In this document: piece by piece, positions 1-64,000 of the stretch
How the letters are laid out: every line of letters begins with the position of its first letter
Position numbering within the stretch: position 1 is the stretch's first letter
DNA from: Asterias amurensis
Taxonomy: Eukaryota > Echinodermata > Asteroidea > Forcipulatida > Asteriidae
DNA: 64,000 nucleotides
Assembly (NCBI RefSeq): GCF_032118995.1
Contig: NC_092648.1
Span: 1,007,001 to 1,071,000 of the forward strand
Direction: 5' to 3'
Program-made: the position numbers and the translations under genes
Notes under the pieces: generated by a model
Databases searched by the model: none
The model's input: the letters and a program-made list of their open reading frames with translations, nothing else
Told to the model about the DNA's origin: nothing

Positions 1-404
1 TTCATAGTGCTCATGAACAGTTAATGAATGTCTTTGAACAACAAATAAGACAATTGGTTTGTGATTTTTTTCTGACTATTTCAATTATGAACTATATAAT
101 AAAGACAATTTCAAATGACAATTTCTTGATTCTGCAAATTAACTCGTCCTAAGTTCTAAGATTAATCCTAAGTTAGGAAGAGTTCCGTGAAATCCACTGC
201 TGGGCCCTGGTGGTTTTCAGTTTACATATGAATGGTTTTTTGATAAAAAAGTAAATTTATGGGTAATAATTTTACCAGTGGTAGTAAAGGCAAGTCAAAC
301 CGATGATCCTGTTATATTTGTTGTTAATTGCTTTAGTTGATAAGAACAGTCACATTTACTTAGATTTTGATTGAAGTATTTGTTATTATGTTTAAATCCT
401 ACAG
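1..404 (+). other. Intron of the PARP-like gene (partial)
   Basis: No coding exon is visible before the acceptor at 401-404. Positions about 146-198 resemble one end of the palindromic 'taggactagtcctaa' element that is better preserved at 58985-59128. The rest is ordinary AT-rich intron. The exons carrying the earlier part of the PARP catalytic domain, including its histidine, must lie to the left of the window. Confidence 0.5.
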
Positions 405-1979
405 GGTTTATACACATCAGACACGTTTACAAAGAGTGACGCTTACTGCAGGAAAGACTACCACCCTTCCTCGGAGAAAAGCCACTTTCTGCTTCTGTGT
501 CAGGTAATTTAACAAAGGTTACCATAATAATAATATTCATTACAACAATAATAACAAATTCTTATGAAGTATATTTCACATAGTGCCCTGGTCATGTGAC
601 CATTAACATCCCTTTAATCTTTTTCAGCTCCCTGAGCTACCATGGCGCTCCGAAGGCTTTTTTATACAAAATATCAACCTGTCCCCTTGCAGGTACCCAT
701 TTATACCCTTTGGTGAAGAGAAGCAATTGTAATAAAGTATCTTGCTTAAGACACAAAGTATCATGATCGGGATTCGAACCTAGCAACATATTTGGACCCT
801 ATCAAATGTTGAGAATGATTATGCAATGGAAGGATTTTCAGCAAGGCCCAATTTCATAAAGGTGGTAAGCAGAAAATACTGCTTAGCAAATATTTGTGCT
901 AAACAAAATTTTAGTGGAGCACCAGTTGCAACAATGAAAAGATCATGGAGTTTTGGCTGGTAACCTGTTTCTGCTAAGCAAGGTTGCTCTATATTTCAAC
1001 TCCCTATTTCAATTGTCATATTTTAACCGGATTCATTTTGTATTTCATGACTCATTTTAGGTTGCACTTGGAGATTTGGGACCATATATTTATCGTGACA
1101 AGGATAACAATGCCTTCAATAGTTTGTTTGCCAACGGTAGGATGTTTCCCGATAAGAGGAGGGAGTTGTTACTTCCATCAGGTGAGTTGACTGTTGAACT
1201 CTTGTACAATATGGATCATTCAGATGTTTTAAGGCCATGTCATACAGAGCAATTTACATGCAATCAGTTCCAGGCAACCTCCAAGAAAAGAATCCATTCA
1301 CATTGGAATGTTCACATATTGTTCTTGGGATTCGTAAGAGGTATTGAACGGGGTGAAGGCGGGACAAAATTTGGGTGGTGACTTGGTTTGAAGCTGAACA
1401 GAAGTGAAGTTCCCGCACAAATGTAGCGTGGCGACGCTGATGTTTTACAGAACTGCACTTGGTTGGTTGAATATGGAAGCCCCGCCAATTGCAAAAATAC
1501 ATTCAAGGAAAACCCAGGGAAGAATGTGAAAGTTCATAACAAGACCAACTGGACATGGTTAAGCAAGCCCACCTAACAAACATGACAAATCTAGCCAAGG
1601 TGGTGTATTTTATCTGTGAGTGATAAAATGAAAAATCCATGTTACCATCATGCATTTTGCTTAGTGCTTTAGCAACAATGTGTAAAAATTAAAATACTCG
1701 CCAAGCTTTTCACATAATTCCATGTATCAGTATTGCCTACTGAGACATTCTGTAATAATGGCATCAGCAGTAATCATGTGTGAATATCTACCTCCTCGTT
1801 TTTCATTTCCCATTTACTAATTTTATTTGTTTTAATTCTTTTCAGGTGTGTCGTTAAATATTGGGAAACTGATCCAACAAGATCGTTACTGTCAATCCAA
1901 CAGTGACTATAACGAGTATGTGGTCAAAACTGAGGAGCAAGTTTGCCTGCGTTACTTGATACAATGCAGTAGTAAATAG
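405..1979 (+). CDS. PARP2/3-like ADP-ribosyltransferase, last three exons (partial)
   Basis: Exons are 405-503, 1061-1181 and 1846-1979, with GT-AG borders and matching phases (0, then 1). They encode the C-terminal part of a PARP catalytic domain, which transfers ADP-ribose from NAD+ to proteins, usually in DNA-break signalling. Exon 1 reads GLYTSDTFTKSDAYC, matching the PARP1 segment GIYFADMVSKSANYC; its Tyr corresponds to the Tyr of the H-Y-E triad. Exon 2 opens with VALGDLGPYIYRDKD, matching the 'EVALG' strand. Exon 3 ends YNEYVV...QVCLRYLIQ and then TAG; the Glu in YNEY is the catalytic Glu, typical of poly-ADP-ribosylating members. The 'LPSGVSLNIGK' stretch is closest to PARP2/3-type loops. 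The catalytic His and all N-terminal domains are outside the window, so the exact paralogue is open. The stop is followed by AT-rich 3' UTR. Confidence 0.87.
845..970. mobile_element. Partial 'GGGCCCAATTTCATA' MITE
   Basis: Starts with the terminal sequence ggcccaatttcata seen at the ends of the fuller copy at 9431-9723, followed by the same 'gcttagcaaa...gtgctaa' interior. The right terminus is not clear. It lies inside the first PARP intron in the window, which also holds a tempting but unneeded exon-like stretch at 627-691. Confidence 0.55.
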
Positions 1980-2522
1980 AGCTTCATCCAAATAATTACT
2001 GTACATGCCGATTTTCGGATTTCTTACACTTCTTCATGATTCTACTAAAGGCTGGGTTATAGTTGGTCCCGGGATGGTCGTGCGAATTTGTGTTGACTGT
2101 AATGAGATTATTCAAAGGTCTTTAAAGTGAATTAGGTTGAAAGATTTTATAGTAACTGTGATTAAAGGAATATTTTTAATTTTTGAAAAGCAATGGATTC
2201 TTATTAACTGAAATAATGAAACAAATCTTATCTTAAAATATCTTTATACTTGGAACAGAAACAACTCATAAATATGACTTATTATATATTATATCTTACA
2301 AAATAATTAGATGAGGTTTTCGGTAGTTCCATGTGTAAACCTCTTTTAAATAGTGTTGGTTCTGAAAAGAACCTGTGGTTGACAACTCAGCATTACAATC
2401 AGATTGGTAGCAATCAGATGCTTCAGACAAGCTACCAACTTACTTTTAGCAAAAATAGTAAAAAAATTAAATCAAGCTTTCAAAGTGTAAGTTTTAACCT
2501 TAAGAATCAATCATGAAATAAA
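1980..2522 (+). other. Probable 3' UTR of the PARP-like gene
   Basis: AT-rich sequence after the TAG stop. The first convincing poly(A) signal is AATAAA at 2517-2522, which would give a UTR of about 550 nt. No other structure stands out. Confidence 0.45.
2517..2522 (+). terminator. Candidate poly(A) signal AATAAA for the PARP-like gene
   Basis: Canonical hexamer downstream of the PARP stop, in a region without other coding signal. Inferred from position only. Confidence 0.4.
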
Positions 2523-2688
2523 CTCATCATGTATGTAAATTAATCAAAAATAGAGTGTTTACTCCTTATAGGAACATCTTTCCCTCGCACGTCACTCTTT
2601 GGGATTGATGACGTTTTAATAAAACCACTGCTATTATCTAGTTGATGTATTATACACCTAGTTGCTATATAATTAAGGGAATCAATGT

Positions 2689-2830
2689 GTGGTGAAGTGG
2701 TTTTCAACTAGTGGTTTAGTCCCAAGGAGGCCTGGTTCTTGATAATTTTACCGAGATGAAGTAGAGATAAATTATCAAGAACCAGGCCTCGGCGGGTTTA
2801 AATCAATAGTTGAAAACCGATTCAACACAC
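2689..2830. mobile_element. Hairpin MITE with ~60-bp arms
   Basis: The left arm begins gtgtggtgaagtggttttca and the right arm ends in its near-complement (gaaaaccgattcaacacac). The inner arms, around aggcctggttcttgataa, pair almost perfectly, leaving a loop of about 20 bp. It has no coding capacity, so it is a short non-autonomous inverted-repeat element. Confidence 0.75.
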
Positions 2831-4600
2831 TTTGATTCCCATTCATAAATACCTTTTCGGTCAAAAACATCATCACTTTTTGGTCAAAAAGTTAAATAAA
2901 TGCACAAATTATAATTGTTAAATGATTTCTTTCAACACAACACCCCTCCAGCTATGAAATGGTAAAGCCCTCCGCCGCCCTCGGGTAAACAACTCCTTAT
3001 AAGGGAATGCTGTGCGCGGCGCGCGTATTGCGTGATGTGGCACAACTGTTTCAGCCGTTGCTCTCGACCAATAGGAATGAAGAAACTGTCTTAAAAGAAC
3101 AGGTGCAAGGTCGCGTGTCACGCCCATGAATTCCACTAATAGGAATAGCGAAACTGTCTGAGGTATTTATGAGAGCTGTATATTGCCAACTATGAATTCT
3201 TTTTTTTAATATCTCATAAATTGTATTAGTGCAATAATGCTGACACAACTCAAGTCATTAATCATTTTCTCAAGTATTTTAATCAACATGTCAACAATAC
3301 TTTATATATCTATTTTACTGTATATCTTAAAGTTAGAAAAAGAATTCTTTCAAATCCAGACTGATTACTATTGCCTTAGATACAATACAATTTAGTACAG
3401 ATGTAAATACTGTTAGTATGTACCAAGGCATGTCTTAATTATTTTCTTTCCACAAAAATTGTGTCTTGTTGTAGACATTATTGATAGTATGTTAACTTGG
3501 GGAACACAATAAGTTCTACAATGTTTAAAAAGGTGAAAGTTTTTTGTACCACTTTGTTTGGTCTTTAGTTAAGGACCTTTTTGGTTGAATGAATCTTGTG
3601 GAGAGGATGTTATGACCATTTTGATACAAGCTACTTAAAGCCATTGGTCTCCACTGGTCTGAATTTTGTAATTTTAAACTCAATAGATTTTAATAGGTTT
3701 ACATGGCAAGGAGGTTGCACTTAATTTCAGTAAAAAGAATTAGTTCATTTAATCATTAACATTTTTCTAATACATAAAGAAATTTATCGTATTAAAAGTC
3801 CTGATATACAAAACAACTTACGAAAAAAATGATGTTTAAAATTTACCCATATAGGGCTTAGAATCTGTTACAAGTCAACCTTCTAGAAATTCAAAACTGT
3901 TTTATTCAATGCATTGATTTGTGCTGTTTAAATTTATTGTAGTAATAAAATTTGGTAAAACAAAAAAAATACTATTGTACAACTCTGAAAAAGTAACATA
4001 CTTATTCAGTTTTGTTTTGCATTTGGTTTAGGTACTGCTCATATACATGGCTCAGAAAATTTGATTCTATTGTTCAATGTTAATTTAAATATAAAATTAA
4101 TCAAACTTGTAATTTCAAGGTATGGGGTTCAAATCCCCCAGCAAAGATTCCAGAACGAACGTCTAGAATAAGTATTGTCGTCTAGTTACTGAATCACAAT
4201 TTCTTGATTTGTTTAATTCATAATCATATACATCAAACCAATGTTTGTGAGAGAGAAATTGGCTGTTGCTAGCTTGGTGTTTATATCCCCTTGTGGGAGT
4301 TTGCGGAGTTCCCTTGGTGGGAAGATCATCCAAACACAATTTACAGGAGCGAGACTTGAACCAACCAAGTCTAGATTAAGCGCCATGAGTGTCACTGCGT
4401 GACAGAACTGAGCGCTGTTATTATAATACCAGCACTCTTCTAACTCAGCTATCCAGCCCCATGTTGGCGATCTCCCTATTAGTCTTTGTTTAGGGGTGCC
4501 AAAGCTGAAACTGAAAACAAGAACACATTATAATCATTGTTTCTCTTCAATATTCTTAGCTTGCTGGCGATACATGTTGTCAATGTACATTTACATCATA
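2831..4600. other. Intergenic stretch between two convergent genes
   Basis: AT-rich, with no exon I can support. A small GC-richer block at 2940-3140 contains 'gcgcggcgcgcg' but no promoter context. Around 4118-4145 is 'ggggttcaaatcccccag', a B-box-like tRNA remnant. At about 4300-4470 a tRNA-like or SINE-like remnant reads on the minus strand (gcgagacttgaaccaacc). Confidence 0.4.
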
Positions 4601-4607
4601 CTAAAGA

Positions 4608-7568
4608 CTAACCACCAAGCACTGACTCTTCATTAGCATGGAGCTCTGACATTAATGCCTCAACCTCTTCCTCATCTTCCTGATCTTGTCTTACATCATC
4701 ATCCTCTTCACTACCTGAGGAGGAGGTTGACGATGAGGGAGGTGAGGTACTAAACCATCTTGGAGTGACGGAGTACTTCATTGCTGTCCATAAACTGTCT
4801 CCTGTTTTTTCCTGTAGGACTGGATCACTTATCACACCTCTAGCCACATCTTTACCTGTTAATGACAACAATAAAAATTTGGTTCAGGAATGCTTCAAAA
4901 CTTGATTACTAGCTCTCTTAGACTCAATAGCTGCTGTTAAAGTGGGGATCGCTTTGTGGCGTGTCTAGGTCAAGTGTCTAGTTCACTGGACCAAAGCTCT
5001 TGTGTTGTCATGTGTTGTCAGAAGCAGAGTGTGGGTTCGAATCATGGTCATGACACTATGTCCTTTGGCAAAAAATGTTATGAAGGCAGTGCATTCTGCT
5101 CTACTAGCCAGGCTCCTAGTGAGGCTTCTTATTATTTCCACACATACTAGATATTGTGTTTAAGCCAGAACTAGACGCAGTTCCTAGTAATATTATTGTA
5201 CTCGGCAATCTCCTCATGCATTCTTGCTATGCTAGGGGCATCTACCCACTTGCTCCTAGTGAGCGATACCCATACCTTCATCCTTATGGACTGTGAAGGG
5301 GATAACCCTGGTTCAGCCCCAGGAGTAGGTTGCAACATACCCCTGGTGACAAATTATTTGGGTCAATAGCCCAAATCAGTTTAGTAGCTCTCGCCTTGCG
5401 AGATGGGCGATACCTGTGTTGTAAAGCGCTATTATAAGAACTTTATATATTGAACTAATACAATCTGTTTACATACCAAGTGTAGTTGCCTGACTAACTA
5501 CTACTTCAGACTTGAGAACATCTTTAAAGAATGATGCCGTCAGATTTTTCACTTCGTCTTCTTCAAAGACATTCCCGAGAAGACTCTTGACTGCATCAAT
5601 CGTCTCTCGATCCGATAATATAATCTTGAGCATTGACTTCATGATGATCTTAGTGTCTTCTTCATTCAATGCTGTGATTATGACCTGATTGGAATTTTCA
5701 AAAGGGACAAAGATACAAAATTCAATTAGTGGAGGGTTGTTGCCGAGCAATATAGTACACTGTAAGCTCTGTCACTCGCAGTGTGGGTTTGATTCCCAGC
5801 CTGGCAGGTCGCTATGCTTGTTTCCTCGCGCAAGATACTTTAAATACCCTAATTGCTTTGTCCCCTTGATTAGACATAACTCCAATGATTCCTGTGTAAC
5901 TAGGATTGGTAGTGCACAAAGTACAACCCAGAACATTACCATGAAAGAGTCGGGGTTAACTCCGGTATTTCTGGTTAATCACAAGCACCTTTGTTTTCAG
6001 GTTTCCTGAAGCTTCTCAGGTACAGTGAATAGGTTCACTTTCGTGGTACCTTGGTTTTAATATCAGAAACTCATAATACTCGAAAGAACACTAACAGAAG
6101 CCTCTGTAGAAGAAAGTTTAGCATCCATTCTATGCTTTCTTTTTCAGTAGTTACTATTCCGCATTGTTTTGTTTGACAATCCGAATCGTCACGCAAAACG
6201 ATGCGTGCATGTTGTGTTTGAACTAGACACTCTTTATTCAGCTTTTAGTTTCCTGATTTGTTTGAAAACAGGAAAGACATAATTACCTGTTTGATAGTTG
6301 CTGTCAGCTGAGCTTTGGTTTTAGGATCCTGTAATACTCCCATCACTAATGCATTCATAGCTCGTCTAGTTTCACTTCGCTGTAACACCATCGTTACAAA
6401 CTGACTCGCTAACTCATGCATTGGTTCATCATTCAGTAGAGCATTCAATAAACCTTTAGCAAATTCTTCTGCTTTATCGGCGACGACGCGGTCATCCAAA
6501 GAACGAGAAGCTACTTGGGATACCTCATCTGCTACATTCTCTCGGATGGATTCACGGAAAGTGTAAACGCTTATTCCTGTAAGATAACCATAAGAATGTT
6601 ATGTAATAGATGTTAAATTTGCATCGGGGATAAAGAATATTAATTTTTTTGGTTTTTACCCATACACCGATTTGTGTTAGCACTGTATACTCAGTACTTT
6701 CCCGAGTCCTGTGAAAAAATATCACAGGCATGTTACTCAGGTGGGATTCGAACCCACGACCCTTGCAATTCTAGAGCAGTGTCTTACCAACTAGACTACC
6801 GAATCCCACCCGAGTAACATGCCTGTGATATTTTTTCACAGGACTCGGGAAAGTACCGAGTATACAGTGCTAACACACATCGGTGTATGGGTAAAAACCA
6901 AAAAAATTAAGAATGTTATGCATGGTTTTGTTGATAGAAATTGCCACTGCATCTGCGTAAATGAACTAATGGCAAGACAAACACTTCACAAATTGAAAAC
7001 ATCCAAATAAAAAAAAATTAAAGTAATCGTACCTAAAATGACAAGGACAGCAAAGCCGATGCGCACTGTCGAATAACCATGGTAACGAAGTGAATCCTCC
7101 AATCTCTGAAGGTTAACTAACACTGTGTCATGATGATGAAGTGTTGGAGGTTTCTTGCTTTCATCGTTATAAAATCTCTTCAGGATTGTACTACAACTGT
7201 TCCTTGTGAAAGTATTGTGGTTAGAATGGAGTAGGCCCATTGAATTAAAAGTTGCTTTGGTCTGTGAACAACCATAAAACCTTGGTGAAGACACAGACTT
7301 TTTGAATCCAAGTAAACACTGAGGTTTTATTGGTGAATATAAATGTAGCTTCTTGGTTATGCTGGAGCATTGAGGTAGGATTCCTCCATGGCTGGAGGGT
7401 ATATCAGGCTTCCAGCAGAATGTCCTGTTTTGATTTTTGTGTCTACTTTGATTCTGACGGATGTAGAAGAACAGCGCAGGTGAACATTTCTGCTTGATGA
7501 AGTAACGTGGAGAAATTCTTGAGAGAAATGAAGACATGGCTGACTCCTTGGTTGATGTTTCTAACATG
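4608..7568 (-). CDS. Conserved mitochondrial-type membrane protein with helical repeats (complete CDS, family not named)
   Basis: Coding exons are 7033-7568 (start ATG 7565-7567), 6287-6576, 5477-5684 and 4608-4855. All have GT-AG junctions and consistent phases, and together give 426 residues. The N-terminus is Ser/Arg/Lys-rich, low in acidic residues, with a second Met at codon 11 (MSSFLSRISPRYF), as in mitochondrial presequences. One membrane helix lies near residues 167-185 (GFAVLVILGISVY). It is followed by about 180 residues of repeated amphipathic helices, many opening with an acidic or DP turn (LQDPKTKAQL, LSDRETIDAV, FEEDEVKNL, ISDPVLQEKTG). Then come SLWTAMKYSVTPRWF and an acidic Ser/Glu-rich tail (SEEDDDVRQDQEDEEE) ending ...VLGG. 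I do not recognise a named family. The architecture suggests a single-pass mitochondrial inner-membrane protein; this is inference. The acceptor lies directly before the first ATG, so a non-coding first exon must lie upstream. Confidence 0.85.
4945..5450 (+). mobile_element. tRNA-headed SINE, old copy
   Basis: Lies in the last intron of the minus-strand gene. The head 'gcagagtgtgggttcgaatcatggtcatgacac' contains a pol III B box (ggttcgaatca). The tail 'gttgtaaagcgctattata' matches the tail of the better copy at 52913-53280 (aaagcgctatttaaa). The middle is diverged. Confidence 0.65.
5735..5850 (+). mobile_element. SINE head fragment
   Basis: Contains 'gttgccgagcaatat' and 'gcagtgtgggtttgattcccagcc', corresponding to the head of the SINE family at 52913 and 57179. 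The rest of the element is not recognisable. Intronic. Confidence 0.45.
6602..6915 (-). mobile_element. Fold-back tRNA-related SINE (two arms around one tRNA-like head)
   Basis: On the minus strand the centre (6740-6811) reads like a tRNA head, with 'tagtctagttggtaagac' (A-box region) and 'gtgggttcgaatcccacc' (B box). Both flanks are the same ~100-bp SINE body in opposite orientation: 6643-6739 is nearly the reverse complement of 6812-6909 (blocks such as cacaggactcgggaaagta and gtatgggtaaaaacc). The family tail 'tctttatccccgatgcaaa' is present only on the left side. The transcript could fold into a ~100-bp hairpin within the first intron between coding exons. Confidence 0.75.
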
Positions 7569-8880
7569 CTAAAAGTAACAAGAAAAATGCTACATCATGA
7601 TATTTGACAAAAGAATCTTGAAAAGTACGGAATATCAATATTTATTTATTAATAAGATTAATAAGAAATATTTATTGTTGTCACTTTTGGAAAACAGAAT
7701 GCTCATCTATGTCTATGACACTCCACACAACAAGAATCTAGGCAAGGAAGGTGAGGATTTAACCACCGTCCTCAGATTCAGAACAAATGTCATGGTTACC
7801 AAATTATATGACATGAAAAGAGTAACATAATGTTACATATCGACACATGATGATGTTGACTTGGTACTTCTACTTGTCATGTCAGCTTGTAAATGTAAAC
7901 ATGGAGGTAGAATTACTACCTCCATGATCATGATGTAAACAATCATTATCATTATCAACAATCAGTCAGACTCAGAGTCAGACAGTAAACAAAGTGCCCC
8001 CAATATTGAATATTACTACAAACCTGACTAAAAGTACACTTAAACAGTGATTTTCCAGCTACCCAGCCTTACCATGTGTGTTTAAGTATTGTTCCGGTAT
8101 TCTTGAGCATACAAAATATGAAAACTCTGCTTATGAAAATCATCTAAAATCACACAAACTTCGTACACTGACACTCACTGCTGTTGGAAAGCAGACGACA
8201 GTCAACAGCGCCCTCAGTTGACAGACACGGTACGGTACATAGACTCGCCACCCGTCTTACTTTTGTTGATAAACAAACCGCCTTGGGTGGCATGGACGGC
8301 CAAAATGTTAGTAAAACACTCAATTGTATTAACAGATGTTTTAACAAAATTCAAAATTCTATGCAATCTTTCAATTATATAAAATACCTTCCATCATTAT
8401 TTAATTTGTTTTCAACAAAATCAACACAATTGTTTTGAATATGCTTGTACATTATTACAACAAACGCGATCTATTTTTGATTTGCATTTATGGCTTTCCA
8501 TAGTTCTCCGACCTGCGCCTGGCAAAAACTTTGGCTGTCGACTTTCCTTGCCGAGACAAAAATAGTCGATTCTTGTCAAGAATCGATTCCAGTTTTTGTT
8601 AACTTCATGCTACTTTTGCCTATAGATTAGCGTTGTGTTTTCAAAAATTAGTGTTCTTTAGAACATCGACTTTAGTAACCGGCTGGTGTTTCGGTTATTA
8701 TTTGGAAATTGGTATCATTACTTGATACCGCACATTGGGCAAAACAATTCGCCTCATACTAGCTAAAAATGTAGTTTCAAAAACGTTTAAGCACTTTTGC
8801 ATAGTCAAAGTATATTCAAATTACTGCCGCAATTGTTAAAGTTGTTGAAACAATTGCGTTTACTAAGTTAATTTAAAGAG
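7569..8880. other. Upstream region of the minus-strand mitochondrial-type gene
   Basis: No coding exon supported. On the minus strand a GC-richer patch at about 8180-8310 ends in a good donor (acaaaa|gtaaga, at 8255-8261) and is a possible non-coding first exon and promoter. It holds an upstream ATG that would not run in frame into the 7568 exon. The remainder is AT-rich with no recognised repeat. Confidence 0.3.
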
Positions 8881-8889
8881 AGCGTCAGA

Positions 8890-9065
8890 CCAAACTATAA
8901 AGAGTGAAAGAGCCCGTATCCGAACTAGCCACTACAGCTACGGCTATGGCTAGATTTCCGCGCCATGCGTTAAAGTATAGGACATCCTTAGCAACACACT
9001 TAATAACAGCCGTAGCCGTCTAGTGAGCCGTTTAAACCTGCGCACGCGCACACTACTGCCTTTCC
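8890..9065. mobile_element. MITE-like remnant with 'agccgtagc' ends
   Basis: Two inverted blocks, 'ctacagctacggctatgg' and 'aacagccgtagccgtctag', flank a short GC-richer interior. It looks like a short inverted-repeat element. The boundaries are approximate. Confidence 0.45.
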
Positions 9066-9430
9066 TGGTGTGATTTTTGAAGAGGCGTACACGTGAAGAA
9101 AAAAAAGTCGAGGTAAATTCCTATTATTTCTTCATTTATCACAGCTTTTACTTCATTTAAATAAACCTAACATATCTTGACGTATTCTTGCATGAAATTA
9201 TAAACTTTGCTCTTGCATAGCTTATCAGAGTTCCACAAATTATGAGTTTAATGTTAGGTGTACAACGGACAAATTTGTTTAAAATGGCGATTTTACCCGC
9301 CGTGTTACATTAAACCGATTACTTTGCGTATGGCGCCACCACTTTTTCACTCATTTTTACGAAAAGGATATCTCATTGAGGTTAATAAGATACTATATTG
9401 TTTCAAATCGAATGAAATCAGATTCATTCA

Positions 9431-9723
9431 GGGCCCAATTTCATAGACCCCTTTAGAGATGCTTAACGGTAAGCAAATTTTCTTGCTTACTGTTGCAGAA
9501 AAATTTGCCTAAGCCTTAGCGTATTTCACAGATTAGCAGAAAAATTGGTTGGCCATATTGCGCGTTTTCCATGGATTTGCATTGTGACGTCATTTATTTT
9601 CACGCGGTAAGCACCGGAAGGTTAGCATGCCTTTTTGTGTGCTAATGGTTAGCAGCGCTATGAAATGGAAATCAGACAGTAAGCACAAAATCGGCCACTA
9701 AGCAGCGCTATGAAATTGGGCCC
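9431..9723. mobile_element. Full-length MITE, termini GGGCCCAATTTCATAG
   Basis: Perfect 16-bp terminal inverted repeats: gggcccaatttcatag on the left and ctatgaaattgggccc on the right. The ~260-bp interior has no open frame and subterminal repeats of 'agcagcgctatgaaa'. Best copy in the window; relatives are at 845, 38492, 61316 and 62984. Confidence 0.85.
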
Positions 9724-9862
9724 AGATTACTGTTTAGTTAGGTTACTTAACCAAGTAGCAAGCCCACCGGCACGCCCCTTTTTTTGGGTGTCATTTTTTA
9801 GGGGTCCAACAGAAAATCCACAACAGATAAAAACTAACTAAATTGAAGCACCGTTGAATATT

Positions 9863-9936
9863 ACAAAGTAAGGTTTTTGTGCTAATAATTATTTTGAGTA
9901 GTTACTATACTAATGGTGTCCCACTGCCTTCAACTT
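9863..9936. mobile_element. Right-end fragment of the 'cactggacac' MITE
   Basis: 'gtgctaataattattttgagtagttac...ggtgtcc..tgccttcaa' matches the right end of the fuller element at 22122-22508. Confidence 0.55.
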
Positions 9937-9949
9937 ATTTGTGTAAATA

Positions 9950-10920
9950 AAGGATTCGAGAAAGACTCTGCTAGGGTCGAATTGTCAGGCCACTAACTAT
10001 TTTTTTGCATTTATACCATCGACCCATTTGGTTGGTAAGTTGTTTGCAACAGCTAATTCTATTTTCTCATGTATTTATATGGAATGATCCTTGTGAATTG
10101 TTAGAAAAAAAGTTTTTTTTTAATTCATGATCCCCAAACAATGTTAAATGTAAAATAATTTTGAAGCTTAATGAAATAAATTTGACCTCTGGAAAACTAT
10201 TACCCCAACATGTAAACTGGTTTTTATTCTGTGTTTTGTCTGTGATTTATGTTTTGTCGATCAGTGTTTGGTTCTCTTGAGGGTTAACAAAAACAAATCT
10301 TTTGAATGTCAGCAAGTGTTTTATTGTCTTGTTCAAACAAACACTTTCAAGTTAATTACACATTTGATTGTATCCTACCTGAAATATTGAGTTGTCAAAT
10401 AAAATTTTCCAAAGATTCCCTTAAACATGTAATATAGTTTATGCAACGGCACATGAGTAATGCAACACTACAAGGTAATGGGTTAAGGCCCTAGGAGGAG
10501 AAAACAAAAAGAATATCAATTTTTATTCTTCACGTGTACATATTTTCAGTCATGGTTTTAATACATGTAACCTTACCCCACAAATTCACTTTGTCCGACA
10601 CGTTTTCTCATACTCTTGGTAAAATCAGAGACAGTAGATAATAATTGTAAAAGTTGAAAGACAACTTTATTTGCCTGCAGTCAATCAAGACGAAAAACGG
10701 CCCGTTTTGTGTTTTGTCATTAATTTAAGGAATTTAACACCAGATATTTGTCAAGAAATGTTTCTTGTTGAGTTTCGTTTTAAAATCTTTTTATTAAATA
10801 AAGACTAAGGCAATACTTAATTTGCTAATTATTTAGTTGATTATTGTTGATTTGTTGGAGTACTGTTGTTAAAATGGAAATAAATGTTACAATTAACACA
10901 TCAAATTAAATTGTGGTGTT
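9950..10920. other. AT-rich stretch with no gene seen
   Basis: Begins with 'agaaagactctgctagggtcga', one arm of a hairpin that recurs in each A/B unit at 13.4-17.1 kb. The remainder is plain AT-rich sequence without ORFs, splice pairs or repeats that I can support. Confidence 0.4.
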
Positions 10921-11023
10921 TGACTTACTTTGAGGGAACAATCTCAAGCAGCCAACTGCAGCTGGTGAAAGAACGAAGATTCTAGAATGAGATGGTGCAG
11001 GACTGGTAGTGAGCCAGCTATGC

Positions 11024-11300
11024 TGCGGTGTATAGGACTGGTAGTGATCCAGCTATAATGCTGAGGTGTATTCAAGCATTCACCTGGAGTGAACCTAATC
11101 CACTGATGTCATCCAACCAGAGTGGAGATGTATAGGACTGATAGTGATCCAGCTATGCTGAGGTGTATTCAAGTATTCACCTGGAGGTGAACCTAAGCCA
11201 CTGATGTCATCCAACCAGAGTGGAGATGATATAGGACTGGTAGTGATCCAGCTATGCTGAGGTGTATTCAAGTATGCACCTGGAGTGAACCTAAAGCAAT
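11024..11300. repeat. Tandem repeat, ~100-bp unit, nearly three copies
   Basis: Copies begin with 'tataggactg(g/a)tagtgatcc' at 11031, 11131 and about 11230. They share 'gctgaggtgtattcaag' and 'ccactgatgtcatccaacc'. Units differ by a few substitutions and small indels. It lies just before the exon-like array and could belong to the same transcript. Confidence 0.8.
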
Positions 11301-12330
11301 TGATAATGCTGAGAGTGATGCGAGGGTTGGATGGAGTTGATGATTACACTAGTCATCCCACCAGAGTGGTGAAGTACGACTACCAGACCTGGATGAGATC
11401 TGAAGGATTATCTAATGACAACATGTACCATGAACACAGTCACTCTCCAAAAAGAAACACAACCACAAATCCTGCAGATTGTAGACCAGGGAATATACAA
11501 TGAATTGATTTGCAAAGATGAGCCACCAGCAGATGATGTGAAGTTCAAGACAGAAGCTTGAAGATTCAGGGCCTAATTTTATTGAACTATTTGTAACTTA
11601 TTCAGCGTCCAATAACAAAGACCAGCATTCTCCTGGAGACAATCAGAGCAATAATTATGTAGAGCTACAATGTAGAAGTCCTGACATATTCTAGGGCGTC
11701 GATCGCTACTAAAAAGCAGGGGAAACCTGTCCTTCTGATTTGAAGCGTGCGATTGCACTCGAAAGCCTAAAGCTGTCTCAAGAGTGCGAATAATCACATG
11801 CCTGATCCTCTGACAATGCAAACCTGGGCATTAAGTTTTGGCGCAATCATGCTACATAATTTGTCTGTTTTAATTTTATTTTTATCTTCAATAAAAAACA
11901 TTTTCGCAATGCAAATCGAATCACAGTGTAAAGCTTCCCATCTAAAAAAAAAAAAAAGGATTCAAAAGTTGCCAAGGTCGGTCGTCATCGATCGACATCA
12001 GCAGGCAGGCAGCATGACCCCCCGCTGAAGAGCCTCATGCTTAGTCCTTTATTAATCACTGATTATTTTTTCCTGAAACTCCATTCTCATGGCTGACTCT
12101 TTAATACTTATATGCTATATTCAGCTAGCACATAAATTTGCTTAAACTCAGGAAGAGGATAATGATATATGATGACACAACTACAAAGTCAGCAAAGCAA
12201 TAAAAGTAGTTTAACAAAAATTTAATCATTAAAAATTTCTTAATCATTAGACCAGCAAGCTTGCCCAGTGCTATTTATAAAATATGCTAAGTATATGATG
12301 AGGTTAAAAGACATTGTTTGTTAGTTACCT
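11301..12330. other. No gene seen
   Basis: Contains a 72-codon open stretch at 11285-11503 without recognisable domains or splice context, an A-run near 11945-11957, and a short 'gggcctaattttat' MITE end near 11568. Nothing else is supportable. Confidence 0.35.
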
Positions 12331-12683
12331 TGCAGGCTGTCATCCCTCGAGTGTAGTCATGGTGTGGTGAATGCAACGCTGGAGCTGTGCCTTCCACTGA
12401 TCTTACCATCCCATGACAGAGAAGTAATATATAGGTTTGAATTAATGAATTTTTGTTCAATAACCAAAAGAGTACTATCCACCTAAGCTTGGGTCATACT
12501 TCCTGCAAATGCTTCGTGCGTCACAAAGGGAAAGAAAGCGTGTATCGATTATTGTGTCACTTCGCTTCTCATTCGCAGGAAATATAAACCGGGCTATAAA
12601 GTCAAAATACAGGATTTTTTTGGGGTCTGGGAGAAAACTTTTCTTCTGCAGAAGATTGCTCTATAGTAATTTTTCTCTTTCAG

Positions 12684-12888
12684 ATGGCTGCCCAGGATAT
12701 CCACCACATCTTGTTCTGGCAAGGTGAAGTAGACGAACCATCCATACAGTTGAGATGTCCTCCTACTAGGATGGAAATGATCACCGGATGCATTGGACAT
12801 GGATCTAGACTTCTCCAGACATTAATGATGGCTGCCTTCCACTTGAAGTTTTGTTTGGCTGAGACATAATTTGGAACAGTCTTGACAG
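12684..12888 (+). other. Unit B, best copy: candidate exon with a 61-codon open frame
   Basis: Preceded by 'tttttctctttcag' and followed by 'gtaagg'. It opens ATG GCT GCC CAG and reads MAAQDIHHILFWQGEVDEPS, continuing through IQLRCPPTRMEMITGC to a stop 20 nt before the donor. Copies 13706 and 16052 keep the same frame (IAAQ.IHVFFCHGEVDEPS). Copy 18513 has an early stop. I recognise no domain. A stop before a donor would be unusual for a normal internal coding exon, hence the non-coding alternative. Confidence 0.4.
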
Positions 12889-13225
12889 GTAAGGCAGTTT
12901 TACTAAATTTAGTCAGTGTGTAAATAATGGGATTGTTGCTGTGATATTTGTTTTGTATCATTGTGTTTCATCAAGAGTGGTTAGGGCTTGTCAAACCAGA
13001 TTTTGGTAGGGCTACTTGGGTAGCCGTACAGACTTATCAAACCATTAAGTTACCTCTTATTTGAAGATTTAATTTCGAAGAACCAGATTTCATGACCACT
13101 TTAACCAACAAGTTTGCCCCACGCAGTGTTATTTGTTTTTAACTTTATACCAAGTATGATGAGGTTAAAAACTGATTAATTTTCAGTAATCTTTAAAAGA
13201 CACTGTTTTGTTAGTTACCTTGCAG

Positions 13226-13331
13226 GCTGTCATCCCTCAGTGTAGTCATGGTGTGGTGAATGCAACGCTGGAGCTGTCGTCTCAGTGGAAGATGTACCCC
13301 TCCCCTGATCCTACCGTCCCATGACAGAGAA
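13226..13331 (+). other. Unit A, best copy: candidate exon with a 32-codon open frame
   Basis: Acceptor 'ttaccttgcag' at 13215-13225. The frame reads AVIPQCSHGVVNATLELSSQ, then WKMYPSPDPTVP and a stop near the end. The donor is ambiguous: agaa|gtaata after 13331 or gaag|gttt after 13342. Copies at 14437, 15572, 16783 and 17924 keep this frame with a few substitutions. No domain recognised. Confidence 0.4.
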
Positions 13332-16300
13332 GTAATATGAAGGTTTGAATTAATGAAACTGTTTTCCAAATAAGTACCATCCACTTAAGCACAGTTCATA
13401 CTTCCTGCGAATTGGCGTGACGTTTCGACCCTATCCGAGTCTTAGCTTCCAGAAAGACTCTACTAGGGTTGAAACATCAGTCCATTAACCTTTTTTCCGC
13501 AAGGTTTGATTTAATGCATTCTTTCAATCGCCTAAAATAGTGCTATCTACTTAAAGTCAAAATACAGGATTGTTCTTTGCTGGGGGAGAAATACTTTCTT
13601 CTGCAGAAGATTGGCATGCCTTCAGACAGATGCAAGTGTGGCATCCATCACACTGTTCAGTGTAACTTTATCAACTCTTGCTCTTTAGTAATTTTTCTCT
13701 TTCAGATAGCAGCCCAGAATATCCACGTATTTTTCTGCCACGGTGAAGTAGATGAACCATCCATACAGATGAGATGTCCTCCTACTAGGATGGAAATGAT
13801 CACCAGATGCATTGGACATGGATCTAGACTTCTCCAGATATTCATGATTGCTGCCTTCCACTTGAAACTTTGGTCTGGCTGAGACATAAGTTGGAGGAAC
13901 AGTCTTGACAGGTTAGGCAGTCTACTGAGTTAAGTCAGTGAGTGAATAATGGGATTGTTGCTGTTACTCTTTATTCTCATGGTATCAATACTCAACAGGT
14001 GTTTATTTTCTATCATTGTGTTTTATCCAAGGGTGCTTATAGGGCTAGTCAAACCTGCTTCCTGGGTAGCTCTACAGACTAATCAAACCACTAAGTTACC
14101 TCTTATTTGAAGATTTAATCTCACATACGAATACTACATAAGAGTCACTCAGGTTTGTCAAAATTTTAGCATGTGTGTAATATGCATCATGTTTCTAGGC
14201 AATCTTCACTTATATTCAGCTAGCACAGAAATTTTGCTTTTACTCTGCAAGAGGATAATGATGACCAACCTATTCTGGAAGCATAGCAATACAACTCGGT
14301 ACAGATTTCATAACCACTTTAACCAACAAGTTTACCGCATGCACTGTTATTTGTTTGTAACATGTTACCAAGTATGTTATGAGGATAAAAACTTGTTTAT
14401 TTTCAGTAATCTTTAGAAGACATAGTTACCTTGCAGGCTGTCATCCCTCAGTGTAGTTATGGTGTGCTGAATGCAACGCTGGAGCTGTCGTCTCGGCAAA
14501 AAATGTACCCCTCTCCTGATCCTACCATCCCATGACAGAGAAGTAATATGAAGGTTTGAATTAATGAAACTGTTATCCAAATAAGTACCATCCACTTAAG
14601 CACAGTTCATACTTCCTGCAATTGGCCTGACGTTTCGACCCTAGCAGAGTCTTTGCTTCCAGAAAGACTCTATTAGGGTTGAAACATCTGGCCATTAACC
14701 TTTTTTTGCAAGGTTTGATTTAATGCATTCTTTCAATCATCTTAAAGAGTGCTAAAAACTTAAAATCAAAATACAGGATTGTTCTTTGCTGGGGGAGAAA
14801 TATTTTCTTCTGCAGAAGATTTGCATGCCTTCAGACAGATGCAAGTGTGGCATCCATCAAACAGTTCACTGTACCTTTATCAACTCTTGCTCTATAGTAT
14901 TTTATTCTCTTTCAGAGGCCTGCCCAGGATATCCACGTGGTCTGGCAAGGTGAAGTAGACGAACCATCCATACAGTTGAGATGTCCTCCTACTAGGATGG
15001 AAATGATCACCAGATGCATTGGACATGGATCTAGACTTTTCCCAGACATTCATGATGACTGCCTTCCACTTGAACCTTTGGTTTGGCTGAGACATAATTT
15101 GGAGGAACTGTCTTGACAGGTAGAGCAGTCTACTGAATTAAGTCAGTGAGTGAATAATGGGATTATTGTTGTTACTCTTTATTCTCATGGTATCAATACT
15201 CAACAGGTGTTTGTTTTTATATTTGTGTTTCATCAAGGGTGCTGAGGGCTGGTCAAACCTGCTGTTGAAGATTTAATTTTGCTAGAGAATGTTACACAAG
15301 AGTCACTCAGGTTTGTAAAAATTTATGTAGAACTTTTATGTAGAAAATGTATAGCTAAATAACTTGAGGCAGGCAAGAGGATAATGATGACCAACTTATT
15401 CTGGAAGCAAAGCAATACAACTCGGTACAGATTTCATAACCACTTTAACCAACAAGTTTGCCGCATGCAGTGTTATTTGTTTGCAACTTTATACCAAGTA
15501 TTTTATGAGGTTAAAAACTGATTTATTTTCAGTAATCTTTAACAGACATTTTTTTGTTAGTTACCTTGCAGGCTGTCATCCCTCAGTGTTGTCATGGTGT
15601 GGTGAATGCAACGCTGGAGCTGTCGTCTCGGTGGAAGATGTACCCCTCCCCTGATCCTACCATCCCATAACAGAGAAGAAATATGAAGGTTTGAATTAAT
15701 GAAACTGTTTTCCAAATAAGTACCATCCACTTAAGCACAGTTCATACTTCCTGCGAATTGGCGTGACGTTTCGACCCTATCCGAGTCTTAGCTTCCAGAA
15801 AGACTCTACTAGGGTTGAAACATCAGTCCATTAACCTTTTTTTCGCAAGGTTTGATTTAATGCATTCTTTCAATCGCCTAAAATAGTGCTATCTACTTAA
15901 AGTCAAAAAACAGGATTGTTCTTTTCTGGGGGAGAAATACTTTCTTCTGCAGAAGATTGGCATGCCTTCAGACAGATGCAAGTGTGGCATCCATCACACT
16001 GTTCAGTGTAACTTTATCAACTCTTGCTCTTTAGTAATTTTTCTCTTTCAGATAGCAGCCCAGGATATCCACGTATTTTTCTGCCACGGTGAAGTAGATG
16101 AACCATCCATACAGATGAGATGTCCTCCTACTAGGATGGAAATGATCACCAGATGCATTGGACATGGATCTAGACTTCTCCAGATATTCATGATTGCTGC
16201 CTTCCACTTGAAACTTTGGTTTGGCTGAGACATAAGTTGGAGGAACAGTCTTGACAGGTTAGGCAGTCTACTGAGTTAAGTCAGTGAGTGAATAATGGGA

Positions 16301-18690
16301 TTGTTGCTGTTACTCTCTATTCTCATGGTATCAATACTCAACAGGTGTTTATTTTCTATCATTGTGTTTTATCCAAGGGTGCTTATAGGGCTAGTCAAAC
16401 CTGCTTCCTGGGTAGCTCTGCAGACTAATCAAACCACTAAGTTACCTCTTATTTGAAGATTTAATCTCACATACGAATACTACATAAGAGTCACTCAGGT
16501 TTGTCAAAATTTTAGCATGTGTGTAATATGCATCATGTTTCTAGGCAATCTTCACTTATATTCAGCTAGCACAGAAATTTTGCTTTTACTCTGCAAGAGG
16601 ATAATGATGACCAACCTATTCTGGAAGCATAGCAATACAACTCGGTACAGATTTCATAACCACTTTAACCAACAAGTTTACCCCATGCACTGTTATTTGT
16701 TTGTAACATGTTACCAAGTATGTTATGAGGATAAAAACTTGTTTATTTTCAGTAATCTTTAGAAGACATAGTTACCTTGCAGGCTGTCATCCCTCAGTGT
16801 AGTTATGGTGTGCTGAATGCAACGCTGGAGCTGTCATCTCAGCAAAAAATGTACCCCTCTCCTGATCCTACCATCCCATGACAGAGAAGTAATATGAAGG
16901 TTTGAATTAATGAAACTGTTTTCAATAACTAAACAAATACCATCCACTTAAGCACAGTTCATACTTCCTGCAAATTGGCGTGACGTTTCGACCCTAGCCG
17001 AGTCTTTGCTTCCAGAAAGACTCTGCTAGGGTTGAAACATCAGTCCATTAACCTTTTTTTGCAAGGTTTGATTTAATGCATTCTTTCAATCATCTTAAAG
17101 AGTGCTAAAAACTTAAAATCAAAATACAGGATTGTTCTTTGCTGGGGGAGAAATATTTTCTTCTGCAGAAGATTTGCATGCCTTCAGACAGATGCAAGTG
17201 TGGCATCCATCAAACAGTTCACTGTACCTTTATCAACTCTTGCTCTATAGTATTTTATTCTCTTTCAGAGGCCTGCCCAGGATATCCACGTGGTCTGGCA
17301 AGGTGAAGTAGACGAACCATCCATACAGTTGAGATGTCCTCCTACTAGGATGGAAATGATCACCAGATGCATTGGACATGGATCTAGACTTTTCCCAGAC
17401 ATTCATGATGACTGCCTTCCACTTGAACCTTTGGTTTGGCTGAGACATAATTTGGAGGAACTGTCTTGACAGGTAGAGCAGTCTACTGAATTAAGTCAGT
17501 GAGTGAATAATGGGATTATTGTTGTTACTCTTTATTCTCATGGTATCAATACTCAACAGGTGTTTGTTTTTATATTTGTGTTTCATCAAGGGTGCTGAGG
17601 GCTGGTCAAACCTGCTGTTGAAGATTTAATTTTGCTAGAGAATGTTACACAAGAGTCACTCAGGTTTGTAAAAATTTATGTAGAACTTTTATGTAGAAAA
17701 TGTATAGCTAAATAACTTGAGGCAGGCAAGAGGATAATGATGACCAACTTATTCTGGAAGCAAAGCAATACAACTCGGTACAGATTTCATAACCACTTTA
17801 ACCAACAAGTTTGCCGCATGCAGTGTTATTTGTTTGCAACTTTATACCAAGTATTTTATGAGGTTAAAAACTGATTTATTTTCAGTAATCTTTAACAGAC
17901 ATTTTTTTGTTAGTTACCTTGCAGGCTGTCATCCCTCAGTGTAGTCATGGTGTGGTGAATGCAACGCTGGAGCTGACGTCTCAGCAAAAGATGTACCCCT
18001 CCCCTGATCCTACCATCCCATGACGGAGAAGTGTATACAGGTTTGAATTAAAGGCTGTCATTCCTCAGTGTAGTCATGGTGTGGTGAATGCAACGCTGGA
18101 GCTGTCGTCTCGGTGGAAGATGTTCCCCTCCCCTGATCCTGCCGACCCACAGAGAAGTTTTATGAAGGTTTGAATTAGTGCATTCTTTCGATCACCTGAG
18201 AAAGTACCATCCACTTAATTTCAAAATGCTTGATCGTTCTTTGCTGATGGGGATATGTTTCCTTCTGCAGTTCATACCCAACTGAAGAGTAAATGCCCCA
18301 GCAAGGCAGAGAAAACTTCCTGTGCCATGGCCATACCCTAGAGAAGATTGGCTAATTGAGACTTCTGAAATGACCAAAAGAAAACTGTTCTTTCCTTTGG
18401 AGAAATCATTCCCTAGAAGATTGGCATACCATCAGTCAGATGCAAGTGTTGCATCCATCAAACGGTTCAGTGTACCTTTATCAACTCCTACTCTATAGTT
18501 TTTTTCTTTCAGATGGCTGCCTAGGATACCCAACGTGTCTTGTTCTGGCACAGTGAAGTAGTTGAACCATCGATACAGTTGAGATGTCCTCCTACATTTT
18601 GACTTCTGTAATGTGAAGACCATAAGACTGGCTTCTACTAGAATCCTGTGTTTGGCTGAGACATTACTTGAAGGAGCAGTCCCTAGAGGT

Positions 18691-19175
18691 AAGACAATCT
18701 CCTGAATAAAGTATGTGAGGGAAATAATAACGGTCATGAGATCGTTGTATCTATTCTCTTTGACATGGAAGATGCAGGGATAATCTTGCTCGTAGGCAGC
18801 CCTAACAGTCAAGATGTCTCAACTAATTGAATACATTGGACTGCTCAGCAAAATTACTTTGAAATTTCATTTCATGTTGGACTGGCAGGTTGAATTTGGC
18901 GTTATTTTATATGTCATTCCTGATCCACAGAAGCTGAACCAAGATAACTCTCTTTTTATCTACGTTGTTTGCTTTCATCAGATGTCTTTGTTTTATTAAG
19001 ACAATGTTGTATGATTCGTTGCAGTGGATAACTGGACTATCTTCAAGGACTGAAATGAGGCAAAGTATTTTTCCTTCTCATATTTTTGTACCTTGTTTGA
19101 GTGGGAAATGGCTGGGTTGTAAAGATTTGGGGAAGTCTATTAGGAATATGATGCTATAAACATAGGATTCAAACT
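18691..19175. other. No gene seen between the A/B and C arrays
   Basis: Unique-looking AT-rich sequence with two ~60-codon open stretches of no recognisable content. It could be an intron of the hypothetical + strand transcript. Confidence 0.35.
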
Positions 19176-19335
19176 GCATCTAGCTAATGGCAATCTCAGT
19201 AGTCTTGGTGAGACACTGCTCTAGAATTGCAAAGGCTTGGGTTAGAATCCCACCCGAGTAAAAAATGGCATGTGATTTTGTTTTCACAGGACTCTGGAAA
19301 GTACTGAGTGTACAGTGCTTACGCATAAGCAGTTC
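19160..19335 (+). mobile_element. tRNA-related SINE copy (same family as 6602 and 55010)
   Basis: Starts 'acataggattcaaactgc' and contains 'ggtgagacactgctctagaa' and the B box 'gggttagaatcccacccgag'. It then has 'ttcacaggactctggaaagt' and 'gtacagtgcttac', all shared with the fold-back element at 6602-6915. The 3' tail is lost. Confidence 0.7.
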
Positions 19336-19423
19336 TGGAGTCTGAGTCGTAATTCTCTGGAAAGAAGACTACCTTGACTAATCATTTACCCTTTTGTTAC
19401 ATTTAACCTGATCCCCATTGCAG

Positions 19424-20085
19424 TTGAACGTGGACCATGTGGATGGAGTGGAGACAGATAGCACATCTACCCTGAAGTGACGTCATACTCCGTTGGCAGC
19501 AGTCAGCCAGCCAGTTGCACTCGAGATGTCTTCCTGATTAGACAGCAAAGTCATGTAATGATGACCACATCTCATTAACAGTGGGCCATGTGGATGGAGT
19601 GGAGACAGATAGCACATCTACCCTGATGTCACGTCATACTCCAGTGGCAGCAGTCCGCCAGCCAGTTGCACATCTACCCTGATGTCACATCGTACTCTGG
19701 TGGCAGCAGTCAGCCAGCCAGTTGCACTCGAGATGTCTTCCTGATTAGACAGCAAAGGCATGTAATGATGACCACATCTCATTAACAGTGGGCCATGTGG
19801 ATGGAGTGGAGACAGATAGCACATCTACCCTGATGTCACGTCATACTCCAGTGGCAGCAGTCCGCCAGCCAGTTGCACATCTACCCTGATGTCACATCGT
19901 ACTCTGGTGGCAGCAGTCAGCCAGCCAGTTGCACTCGAGATGTCTTCCTGATTAGACAGCAAAGCCATGTAATGATGACCACATCTCCTGATGAGTCCAG
20001 TGAGTCGAACTATTTACTGTCATCTTTTTATGCAAACATTCCCAACTCTTTAGCTGATCAGTTGATTGCCTTGTGTCATTGAACC
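19424..20085 (+). repeat. Exon-like unit C, first cluster, internally duplicated
   Basis: Follows 'cctgatccccattgcag'. The unit contains 'atggagtggagacagatagc', 'ggcagcagtcagccagccag' and 'cttcctgattagacagcaaa'. A stretch of ~210 bp is repeated within the cluster (near 19580 and 19788), so 'gtgggccatgtggatgg' recurs. Related single copies follow acceptors at 20443 and 21125. In frame, the best copy reads LNVGHLDGVETESIST... at 21125. Confidence 0.65.
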
Positions 20086-20442
20086 TAGAAAAAAAACAAC
20101 ACAAAATTTTTAATAAAAAACTTTGCTTACCAGTTCCCTCTGTTTAAAACACTACTTCAGGGGGGGGGGCGGCTTTGCTGTACGACTTCTTTTTCTGAAC
20201 TGTGTCCAATGTGACCTGTCACTGCACTTGGGGTAACAATAATCCTCCAAGCTGACAGAGCTTGTGGAAACAAGAGAGTTCTCACTTATCTAATGAGAAA
20301 GATTTGACTTTGACTGGCTGCACTGGGAAATGGCACAGTGCGACTTTAGCCTATTTCATCATGACAGGTCACATATATTTAACTAAAAACCTGACTATTC
20401 ATAATTTACTTTATTATATTTGACCTTATCTCCACATTGCAG

Positions 20443-20700
20443 CTGAACATGGAGTGGAGACAGAAAGCATATCTACCTTGATGTCACGTCGTACTCCGGT
20501 GGCAGCAGTCAGCCAGCCAGTTGCATTTGAGATGTCTTCCTGATTAGACAGCAAAGCCATGTAATGATGACCACATCTCCTGATGAGTCCAGTGAGTCAA
20601 ACTATTTATTGTTGTCTTTTTATGCAGACATTCCCAACTCTTCAGCTGATCAGCTGATTGCCTTGTTGTGTAATTGAACCTTGAAAAACACAGCACAAAA
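20443..20700 (+). repeat. Exon-like unit C, second copy
   Basis: Acceptor 'tatctccacattgcag' before 20443, then 'ctgaacatggagtggagac', 'ggcagcagtcagccagccag' and 'cctgatgagtccagtgag'. The flanking ~600 bp is also duplicated with the third copy ('acagagcttgtggaaacaag' at about 20251 and 20936). Confidence 0.6.
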
Positions 20701-21124
20701 TCTGTAATAAAAAACTTTGCTTATCAGTTCCCTCTATAGTTAAAAACACTTCAGGAAGGGGGGGGGCTTTGCTATATGACTTTATTTGCTGGACTGTGTC
20801 CATGTGACGTGTCACCACAAAATGACCCATAAGTCAGAATTTAAAATATATTAGCTATTGGTATTTCTGAATTCTGCAGATCAAGAGCTTCCCAATGGTA
20901 TATAACACTTGGGCTAACAATAATCCTCCAAGCCGACAGAGCTTGTGGAAACAAGAGAGTTCTCACTTATCTAATGAGAATGAGTTGACTTTGACTGGCT
21001 GCATTTGTAAATGGCACAGTGCGACTTATAGCTTATTTCATCATGACAGGTCACATATATTTAAACTAAAAACCTGACTATTCATTTACTTTATTATATT
21101 TGACCTTATATCTCCACATTGCAG

Positions 21125-21375
21125 CTGAACGTGGGTCATTTGGATGGAGTGGAGACAGAAAGCATATCTACCCTGTTGTCGTCGTACTCCAGTGGCGGCA
21201 GTCAGCCAGCCAGTTGCACACGAGGTGTCTTCCTGATTAGACAGCAAAGCCATGTAATAATGACCACTTCTCCTGATCAGTCCAGTGAGTCAAACTATTT
21301 ATTGTCATCTTTTTATGTAGAAATTCTCTACTCTTTAGCTGACCAGCTGATTGCCTTTTGTTTGAACAGAACTTA
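21125..21375 (+). repeat. Exon-like unit C, third copy, with an 83-codon open frame
   Basis: Acceptor 'tatctccacattgcag' before 21125. The open frame runs from the acceptor to TAA at about 21374: LNVGHLDGVETESISTLLSS, later QSHVIMTTSPDQSSESNY. No domain recognised. The equivalent frame in the copies at 19424 and 20443 contains stops. Confidence 0.45.
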
Positions 21376-21393
21376 ACAAATTTTGCCATCACA

Positions 21394-21490
21394 GCTTCGT
21401 TGGAGCGAATATTTCGTAGGAGTTGAACACAGCTCAACTCTTTTAAATTGTTTGTTGCGATTTTGAGACGAAGTATGAACCAGGCTTTAC
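21394..21490. mobile_element. Remnant of the 'cggttcatacttc' MITE
   Basis: Ends 'acgaagtatgaaccaggcttta', matching the right terminus of the complete element at 60959-61149, with the same 'ttgctcaact'-type interior in diverged form. Confidence 0.5.
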
Positions 21491-21624
21491 AGTTATTTCA
21501 GACTTAAGCGGCTGGGTTGTGTTTTTTGTCGGGTTTTATCAATAGGCTTTTGAAAATTACCTGCCAAATCTTTTTGTCAAACACAAATATCAAGACAAAT
21601 TCATAACCTTTCATAGTTTCATTC

Positions 21625-21655
21625 TGAGAGAGAGAGAGAGAGAGTGGGAGGGGGA
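21625..21655. repeat. (GA)n microsatellite
   Basis: Run of gagaga followed by gtgggaggggg. Confidence 0.9.
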
Positions 21656-22121
21656 GCTCACTGATGATTAAAGTTCATACCAGTAACAATCCTCCAGAGA
21701 ATTGTTTGAGGCAATTGACATTTCCGAGTTTTACTGTTGCATATTGGGATCGCAGTAATACAAACGGTCCTGTATGAGCTCCTGGAACAACTTGTTGCTA
21801 ACAATTTTGAAACATTATTTTTTTCACTAATTTTTTTGAAACAAATCCAGAGGTGACGGCAAGTTTTCTGTACTTTACTGTTTGATGATGGTTATGTTCT
21901 TAAAAACACTAAATGTTGCAAACTTTTCATTTTGTTGCAGTCAGGCCTAGCATCTTCAAAGACATCTTCCCATCAATAAGTAGATCTCCGAGACCAGCCA
22001 ATGATGAAAGAGCTTCACTCTCCAATCAAAGGCGAGTTCATAACAAGATTGCTTCTATCACTTACCCGTCCCGAATGAAGCTCTGAAAGAATTGTGCGGA
22101 ATGCATGTTCTTGCTGTTATT
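21656..22121. other. Stretch with one exon-like block
   Basis: At 21942 a good acceptor (cattttgttgcag) is followed by about 110 bp that is GC-richer than its surroundings and ends near 'gttcataacaag'. It may be a further exon of the + strand transcript. No conserved protein is visible. Confidence 0.3.
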
Positions 22122-22508
22122 TAAAGACACTAGACACTATTGGTAATTGTCAAAGACCAGTCTTCTCACTTCGTGTATCTTAACATATGCATAAAATAAC
22201 AAACTTGTGAAAATTTGAACACAATTGGTTGTCAAAATTGCGAGATAAAAATGAAAACAAAACAAAAAACACCCTTGTCACACAAAGCTGTATTCTTTCA
22301 GATACTTGATTTCGAGACCTCAAACTTTAATTCTGAGGTTTGAAATCAAATTCGTGGAAAATTCCTTCTTTTTCAACACTTTGTTCTACAGAGGGAGCCG
22401 TTTCTCACAATGTTTTATACTACCAACAGCTCCCCTATACTTGTTACCAAGTGAGGTTTTATGCTAATAATTATTTCGACTAATTACCATAAGTGTCCAT
22501 TGCCTTTA
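22122..22508. mobile_element. Full-length MITE, termini 'taaagacactagacac'
   Basis: The left end taaagacactagacactatt pairs with the right end (aagtgtccattgccttta), giving inverted repeats of ~27 bp. The interior includes 'gtcaaagaccagtcttctca' and an internal inverted pair around 'cgagacctcaaacttt'. No coding capacity. Fragments of this family are at 9863, 29698, 38903 and 51851. Confidence 0.85.
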
Positions 22509-22759
22509 ATCATATAAATTCAAATCAGTCATTTTTGGTAGCCTTACATTTCATCCTAAGATATTTGTAGGTTGTTTGGGAATGATTTTGCCAATCTCGG
22601 GCCAAGTCTACTGGGTTTGCAGTACTCTCTTTCCAGAGCCATAGCTGTTTGGTTCTTGGTGTAGTAGTTGGACTAGTCTAAGATTCTCTACTGCAGATTT
22701 GTCTGTGTCTTCCCTGTGTTTAGGAAAAGCCACTGCTGTTGACCCTGTCTATGGAGACG

Positions 22760-25700
22760 TACCTATGGTACTATGGTTGCCGATGTTCGTTCACTTTCAT
22801 TTTTTTAGCGCAAGGCCTCTGGTGCTATATCACTAATTGCCGATGTCGGTTCACTTTCATTTCTAGGAAGACAAACCTCTGGTGCTATGTCACTGGTTGC
22901 CGATGTCGGTTCACTTTCATGTATTAAGCGACAGGCCTCTAGTGCAAATGTCACTGGTTGCGAATGTCGTTCACTTTTATTTCTTGAGTGATGGGCCTCT
23001 GGCGCTATGTCACTGGTTGCCGACCTCTGCTCACTTTCATTTCTTGAGCGATGGGCCTCTGGTGCTATGCCACTGGTTGCCCATGTCCGTTCACTTTCTT
23101 TCTTTTGTGACAGGCCTCTGGTACTATGTCACGGGTTGCCGATGATCGTTCACTTTCATTTCTTGAGTGCCAGGCGAATAGTGCTATGACACTGATCGCT
23201 GATGTTCGTTCACTTTCATTTCTTGAGCAACAGGCCTCTGGTGCTATGCCACTGGTTGCCGATGTTTGTTCACTTTCGTTTCTTGAGCGACAGACCTCTG
23301 GTGCAAATGTCACTGGTTGCCGATGTCGGTTCACTTTCTAGTTTTTTAAGCGACAGGCCTCTGGTGTTAAGCCAGTGGTTACCAATGTCGTTTCACTGTC
23401 GTTTCTTGAGCGACAGGCCTTTGGTGCTATGCCACAGGTTGCCGATGTTGGTTCACTTTCGTTTCTTGAGCGACAGGCCTTTGGTGCTATGCCACAGGTT
23501 GCCGATGTCGGTTCACTGTCGTTTCTTGAGCGACAGGCCTTTGGTGCTATGCCACAGGTTGCTGATGTTGGTTTAATGTCCTTTCTTGAGTGACGGGCCT
23601 CTAGTGCTATGCCACTGGTTGCCGATGTCCGTTCTCATTTACTTCTTGAGCGCCAGGCCTCTGGTGCTATGCTACAGGTTGCTGATTGTTGGTTCACTGT
23701 CGTCGTTTTAGCAACAGACCTCTGGTTTCTGGTGCTATGTCTGGTGCTATGTCACTGGTTGCCGATGTTCATTCACTTTTACTTTTCGAGCGACAGAGCT
23801 CTTGTGACACAGGTTGCCGATGTTGGTTCACTGTTGTTTTTTTAGCGACAGGCCTCTGTGCTAAGCCATTGGTTGCCAACGTCGGTTCACTTTCGTTTCT
23901 TGAACGACATGCCTTTGGTGCTTTGCCACAGGTTGCCGATGTTGGTGCACTGTCGTTTCTTGAGCAACAGGCCTTTGGTGCTATGTCACTGGTTGGGAAT
24001 ATTGGTTCACTGTCCTTTCTTGAGCGACAGGCCTCTGGTGCTATGCCGTTGGTTGCCAATGTCTGTTCACTGTCAATTTTTGAGCAACAGGTTTCTGGTG
24101 CTATGTCACTGGTTGCAGACGTTCGTTCACTTTTACTTTTCGAGCCACAGAGCTCTTGTGACACAGGTTGCCGATGTTGGTTCACTGTTGTTTTTTTAGC
24201 GACGGGCCTCTGGTGCTAAGCCATTGGTTGCCAACGTCGGTTCACTTTCGTTTCTTGAGCGACAGGCCTCTGGTGCTGTGCCACAGGTTGCCAATGTCTG
24301 TTTATTTTCATTTCTTGACCGACAGGCCTCTAGTGCTATGTCACTGGTTGCCAATGTTTGTGCACTTTTATTTCTTGAGCGACAGGCCTCTGGTGCTAAG
24401 CCAATGGTTGCCAATGTCGGTTCACTGTCGTTCTTGAGCGACAGGCCTCTGGTGCTAAGCCAATGGTTGCCAATGTCGGTTCACTGTCGTTCTTGAGCGA
24501 CAGGCCTGTGGTGCTAGGTTACAGGTTGCCGATGTTGATTCACTGTCGTTTCTTGAGCGACATGCCTTTGGTGCTTTGCCACAGGTTGCCGATGTCGGTG
24601 CACTGTCGTTTCTTGAGCGACAGGCCTTTGGTGCTATGCCACAGGTTGCCGATGTCGGTTCACTGCCGTTTCTTGAGCAGTAGGCCTTTGGTGCTATGTC
24701 ACTGGTTGGCAATATTGGTTCACTGTCTTTTCTTGAGCGACAGGCCTCTGGTTCAAATGTCACTGGTTGCCAATGTCTGTTTTCTTTCATTTCTTGAGTG
24801 ACAGGCCTCTAGTGCTAAGCCAATGGTTGCCAATGTCCGTTCACTGTCGTTCTTGAGCGACAGGCCTGTGGTGCTAGGTTACAGGTTGCCGATGTTGATT
24901 CACTGTCGTTTCTTGAGCGACATGCCTTTGGTGCTTTGCCACAGGTTGCCGATGTCAGTGCACTGTCGTTTCTTGAGCGACAGGCCTTTGGTGCTATGCC
25001 ACAGGTTGCCGATGTCGGTTCACTGCCGTTTCTTGAGCAGTAGGCCTTTGGTGCTATGTCACTGGTTGGCAATATTGGTTCACTGTCTTTTCTTGAGCGA
25101 CAGGCCTCTGGTGCAAATGTCACTGGTTGCCAATGTCTGTTTTCTTTCATTTCTTGAGTGACAGGCCTCTAGTGCTAAGCCAATGGTTGCCAATGTCGGT
25201 TCACTGTCGTTCTTGAGTGACAGGCCTGTGGTGCTAGGTTACAGGTTGCCGATGTTGATTCACTGTCGTTTCTTGAGCGACATGCCTTTGGTGCTTTGCC
25301 ACAGGTTGCCAATGTCTGTTTTCTTTCATTTCTTGAGTGACAGGCCTCTAGTGCTAAGCCAATGGTTGCCAATGTCGGTTCACTGTCGTTCTTGAGTGAC
25401 AGGCCTGTGGTGCTAGGTTACAGGTTGCCGATGTTGATTCACTGTCGTTTCTTGAGCGACATGCCTTTGGTGCTTTGCCACAGGTTGCCGATGTCGGTGC
25501 ACTGTCGTTTCTTGAGCGACAGGCCTTTGGTGCTATGCCACAGGTTGCCGATGTCGGTTCACTTTCATTTCTTGAGTGACAGGCCTCTAGTGCTATGTCA
25601 GTGGTTGCTGATGTTCGTTCACTTTCAATATTTGAGCAACAGGCCTCTGGTGCTATGTCACTGTTTGCTGATGTTCGTTCACTTTTGTTTCTTGAGTGAC

Positions 25701-28700
25701 AGGCCTCTATCTGGTGCTATGTCACTGGTTGCGGATGTTCGTTCACTTTCAATTTTTGAGCAACAGGCTTCTGGTGCTATGTCACTGGTTGCTGATGTCG
25801 GTTCACTTTCGTTTCTTGAGTTTAGGCCTCTGGTGCAAATGTCACTGGTTGTCGATGTTAGTTCACTTTTACTTTTCGAGCGACAGAGCTCTTGTGACAC
25901 AGGTTGCCGATGTTGGTTCACTGTCGTTTTTTTAGCGACGGGCCTCTGGTGCTAAGCCATTGGTTGCCAACGTCGGTTTACTGTCGTTTCTTGAGCGACA
26001 GGCCTGTGGTGCTATGCCACAGGTTGCCGATGTCGATGCGCTGTCGTTTCTTGAGCGACATGCCTTTGGTGCTTTGCCACAGGTTGCCGATGTCGGTGCA
26101 CTGTCGTTTCTTGAGCGACAGGCCTTTGGTGCTATGCCACAGGTTGCCGATGTTGGTTCACTGCCGTTTCTTGAGCAGTAGGCCTTTGGTGCTATGTCAC
26201 TGGTTGGCAATATTGGTTCACTGTCCTTTCTTGAGCGACAGGCCTCTGGTGCTATGCCACAGGTTGCCGATGTCGATGCGCTGTCGTTTCTTTAGCGACA
26301 TGCCTTTGGTGCTTTGCCACAGGTTGCCGATGTCGGTGCACTGTCGTTTCTTGAGCGACAGGCCTTTGGTGCTATGCCACAGGTTGCCGATGTTGGTTCA
26401 CTGCCGTTTCTTGAGCAGTAGGCCTTTGGTGCTATGTCACTGGTTGGCAATATTGGTTCACTGTCCTTTCTTGAGCGACAGGCCTCTGGTGCAAATGTCA
26501 CTGGTTGCCAATGTCTGTTTTCTTTCATTCCTTGAGTGACAGGCCTCTAGTGCTATGTCACTGGTTGCCGATGTTCGTTCACTTTCAATATTTGAGCAAC
26601 AGGCCTCTGGTGATATGTCACTGTTTGCTGATGTTCGTTCACTTTTGTTTCTTGAGCGACAGGCCTCTATCTGGTGCTATGTCACTGGTTGCCGATGTTC
26701 GTTCACTTTCAATTTTTGAGCAACAGGCTTCTGGTGCTATGTCACTGGTTGCTGATGTCGGTTCACTTTCGTTTCTTGAGCGACAGGCCTCTGGTGCAAA
26801 TGTCACTGGTTGTCGATGTTAGTTCACTTTTACTTTTCGAGCGACAGAGCTCTTGTGACACAGGTTGCCGATGTTGGTTCACTGTCGTTTTTTTAGCGAC
26901 GGGCCTCTGGTGCTAAGCCATTGGTTGCCAACATCGGTTCACTGTCGTTTCTTGAGCGACAGGCCTCTGGTGCTATGCCACAGGTTGTCGATGTCGGTGC
27001 ACTGTCGTTTCTTGAGCGACATGCCTTTGGTGCTTTGCCACAGGTTGCCGATGTCGGTGCACTGTCGTTTCTTGAGCGACATGCCTTTGGTGCTTTGCCA
27101 CAGGTTGCCGATGTCGGTGCACTGTCGTTTCTTGAGCGACATGCCTTTGGTGCTTTGCCACAGGTTGCCGATGTCGGTGCCCTGTCGTTTCTTGAGCGAC
27201 ATGCCTTTGGTGCTATGCCACAGGTTGCTGATGTCCGTTCACTTTTCATTTCTTGAGCGACAGGCCTCTGGTGCTACATGTAGGTCACTGGTTGCAATGT
27301 TTGCTCACTTTTTACTTCTTGAGCGACAGGCCTCTGGTGCTTATGTCACTGGTTGCTGATGTACGTTCACTTTTCATTTCTTGAGCGACAGGCCTCTGGT
27401 GCAAATGTCACTGGTTGCCAATGTCCCTTCGCTTTCGTTTAGCGACAGGCCTCTAGTGCTATGTCACTGGTTGCCAATGTCAGTTAACTTTTGTTCTTCA
27501 GCGACAGGCCTCTGGTGCTAAGCCAGTGGTTACCAATGTCGGTGCACTGTCGTTTCTTGAGTGACAGGCCTTTGGTGCTTTGCCACAGGTTGCCGATGCC
27601 GGTGCACTGTCGTTTCTTGAGCGACATGCCTTTGGTGCTATGCCACAGGTTGCTGATGTCCGTTCACTTTTCATTTCTTGAGCGACAGGCCTCTGGTGCT
27701 ACATGTAGGTCACTGGTTGACGATGTTTGCTCACTTTTTACTTCTTGAGCGACAGGCCTCTGGTGCTTATGTCACTGGTTGCTGATGTACGTTTACTTTT
27801 CATTTCTTGAGCGACAGGCCTCTGGTGCAAATGTCACTGGTTGCCAATGTCCCTTCGCTTTCGTTTAGCGACAGGCCTCTAGTGCTATGTCACTGGTTGC
27901 CAATGTCAGTTAACTTTTGTTCTTCAGCGACAGGCCTCTGGTGCTAAGCCAGTGGTTACCAATGTCGGTGCACTGTCGTTTCTTGAGTGACAGGCCTTTG
28001 GTGCTTTGCCACAGGTTGCCGATGTCGGTGCACTGTCGTTTCTTGAGCGACATGCCTTTGGTGCTTTGCCACAGGTTGCCGATGTCTGTGCGCTGTTGTT
28101 TCTTGAGCAACAGGCCTTTGGTGCTATGCCACAGGTTGCCGATTGTTGGTTCACTGTCATCGTTTTAGCAACAGACCTCTGGTGCTAAGCCAGTGGTTGC
28201 CGATGTCGGTTCACTGGCGTTTCTTGAGCAGTAGGTCGTTGGTGCTACGTCACTGGTTGGCGATGTTGGTTCACTGTCCTTTCTTGAGCGACAGGCCTCT
28301 GGTGCTAATGTCACTGGTTGCCAATGTCCGTTCCCTTTCGTTTAGCGACAGGCCTCTAGTGCTATGTCACTGGTTGCCAATGTCAGTTAACTTTCGTTCT
28401 TGAGCTACAGGCCTCTGGTGCTATGTCAGTGGTTGCCAATGTTGGTTCACTGTTGTTCTTGAGTGACAGGCCTTTGGTGGTATGCCACAGGTTGCCGATG
28501 TTGGTTCACTGGCATTTCTTTAGCTACAGACCTTTGGTGCTATGCTACAGGTTGCCGATGTTGGTTTAGTGTCGTTTCTTTAGCGACAGTCCTTTTGTGC
28601 TATGCCACAGGTTGCGATGTTGGTTTACTGTCGTTTCTTGAGCGAGGGGCCTCGTTTCTCTTTCATTTCTTTAGCGACAAGCCTCTGGTGCTGTTCCACT

Positions 28701-28715
28701 GATTGCCAATGTTGG
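22760..28715. repeat. Minisatellite of about 100 copies of a 60-bp unit
   Basis: The unit approximates 'gcgacaggcctctggtgcta', then 'tgccactggttgccgatgtc', then 'ggttcactgtcgtttcttga'. Because 60 is a multiple of three, all frames repeat a 20-residue motif, and several stay open for 100-211 codons on the + strand and up to 138 on the -. One + frame repeats FLERQASGAMPLVADVGSLS; others repeat LSDRPLVLCH-type or RNDSAPTSATCGKAPKA-type motifs. Higher-order blocks are visible: 24463-24800 is repeated near-identically at 24823-25160 (360 bp, six units), and 26030-26210 at 26270-26450 (240 bp). No start or stop context selects one frame, so the long ORFs are best explained by periodicity. Confidence 0.95.
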
Positions 28716-29035
28716 TTTATAATTGGTCAACCAATATCTTATCACACTTTAAATACAAATTTACACCACAGTTGATAAGGGGACATGAAATTATTTTAAT
28801 CAACCCTGCATCTAATGTGCAAATTAATATTGTTGGCTTAAATATAATTTTTGGTCTTTAAACTTGACCTTTCAGAGACGGAGATGTGAGGAATAGTTCC
28901 CTGAAAAGAAATGCAGAATGGAATCACAACTGCTGATGTCATCAAGGAAACTAGGGGTAAAGGAGAGCATCGCATATGAAAACATTGCTATCGTCTAGAT
29001 GTCTTAGCTGCAAGCAATTATGGATGTAACAATCA
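28716..29035 (+). other. Flank of the 60-bp array with an exon-like block
   Basis: A pyrimidine-rich acceptor 'cttgacctttcag' ends at 28875 and is followed by ~95 bp of mixed sequence up to 'aaggaaactagg|ggtaaa'. Possible exon of the + strand transcript; no protein match. Confidence 0.25.
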
Positions 29036-29038
29036 TTA

Positions 29039-29339
29039 CTGGCTGCCTTTACAAGGACCATATTGTGTTCAAGCTAACGTTGCACACGTACACGTCTCAT
29101 TATGGTCTCGCTCCTGCACGTAACTCTGAACTCTAAATCTGAACCTTGTATACACCTCCTCGTTGTCCTTCGCTCATCGTCACATTGTCTACTGCAAGCT
29201 CCCTACAGAGTCTCCACTTCGCATTATGGGAGTCGGTGCTGCTCCCACCTTATGGAACAGTCTTCCTCTAATTGTTCGCCAAGCTACTTCGGTCATTTCC
29301 TTCAAGAGTCGTCTGAAAAGTACTATGTTTTCGAAATAA
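29039..29339 (+). pseudogene. LINE ORF2 C-terminal fragment (CR1/L2-like)
   Basis: The final segment reads GVGAAPTLWNSLPLIVRQ, then ATSVISFKSRLKSTMFSK and a stop. This is the 'AAP.LWN.LP....S...FK..LK..LF' C-terminal signature of CR1/L2-type non-LTR retrotransposons. Upstream sequence ('WLPLQGPYCVQ') is the degenerate 'LHWLPV..R...K' motif and has stops. The copy is 5'-truncated and dead. Confidence 0.75.
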
Positions 29340-29600
29340 TGATGCACTTTTTGTGCTTTTCATTCTTGTTTTAGCTGATCTCTTCTGTGTTGTTTTCATG
29401 GCCAGATGCTGAGGATCTTGGCTAAGGGTGTAAGTGCTGGTAACCTCTCCCCTTTTCATAATATGTTTTCGAATTAATGATGCACTTCTTGTGCTTTTAA
29501 ATTCTCGTTATAGCTGAACATTCCTGTGTTGTTTTTTCATGGCCAGATGCTGAGGATCTTGGCTAAGGGTGTAAGTGCTGGTAACCTCTCCCCTTTTAAA
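29325..29600 (+). repeat. Duplicated LINE 3' tail, ~136-bp unit, two copies
   Basis: The segment from 'atgttttcgaa(a/t)taatgatg' through 'gctggtaacctctccccttt' is present twice, at about 29325-29460 and 29461-29600. The second copy is the LINE's 3' region repeated directly behind the first. Confidence 0.8.
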
Positions 29601-29697
29601 CATGTTTTCTATTATTGGTATGTTACTTTTGTGTAGAGGTGTATAGGCAACTTCAATGACCAATTGTGCCCAATTTGTTATTTTATGTTGGGATAAA

Positions 29698-29752
29698 CCA
29701 AGTGAGAATACCAGTCTTTGACAGTTACCAAATGTGTCCAGTGCCTTTAATA
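29698..29752. mobile_element. Fragment of the 'cactggacac' MITE
   Basis: 'accaagtgagaataccagtc' ... 'tgtccagtgcctttaa' is the reverse orientation of the left end of the element at 22122. Confidence 0.6.
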
Positions 29753-30460
29753 AGTATCTTTCATTATTGTTATTATGATTTTAATTGAACATCTTGTAAA
29801 TAAGTACACCATTGCAAGCAAGCACAAATGCGATTTTGTTTGCGCTTTGAAATTGCGATAAATTGTGAAATTGCATAATGCGCTTGCAAGCAAATTTAGC
29901 GATCTTTTTGGTGCGGCGGTTAGATTAAAGGGACCTGGACACATGCACGTGGCATGTGGGGTCCTACTTCCGGCTCGGGCCACTGGGTGGTTGATCTTAA
30001 AGGTGCATTTGGGCTCCTCATCTGTCAGGATGGTGCCGGTGTTATCACAAATGGTTGACCAACGGAAGTAGTCCCTAGTCCTTTCAACTAGGGACCGCGT
30101 TAGTAAGAGTAAGGAGGCTGTCCTGGCGCCGAAGTTGGGACAGTGGACCGGACCCGTCCCCTTAAGGGGCGGTGCAATTGGCTCTTACGATCTCAGAAAG
30201 CGTGTGGGGCTGGTATCCTGGAACCTGCACGTTGGTAGCCCTGCTAATTGAACTAAGCTTACCCGGATGACAATCAGCAAAATCTGATGACAAAAAATAC
30301 TTGCAATGGTGTACTTATGTATATATTGGTGTACTTAAAAACATAAATATTTTAGTTTTATGATTATAAGCTTTTGTGTGAAACAAGTTTTATGCTGGAA
30401 ATGATCTGCATTATATGTTGTGCATCACAAACAAGGATTTGGAACAAAAAATACAAAAAC
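29753..30460. other. Unassigned GC-richer block
   Basis: About 29905-30250 is GC-rich against an AT-rich background and includes a stem-loop 'tccctagtcctttcaactaggga'-type pairing near 30072. No reading frame is convincing. It may be a fragment of an unrecognised repeat. Confidence 0.35.
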
Positions 30461-30466
30461 TGTGGG

Positions 30467-31425
30467 AAGCGACAGCGTTGAAGGCGTGTCACCCCAGCAT
30501 GATGTCTTGCAGTGTATCCCATTGTAGTCTGTCTCTTATCATGGGAGTGTCAGCTCCTATAATGGTGACATTGTGAGATTGCACTTATCGTGCGAAGGTA
30601 CATGCCACTTCTGCATTGATGCGGAGGTGTGTGCCGCTTCTGCCTTGTGCGGAGGTGCGTGCTGCTTCTTCACTGTCAGACTCCCTTAGTCTCAAGCAAA
30701 GATAGCCCATCAATTTACTATGTTGAAGAAATCCCCCAGAAAGAAATGTTAAATATAGAATAGAATAGAATAACCCTTAACCAAATTCTGCCCCCAAAAA
30801 ATACATAAACAATAGGAGGCGACAGCGTTGAAGGCGTGTCACCCCAGTATGATGTCTTGCCTTGTATCCCATTATAGTCTGTCTCTTATCATGGGAGTAT
30901 CAGCTCCTATAATGGTGACATTGTGAGATTGCACTTATCATGCGAAGGTGCATGCCACTTCTGCATTGATGCGGAGGTGTGTGCTATTTCTGCCTTGTGC
31001 GGAGGTGTGTGCTGCTTCACGGTCAAACTCCCTTAGGCTCAGACAAAGATAGCTCATCAATTTACTATGTTGAAGAAATCCCCCTGAAAGAAATGTTAAA
31101 TATAGAATATAATATCCCTTAACTTAATCTTAGCAACAAAAAATACATAAGCAATAGGAGGCGACAGCGTTGAAGGCGTGTCACCCCAGCATGGTGTCTT
31201 GCAGTGTATCCCATTATAGTCTGTCTCTTATCATGGGAGTGTCAGCTCCTATAATGGTGACATTGTGAGATTGCACTTATCATGCGAAGGTGCGTGCCAC
31301 TTCTGCATTGATGCGGAGGTGTGTGCCGCTTCTGCCTTGTGCGGAGGTGCGTGCTGCTTCACGGTCAAACTCCCTTAGGCTGGGGCAAAGACAACCCATC
31401 AATTTACTATGTTGAAGAAATCCTC
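30467..31425. repeat. Tandem repeat, ~345-bp unit, three copies
   Basis: Each copy starts near '(g)gcgacagcgttgaaggcgtg' (30467, 30816, 31159). It includes 'tcatgggagt(g/a)tcagctcc', a ~24-bp subrepeat 'gcggaggtg(t/c)gtgc', and ends 'tttactatgttgaagaaatc'. Identity between copies looks above 90% by eye. Confidence 0.9.
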
Positions 31426-31439
31426 CCCCCCCCCCACCC

Positions 31440-31575
31440 GGTGTACCATGCATTACTATTTGTGAATTGTGATGTTTAACTTTATCATGGGTGCTTATAT
31501 AAGTTTATGTTTAACTATACTATGCATTACTATTTGTGAATTGTGTAGTTAAACTTTATCATGGGTGTTTACAGT
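31440..31575. repeat. Short tandem duplication, ~80-bp unit
   Basis: 'tgcattactatttgtgaatt' and 'aactttatcatgggtg' both occur twice in order (about 31448 and 31526). Confidence 0.7.
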
Positions 31576-31578
31576 ACC

Positions 31579-34500
31579 ATGGCTGGTTGTTTTAAGACCC
31601 AAAATAAGTATGCACTGGTTAAATATGTTGGTATAGAAACGAGGTTGCTGCTGATAGGTTTGAGCGTGAGTCAAGCGATCGTTACGTTGTCGCGCGTTGA
31701 AAATATTGCTTAAATGTCACATTTGTTTCGTCATAAAAATCTTGTTTGTCTTGTTTGTGTATTCACAGACATTATTATACAAAATTAAACAAATAAATGA
31801 GTAAATCATGAAACTTACTATTAATGATTTGGGCTTTGTAAAAAACAGTCTGAACATTTGATAAAATAACTTATTTTGTTTGTTTTTTAACATTGAATTA
31901 GATCTTACCACTAACATCTGAAAATAAACTAAATAATTTGTATAACTAACAATCTACCATATTACAAAGTAGCGTTATGAAATGTTAATCAGTAGAGAAA
32001 ATTACACTTTATAAAATTTATAATTTATAAGAATGCTATTTGTCTTATTCATAAATTTAACAATATATAATAAAAGGTAGTGTCTTCTACTAACATTCCA
32101 CAATTAAATTAGAACTAACATTTATCTATGTCATTACAATAAAATAAAATAGACACTTATTAACATATCCTATGACAACATGTGTATGACAGTTTAAAAA
32201 TTACATTAACAACGGGGGGAAAGACACAATTATTTCACTAAAATTAAAACAATAAATACAGTTTAATTTAAATTATCACAGGTTTTAACTTTATTTATGA
32301 TCAGTGGGGGATGCCAGGCTGACATGTAGATTAATATTATGGGTTGGTTTTAATGAAACTGTTTAATTTGGAAATTAACTATATCAAACTATGTGCATTA
32401 CAAAAAAAAACAATCTAACAAGAGCTTAATGTGTTCATTATTCTTTCAAATTAATGCGCAACATTAAATCAAATTCATTAATTTATGCTATAATATGAAA
32501 CAAAAGTGTAAGATAAAATGGGGTGTAACGTCGGCAAAACAAATCATTGCTTGTTTTTTATTAACCTGCGCTGCGGATATCGGACATTAATATGCATTTA
32601 AAATGCGGTCGGTGCATCTATTAACTTGGGCAAAAAATATCTTATGATAACCTTAGGACAAAAGGGTGAAGGACACAATTATTTAATTAAAGTTAAAACA
32701 CTAAATAAACTTAGTTATGAACATTAAATGTAATCAGTTGGGGATGCCAGGCCTACATGAAGATTAATATTATGTTTAAATTTGTATAAAAAAGTTTTAG
32801 TTTTTATTTAACGGTTTAAGTTGGAAATTAACGTTATAAAAAGGCTGGTTGTTTTAAGACCCAAAATAAGTATGCACTGGTTGAATTGTTGGTGTAGAAA
32901 CGAGGTTGCTGCTGATAGGTTTGAGCGTGAGTCGTGCGATCGTTACGTTGTTGCACATTTGTTTTCGTCATAAAGGTCTTGTTTGTATAAAAGACTTGCA
33001 CTGGAACATGTTATCGTATTTTTTTTATAATTCACAGACAAATTATGTTACTAAATTAAATGTAAATCATGAAACTTACTATTAATTTGGGCTTTGTAAA
33101 AAACAGTCTTTTTGATAAAACAACATATTTTGGTTGTTTTATACCATTGAATTAAATCATACCACTAACATCTGAACATAAACTAAATAATTTGTATAAT
33201 TAACAATCTACCGTATTACAAAGTAGTGTTATGAAATGTTAATCAGTAGAGAAAATAACAGTTTATAAAAATGATAATTTATAAGAATGCTATTTGTCTT
33301 ATTCATAAATTTAACAATATATAATAAAGGGTAGTGTCTTCTACTAACATTCCACAATTAAATTAGAACTAACATTTATCTATGTCATTACAATAAAATA
33401 AAATAGACACTTATTAACATATCCTATGACAACATGTGTATGACAGTTTAAAAATTACATTAACAACGGGGGGAAAGACACAATTATTTCACTAAAATTA
33501 AAACAATAAATACAGTTTAATTTAAATTATCACAGGTTTTAACTTTATTTATGATCAGTGGGGGATGCCAGGCTGACATGTAGATTAATATTATGGGTTG
33601 GTTTTAATGAAACTGTTTAATTTGGAAATTAACTATATCAAACTATGTGCATTACAAAAAAAAAACAATCTAACAAGAGCTTAATGTGTTCATTATTCTT
33701 TCAAATTTATGCGCAACATTAAATCAAATTCATTAATTTATGCTATAATATGAAACAAAAGTGTAAGATAAAATGGGGTGTAACGTCGGCAAAACAAATC
33801 ATTGCTTGTTTTTTATTAACCTGCGCTGCGGATATCGGACATTAATATGCATTTAAAATGCGGTCGGTGCATCTATTAACTTGGGCAAAAAATATCTTAT
33901 GATAACCTTAGGACAAAAGGGTGAAGGACACAATTATTTAATTAAAGTTAAAACACTAAATAAACTTAGTTATGAACATTAAATGTAATCAGTTGGGGAT
34001 GCCAGGCCTACTTGAAGATTAATATTATGTTTAAATTTGTATAAAACAGTTTTAGTTTTTATTTAACGGTTTAAGTTGGAAATTAACGTTATAAAAAGGC
34101 TGGTTGTTTTAAGACCCAAAATAAGTATGGACTGGTTGAATTGTTGGTGTAGAAACGAGGTTGCTGCTGATAGGTTTGAGCGTGAGTCGTGCGATCGTTA
34201 CGTTGTCGCACATTTGTTTCGTCATAAAGGTCTTGTTTGTATAAAAGACTTGCACTGGAACATGTTATCGTATTTTTTTTATAATTCACAGACAAATTAT
34301 GTTACGAAATTAAATGTAAATCATGAAACTTACTATTAATTTGGGCTTTGTAAAAAACAGTCTTTTTGATAAAACAACCATATCCTATGACAACATGTGT
34401 ATGACAGTTTAAAAATTACATTAACAACGGGGGAAAGACACAATTATTTCACTAAAATTAAAACAATAAATACAGTTTAATTTAAATTATCACAGGTATT

Positions 34501-34905
34501 AACTTTATTTATGATCAGTGGGGGATGCCAGGCTGACATGTAGATTAATATTATGGGTTAGTTTTAATGAAACGGTTTAATTTGGAAATTAACTATATCA
34601 AATTATGTGCATTACAAAAAATAACCAATCTAACAAGAGCTTAATGTGTTCATTATTCTTTCAAATTTATGCGCAACATTAAATCAAATTCAAAAAGTTT
34701 ATGCTGTAATATGAAATAAGTAATAAACTAATTTTTTTTTAATAAATAGAAAGTGAGACTAAAAGAGTGTCACAAAAGTGTAAGATAAAATCTCGTGTAA
34801 CGTCGGTAAAATAAAAGATTGCTTAACGTGCGCTGCTGATATCGGACAATAAAATGTGCAATTTATACGCGGTCGGTGTATGTACTAACTCGGGCAAAAA
34901 AAAAG
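31579..34905. repeat. AT-rich satellite, ~1.26-kb unit, two full copies plus one partial
   Basis: Units start at 'ggctggttgttttaagaccc' (about 31580, 32844 and 34099). Copies 1 and 2 are near-identical over blocks such as 'tcctatgacaacatgtgtat' and 'gataaaatggggtgtaacg'. The third lacks about 300 bp in its middle and ends in a diverged section near 34905. Within each unit a ~110-bp section ending 'tgg(g)gatgccaggc' is duplicated (for example 32230-32340 and 32668-32780). Confidence 0.9.
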
Positions 34906-35230
34906 CAGCCTCGTTTTTGTAATGGTATCATGTAAAACATAATTTTGATAAGGAAAAGAAGAAATGATGTCAATAAATGCTATGAATATTAAATGGATGT
35001 GTTTAAATGACAAAATTTGCCTTGGGGTGTAAGAAAAAGGTTTAAGTAAGCTTTGAACCTATAAAACTATTTTTATTGTGTGATTATATTAAACATTACT
35101 TTGAGAAGTGTTTTATTAATGAGGCATGTGTAGGAGGGGTGCTGTTAGCAAGAATGAATAAAATGGCAGCGAGATTGCGGAGCACCCTCCATGCAGTAAC
35201 CAAGTTAAATCTAAAACTATACCATATTGA
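34906..35230. other. AT-rich link between two tandem arrays
   Basis: No gene supported. Contains a moderately GC-rich patch at 35120-35210 and runs directly into the 190-bp repeats. Confidence 0.35.
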
Positions 35231-36050
35231 TGTATGTATAAAATGCTTGCATTGCGAGCGCTGTGTAGTTCTTGTTTGAATTAAATTAACTAGTATATTG
35301 TTTAACTCTGATGAAGTAAATTGGGGGGGGGGGGGTTAGCTTGATAAGAGAACACAGTTTTTGAACTGTTATTAGGGGAAATTAAATTTTACTTTAAAGT
35401 TATTAAGAAAGACAAGTAACTTATGCAAATTTAAGGATGTATAAAACGCTTGCAGTGCGAGCTCTGTGTAGTTCTTATTATGAATTAAAATAACTAGTAG
35501 ATTTTTTAACTCTGATGGAGTAAATTAAGGGGGGGGGGGTAACTTGATAATAGAACACAGTTTTTGAACTGTTATTAGGGGAAATTAAATTTTACTTTAA
35601 AGTTATTAAGAAAGACAAGTAACTTATGCAAATTTAAGGATGTATAAAACGCTTGCAGTGCGAGCTCTGTGTAGTTCTTATTATGAATTAAAATAACTAG
35701 TAGATTTTTTAACTCTGATGGAGTAAATTAAGGGGGGGGGTAACTTGATAATAGAACACAGTTTTTGAACTGTTATTAGGGGAAATTAAATTTTACTTTA
35801 AAGTTATTAAGAAAGGCAATTAACTTATGCAAATTTAAGGATGTATAAAACGCTTGCAGTGCGAGCTCTGGGTAGTTCTTATTATGAATTAAATTAACTA
35901 GTAGATTTTTTAACTCCGATAGAGTTAATTGAGGGGGGGTGGGGGGGGGGTAACTTGATAAGAGAACACAGTTTTTGAACTGTTATTTGGGGAAATTAAA
36001 TTTTACTTTAAAGTTATTAAGAAAGACAAGTAACTTATGCAAATTGATTA
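35231..36050. repeat. Tandem repeat, ~190-bp unit, four copies, with TATA-like box and poly-G tract
   Basis: Each unit has 'gtataaaacgcttgcagtgc' (or a close variant), an 'aactctgatggagtaaatt' segment, a G-run of 8-13, and 'acagtttttgaactgttatt'. TATA-like sites are near 35237, 35440, 35642 and 35845. G-run length varies between copies, as expected from slippage. Confidence 0.9.
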
Positions 36051-36430
36051 CCGAACTCTGTTAATTATTATATTAGTTATTATATTAATTATTTGTTAGT
36101 TTAAATTGTAAAATTACTTGTTAAGATTTGTAGTCTTTGCGTTTACTTGAGAAACAAATTTGTTGTAATTCTTGTTATTTTGTGATCTTTTTAAATGTTA
36201 AACAACTTGAAATGGTGTATAGTTTTACTCGTTAAATACATCTAATAATATTTGTATTTTTTATTTTTGTTCTGGAAATAAACCTTTATTTTACGTACAC
36301 TAACTGACATGTCTTTATTCTATCTTTCTTCTGGTGATTCTTGCTAAGGTCAAAGGTCATAGGGTTCATCTCAATTTTTTTTTTAGTCTGCCCATCCATT
36401 CTAAGGTTTAAATATTAGTTCCGAGCAAAT
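36051..36430. other. AT-rich flank with an AATAAA signal
   Basis: Contains 'ctggaaataaacctttattt' near 36271, which would serve as a poly(A) signal for a + strand transcript starting in the 190-bp repeats. No ORF. Confidence 0.3.
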
Positions 36431-36437
36431 TTTTTCA

Positions 36438-36525
36438 AGAGCCGCCGTAGCGCAGTGGGCTAGCTCACAGCCCCGGGAATCCTGGAGCTGTGAGCAGGGT
36501 GGGTTCAAATCCCTCCGGGGACCCT
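36438..36525 (+). mobile_element. tRNA-like head of a SINE (+)
   Basis: Reads 'ccgtagcgcagtgggctagc' (A box) and 'gtgggttcaaatccctccgg' (B box), with an extended middle that can pair (cacagcccc...ctggagctgtg). The acceptor-stem ends do not pair as in a true tRNA, so a tRNA-derived SINE head is more likely than a functional tRNA gene. Confidence 0.6.
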
Positions 36526-36567
36526 TTTACCATTAAAAAAAGATTTTTTTTATAATTCTGATAAAAA

Positions 36568-36640
36568 TGTGCAGGGCTTGAACCGGGGACCTTCCGCTCT
36601 GTAAGCACTCTCTCTCACTGCTGTGCTACTGAGCTGTTAT
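36568..36640 (-). mobile_element. tRNA-like head of a second SINE (-)
   Basis: On the minus strand 'agctcagtagcacagcagtg' (A-box region) is followed by 'ccccggttcaagccctgcac' (B box). It lies ~45 bp from the + strand head and converges with it. Confidence 0.5.
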
Positions 36641-36859
36641 AAAAATCTAACGGTTTTTGGAGTGATGAAGTTAAAAATGGCTGACTTAGAAAATATTTCA
36701 GAATTTATTTTCCCTGGCTCAACCCTTGGATTTCTAGCTGATCTGAGAGCTGACCAAGGGCCTACCAAGGGCCTTGGAGCTTGGCTGGAGGAGTAAAATT
36801 TCTAAGTGCTGAGGGGCCAAGGAGGTTGCTCAGTGGGCTAGGGTAAGGGTTGCCTCTGC

Positions 36860-37400
36860 TCTGAGACTCTCGGGCAAGGGGCTGGGAGTTTGCTGGTTAG
36901 CCAGTGGGCTCGGTTGATTGGGATGAGGTCTTGGGTGATGGTAGGAGTGATGATGGGCTCGACTGTTTGGGATGAGGGCTTGGGGTGATGGTAGGAGTGA
37001 TGGGCTTGACTGGGATGAGGTCTTGGGTGATGGTGTAGGGGTAATTGGCTGGACTGTTTGGGATGAGGACTTGGGGTGATGGTAGGAGTGATGGGCTCGA
37101 CTGTTTAGGATGAGGAGTTGGGGTGATGGTGTAAGAGTAATTGGCTGGACTTTGGGATGAGAAGTTGGGGTGATGGGCTTGACTGTTTGGGATGAGGACT
37201 TGGGGTGACGGTAGGAGAGCGGGATGGGCTGGTTTGGATGAGGGCTTGGTTTATGGTGTAGGGGTAATTGACTGGACTGTTTGGGATGAGGAGTTGAGGT
37301 GATGGTGGGAGAGTGGGATGGACTGTTTGGGATGAGGGCTTGGGTGATGGTAGGAGTGTTGGGCTGAGACGGGCATGATAAAGCTTGGGAGGACTAGGGG
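36860..37400. repeat. G-rich minisatellite, 'tttgggatgag(g)acttggggtgatgg' type
   Basis: Irregular repeats of 35-70 bp built from 'actgtttgggatgagg', 'cttggggtgatgg' and 'taggagtgatgggc'. About ten copies. The ORF on the complement (Pro/Ser/Thr-rich) is a by-product. Confidence 0.85.
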
Positions 37401-37419
37401 GCACGTTGGGATGAGATGT

Positions 37420-38050
37420 TTTTTTTTCTATTAACGTGATTATTCTTAGATGTAATTTAACGGTAGGGGTTTTTCGTATTAAAGGTGTGGTATGGTACTT
37501 TTTAGTCAAAGTATTAAATGGGGTGGAACATTTTCTATTAAAGAGGTTATTCTTAGATGTAATTTAACGGTAGGAGTTTTTCGTATTAAAGGTGTGCTGT
37601 AGTACTTTTTATTTAAATTATTTAATGGGGATGGAACTTTTGTTGTTAAAGTGGTTATTCTTAGATGTAATTTAATGGTAGGGGTTTTTCGTATTAAAGG
37701 TGTGGTACCCACTTTTTATTTAAAGTTTTTAATGGGGGTGGAACTTTTGCTATTAAAGTTGTTATTCTTATATGTAATTTAACGGTAGGTTTTTTTGGTA
37801 TTAAAGGTGTGGTATGGTACTTTTTAATCAAAGTATTATATGGGGGTGGAACTTTTTCTATTAAAGAGGTTATTCTTAGATGCAATTTAACAGTAGGGGT
37901 TTTTCGTATTAAAGGTGTGGTATGGTACTTTTAAGTCAAAGTATTTAATGGGATGGAACTTTTTCTATTAAAGTGGTTATTCAACGGTAGGTTTTTTTCG
38001 TATTAAAGGTGTGGTACTTTTTTTCAAAGTATTTATTGGGGTGGAAATGA
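37420..38050. repeat. Tandem repeat, ~109-bp unit, about six copies
   Basis: Units share 'ttattcttagatgtaattta', 'tttttcgtattaaaggtgtg' and 'tatttaatggggtggaac'. Starts fall near 37437, 37549, 37658, 37763 and 37870; the last unit is shortened. Confidence 0.9.
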
Positions 38051-38491
38051 GGAGTATTTGGGCTGTACTGTTGGGATGAGAGCTTGGGGTGATGGTAGGA
38101 GTAATGGGATAGGCAAGTAACATTATGTTTCGGAGGGTTTTCAGTCAATTATAAACAAATCTATATTTATGGTTTACTTATTTGTATTGAAGGTATGACT
38201 CAATGGTTTAGGATAGGGACAGGGTTCTATGCCTTACTTTTAATACTTATAATCCACAACACATTATATATAAAACAATAGCACATTAAAGTAAGGGAAT
38301 GAGAGAGATTTCTTGCTTCATTTATAGAATCATTTTATTTGCCAACTCAAACTTCAAATAATATATTATAATGTAAACAAAGTAGTATTAACATTATCAG
38401 CATAAGACAACAGTTGTAAGCATTATTTGGACACTTCTTGTGAAAGACTAAATGTTGTCATTTGTCAATACATATTTCAAAATTCTACTCT
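38051..38491. other. No gene seen
   Basis: A last piece of the G-rich motif near 38060-38110, then AT-rich sequence without recognisable features. Confidence 0.35.
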
Positions 38492-38683
38492 GGGCCAAAT
38501 TTCATAGAGCTGCTTTTAGCTGAAAATATTGCTTAGCAGTTTTCTGCTGAGCAGAAATGAGCAGGATACCATACCAGTCACAAATTGTTCACATAGCATA
38601 GTAGTTAGGCTGGTAACCATATTTTGATAAGCACAATTGTGTTGTGCTTAGCTAATTTTTGTGCTTTTAGCAGCTCTATGAAA
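38492..38683. mobile_element. MITE of the GGGCCCAATTTCATAG family, diverged
   Basis: Left end gggccaaatttcatagagct, right end 'agcagctctatgaaag', with a 'gcttagcagttttctgct' interior. Confidence 0.7.
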
Positions 38684-38902
38684 GCTCTTACGAGGAGTGT
38701 TTTCTTGCACATCTTGAAACCTATCTGCATTTATCAAGAAAATACCAAAACACTTATCGACTCAGAGATTAGGGGTTTTTTCAGCCAGTCACAACTAAAA
38801 AAAACTTGTGAAGGACATTGTTTTTTAAATATCTAGCTTTTCATTAATATAAAACAATAATTTGCTTTAAAGATCTTTGTCCACTATGCATATAATTACT
38901 CT

Positions 38903-39094
38903 TAAAGGCACTGTACACCTTGCGTAATATTTGAGTGAGATATTACCTCTTTCTCAAAAACTATGTTACTTCAGAGAGAGAGCCATTTGATTTCTCAAAA
39001 TGTTGTATCAACAGCTCTCCCATGCTCGTTACCAAGTAAGTTTTTATGCTAACAATTATGCTGAGTAATTACCATAGATTTCCAGTGTCTTCAA
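38903..39094. mobile_element. MITE of the 'taaaggcactggacac' family, internally deleted
   Basis: Left end taaaggcactgtacacc, right end 'tttccagtgtcttcaa'. It keeps 'gctcgttaccaagtaagttt' from the right half of the element. Confidence 0.7.
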
Positions 39095-40540
39095 GTCAGC
39101 AACATTAAATGCAAAGAATATGGCTACTTATAATTATTGAGATAATATTTTTACTTTAAAATTTTATGAAGGTTTAAGTTTGTGGAGTAAAATAAGTGTA
39201 CCTTGCAAGAATCTGATTTTAAGATAAGGTTTTTCCTCCTAAAAACAAAAGACCAAAGTACTATAGCTTTCTGAAAATCTTAAAGCCTCTCTTTCGAGAA
39301 GTATGCCACCCAAGAAACAGTATTCTTGTATCCACTTTCGTGAGTTCAAAATAAACACATTGTGTGGTTGCTTGCAAATGGTGCACTTACTTTTTACAAG
39401 AACATTTACTTGAATGTTAGATTACATCTGCTTCCGACATTAATAATTAACATGTCTACAATTTTACAAATGAAATCAACAAGCTTATTTCTAATTTATG
39501 ATTCCTTCATTTCAAAGAAAGCCTTGAAGACCTAAATGTTTCAACAGTATTTTTTTTTTTCCTTGCAAACTCTGGGGCTTTCATGATTGTAATGAAAGAT
39601 ATTGGCTACACGTAGGATATCAGCTTTTTCACGCTGTTAAATGGAAACCTATTTTTGTGCTTAACTATGTAACTCATTGCAATCTTGCTTCTGCATCTCT
39701 TCTGCGCCAGGAGCGTCTTTAAGACAGACATGGCGCATTATAAATTGCCACTATTATTATTAAATGAACTAGCCCTAACTAGGGGCGTTTATTTGCCCCT
39801 GTTATCAAAATATGGTGATCCATTAATGATGACTACACTTATACAACATTTAAATCTTCAAATCAATTTTGCCAATGTGTACCTTAAACAAATTGGATCT
39901 GATTTGCCTGAACTAAATTTGTGCAAATTTGTTTTAGGTCAGGCATGGTGTTCAGCACATTCCAGATCTTTTACTTATCATCATACGATGCGAAATAATT
40001 TCATTCTTAGTTTATGATTTAACTTTAAGAAAGAATATTAATGGTTCATATTTAAAAGGTTTTTAATGATTTAAAATTGTATTTCTGTACAGTTAAAGGG
40101 GTTTTGTTAATTTAAAACATGTTTCCTATCTTTTAAATCTGTAATCAATCTGGAGGGACAGACCTCTCATTTCGGGTTAGGCTGATGCCTGCATTCATCC
40201 CCAAAAATGTTGTGGCATGTGATGAGATATTCTGTTGGTATGAGTGCTGCAAAAACAGACCACCCTTTGATGTTAGTGTAAAACAACCACAGGTATTTTA
40301 CCTTCCTCTTGCGTAACCCTCACACATCTTAGCTGGTGATGTGTAGACAGTGGGCTGACTATACGCAGTTGCAGGTCTAGGAAATCATCTACAGATAGAT
40401 TAACACAAACAAATGCTATGTTAAGGTACAGTTAAATTGTGACATTCAAAAATGTAAGCTTAGTTTTTTCAAGTATTCACAGAAAAGTTTAAAGATGTTC
40501 GAGGTCAAACAACGGGATGTAAATGTTTGAGACAAGGTAA
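39095..40540. other. No gene supported
   Basis: Holds a 110-codon open stretch at 39685-40017 with no recognisable domain or splice context. On the minus strand 40303-40379 looks like a small exon (acceptor before 'acctgcaactgcg', donor after 'caagaggaag'), encoding ...LQLRIVSPLSTHHQLRCVRV. I cannot place it in a family; it could belong to the TSP1-bearing locus further right. Confidence 0.3.
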
Positions 40541-40699
40541 TTCTTTATGTTGAGGTCAGTGTACATTTGTAGGAATTCCTCCAAATGAAAAATAAATAAA
40601 ACAATTCCCTGAATCCCCCCCCCCCCCAAAAAAAAGAAGAGAACAAAACAAGACTAGAATGGTGTTTTGATAAGTGCAAATACCATGCATAAGTGCACC

Positions 40700-41150
40700 A
40701 AGTGCAAATACCAGTAACTTTCTTAGGGATCCCAAGACCAATTCTACAGATCAAGTTTGGAGATGACAAGTTCTTCTAGAGTTATTGCTTGGGCAACATT
40801 TATGTTGATTAAGCCATAATGACTTTGCCATTTGACCTAGGGGATCCAAAAACAATAGGTTTCCGGGGATCCTAAAAAAAAAACCAAGCTACAAAATTTG
40901 GAGTTGATATGCCAAGTCCTTCTTTGCTCAGACAACATTTCTTTTGACTTAGGGGGACCAAAAACAATAGGCTTCTGGGGGATCCCAAGACCAATCAAAA
41001 TATCAAATTTGGAGCTGATAATCACTCAGACAACATTTAATTTGTTTTAGCCACAATGATCATGACATTTTATCTATGGGTTCCAAAAACAATAGGCTTC
41101 TTGGGATCCCAAGACCAATTCACAGATCAATATAGGAGACAGTATGCCAT
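40700..41150. repeat. Degenerate tandem repeat, ~110-145-bp unit, about four copies
   Basis: Recurring blocks 'ggggatcc(a/c)aa(a/g)aaca', 'ggatcccaagaccaatt' and 'gacaacatttat(g/t)ttg' at about 40728, 40869, 40980 and 41105. Copies are diverged. Confidence 0.75.
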
Positions 41151-42045
41151 GTCTTGTTTTTGTTTTAGCCACAATGACCATGACATTTCCCCACAAACCA
41201 TTTTCTTCACATCTTTTACTTATTAGAGTCTTGGGACTCCACTGCCAATAGGTTAAACTACCAAAGGGTTTGATGATATATTGCAATGATAGATTCATAA
41301 ATTAACAGCTGTTTTCATGTTCAGGAGTTTCCCATACCTTTTATAAAGGAGAGAGCAGTTCCTGGTCCAGGATCATTGTACGCTGTTAGGAAGCTCATCA
41401 ACTTCAGATCTCAGACATCTTTATGGTTGATGAGTAAATTTTGGGGGAGATGACAACCCTTTCTGTATCATGCAAACAAAGAACACAATGTTTGAGATAG
41501 CTTTACAACAATTAAGGAGTGATGGAACACATGTGGTTATTCTTTAGTGTAAAACAAAGTTTTGTAATAATCAATCAAGATAAAATCAACTAATATATAA
41601 ACTTTTCTTTACCAGTTATCGTGGGATAACATTTTAACAGGGCAAATATTTTGTACTTGAAATCCTGCTCTAAGCCTCCCCCTTACTAGAGACTCTTGTG
41701 CAATCCCCACTTCTAGACCTCTGAGTGACAGATGGGGGTTATGGGAGCTTTATAGGCTGCTATCAATGTTTTCTTGGTATTTGGCTAAGGAGATAAGGTT
41801 AAAGGCTTAGATCTGGCAAATTCACAGATCACAAATACAATATTTCCTCAAAAGAAAAAAGAAATTCCAGTTCATTTTGCAAGAGAGTTTGTCCTCCTTT
41901 AGGTCAAAATTAAGAAGAAAAAGAAAAACAGAGCATAAATAATAAATAAATAGTTTCACAAATTAATCCTGCAGGTGCGCACAGGAATATTTAAGAGTTC
42001 CCAGCAATAAGTGAATAACTCTGCAATAAATCAAAATAAATTTAC
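41151..42045. other. Mostly unique sequence
   Basis: Near 41330-41425 the minus strand has an exon-like block (donor 'ataaaag|gtatgg') that recalls TSP1 spacing (AGATGTCTGAGATCTGAAG) but contains a stop. Otherwise nothing is supportable. Confidence 0.3.
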
Positions 42046-42153
42046 CTCTGGTTGGAGAAAACATCATTGAATTCTGAGCTGGGCTGCATTCCAATCTTGC
42101 ATCTACTTCTGGAGAGGTAGACTTCATCTGAAAATGGTGTGTCTGCAGCTAGG
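42046..42153 (-). CDS. Module exon copy a (fully open, 36 codons)
   Basis: Minus strand: acceptor 'gttcccgtttag', donor 'aaccagag|gtaaa'. Length 108 nt, starting after one base and ending with two bases of a codon (symmetric phase). It reads LAADTPF, SDEVYLSRSRCKIGM, then QPSSEFNDVFSNQ. Best preserved of nine related exon-like units. The function and family are unknown to me; it has one conserved Cys and no hydrophobic segment. Confidence 0.45.
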
Positions 42154-42155
42154 CT

Positions 42156-45070
42156 AAACGGGAACAAAATAAAAGGGACATCTATTGATTAGGTCTATAA
42201 GAGACTATTTATGTGAGGTATCAAAGCACTCGCTAGTCAAGCACAGCATGGTGGCACAACTTGCTGCCAAACCATACCAGCTAGGCTAAAAGGGAACAAA
42301 ATAAAAGGGACACCTATCGATTAGGTCTATAAGAGACTATTTATGTGAGGTATCAAAGCACTCGCTAGTCAAGCACAGCATGGTGGCACAACTTGCTGCC
42401 AAACCATACCAGCTAGGCTAAATGGGAACAAAATAAAAGGGACATCTATCGATTAGGTCAATAAGAGACTATTTATTTGAGAGACCAAAGCACTCGCTAG
42501 TGAAACAAAATAAAAGGGACACCTATCGATTAGGTCTATAAGAGACTATTTATGTGAGGTATCAAAGCACTCGCTAGTCAGGCACAGCATGGTGGCACAA
42601 CTTGCTGCCAAACCATACCAGCTAGGCTAAATGGGAATAAAATAAAAGGGACCCCTAGCGATTAGGTCTATAAGAGACTATTTATGTGAGGTATCAAAGC
42701 ACTCGCTAGTGAAACACAGCATGGTGGCACAACTTGCTGCCAAACCATACCAGCTAGGCTAAATGGGAATTAAATAAAAGGGACCCCTAGCGATTAGGTC
42801 TATAAGAGACTATTTATGTGAGGTATCAAAGCACTCGCTAGTGAAACACAGCATGGTGGCACAACTTGCTGCCAAACAATACCAGCTAGACTAAATGGGA
42901 ACAAAATAAAAAGAACACCTATCGATTAGGTCTATAAGAGACTATTTATGTGAGGTATCAAAGCACTCGCTAGTCAAGCACAGCATAGTGGCACAACTTG
43001 CTGCCAAACCATACCAGCTAGGCTAAATGGGAACAAAATAAAAGGGACACCTATCAATTAGGTCTATAAGAGACTATTTATGTGAGGTATCAAAGCACTC
43101 GCTAGTTAAGCACAGCATGGTGGCACAACTTGCTGCCAAACCATACCAGCTAGGCTAAATGGGAACAAAATAAAAGGGACACCTATCGATTAGGTCTATA
43201 AGAGACTATTTATGTGAGGTATCAAAGCACTCGCTAGTCAGGCACAGCATGGTGGCACAACTTGCTGCCAAACCATACCAGCTAGGCTAAATGGGAACAA
43301 AATAAAAGGGACACCTATCAATTAGGTCTATAAGAGACTATTTATGTGAGGTATCAAAGCACTCGCTAGTTAAGCACAGCATGGTGGCACAACTTGCTGC
43401 CAAACCATACCAGCTAGGCTAAATGGGAACAAAATAAAAGGGACACCTATCAATTAGGTCTATAAGAGACTATTTATGTGAGGTATCAAAGCACTCGCTA
43501 GTTAAGCACAGCATGGTGGCACAACTTGCTGCCAAAACATACCAGCTAGGCTAAATGGGAACAAAATAAAAGGGACACCTATCGATTAGGTCTATAAGAG
43601 ACTATTTATGTGAGGTATCAAAGCACTCGCTAGTCAGGCACAGCATGGTGGCACAACTTGCTGCCAAACCATACCAGCTAGGCTAAATGGGAACAAAATA
43701 AAAGGGACACCTATCAATTAGGTCTATAAGAGACTATTTATGTGAGGTATCAAAGCACTCGCTAGTTAAGCACAGCATGGTGGCACAACTTGCTGCCAAA
43801 CCATACCAGCTAGGCTAAATGGGAACAAAATAAAGGGACACCTATCGATTAGGTCTATAAGAGACTATTTATGTGAGGTATCAAAGCACTCGCTAGTCAA
43901 GCACAGCATAGTGGCACAACTTGCTACCAAACCATACCAGCTAAGCTAAATGGGAACAAAATACAAAGGGACACCTATCGATTAGGTCTATAAGAGACTA
44001 TTTATGTGAGGTATCAAAGCACTCGCTAGTTAAGCACAGCATAGTGGCACAACTTGCTGCCAAACCATACCAGCTAAGCTAAATGGGAACAAAATAAAAG
44101 GGGCACCAATCGATTAGGTCTATATAAGACTATTTATTTGAGAGACCAAAGCACTCGCTAGTGAAACAAAATAAAAGGGACCCCTAGCGATTAGGTCTAT
44201 AAGAGACTATTTATGTGAGGTATCAAAGCACTCGCTAGTGAAACACAGCATGGTGACACAACTTGCTGTTAAACCATACCAGCTAGGCTAAATGGGAATT
44301 AAATAAAAGGGACACCTATCGTTTAGGTCTATAAGAGACAATTTATGTGAGGTATCAAAGCACTCACTTCTCAAGCACAGCATGGTGGCACAACTTGCTG
44401 CCAAACCATACCAGCTAGGCTAAATGGGAATTAAATAAAAGGGACCCCTAGCGATTAGGTCTATAAGAGACTATTTATGTGAGGTATCAAAGCACTCGCT
44501 AGTGAAACACAGCATGGTGGCACAACTTGCTGCCAAACAATACCAGCTAGACTAAATGGGAACAAAATAAAAAGAACACCTATCGATTAGGTCTATAAGA
44601 GACTATTTATGTGAGGTATCAAAGCACTCGCTAGTGAAACACAGCATGGTGGCACAACTTGCTACCAAACCATACCAGCTAGGCTAAATGGGAACAAAAT
44701 AAAAGGGACACCTATCGATTAGGTCTATAAGAGACTATTTATGTGAGGTATCAAAGCACTCGCTAGTCAAGCACAGCATGGTGGCACAACTTGCTGCCAA
44801 ACCATACCAGCTAGGCTGAATGGGAACAAAATAAAAGGGACACCTATCGATTAGGTCTATAAGAGACTATTTATGTGAGGTATCAAAGCACTCGCTAGTC
44901 AAGCACAGCATGGTGGCACAACTTGCTGCCAAACCATACCAGCTAGGCTAAATGGGAACAAAATAAAACAGACACCTATCGATTAGGTCTATAAGAGACT
45001 ATTTATGTGAGGTATCAAAGCACTCGCTAGTCAAGCACAGCATAGTGGCAACACTTGCTGCCGAATCATA
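42156..45070. repeat. Tandem array of ~23 copies of a 132-bp unit carrying a 3' splice-site copy
   Basis: Unit: 'gctaggctaaatgggaacaa', 'aataaaagggacacctatcg', 'ttaggtctataagagacta', 'tttatgtgaggtatcaaagc', 'actcgctagtcaagcacagc', 'atggtggcacaacttgctgc'. Period 132 bp in the regular part (for example ggtctataag at 43061, 43193, 43325, 43457). Two units are shortened to ~85 bp, near 42450 and 44110. On the minus strand every full unit contains 'ttgttcccatttagcctagc', the acceptor region of the module exon at 42153. The array sits in the intron directly upstream of that exon. Confidence 0.95.
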
Positions 45071-45353
45071 CCAGAAACACAGGAACAAGCCCCTCACTTT
45101 CACTGAGAGTGTTCTGGGTTCTTTAATATAATTACAAACAAACAAGACCTACAGCTGTATGCACCTTCCAGAGGATGAAGCAAAAGTGCCTTGCTCATCA
45201 AAAGGAAATGCCACAATCAGGATTCGAACCCAAAGGCAGGTGGTTGAAAATAAAAATACCTAAGTGTTTCCATATTTTTCTCAAAGCCTATTATTATCAA
45301 ACTATCAAAAATCTCTTGATGTATTTCCAATTGATGCCCTTTCATAAATTTAC

Positions 45354-45462
45354 CTGTTGATGGAGAAGACGTCGTTGATTCTTAAAGCTGGGCTATATTC
45401 CCATCACACATCTACTTCTGGAGTGGTAGACTTCATCTGACAATGGTGTGTCTACAGCTAGC
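45354..45462 (-). pseudogene. Module exon copy b, interrupted
   Basis: Splice borders kept ('cccttatag|gctagctg', 'catcaacag|gtaaa'). The frame starts LAVDTPLSDEVYHSRSRC, then meets a stop (GI*), and the length of 109 nt shifts the end by one base. If spliced in, it would truncate a protein. Confidence 0.5.
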
Positions 45463-45695
45463 CTATAAGGGAATAAAATAAAAACAGTTTATAGTAATTT
45501 CGTGTTTTTTAAAACATGGGATATGGATTTTCATGGTGGTGTTGTCATGCCCATTGGGTCACCCCCAAGTGACCCACTCCACAAGCAGGGCACTGAGGGC
45601 TGACCCGAGCTATTTGAACCTACCAGGGCAGACCGGGGTCGACACAGGGAAGCTAAGTGAACGCAATCATTATTTATTTATTTGAGTGTACCTAC

Positions 45696-45848
45696 CTGTA
45701 CATGGATTTGTTGGCAGAACTCTGTATGTGATGGTTGACTTGATTGAGGACACAGTCTAAACTCCACCAATGGTGAGCTGCCATCAGGTTGATGTCTCAG
45801 ACATGTAATGGTTCGGACTTTGATGCCAACACCACAAGTTACTGAACA
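45696..45848 (-). CDS. Thrombospondin type 1 repeat exon (51 codons)
   Basis: Minus strand: acceptor 'gtttggttccag', donor 'gtacag|gtaggt', length 153 nt, phase 0 on both sides. It reads CSVTCGVGIKVRTITCLRHQ, then PDGSSPLVEFRLCPQSSQPS and HTEFCQQIHVQ. The pattern CS.TCG.G...R...C ... C ... C is the core of a TSP1 domain as in ADAMTS and related extracellular matrix proteins; the Trp-containing start would be in the preceding exon. Likely part of a secreted matrix or adhesion protein. It lies between module copies b and c but in a different phase, so it cannot splice directly to them in frame. Whether it belongs to the same gene is open. Confidence 0.75.
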
Positions 45849-45854
45849 CTGGAA

Positions 45855-46470
45855 CCAAACAAGATGAGAAAATCACGTCAAGTTATGAAGTTGATTTATA
45901 ATTTAATAATGCATCAGTAGAGCCCACTGCATCATTTTAAAACATAAAATCACAACCGAACAATTTGCACAAATTTTATAAAAATGCTGAACTAACCCCT
46001 AAGGATTTTTTGTAAGTTTCAATATTTCCTTAATAAAGCTTAGATCTAGGTTCAAATTGCATAATAAGGCATCAGTAGAGCCTACTGCATCATTTGAGAG
46101 CATTAAATAAAAACTCAAATTTCGGCAAAAATCTGAAAATGCATGGACTTACCCCTTGATGTTTTTCAATTTTGGGTTTTTTTTCAACTTTAAATGTTTC
46201 ACGTAAAAAAATCTTTACCTGGGTTCAAGTTGCATAAGTTTGGGTTCTTGTTCATGTTTACAAACAAACAAGACCTACAGCTGTATGAAACTTCCAGAGG
46301 ATGAAGCAAAAGTGCCTTGCTCATCAAAAGGAAAAGTCACAACCAGGATTTGAAGCCAGTGGGAAGTGGTTAAAATAACATTACGTATATGTTTCCATAT
46401 TTTTATCAAAACCTAGTTTATTAAGCTGTCTTAAACCTCTTTACGCATCTCAAATTAAAGGTTTATAAAT
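45855..46470. other. Spacer within the - strand array
   Basis: Contains two copies of 'gcatcagtagagcc(c/t)actgcatcatttta/gaga' at about 45910 and 46068 (a ~158-bp direct repeat). These are followed by the recurring spacer block 'aacaaacaagacctacagct'. Confidence 0.5.
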
Positions 46471-46474
46471 TCAC

Positions 46475-46583
46475 CTGTTGATGGAGAAGACATCATTGAA
46501 TCTTAAAGCTGAGCTGAATTCCCATCATGCATAAGATTTCTTGAGAGGTAGACATCATCTGACCATTGGCTTCTATAGCTAGC
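46475..46583 (-). pseudogene. Module exon copy c, out of phase
   Basis: Acceptor 'gcatttag|gctagc' and donor 'catcaacag|gtgaat' present. 109 nt with a frame change near the start and a stop; the SDDVYLSRNLMHDG segment is recognisable in another frame. Confidence 0.5.
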
Positions 46584-46966
46584 CTAAATGCAAACAAATT
46601 TAATTAATATTCTGTGAAAAGGGGTGTACTGTTGTTTTTCTTTCAATGCAGCAAATAAAACTTTGACCAAAAGAGGGCGCCAGACAGTTAATCTCAAAAC
46701 ACTTGTTTTACATTTTGTGGTATCAAACACTACCTATTTATAAGAGATGGCCTTTCTTTTTTCCCTGGCCTGTCCACCGGGGTGTACTAAAACATGTTTT
46801 CTATAAACTTTTACAGTTTCATGTGAAGTTTGTATGGGAGGAAGTTTGAGTATAATCCCCAGTTCTAGACCTTTGTGTCACAAACGATGACTTCTAAAAA
46901 ATTAAAAGGTCGGCACCATTGTATCAGCATGGGAGGTAAGGCTCTCTCGGTGCATCTGAAACTTAC

Positions 46967-47069
46967 CTGTTCATGGAGACGACATCATCTGATCCTAAGA
47001 TGGGCTGCATTCTAATCTTGCATCTACTTCTGGAGAGGTAGACTTCATCTGCCAGTGTCTGCAGCAACA
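46967..47069 (-). pseudogene. Module exon copy d, open but out of phase
   Basis: 103 nt; reads LADEVYLSRSRCKIRMQPIL, then GSDDVVSMN in the family frame. The shortened 5' part puts the acceptor in another phase than copies a, f and i. Splice sites are intact ('cccatttag', 'atgaacag|gtaagt'). Confidence 0.45.
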
Positions 47070-47413
47070 CTAAATGGGAACAAAATATTAAAACAGTGTT
47101 TTATGAAAGGAACACCTACCAATTGGGTCTATAAAAAAACTCTATTTATGCGAGCTTTCAACTCGCTAGTGAAACACAGCATGGTGGCACAACTTGCTGC
47201 CAAACTTGCTGGGCTCTTTAACATGTTTACAAACAAACAAGACCTACAGCTGTATGCACCTTCCAAAGGATGAAGCAAAAGTGCCTTGCTCATCAAAATG
47301 ACATGCCACAACCGGAATTTGAACCCAGTGGTTCAAAATAACATTACATTCATGTTTACATATTTTTCTTCGAATCTCTTGATGCATCTCAAATTAAAAG
47401 TTTATAAGTTTAC

Positions 47414-47493
47414 CTGTTGATGGAGAAGACATCTCTGAATCCTAAGCTAGGCTGCATTCCCATCATGCATCTACTTCTGGAGGCAGACGTTAT
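47414..47493 (-). pseudogene. Module exon copy e, 5'-shortened
   Basis: 80 nt from acceptor 'ttcccatgtcag' to donor 'catcaacag|gtaaac'. Reads ITSASRSRCMMGMQPSLGF, then RDVFSIN. Lacks the first part of the module. Confidence 0.45.
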
Positions 47494-48139
47494 CTGACAT
47501 GGGAATAAATGGGAATAAAAGATAACAAATATTCTGTAAAAAGGAATATTTACTAGTGAGGTAATTAAGGCACTAGCAACAAAGAGTAAAAGAAAAGGTG
47601 GATATTTGTTAAGAAGAAACTTGTCCTTGTCTTTAGGGAAGAACAAAAAGCTTTTGCTTCTTCTTTTTCCTACATGTTAATGTCAAACTATTTTCTACTT
47701 ATTGCTCATTAACTGGATAAGTTTTCCTTATAAGCACAAGTTATTATATGTTTTCTGAACAAAGTTATCACAATGTATTGATTGATGTTGACATGAAACA
47801 AATGTATCTGAAATGAAATGAACGAATGATTATGTGAAACATCTTGATTGGTGCAGTGGTGCAACTTGCAGCCAAACCCTACCAGAAACACAGGCCCTTC
47901 TTTTTCATGATGACTGTTCTGGGTTCTTTTACATGCATTATTTAACAAATGTGACCAACAGTATCAATGCCCCTTCTAGAGGATGAAGCTAAAGTGCATT
48001 GCTCACAAGGGGACCTGGTAACAACTTGTTCAAGAAAACAATACAATATTTGAATATTTTTCTAAAAGCCTAGTATCATCAAACTGTCCAAAATGTCTTG
48101 GTGGGTCTCAAATTAATGTTTTATCCCCCATAAATTTAC

Positions 48140-48244
48140 CTTCTGTTGGAGACTTCAATGAATCCTAAGCTGGGCTGTATTCCCATCATGCATCTCCTTC
48201 TGAAGAGGAAGACTTCATCTGACAATGGTGTGTTTGTAGCTAGG
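48140..48244 (-). CDS. Module exon copy f (fully open, 35 codons)
   Basis: 105 nt, acceptor 'tcccatccag', donor 'caacagaag|gtaaat', same phase as copy a. Reads LATNTPLSDEVFLFRRRC, then MMGIQPSLGFIEVSNR. One codon shorter than copy a. Confidence 0.4.
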
Positions 48245-48809
48245 CTGGATGGGAAAATAATGAAAAGAGTATAAATGGGAATACAATAAAAACAGTGTTT
48301 TGTGAAAGGTCTATTTATAAGGAATGTTTAGGTGAGATTCTAAAGCACTCACATAGGGAAGCACAGCTTGGGTCAAGTTCAAGCAAGGGTCTAAAGTCAA
48401 CCGTTGGTTGATTTTCCTTGGTGCACACGATCAACTGCATGCATAGGTTACCATAGAACATTGACTAGAGGTTGACCAATGGTCGCTGCTCAAACTTGCC
48501 CTTGGTGGCTTTCACTTGCTGCCAAAGTACAAAGAAATACAGAAGCAAATCCCTCACTTCCACTGTGAGTGTTCTGGATTGTTTTACATGTGTTACAAAC
48601 AAACAACACCTACAGCTGTATGCACCTTCCAGAGGAAGATCCTTGTTCATGAAATGAACAAAAGTGCAACAACCAGGATTTGAACCCAGTGGTAAGTGGT
48701 TGAAAATAACATTACGTACATGTTTACATATTTTGTTCAAAGCGCAATATCATCAAGTTGTCTATGGTCACTTGATGCATGTCAAATTAAAGGTTCATAA
48801 ATTTAATAC

Positions 48810-48924
48810 CTGTTGATGGAGAAGACGTCAATCAATGAATCTTGAAGCTGGGCTGTATTTTTAATCATGCATCTGCTTCTGGAGACGAAGACTTCATCTG
48901 ACAATGGCATTTCTGCAGCTAGGC
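48810..48924 (-). pseudogene. Module exon copy g, open but asymmetric
   Basis: 115 nt; reads LAAEMPLSDEVFVSRSRCMI, then KNTAQLQDSLIDVFSIN. The conserved centre and end are intact, but the acceptor 'gcattag' lies one base further out, so the phase differs from copies a, f and i. Confidence 0.4.
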
Positions 48925-48957
48925 CTAATGCAAAACAAAAACAATATTTTGTGATAA

Positions 48958-48972
48958 AGGGGGGGGGGGGTG
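48958..48972. repeat. Poly-G tract
   Basis: Run of about 12 G following 'gataaa'. Confidence 0.9.
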
Positions 48973-49104
48973 TTTCGGTTTGCATTTATTTTACCAACAA
49001 TGTCATATTGGGTTGTCTTGACCTTACGAGGGCGCTTCACAGGTAATCTCAAAACACTTGCTTTCACTTATGATGCATCTTAAAATACTTAAATATTAAT
49101 TTAC

Positions 49105-49216
49105 CTCCTGTGGAGCAGTCATCATTTTATCTTGAAGCTGGGCTGTACTCCCATCATACATCTTCTTTTGGAGAGATAAACTTCATTTGACAATGGCAAT
49201 GGCATCTGCAGCTAGC
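49105..49216 (-). pseudogene. Module exon copy h, interrupted
   Basis: 112 nt. SNEVYLSKRRCMMGVQPSFK is recognisable and is followed by a stop. A small duplication 'gccattgccattg' near the 5' end changes the phase. Confidence 0.45.
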
Positions 49217-49572
49217 CTAAGTAAACAAAACAAAACAATTTTCTGTGAAAGGGAATATACCAGAGGTCAACCATCAATGAGCAAAAGAAACGGTAAAAAA
49301 GAAACTATTATGCATTGCAATCCATCAAAGCACCCACTCGGCAAGCCCTTTCTCTTTTATGATGAGTGTTCTGGATTCTTTTGTCAGGTCCCTTTCATCA
49401 GAGGATGAAGCAAAAGTGCTTTGCTCACAAGGAAGCAGGATTCAGACCCTGTAACAAGTTATTCAAGAAAACTTTGGCAAACTTTTCTAAAAGCCTGTAT
49501 CATCAAACTGTAAAAAATCTCATGATGAGTCTTAGAAGTTAGACTTAAGATGGTTGATAATGATAAACATAC

Positions 49573-49674
49573 CTGTTGATGGAGATGACATCGTTGAATC
49601 TGGACTTCATATGGATCAGGCATCTACGTGTACTTTTGAAGAGGCGCATTTGATAATGGCGTGTATGTGGTAGC
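49573..49674 (-). CDS. Module exon copy i (fully open, 34 codons, most diverged)
   Basis: 102 nt, acceptor 'tttgtataag', donor 'catcaacag|gtatg', same symmetric phase as copies a and f. Reads LPHTRHYQMRLFKSTRRC, then LIHMKSRFNDVISIN. Keeps the single Cys and the end of the module. First in transcription order. Confidence 0.4.
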
Positions 49675-49679
49675 CTTAT

Positions 49680-50300
49680 ACAAACAAAATGAAAACAATA
49701 TTTTGTGATAAAAGGGGTGTGTTTCACTTTGCCTTTTATTATAAAAGCCGCAAAAATTTCATATTGCCTTGACTTTTACGCCTACTACAGATAGTATACA
49801 AGCGAGGGCGCTACACAGGTAATCGCAAAACACTTAGAAAAGGTTTCCAAAAAGTTTATGGTGAAAATTTATACGAATTTGCTAGAGATGGCACCGCCTG
49901 TCTGCTGGGGCGTATCAGTAAGAAAGAGATTCAGTGATGGTTCCAATCTTTTTAATAAGATAAATCTCTGCGTACAAAACAATGAAGAATGTAAAACAAA
50001 TCATGTAAGAATATGAACAAACATTAATATAATAATAATTTCTATTTGCATTGTAAAGAAGCTTTATACACACCACACAGGACGTCAGAGCAGTGCCAAC
50101 GAGAATGGTGTCTCCTACTACTACCAACCAAGTGCCGGGGTTCGGACACACTTCCCCGGCAGCGTACTCCCCGCCACCCGCTCAACTCAAGTTCGGAGTT
50201 TTGGAATTTGACAAAAGGGGCTCAGAGGTCCTCACGTATCTTCAAATTCTTGGTGTTTAAATCTTATAAAATCAAATCAACATTATCACAATCAAGTTAG
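49680..50300. other. Leader region of the - strand array
   Basis: No firm exon. At 50040-50165 a GC-richer block on the minus strand reads ...EVCPNPGTWLVVVGDTI... and could be an exon, but neither frame nor borders are certain. Confidence 0.3.
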
Positions 50301-50308
50301 TAACTCAC

Positions 50309-50485
50309 CATTACGTTTTGAGGAAGTTTTGCCTTTAGAACTCGGAAAAAAACTTGAATTTGTTGGAGAATAGGCACGAGAGACTTCCGCGTTGACGCAG
50401 TCAATTTGTCTTTTAAAAATGGCGGCACAAGATGTCATGTGTTGTTACGCAATGGGCGGAGCTTTCAAAAATAAATTTGCATAAA
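50309..50485 (-). promoter_or_regulatory. Promoter-like block and possible first exon of the - strand locus
   Basis: Within 80 bp lie a YY1-type site aaaatggcggc (50416-50426), a GC box gggcgg (50454-50459) and an octamer atttgcat (50475-50482). On the minus strand this leads into 'aaaacgtaatg|gtgagt', a strong donor with the exon ending at 50309. The combination is typical of a short CpG-type animal promoter. Direction is inferred from the donor. Confidence 0.45.
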
Positions 50486-50602
50486 CAAAAACTAATGCGT
50501 TCTTGTAGGGAAACTTATTATTAATTGTTCATGGATTGTTTCATTTCTAATCTCAAATTATTTTCATCCCAATAAAACATTTATTAAAAGAACACTTACA
50601 AC

Positions 50603-50604
50603 AA

Positions 50605-50635
<31 letters not shown>

Positions 50636-50636
50636 A
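50603..50636. repeat. (AAAT)n microsatellite
   Basis: About eight uninterrupted aaat units. Confidence 0.95.
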
Positions 50637-50929
50637 GATATAGCACAACTAACCTGAAAACTGCCCATAAAAAGAACCACGTGATCAAAGCCCCGAGTAT
50701 TCTCAAACTAATTTGCATACCAATGTATTTGACAGTTTTTCTTTCACCAACCAGCAGCTTTAGGGCACTACAGGTTTTTTCTTAAATAAAGTAATAACCT
50801 TTATTTTAAAGATAAAGTTTCAAGTTTTATAGAAAGGGTTTTATGAGGAAAAATTGTTGAAAAATTAATTGAATTATTCAGAAACTTGATACTTATTTCT
50901 TCAAAATGAAATGAATCGTATGCCCCCAA

Positions 50930-51405
50930 TTGATGTCCCTGCCCACTCTTATCTCCCTTAATGATGTCCATGCCCCCTTCGAGTGCCCCCAATCGGTCCC
51001 TCTAGTGCCCCCAATTGATGTCCATGCCCCCTCGAGTCCCACTTAGTGATGTCCCTGCCTCCCCCCCCCCCCGAGTGCCCCAAATCGCTGTCCCTGCCCT
51101 CTCAAGTGCCCCAAATTGGTACCCCTGCCCCCTTGAGTCCCCCTTATTATATTTCTGCCCCCTCGAGTGCCCGAATCGATGCCTTTGCCTCCCAAGTGCC
51201 CCCAATCAATGCCCTGCCTCCTGAGTGCCCCCAATTGATGTCTATGCCCCCTCGAGTCCCCTTATTGATGACCCTACCCCATAGAGTGCCCCCAATCACT
51301 GTCCCTGCCCTCTTGAGTGCCCCCCAACTGATGTCCCCCTTATTGACGTCCTGCCCCCTCGAGTGCCTCCAATCAATGTCCCTGCCCCTCGAGTGCCCCT
51401 GTCTA
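50930..51405. repeat. C-rich minisatellite, ~33-37-bp unit, about thirteen copies
   Basis: Built from 'ctcgagtgcccccaat' and 'tgatgtcc(a/c)tgcccc', with an included C-run at 51061-51072. One strand is strongly C-rich, the other G-rich. Confidence 0.9.
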
Positions 51406-51451
51406 TTACAAGGTTAAAATAATTACTCACAAAAACAAGCCACAAGATATA

Positions 51452-51468
51452 TTTATTGGAATTTTATT
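51452..51468 (-). terminator. Two AATAAA poly(A) signals, probable 3' end of COQ6
   Basis: On the minus strand AATAAA occurs at 51463-51468 and again at 51452-51457. No other AATAAA was noticed in the 53.2-53.6 kb part of the region after the COQ6 stop. This implies a ~2.2-kb 3' UTR unless it is spliced or a variant signal is used. Confidence 0.5.
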
Positions 51469-51850
51469 CTGACCTCTGAAAACACAGAGTGAAAGTTACA
51501 TAGTTGTACAGTTATCAAGATCCAAATTAACAAAATCTTGCTAAGGGCCATACAAAAGCATTGCATAACAGAAATATTTTACACTATACAAATTTTGTTA
51601 CCAACTGAAAATCTTTTTATCAGAGAGTGTAAGTCATGTATTTTGATGTGCTTAAATAATTCTGCAGTAAGGCAGAGCCATAAAATTAGGCCTTGATGAC
51701 CACATGACTAATGATATACATGAAGTCCCCTTAGGAAGGCGCCACTTACACAGACATTAAGTGACAGGCCAACGGTTGTCAATTAAGCCACTAAATCGGT
51801 CATAGAAATAATGATTTGTTTATAATGCGCCAATTCCAGTCAAAGCTGTT

Positions 51851-51918
51851 TAAAGGCACTGGACACCTTTGGTATTTGTCAAAGACCAGTCTTCTCACTT
51901 GTGTATCTGTGCAAATTT
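51851..51918. mobile_element. Left-end fragment of the 'taaaggcactggacac' MITE
   Basis: 'taaaggcactggacaccttt', 'gtcaaagaccagtcttctca', 'cttgtgtatctg', then breaks into the palindrome array. Confidence 0.7.
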
Positions 51919-51929
51919 GATGGTCACTC

Positions 51930-53440
51930 AGCCATCATTTTAGGCCAGCAACCTCACTAGCTTGGATATTAAGTGACCGGTCACTCAGTCATAGTGACCG
52001 GTCACTCAGTCATAGTTTTAGGCCAGTATTCTGTCAAGTACAAAATCACCAAAGATTGCCTCACTAGCGTAGAGATTGAGTGACCAGTCACTCAGTCATC
52101 ACCTAAGGCCAGTACTCTTACAGTATAATATAATCGTACAATATCACCAAAGATTGCCTCACTAGCGTAGAGATTGAGTGACCGGTCACTCAGTCATCAT
52201 TTAGGCCATTATTCTTTCCTGTACTCCAATATCACCAAAGATTGCATCTCTAGCATGGATATTGACTGACCGGTCACTCAGTCATCACCTTAGGCCAGTA
52301 CTCTTACAGTATAATATAATCGTACAATATCACCAAAGATTGCCTCACTAGCGTAGAGATTGAGTGACCGGTCACTCAGTCATCATTTAGGCCATTATTC
52401 TTTCCTGTACTCCAATATCACCAAAGATTGCATCTCTAGCATGGATATTGACTGACCGGTCACTCAGTCATCACCTTAGGCCAGTACTCTTACAGTATAA
52501 TATAATCGTACAATATCACCAAAGATTGCCTCACTAGCGAAGAGATTGAGTGACCGGTCACTCAGTCATCATTTAGGCCATTATTCTTTCCTGTACTCCA
52601 ATATCACCAAAGATTGCATCTCTAGCATGGATATTGACTGACCGGTCACTCAGTCATCACCTTAGGCCAGTACTCTTACAGTATAATATAATCGTACAAT
52701 ATCACCAAAGATTGCCTCACTAGCGTAGAGATTGAGTGACCGGTCACTCAGTCATCATTTAGGCCATTATTCTTTCCTGTACTCCAATATCACCAAAGAT
52801 TGCATCTCTAGCATGGATATTGACTGACCGGTCACTCAGTCATCACCTTAGGCCAGTACTCTTACAGTATAATATAATCGTACAATATCACCAAAGATTG
52901 CCTCAATAGCGTGGAGTGTTGTGGCCGAGTGGATAAGAGCATCGAACTCAAGTTCTGGTGGTTAAGTCATCGAAATGTGGGTTCGAATCCCGGTCGTGAC
53001 ACTTGTGTCCTTGAGCAAGACACTTAACCATAAGCTTCTCTCCACCCAGGGGTAAAATGGGTACCTGTGAGGGCAGAGATGGTTTTTGGGAATGATTAGC
53101 ACGGAGCGCTGTAACTTGCAGCACCATGCAGCTGTAGCTGTATAATCCCCAGGGAGCTGAGATGGTTTAAGGAATTAAACATCCTGCCCAGTGACCAGGG
53201 GTTATAATGTCAGAAGCGTTTTTATACGCCCTTCAGGCTGTGATAAAGCGCTATTTAAAAATTGATGGTTATTATTCATATTATTAGCATGGATATTGAG
53301 TGACCAGTCACCCACTCATCACTTTTCGACCAGTATTCTTTCCAGTATTCCAATACCACCAAAGATTGCCTCACCAGCATGGATACTGCTTGAGTGATTG
53401 GTCACTCAGTCATAATTTGAGCCAGCTTTAACCGTAACCA
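51930..53440. repeat. Palindrome array: TGAGTGACCGGTCACTCA every ~90 bp, 186-bp dimer unit
   Basis: The perfect 18-bp palindrome tgagtgaccggtcactca stands at 52175, 52361, 52547 and 52733. An offset variant, tgactgaccggtcactca, is at about 52263, 52449, 52635 and 52821. Further variants are at about 51970, 51994, 52079, 53300 and 53393. The 186-bp dimer is almost unchanged through four copies. A SINE (52913-53283) splits the array. It lies in the probable COQ6 3' UTR. Confidence 0.9.
52913..53283 (+). mobile_element. Full-length tRNA-headed SINE
   Basis: Head 'gttgtggccgagtggataag' (A box), then 'tgtgggttcgaatcccggtc' (B box) with an extra-long variable region, suggesting tRNA-Leu/Ser ancestry. 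The body is 'tctctccacccaggggtaaa' and the tail 'tgtgataaagcgctattta' with AT-rich repeats 'ttattattcatattatt'. Flanked by 'tagcgtgga' and 'tagcatgga', which may be the target duplication inside the repeat array. Best copy in the window; relatives are at 4945, 57122, 60712 and 61192. Confidence 0.85.
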
Positions 53441-53624
53441 TGTTCTAATCATGATGAGAGTGAAGTCATATAGCAGTAACTAGGTTACACTGCCCTCTGT
53501 TGTTCACTTCAAACAGAGTCATACATCTCATGGCTGTCATCTCATGCCAGTCCAAATTAAATGTCAAGACTATAAAGTCCGCAAGTGCGTCTATAGTTTA
53601 CACTCTTTGACATTCAACCTTAAG
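53441..53624 (-). other. Start of COQ6 3' UTR
   Basis: Follows the TGA at 53625-53627. Unique sequence with no recognised element. Confidence 0.5.
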
Positions 53625-56600
53625 TCATCTTCCAGTGGCCAGAGAAATAATCTGCTGCTTTAAAGGTTCCAGAGCATTGGTAGCCTGTAGTCCCAAACTT
53701 CTTGCTATCACTACTGCAGGATTGTCTGTTGAGTAAAGGCGTTTCAGGCTATCAATGGCTGCTACTACCGGGATGATATTTCTCTGTCTGCTAGTCTCAT
53801 ACTCTAGGAGGTGAGATTGACATCCTGTAATTAAGAAGGATCGACAATAATGGGTTATTCAAAAAGTAACACTGGCAACTTGTGTAATGCCACGGACAAT
53901 ACCACGGACAATTGGTTGACCCAATTCACCTGACGTCATCATTAGAATAATCTTGGATGCTCCAATTTTGTGGCCATTGTCACTGTGAGTTATTCAGTGA
54001 AGTGTGCATTTTAGGCGACGCGGCGATTACATGTAAACCTGTTGACCACCAATATGGTGAGCGTGGCTTACTCACTCTCAGATGTAATCAGCTTTGTGTC
54101 TATGTTTAATAACTGATGTTTTATGTGAAACACATGGACATGTAGCTATAACTCTCCTACTGTCTAACCATTCAAAATCATCTACTGTGGTTTTGAATAA
54201 GGAAATAAAAGAGAAGGCGTTTAGGTCTTTAATGGCTGCTCTAAACCAGCAAGGTCTTGGTCGTGGGATAAAAGACTGAGACATTTATTGTCACCACCCT
54301 GCAGGGTCGTGGCCAAGCGCTAAAGAACTGAGTCGACTGTGATGTCCCTTATTGCATGGCCACAACCATTTGAAACCGAGTCACTACTGTGTTATTCCCA
54401 TTAATGTGGCCCTTTTATTGAACAGCGTAGTAATGAGGAAAAATTGTAAAACATTTCTGCTGGTAGGCTTAAATTTTAAATTTATGTTATGTCCTCAGGC
54501 TCTGCTCGTGAAGGGTCCAACAGCATGTAACACTCAACAGTTGTACCTCATAACAATAATGTGAGAGGCTAATCATCCTTACTCGCAGCTAAGAGCTGAA
54601 TTGCCAAGGACGCCACTACAATGTGTTAAAGAAGCAGGCATGCAAGGATGCCTTTGCCAGCCAGCCACATCAACCCATTATGACAACGAAGCACAGCAGA
54701 GATCAAAAGTGTTTGATTTTACCCTTAGGGAGGAAAACCAGGTGGTATGGAAAAACCCTTGTGGCATAGCAGAGAACCAACGCACAACTCAACTCACATA
54801 TGGCCCTGACCGGGTATCAAACCAGGGTCACCTTGGTGAGAGGCGAGCACTTAACGCACAAGCCAACCATTCCCCCAAAATTGATTGCCTTTACTAGATT
54901 GCCTTCAAGTAAACTAGCACATGCCTAAACTCATTGACGTGGGCTCCTAGTGCACCAACACGCCTATGGGTATGGGAGAATTATTTGTGAAAATCACCGT
55001 CGAATGAGAGACATTGAAGATATAATAGATGTTAAATTTGCATCGGGGATAAAGAATATTAATTTTGGTTTTTACCCATACACCGGTGTGTGTTAGTACT
55101 GTATACTCAGTACTTTCCCGAGTGAAAAAATATCACGAACCCACGACCCTTGCAATTCTAGAGCAGTGTCTTACCATCTAGACTACCGAGGTTGCCCGGC
55201 AGCTAGAGGCAGTTCGAATCCTATGTTTTGGCAGCGGGTACCGCAACGATATAATAGATAATAAATTTGCATTGGGGATAAAGAATATTAATTTTGGTTT
55301 TTACCCATAGACATTGAAGAGTTTAGAGTTTAAAGTATCACGTTTGTCCTTACCCAAATCTTTGCCCATAGAAGCTGCAGATACCAACGTGTCTCTGAGG
55401 CAAGCTACATCCCCAAATCCAAGGTTGACTCCTTGACCAGCCATGGGATGAACACGATGAGCCGCATCACTAGAGAACGAGAAGGAGGAATAAATATGAA
55501 AACAAAATTGTAATTTTATTGTTGGCTCAGGGCTTTGTCACACGAGACAATTTACAGGCAACAAGTTCCAGGCATCTGGTTGGAAAGATGTGTTAAAAGT
55601 AGAATATAATAATCCACACAAAATTGAATCGAAGTTGCACGGTTTTCCTTATACTTTGTGAATTTTTCACTCCACAAAATGGACGACCATGTTATTTCGC
55701 AAATTAAAAGGAAAACCATGCATTTTCGAAGCATTTTTGTGTTGGTAATTTTTTTCTACTTTTAAAAAACTTATGTGCTTTTATAACAATGGTTTTCAAA
55801 TGCTTTTCATAGACCAACTCATCCGATCCAAGGCAATGTATCCCTTTTACAACTTACCCAATAAGAGCAATACGCGGCTTGACGTAGTGAGAAGCATGAC
55901 CAAGAGATAGAGGGAACTTGGCCCTACTGCCTGGTGAGATGCTGGCTACACTAGGAGGCAACTGTCTGACCGCTGACCCAGAGGGCTTGACCACTGATAA
56001 GACACTGTTGAAAAGCTGACCAACAGTTGTAGCTGCCTCAATTTTCATACTGTCATCCCACTGGTGAAATAAAATGAATACAATTATTCAAATATGTTTA
56101 TTTCAAGGTACAAACAGGAGAGGGCAAGTCTACAGATGAATCAAGAGACCCACAGAATGCAACCAACTACAGACAGGAAAAAACAAGACAACAGATGGAT
56201 TGAGAGACAAAAACAGATGGACCAAGACACTCACAGAATGATACCAAGTACAAACAGGATAAGGCAAGACAACAGATGGACTAAGAGACAACAGAGAGAG
56301 CTAGAGCCTCACATAATGATATCTAGAGACTAACAGGGGAAGGAAAGACAACAGATGGACAAAGAGACAACAGAGGGAGCTAGAGCCTCACAGAATGATA
56401 TCCAAGTACTAACAGGGGAAGGCAAGACAACATTTGGACAACGACACCCAACAGAATGACACTCAAGGACAGACAGGAGAAACGAGACAAAAGATGGATC
56501 ACAAGACTCACACAATGGCATCCAAGTATAGACAGGACAAGGTAAGCCAAAGATAAACAAAGTTTAAATAAACTCAAAAACGATTTACTTACAAAAGCGT

Positions 56601-59600
56601 TGTTGACTTCATCCACAAACTGTTCCTCGTTCATGAGTAACAAAGATTCTGCCTCACTGTGATTGGTTGACCACACAAGCGAACTTAACTCATTGGTCAG
56701 CTATAGGAAGATATTTGCATAATATATATTAATATTTGCACAATATATATATTAATATTTATAATAATGAATAGGGTAGATGGCCTTAGCTTTCGATCCA
56801 AACCGGACCTTCTTCAGAGGCATAAAACAAGTACAAACAAATACATATCCATTTTATAGAATGATATCATAAAAATACTCAGTCATTATGTAACGGGTGT
56901 CCCAAAACACTCATTATCTCTTTTTAAAAGTATTCAGACCCATTGTAAACTTACATGTAGCACCACGTACAAAGTGCTGTGGCGCAAACTTAACAAAGCC
57001 AACCAAGACAGAAACACTAGGGCAAACCCCGTGTCTTAACATTAACTGTTACTCCTCAAAACTCGAAATCAGATTAAATTAGGAGGAATATCGTGTCTAT
57101 AATACCGAGTCAAATCCTCAAGTGGCATGTTGCGGCCGAGTGACCAAGTGCTCTGGTGTGCCTGATCAGCAGAGTGTGGGCAAGATGCTTTACTATGTGG
57201 GTGTCATTGCCGAGTGGATAAGAGCACCGAACTCAAGCTCTGATGCTTCTGTTCAGCAGAGTGTGGGTTCGAATCCCGGTCGTGACACTTGTGTACCTGA
57301 GCAAGACACTTAACTATAATTGCTTCTCTCCACCCAGGGGTAAATGGGTACATGTGAGGGCAGTGATGGTTCTCATGATTGATTTAGCCGAGTAGATTTA
57401 GCCGAGTAGTTTCTGGTTCACATAGCAAGCCCCCTTGCTTAAAGGTTTCCTCAGGGTTGCAAGCTACAGAGATTAACTTCACTTATGAGGCATCCTTGGT
57501 TTCATTACCAGAAATATACCATAATAAAAATAATGTGACTTACAGGTAACATAGCTATAGGTCCAGTTGGTAAAAACCTCTGCCAAGCTACAACATTGTC
57601 TGTCGACTGGAAAAAATAAATACAAAACAAAACATAAAAACAAGAGTAATATAACCAGGTTTTAATTTGGTGGTATTACAGTAGATATGTTGCTATAGCA
57701 ACACATTTATCTTATTGGATTGCACTTTCCAGTTCCATCACTGACCAAGGTCACTGTGTGATAAAGTGGGCGCATGTGTTCAGACATTTCGCAATTACTT
57801 AAAATGAGTTGAGTGTGATTGTAAAAAAAAAAGCAAAATGAACGTAGCAGCTGGTATACCCTGTTTAATCCTCCGACTCATGGTCACTAGTGTGTTAAAT
57901 TCACTGGTGTTGGGTTTGTGAATGCCTACCTCTGATAGACGGAGGGTAGCTACCACTGCTGATTGGTCGTACTGCCATTGTATCATTGGAACATCACTCA
58001 GTGTTCTTATTAAGGAGTTGGGACCGTCGGCACCTGAAAACAACAAATTGACAAATAATGAAAAGGCAATATTAATGGGCCCTTTTCAAGTCCATATAAC
58101 CTCAATAGCACTCATACAACTGCAGTTTGTCAAAAAAAAGGAAACTTCAAGGCTATCTACGGTTATTTGTTTTTACTCTTACACTGATGCACAGTATACT
58201 TTATACTTATATTTAAACCGTATACTTTTGTGAAAAGAAACCAGAGGCAAATCACTCAGGTGGGATAAGAACCCATGACCTTTGCTTTGCCACTAGACCA
58301 TCGAGCTAGGCCGGTGGCTAGAGGCAGTTTGATTCCTAAGTGTTAGCAGCAGCCTCAACATCATAAAAGATACTATTCTTGCATCAGGGATAAAGATAAT
58401 AATTTATCTTTACCCTTACACTGATGTGTGTTTTAAAGCACTGTATATTCGACAGTGTTTTTAAATGTTCAATGGAACAGCTGGGAAACCCTCAAATTAA
58501 GAAATATGAATGATAAAACAAGAAATTTTTATCGGGCATAGTACAGAGATTTAAATAAATGAGTAGAAAGAACATCATGCCTGACAAGTTAAACATCAAA
58601 ATCTCACCGATTAGGAGTCTTGTCTTAATGCTTTTGCCGTTTGCTAATTTAATCTGAACCCAGCTCTCTTGCTCAGGCACATTCTGACTGGGCACCTGAA
58701 AATAAGAAAAACATCCTTAATAAATAAATGTTCAATGATGACAGATGAAGTCATTATAGAATTAGGCAAACATGATGACCACAATTGAAGTTTGCTTGAT
58801 TTTTCAAGAGACAATATTGCATTTTTTGCAATGGTGAATGTTTGTATTGAATGTTGAATGTTGAATGTTGAATGTTTGTAAATATTCTCTTCAACTCATT
58901 CAGCCTGAAAAGAGATGCACCAAAGGGGAAGATGGGGTGCTTTAAATTTATTTTACTATAGTTGTTAGAGAGACAGGTTAGCTGGGATGGATTTCAAAAA
59001 GAGTTAGGACTAGTCTTATCTTGAGTTAGGACAAGTTACTCGTCTTAGGACTAGCTGTACGTTTTTGATATCTCTTAGGACTAGTCCTAAGTTAGGACTA
59101 GTCCTAACTCTTTGTGAAATCGACCCCAGGGAGTTTTTCTCTATGCATGTGCATACTTGCAGACATCTGGCGCTTGTGTAACCCAGAAAAAGGGTACACT
59201 TAGAAAACTAATGAGAGCGTAAGCGCAGAGTTCGGTGGTAAGCAGAGCCATGAATTTTGGCCAAGATGACATCACAACTTCTTGTTTATTTGCAAGTTTT
59301 AGTCTGATGATTCAAGCTTCATGATTCAAGCTTCGCAACAGATGATAACAAACATTTTAGAATTTTTGTTTGTTATACAAGCTTTGCAACAATACAGTGT
59401 GTTTGTTTATAGAAACACAAAGAACCCCCCCCAAACAAAAAAGCAAACCAAAAACAAAAAACAAACAAACAAAACAACAACCCCAAAAACCAAACAACAA
59501 AAAATCAAACAATGCTAAAAAGCAACACGCCCGCAACTCCTTAGAGATGCACAGCAAGTCTCGCTTCATCAATTATCTCATTTATATTGCTAAGTAATCA

Positions 59601-62600
59601 GACTGTGATAGGCTCCAGAGGTGCACCATTGTCCGTTAATCCATAAAGTGCTGGTTGGTTAAGCAGAAATATTATCCTGAAGCATTCTAGGCTCGTTCCC
59701 ATAGCAAGTCACCATGACAACCAAAATACTAAACAGATACCAGTCAATCTGAAGTTCACCTTTGGGAACTATCCCTAAGGGTCTGTAGAATTGGTATCTG
59801 GACATCAAACACATTTATTTCTATATAACTTCTAACAAATGAAAACAAAGTGTCTTTCCTCAGAACATACAGAAAACGTTTAAATCTTTCACATTTATCT
59901 GATCCAGTCTCTTAAATACTCAGATATTTTACTTTTTAATTTATTCAGACAAAATTACATGACATACTTCATTTTGTTATTAATATCCTTTATTCCCCTC
60001 CCATGTCAGACATTTGTGTCCATTAAATGAAATTACCCTTGTACATTAAAGTTAAGACCAAAATGCAGTAAACATGACATAAACATGGCTGTACGCTTGT
60101 CTCAGAACGCTAACCATACATACATGTAACATACATTATGTGTATTATGTTCCCCCATTCAATGTACATGTATCAATGTAATAAATTCATTATAAGTAAA
60201 GAGCAGACGTCAATGAGATTAAAAATTTCTCCAGCCCGCATTCCATTAATTATTAATTTAGCCGACAATTATCATTAATGTTTCATGATTGAAATTACAC
60301 CAAGCAATTTACTTCAATAATTAGCAGTCTGAAAAACAGGGCAAAGTACTTAGGACTCAATACACTCATAATGGAATACACAGGAAACACAACTGTGGCT
60401 GCAGTGAAATTTGCAGAGGGCACATGACCCTTTTGATGTAATTTGGAAAGAAAAAAAAAAGAAGCTTCATGATGGAAATGGCACAGAGCAATTTACTTCA
60501 AAAATTAGCGGTCTGAAAAAAACAGTGCAGAGTGCTAAGGTCTTAATGCACTTAGTGGAAACACAACTACGACTACAGTTAAATTCGCAGAGGAAAAATT
60601 ATCCTTTTCCATGGAAATTTTGTACACAATTTGGAAGAAAAATGCAAAAAAAAAATCTTAATTTTTGATGAATATTGTGACAATATAAATATGTTACATA
60701 GAAGCACCGGTAGGGTGTCATGGCTGAGTGGTTTGAGCCCTTTTCACACTGTGTGTTTTATCCCTGTGAACACAGCACTAAGGAGGCACAAAGACTTTAA
60801 TTAACCCCCCGAGTTACCCCAACCCACTTTCAGACTGTGTCCCTATTCATCGGTGCTCCCCCAGTGAATACCCCAGGGTTTTACCGCTTACCCCTTAGAG
60901 ACCCAAAGCAGGGGTAGCTACTCCTCGGGGTATGCTCATTTGCACGGGGCAAATAGTGTAAAGCCCGGTTCATACTTCCTGCGAACGCGAATGCGATACG
61001 AATGTTGACGTCACAAATTCGCAACAAATAGTTCGCAGCAGTTAAACTTTGCTCAACTCACTTGCGAATATCGCTGCGAAAGGAGGGTTGTGACGTCAAA
61101 TTCATGTCAAATTCGCTTCGCATACGCAGGAAGTATGAACCGGGCTTTACAAAGGCAACCCCGAGAAAAACAAGTAGTGTGAAAAAGGCTTTAGAGCATC
61201 AAATCCAAGCTCTGGTGGTTAAGTTATCGGGTGTGGGTTAGAATCCCAGTCATGACACTTGTGTTATTGAGCAAGTCGCAGGATTCAAACCAACACTCTG
61301 CTGCTGACAACACCAGGGCCTAATTTCATAGAACTGCTTAACGGTAAGCAAATTGTTGAGCTTACTGTAGAAAATGTTTCTAAAGTGCAAGCGTGTTTCA
61401 AAGGTTAGTAAGAAAATTAGGTGGCCATCTTGCGCGTTCCCATGGATTTGTATTGTTAGGTCATTAATTTTTGTGCAATAAGCACTGGAAGGTTAGCACG
61501 CCCTTTCGTATGCTTATGGTGAGCAGCTCTCTGAAATAGAAATCATGCAGTAAGCACAAAATCAGCCGCTAAGCAGCTTTATGAAACTTGGCTCTGAGAC
61601 TGCTTGGCTACACTGCGCTATTGGTGGATGTGTATAAGTAAATAAGTACCTTAATATCTTGTACTGTGCTGTTATACTGGATCTTGACTCTATTCACAAG
61701 TTTCTCCAGCTGTCTACTCAGTGCATCTACAGTCACATCATTCTCAACGATGTAAGCGAGTTCTTGAGACGTCTCTTCCTGATTCCTGAATGAGATGGAG
61801 GAGTCTGAGCAAGCGTCCCATACCTGCATGCTACGTATCGGTTGGACTCGGTGATTCACCATATGGGTCCATGCCCCAATACCTGCAGTAATCAAAGTGG
61901 AACACTGGATTTAACATCTAGGCAATATTACTCATTACAATTATTGACATCTTAGGGGTCTTTTAAAAATGTTCTCCAAGACTTTTTTTTTGGAAAATAT
62001 AAAATGGGTGTGATCCCTGGCTACACAGCAGCTGATGGTTGTATGGCTTCTGACTGGCACCCCGACCAAAGATATTGACAAAATAGGAGGACCAACATAG
62101 GGCTTGATAACGCAGTTGGCACGTTAACCCAGAGTTGTAGGTTCAAATCCCCTCATTGTCAATTTGTCTTTGTTCAACCCAAAATCAATTTCATGCTTCA
62201 TGCCTTAACCAGGCCTTAACTCAAAACTGGGTTTATTTGATCATCAAATAGATGAAAAGAAGAGCTTTCAGACACCTATGTACCTATAATAAATGCATTT
62301 TACAGCATGAATCTAATGTTTAAGACAAAAAATCACGCTGTTATTATAGCGGATGTTTTGGTTGTCTTTCAGGAGTGCGTTTTCGCAGTTTAACTGTTTC
62401 AGTTGAACTTGCTAATTGGTTGATCATTAACCATTGACCAAAACAGTTATTGGTTACGGGCGCGAACACACACCCCTGTGTTATCTGAAAACTGTCAGAT
62501 TTTGCTGCAAAATGGCAGAAATATCATAATAATCTTACTTGTGAGTAAGTCAATGGATGCATGGTTGAGAGCACACACTCTGTTGCTGTACTCATCAGGA

Positions 62601-62679
62601 AGATCATCTGGTAATGGTTGGAGTGGATTGCTTCCTTCTATCATTAAGATCTTATAATGATCAAGATCTGCCTCTAGAC
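53625..62679 (-). CDS. COQ6: COQ6, ubiquinone biosynthesis flavin monooxygenase (nine exons, N-terminus missing)
   Basis: Exons in transcription order: 62539-62679, 61650-61882, 58608-58695, 57930-58033, 57544-57606, 56593-56700, 55858-56060, 55354-55469 and 53625-53824. All are GT-AG with consistent phases, giving 417 residues to a TGA. COQ6 hydroxylates (C5) the benzoquinone ring of coenzyme Q precursors in the mitochondrial CoQ complex, using FAD. Matching motifs: [45 protein letters not shown] (FAD/NADPH 'DG' motif), [81 protein letters not shown] (second FAD motif, GD....P..G.G.N) and [17 protein letters not shown]. The first ~50 residues, with the GxGxxG nucleotide fold and targeting signal, lie right of 62679 and were not found up to 64000. 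Introns hold SINEs, MITEs and a minisatellite; no damage to the coding exons is seen. Confidence 0.95.
53840..54585. other. COQ6 last intron, unassigned part
   Basis: No exon. Small open stretches at 54078-54284 and 54352-54564 have no recognisable content. Confidence 0.4.
54590..54895 (-). mobile_element. tRNA-derived SINE, minus orientation
   Basis: On the minus strand: 'ggaatggttggcttgtgcgt', B box 'ctggtttgatacccggtcag', then 'gttggttctctgctatgcca' and 'aagggtttttccatacca'. This order (tRNA head, then a 'ggttctct..tgc' core) is that of a widespread invertebrate SINE type. Confidence 0.65.
55010..55321 (-). mobile_element. Composite tRNA-related SINE flanked by a 12-bp target duplication
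   Basis: Flanked by agacattgaaga at both ends (about 55010 and 55310). On the minus strand the order is: body/tail sequence 'atgggtaaaaaccaaaat', 'tctttatccccaatgcaaa'; then 'cataggattcgaactgcc' and the tRNA-like head 'ggtagtctagatggtaagac' and 'gggtcgtgggttcg'; then the same body and tail again ('cgggaaagtactgagtata', 'tctttatccccgatgcaaa'). Tail sequence thus stands on both sides of the head, in the same direction. Confidence 0.75.
56090..56570. repeat. Intronic minisatellite, ~65-80-bp unit, about six copies
   Basis: Repeats of 'caagacaacagatgga(c/t)', 'agagacaacagag(a/g)gagc', 'tcacagaatgatatccaagt' and 'acaaacaggagagggcaag' in irregular order. It lies in the COQ6 intron between exons 56593-56700 and 55858-56060. 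The open frames on both strands are by-products. Confidence 0.85.
57122..57485 (+). mobile_element. tRNA-headed SINE, with duplicated start
   Basis: Begins 'gcatgttgcggccgagtgac' and restarts at 57206 'ttgccgagtggataagagca', followed by B box 'gtgggttcgaatcccggtcg' and 'tctctccacccaggggtaaa'. Same family as 52913; the end is shortened. In a COQ6 intron. Confidence 0.75.
58226..58460 (-). mobile_element. tRNA-related SINE (family of 55010), minus orientation
   Basis: 'ctcaggtgggataagaaccc', 'actagaccatcgagctagg', 'ctagaggcagtttgattcct', then 'gcatcagggataaagataat' and 'cttacactgatgtgtgtttt'. Body sequence again lies upstream of the tRNA-like head, as in the 55010 copy. Confidence 0.7.
58985..59128. 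mobile_element. Palindromic MITE rich in 'taggactagtcc'
   Basis: Left 'atttcaaaaagagttaggac', right its complement 'gtcctaactctttgtgaaat'. The interior is made of short inverted 'ttaggactagtcctaa' units. A remnant is at about 146-198. Confidence 0.75.
59129..60710. other. COQ6 intron, unique part
   Basis: Contains an A/C-rich simple stretch at 59425-59515, and a diverged direct repeat of ~165 bp (near 60285-60445 and 60460-60620, around 'caatttactt(c)aa(a/t)aattagc'). No exon found. Confidence 0.5.
60712..61295 (+). mobile_element. SINE split by nested MITEs
   Basis: The head 'gtgtcatggctgagtggtt' (60717-60735) continues at 61192 with 'gagcatcaaatccaagctct' and 'tgtgggttagaatcccagtc', exactly as in the intact SINE at 52913. 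Between them is a MITE with termini 'gagcccttttcacactgtg' and 'agtgtgaaaaaggcttta' (60736-61191), which itself contains the complete MITE at 60959-61149. Confidence 0.8.
60959..61149. mobile_element. Full-length MITE, termini 'aagcccggttcatacttcct'
   Basis: Inverted repeats of ~25 bp: aagcccggttcatacttcct at the left and aggaagtatgaaccgggctt at the right. Flanking TA on both sides fits a Tc1/mariner-type target duplication. The interior has a further inverted pair around 'gacgtca'. Remnants are at 12490-12600 and 21394-21490. Confidence 0.85.
61316..61595. mobile_element. MITE of the GGGCCCAATTTCATAG family
   Basis: Left 'gggcctaatttcatagaact', right 'agcagctttatgaaacttgg'. It is co-linear with 9431-9723 throughout ('ccatggatttg(t/c)attg', 'gcactggaaggttagca'). 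Confidence 0.8.
62093..62210 (+). mobile_element. tRNA-like SINE fragment
   Basis: A box region 'cttgataacgcagttggca' and B box 'gtaggttcaaatcccctc'. Family differs from the other SINEs in the window. In the COQ6 intron upstream of 61882. Confidence 0.5.
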
Positions 62680-62689
62680 CTGTAAGACA

Positions 62690-62983
62690 AATACAAAATA
62701 TCATTGAGACCAATTATGAGACCTTAGCAAATGAACTAGTTTCACTAGTCATCCTCAGAACGAGGCACCACCAGTAAGTTGGTGGCGCTGTTTCCCGCTA
62801 CAGCCACTAGATGGTGGTTTGGCCGCAGGTGTCCTCCCCCGGGGTGGAACTTGGGGTATGAGGCGGTCCCATATGTGTGACCAATTAAGAACTCACTCAC
62901 CGGAACTGAAGTTAATAATGAGAAGTCCCCTCGATCCACTGTGTGAAATGAGTAGTACCTGCCGATTTCTTACCTTTCGCACA
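62690..62983. other. COQ6 intron, unassigned GC-richer block
   Basis: 62750-62960 is GC-richer and carries 'cccccggggtgg', but no COQ6 N-terminal motif (GxGxxG) is found in any frame. Confidence 0.4.
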
Positions 62984-63174
62984 GGGCCCAATTTCATAGT
63001 TTAGGCAAAATTCTGCTTGACTAATTTCTTTGCTAAGCAAAATTTAAGTGGAGAACCAGATTCAACAATGTGTAAACATTATTGAATTATAGTGGGTCAC
63101 CCAGTTTTTACTCAGCAAATTTTGACTGTGCTTAGCACATTTTTGTGCTTATAGGCTTGATGAAATTAGGCCCA
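62984..63174. mobile_element. MITE of the GGGCCCAATTTCATAG family
   Basis: Left gggcccaatttcatagttta, right 'gatgaaattaggccc'. The interior resembles the 845-970 copy ('gctaagcaaaatttaagtgg'). Confidence 0.8.
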
Positions 63175-63460
63175 TTTAATAGTTAAGCAGGACAGTACTT
63201 TTCAGAACTGATAAGTAGAATATATAGCACGACAAGTGCTCAAAAGAATATAATTGACCCAGCAAGTAAATACCGTACACCAATACACTGATACCTCACC
63301 ATGCAATGCCTGAAATCCACCATACAAAAATATCGTTCCAGAATATTAAAATCTATAATTCTGCCAACTGCCAGTTTATAAAATGTTTGACACTCATTTA
63401 AACTTCTCTGCCCCCCTAATTTACATAGCACTTATTCTATCAGCACTAAAAACTCAGGTA
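63175..63460. other. No gene seen
   Basis: AT-rich, without exon or repeat signals I can support. Confidence 0.4.
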
Positions 63461-63464
63461 ATCA

Positions 63465-64000
63465 GCCTGGACTGAAAACTCAATCCTCATAGTGCCCCTT
63501 GTGGGATTTGAACCTCGGCCCTAGAGGTGAAAGTCAAGGAAAGAAACTACTACCCTAACCTGACCGCTAGACCCGACTGTTTATTTGGTCTCTTCTGTAA
63601 ACCAACCCACAAGAATTATTTATGAGATACCTCACGTGATGAGGTAGGGACTGAAACCAAATCCACTTAGTGCCCCTGGTGGGATGTGAACCTTGGTCTT
63701 AGAGGTCAAAGGCAAGGAAAGAGACTGTACAGCACCAACCTGACTGCCCCACCCGACGGTTTGTTCAATCTCTTCTGAAAACCAACCCACAAGAGTTATT
63801 ACAGGGAAACCTAATGCAATGAGGTAGTGACCGAAAACCCAATCCACATAGTGTCCTGGTGTGACTTGAACCCTGGTCTCTGTGATGGAGGCAAGGAAAG
63901 AAAATACTCTGCCGACCTGACCGCTCGACCCGACTGTTTGTTTGGTATCTTCTGTAAACCAACCCACAAGAGTTGTTCCTGGGAAACCTCACGCCATGAT
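63465..64000 (-). repeat. Three tandem copies of a ~180-bp tRNA-like (SINE-type) unit
   Basis: On the minus strand each unit has an A-box-like 'gagcggtcaggtcgg' or 'tagcggtcaggttag', then 'tttctttccttgcc', a B box ('ccagggttcaagtcacacca', 'caaggttcacatcccacc', 'gaggttcaaatcccacaa') and 'ttcttgtgggttggttt'. Period about 177-181 bp. The array runs off the right edge of the window. Confidence 0.8.

Follow-up and report, generated by a model that had tools for sequence, protein, structure and literature searches.

A candidate multi-locus family of spliced non-coding RNA genes with repeated exons in Asterias amurensis

The long non-coding RNA FIRRE of mammals is described in one account (PMC4820808) as a single locus with tested functions. 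Of its exons, 7 of 13 in human and 11 of 23 in mouse are overlapped by a local repeat, RRD, and introns contain other local repeats. At SNHG14, the passages cited here (PMC11608373, PMC9369261) describe tandem non-coding exons, the SNHG14/IPW-A exons with SNORD116, that alternate with repeated introns, the intronic snoRNAs being what defines SNHG14. The locus presented below lies in a window of 64,000 nucleotides, the whole stretch of A. amurensis DNA that was analysed. It resembles FIRRE in that many putative exons are built from one local repeat (nine units in the window and 66 over the 12 clusters examined), and SNHG14 in its alternation of tandem exons with repeated introns. Unlike single-locus FIRRE, it shares an end block, X1, that marks at least 40 loci on at least five contigs, mostly two; the likeness is one of architecture and no homology is claimed. 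Unlike in SNHG14, intronic snoRNAs were not recognised by Rfam, either in the window at gathering level or permissively in 39900-42200.

To our knowledge, the known examples of repeated-exon long non-coding RNAs come mainly from single loci, FIRRE being one, and the purpose of the repetition is unsettled. A literature search listed no paper on a repeated-exon RNA gene family of the kind considered here. A multi-locus family of spliced long non-coding RNAs with repeated exons is, in our judgement, the best explanation of the findings and a somewhat probable one. If it is right, the natural variation in repeat number, together with relatives in which X2 and X1 are the sole parts seen, would allow tests of whether repeat number matters, and the family would permit tests of how exon arrays grow and whether long non-coding RNA genes can expand as gene families.

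Nine repeat units on the minus strand

A sequence-only reading of this DNA had described a nine-unit minus-strand array, and the units were refound between 42046 and 49674, matching one another with blastn E-values of 2.5e-8 to 6e-35 among the matches listed. The repetition exceeds chance, and intron DNA has been duplicated together with the module exon. On their splice signals, the units are predicted to be exons.

49573..49674, minus strand: module unit u1, 102 nt, open in phase, peptide differs
49105..49216, minus strand: module unit u2, 112 nt, interrupted
48810..48924, minus strand: module unit u3, 115 nt (109 from the nearer AG), open, not a multiple of three
48140..48244, minus strand: module unit u4, 105 nt, open in phase
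47414..47493, minus strand: module unit u5, home acceptor gone, 80 nt counted from the nearest AG
46967..47069, minus strand: module unit u6, 103 nt, open, length not divisible by three
46475..46583, minus strand: module unit u7, 109 nt, interrupted
45354..45462, minus strand: module unit u8, 109 nt, interrupted
42046..42153, minus strand: module unit u9, 108 nt, open in phase

The claim that all nine units keep their splice sites at the same places held for the donors, a GT being present in 9/9, and failed for one acceptor: as read, AG lies at or within 1-2 bases of its home position in eight units, and in u5 a deletion has removed it, the nearest AG giving the 80-nt exon. As had been stated, a single symmetric phase is open throughout u1, u4 and u9, and six units are out of phase or interrupted, with u3, u5 and u6 having an open frame of a length not divisible by three, and u2, u7 and u8 no open frame. 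Units u4 and u9 contain, in the proposed frame, a recognisable form of SDEVYLSRSRCMMGMQPS, the peptide core supposed to be common to the open units; u1 has another peptide because of an indel.

Gene-like ends and copies elsewhere in the genome

The array is flanked on both sides by blocks that recur in the genome and carry signals of their own.

50230..50482, minus strand: P, promoter-like block with a putative transcription start, 21 genome copies
50476-50482, 50435-50441 and 50415-50426, minus strand: P motifs ATGCAAA, CACATGA and GCCGCCATTTTT
50309, minus strand: end (TAATG) of presumed exon 1, with donor GTGAGT from 50308
41338..41462, minus strand: X2, exon-like, 125 nt, ATACAG on its 5′ side and GTATGG on its 3′ side, stops in three frames
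40302..40388, minus strand: putative exon 5′ of a small intron, read from its CTGTAG before and GTAAAAT after
40095..40301, minus strand: X1, end block, made up of a 55-nt GT-AG intron (40301-40247) that contains CACTAAC and TGTTTTTGCAG and, after it, the putative last exon

The P motifs, which we take to be an octamer, an E-box-like site and a YY1 site, were followed through seven aligned copies, where GTGAGT, GCCGCCATTTTT, ATGCAAAT and CACATGA are each found in six, one copy being without GTGAGT. Genome copies of X2 (the best 40 of 54 candidates were scored) are similarly regular: 12 aligned copies have AG in 11, GT in 11 and stops in each frame in all 12. For X1 the best 40 of 47 candidates were scored, and each of 12 copies read contains CACTAAC and TGTTTTTGCAG, with GTAAAAT in 11 and GTTAAAT in one. 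A coding role for the X1 exon or the exon preceding it was rejected, the best Pfam matches reaching just E 0.14 and 0.27. Inverted repeats joining the P side to the X1 side were absent at the six loci tested, and a terminal-inverted-repeat DNA transposon was rejected on that ground.

The module unit itself also occurs in at least 11 other clusters, on contigs C1 and C8, with 3 to 11 module exons in each of the 12 clusters examined; in all, at least 15 loci contain module exons. Order and strand are consistent between copies. Among the matches listed, a same-strand X1 lies downstream within 20 kb of 16 of the 21 P copies, of all 50 module peptide matches (each of them on C1 or C8) and of 39 of 40 X2 copies, and none of the three has an X1 upstream within that distance; nor, among these matches, is there an opposite-strand X1 within 20 kb of P. 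The remaining five P copies have no X1 within 20 kb among the matches listed. A compact locus on C20 contains P, two X2 and X1 inside ~2.3 kb; a second match to its form of the exon preceding the small intron was sought and none was found.

Given this arrangement, the window array may be the body of one polymerase-II-type spliced long non-coding RNA gene, a member of the proposed family. Transcription would start at P, at ~50.4 kb on the minus strand; exon 1 would stop at the GTGAGT donor, and the transcript would then cross nine tandem copies of the ~108-nt exon, followed by X2, a short exon, the small intron of 55 nt and X1 as end block. Some or all of the repeated exons may be spliced together, so that the RNA would contain a series of similar segments of ~108 nt each; by analogy with FIRRE, these might serve as multivalent binding or localisation modules. 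Copy number varies between loci, presumably because the exon has been duplicated along with adjoining intron. We give about even chances to a more specific form of this proposal, in which a non-coding RNA gene family with its own promoter and short-intron end has been amplified to ~40 copies and at many loci the ~108-nt exon has multiplied under selection on splicing, not on frame; such an amplified family contrasts with a single FIRRE-like locus.

Splice signals and reading frame in 66 units

Unit statistics were taken over 66 units from 12 clusters of the 491-Mb genome. No unit has lost the G|GT at its exon end, and these three columns are among the five invariant ones of the 149 aligned; on the tree, they have 0 inferred changes, where an exon column has 5.5 on average (Poisson ~6e-8, assuming independent columns). 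The A and G of the acceptor show 2 and 4 inferred changes, an AG being found near the acceptor in 59 units and absent in seven. Exon columns changed less (5.5) than those upstream (7.5) or downstream (8.7). In 264 unit pairs with at least 80 bp of alignable upstream sequence, exon and upstream identity were 0.849 and 0.796, with the exon higher in 198 and gaps per base at 0.034 against 0.122; the corresponding values for 331 pairs alignable over 80 bp or more downstream were 0.837 and 0.803, with the exon higher in 225. The difference in identity narrows among the longest alignments, the 30 pairs that align over 200 bp or more on each side, at 0.912 vs 0.893, the exon being higher in 19. In the three youngest aligned copies (the window, D822 and E1191), X1 is the sole part that varies less than its surroundings; the last module exon (15/107 sites, 0.140 vs 0.096, p 0.14) and X2 (16/125, 0.128 vs 0.097, p 0.28) are not slower. 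Taken together, the unit counts argue that splice sites have been maintained in the module units, and the 66 intact donors, with the promoter-like start and the shared end around the arrays, favour one of the two options first proposed for the array, that it is kept as non-coding RNA.

Reading frame shows no comparable retention. Unit length is divisible by three in 21 of the 66 units, so that no constant frame runs across them, and seven are fully intact. Synonymous changes (132 vs a neutral 128.7±8.9) are not in excess and stops (16 vs 19.8±4.2) are not in shortage. Pooled pN/pS over the 21 pairs of the seven intact units is 1.01, with single pairs spread from 0.29 to 9.5 and one undefined, and u4 against u9 gives a dN/dS of 1.68; values among open copies are thus not below 1, and a dN/dS near 1 among the three open copies was one half of the refuting condition set beforehand. 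Changes are slightly more frequent at codon position 3 (6.1 vs 5.3 and 5.2; permutation p 0.08), and neither Pfam nor PDB contained a match to the module. A protein module was rejected on the frame, stop, synonymous and pN/pS tests, and the product is probably an RNA, not a peptide. For annotators the arrays carry a warning, since open symmetric exons within them invite false protein predictions.

A decayed protein-coding family, in which an ancestral gene with repeated coding exons gave rise to many pseudogene copies that still bear its splice sites as relics, is rather unlikely but has specific points in its favour. In the opening 70 nt, 39 of 66 units have no stop in the proposed frame, compared with 8 and 10 in the other two frames; the C20 locus has an open reading from ATG to the exon 1 donor (34 codons as read), and its second X2 opens without a stop; and the TSP1 exon discussed below shows that these loci gather dead exons. 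Relic splice sites, however, should decay like other sites, and the G|GT has not. No intact coding member was found either, all 50 listed module peptide matches being X1-linked copies on C1 or C8, and X2 has stops in all frames in each aligned copy.

Less probable still are silent segmental duplicons, that is, duplicated blocks with unused splice-like motifs. Three loci are 88-92% alike over ~5 kb, from the last unit to beyond X1, and a plus-strand array of another type (19.4-21.4 kb) recurs near seven C1 loci, the window included, as duplicated blocks would predict. Against this, G|GT and the short-intron signals have been kept selectively, a second copy of the window's 61.6-kb ORF was sought and none found, and P is also present on C11 and C17, where neither X1 nor the module is among the matches listed.

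Introns and a captured TSP1 exon

Three features lie between the putative exons.

45696..45848, minus strand: captured TSP1 exon (PF19030, E 1.6e-8 on 45693-45848)
45120..45260, minus strand: intronic element repeated with the exon; consensus with a tRNA T-arm-like GGGTTCAAATCCC, then a tail
42146..45074, minus strand: 132-bp tandem array in the u8-u9 intron

The intronic element, all 32 scored genome copies of which are on C1 or C8 (in a search that skips very common words), is about as conserved as the exon in 24 copies picked by BLAST match. Its repetition with the exons at high identity would suit a host gene of intronic small RNAs resembling SNHG14/SNORD, with the exons as carriers and the element as product. 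We regard this as very unlikely, since Rfam at gathering level gave one tRNA (6733-6805) and nothing else in the window, no snoRNA included, eight permissive matches in 39900-42200 were all far below gathering, and the element resembles what we take to be a piece of a tRNA-derived SINE. RNA structure was rejected as a support for the proposed RNA family: the module alignment folds to nothing, and single copies of the module, X2 and X1 have folding z between -0.06 and -0.49. The X1 alignment has z -4.05 (reverse strand -2.77) against a column-shuffle control that does not keep dinucleotides.

The exon at 45696-45848 matches both the ADAMTS-type TSP1 exon (PF19030) and a genome copy at C9:19888538, its likely parent. 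Near its end the window exon is one base shorter than the C9 copy, which shifts the frame and removes the final Cys; the C9 copy retains the Cys-bearing exon end and is followed by a further TSP1-like open frame. Since the C9 copy is intact at this end and the window copy is not, the exon was rejected as the sign of a host ADAMTS gene. It is instead a captured, damaged fragment, outside the RNA gene proper, and no relation between the module array and ADAMTS-type exons was recognised.

As read, the TSP1 exon is symmetric and in phase 0 amid module units of another phase, which, with the absence of frame, stop and synonymous constraint over the 66 units and the pooled pN/pS of 1.01, makes it scarcely credible that the three open symmetric units of the window belong to an active gene encoding a protein in which exon choice adds or drops 35-residue modules, the other option first proposed.

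Full units of the 132-bp array carry, as read, the acceptor plus roughly 8 nt from the start of the module exon, then GTATGG. Beyond X1, a further block, X3 (38911-39121), which is presumably an ordinary transposable element, has matches in seven other clusters at variable distance from X1.

Module units and their distribution

All nine minus-strand units of the module (u1 to u9, an exon of ~108 nt) are present at 42046..49674, where the sequence-only reading had placed them. Its description of conserved splice sites stands for the donor (GT after the exon in 9/9) and for the acceptor in eight units, with AG at or adjoining the home position, and fails for the acceptor of one. One symmetric phase is open in u1 (102 nt), u4 (105) and u9 (108), and each of the remaining six units is interrupted or off phase, also as described. 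The repeat unit exceeds the exon, with the intron duplicated alongside in alignments of up to ~450 bp, including an intronic element at 45120-45260; exons would multiply jointly with flanking intron. A 132-bp tandem array (42146-45074, minus strand) places about twenty acceptor-like sites before u9, its full units carrying the module-exon acceptor and first ~8 nt, then GTATGG.

The window occupies C1:1007001-1071000 in a genome of 491 Mb. A 171-base unit query against this genome gave 106 first-look candidates, the best 40 of which were scored and all lie on contigs C1 and C8; searching with the module peptide yielded 94 candidates and 50 matches (C1 43, C8 7). Eleven further clusters were retrieved, and a nine-unit profile run over these and the window gave 71 matches, 66 of which were retained at ≥50 bits.

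Module units per cluster (≥50 bits)
Window: 9
A145: 11
B263: 7
C440: 7
D822: 5
E1191: 5
F1808: 3
G2073: 3
H5405: 4
I8: 6
J8: 3
K8: 3

With three further loci (C1 near 2.79 Mb, C1 near 3.04 Mb and C8 near 2.16 Mb), the twelve clusters bring the loci with modules to at least 15. The unit tree mixes clusters, with 44 label changes against a minimum of 11.

Coding potential and splice-site retention

The best-supported reading of the array is a family of spliced lncRNA genes, whose transcription and splicing we infer. The competing proposal, a protein gene choosing among module exons, found no support. Exon length is divisible by three in 21/66 units and 7/66 are intact in all respects. Over 25 codons in the 66 units, 512 substitutions relative to the consensus include 132 synonymous changes (neutral 128.7±8.9) and produce 16 stops (neutral 19.8±4.2). 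Pooled pN/pS in the seven intact units is 1.01 with wide scatter among single pairs (1.68 for u4 against u9); u1 does not belong to this set, since a frame shift gives it a peptide unlike theirs. The module matched nothing in Pfam or PDB.

All 66 units retain the final base of the exon and the donor GT, which make up three of the five invariant columns among 149. On a FastTree tree these three columns show zero changes, where columns average 5.5 changes within the exon, 7.5 in the upstream flank and 8.7 in the downstream flank, and the acceptor A and G show 2 and 4; the test used a MAFFT alignment of units gathered by similarity, with columns not wholly independent. Against the lncRNA reading, the last exon of the three youngest copies evolves no slower than its surroundings, the gap between exon and flank narrows in the longest alignments, and codon position 3 changes slightly faster (p 0.08).

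Blocks flanking the array

Ordered blocks bound the array:

50230-50482, upstream: P, promoter-like, with ATGCAAA, CACATGA and GCCGCCATTTTT, then a GTGAGT donor
41338-41462, downstream: X2, exon-like
40095-40301, downstream: X1, the end block, beginning with a 55-nt intron

P occurs in 21 copies in the genome. In seven aligned copies ATGCAAAT, CACATGA, GCCGCCATTTTT and GTGAGT are each kept in 6/7; the motifs are presumably an octamer, an E-box-like element and a YY1 site. Twelve aligned X2 copies have AG in 11 and GT in 11, and stops in all frames in all 12. In twelve X1 copies examined, the short intron has GTAAAAT in 11 and GTTAAAT in one, with CACTAAC and TGTTTTTGCAG in 12/12. There are at least 40 genome copies of X2 (54 candidates) and at least 40 of X1 (47 candidates). 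Three young X1 copies vary less than their surroundings (7/207 sites variable, surroundings 0.102; p 6e-4 in one test out of five).

Among the matches listed, X1 lies within 20 kb downstream on the same strand of 16/21 P copies, and upstream or on the opposite strand of none; it is likewise downstream of 50/50 module and 39/40 X2 matches and upstream of none. X2 and module alternate at C1:2787001-2793000. A compact relative on contig C20 holds P, two X2 and X1 within ~2.3 kb, and a module search there gave no significant match. At 6 loci, no inverted repeats were found that link one end of this gene-like unit to the other.

These ordered ends, together with the donor retention and the lack of coding signal, support the suggestion of an exon array kept as non-coding RNA, although the RNA itself is predicted. 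In architecture the lncRNA reading resembles FIRRE, whose RRD repeat overlaps 7/13 human and 11/23 mouse exons (PMC4820808), and, in its repeated exons, SNHG14; membership is claimed of neither. Nothing on such a family was found in the open-licence literature.

The 55-nt X1 intron (40247-40301, minus strand) is seemingly better conserved than the adjoining exon between two X1 groups. This looks unusual, barring constraint from short-intron splicing or another element.

A captured exon and other features

An ADAMTS-type TSP1 exon (45696-45848, minus strand, matching PF19030) was captured between u7 and u8, arriving with a stretch of repetitive intron. Related copies lie at C1:159005, C1:830055 and C1:828656. 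Its likely parent is an exon at C9:19888538, which is followed by another TSP1-like frame; compared with that exon, the copy in the window lacks one base close to the end and so loses the last cysteine.

Elsewhere in the window, Rfam at gathering level gave a tRNA (6733-6805, minus strand, RF00005, 47.9 bits) and nothing beyond it. A 100-aa ORF (61608-61910, minus strand) has a below-threshold ACT_5 match (E 0.0018) and, in a genome search, found itself alone. A third array of repeated blocks (12300-18600) contains a 2.6-kb duplication 97.8% identical and exon-like blocks on the plus strand, and a 60-bp minisatellite (22774-28653, ~98 copies) has long open frames on both strands. In a second exon-like array (19430-22030, plus strand) the units have the form TTGCAG...GTGAGTC and the peptide YPDVTSYSGGSSQPASCTRDVFLIRQQSHVMMTTSPDES, and after them comes an exon-like block at ~21941-22030. 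This array has 46 matches in the genome, every one of them on C1 and close to one of seven module clusters including the window. They run on the other strand from the module array, so the arrays at these loci seem to be convergent.
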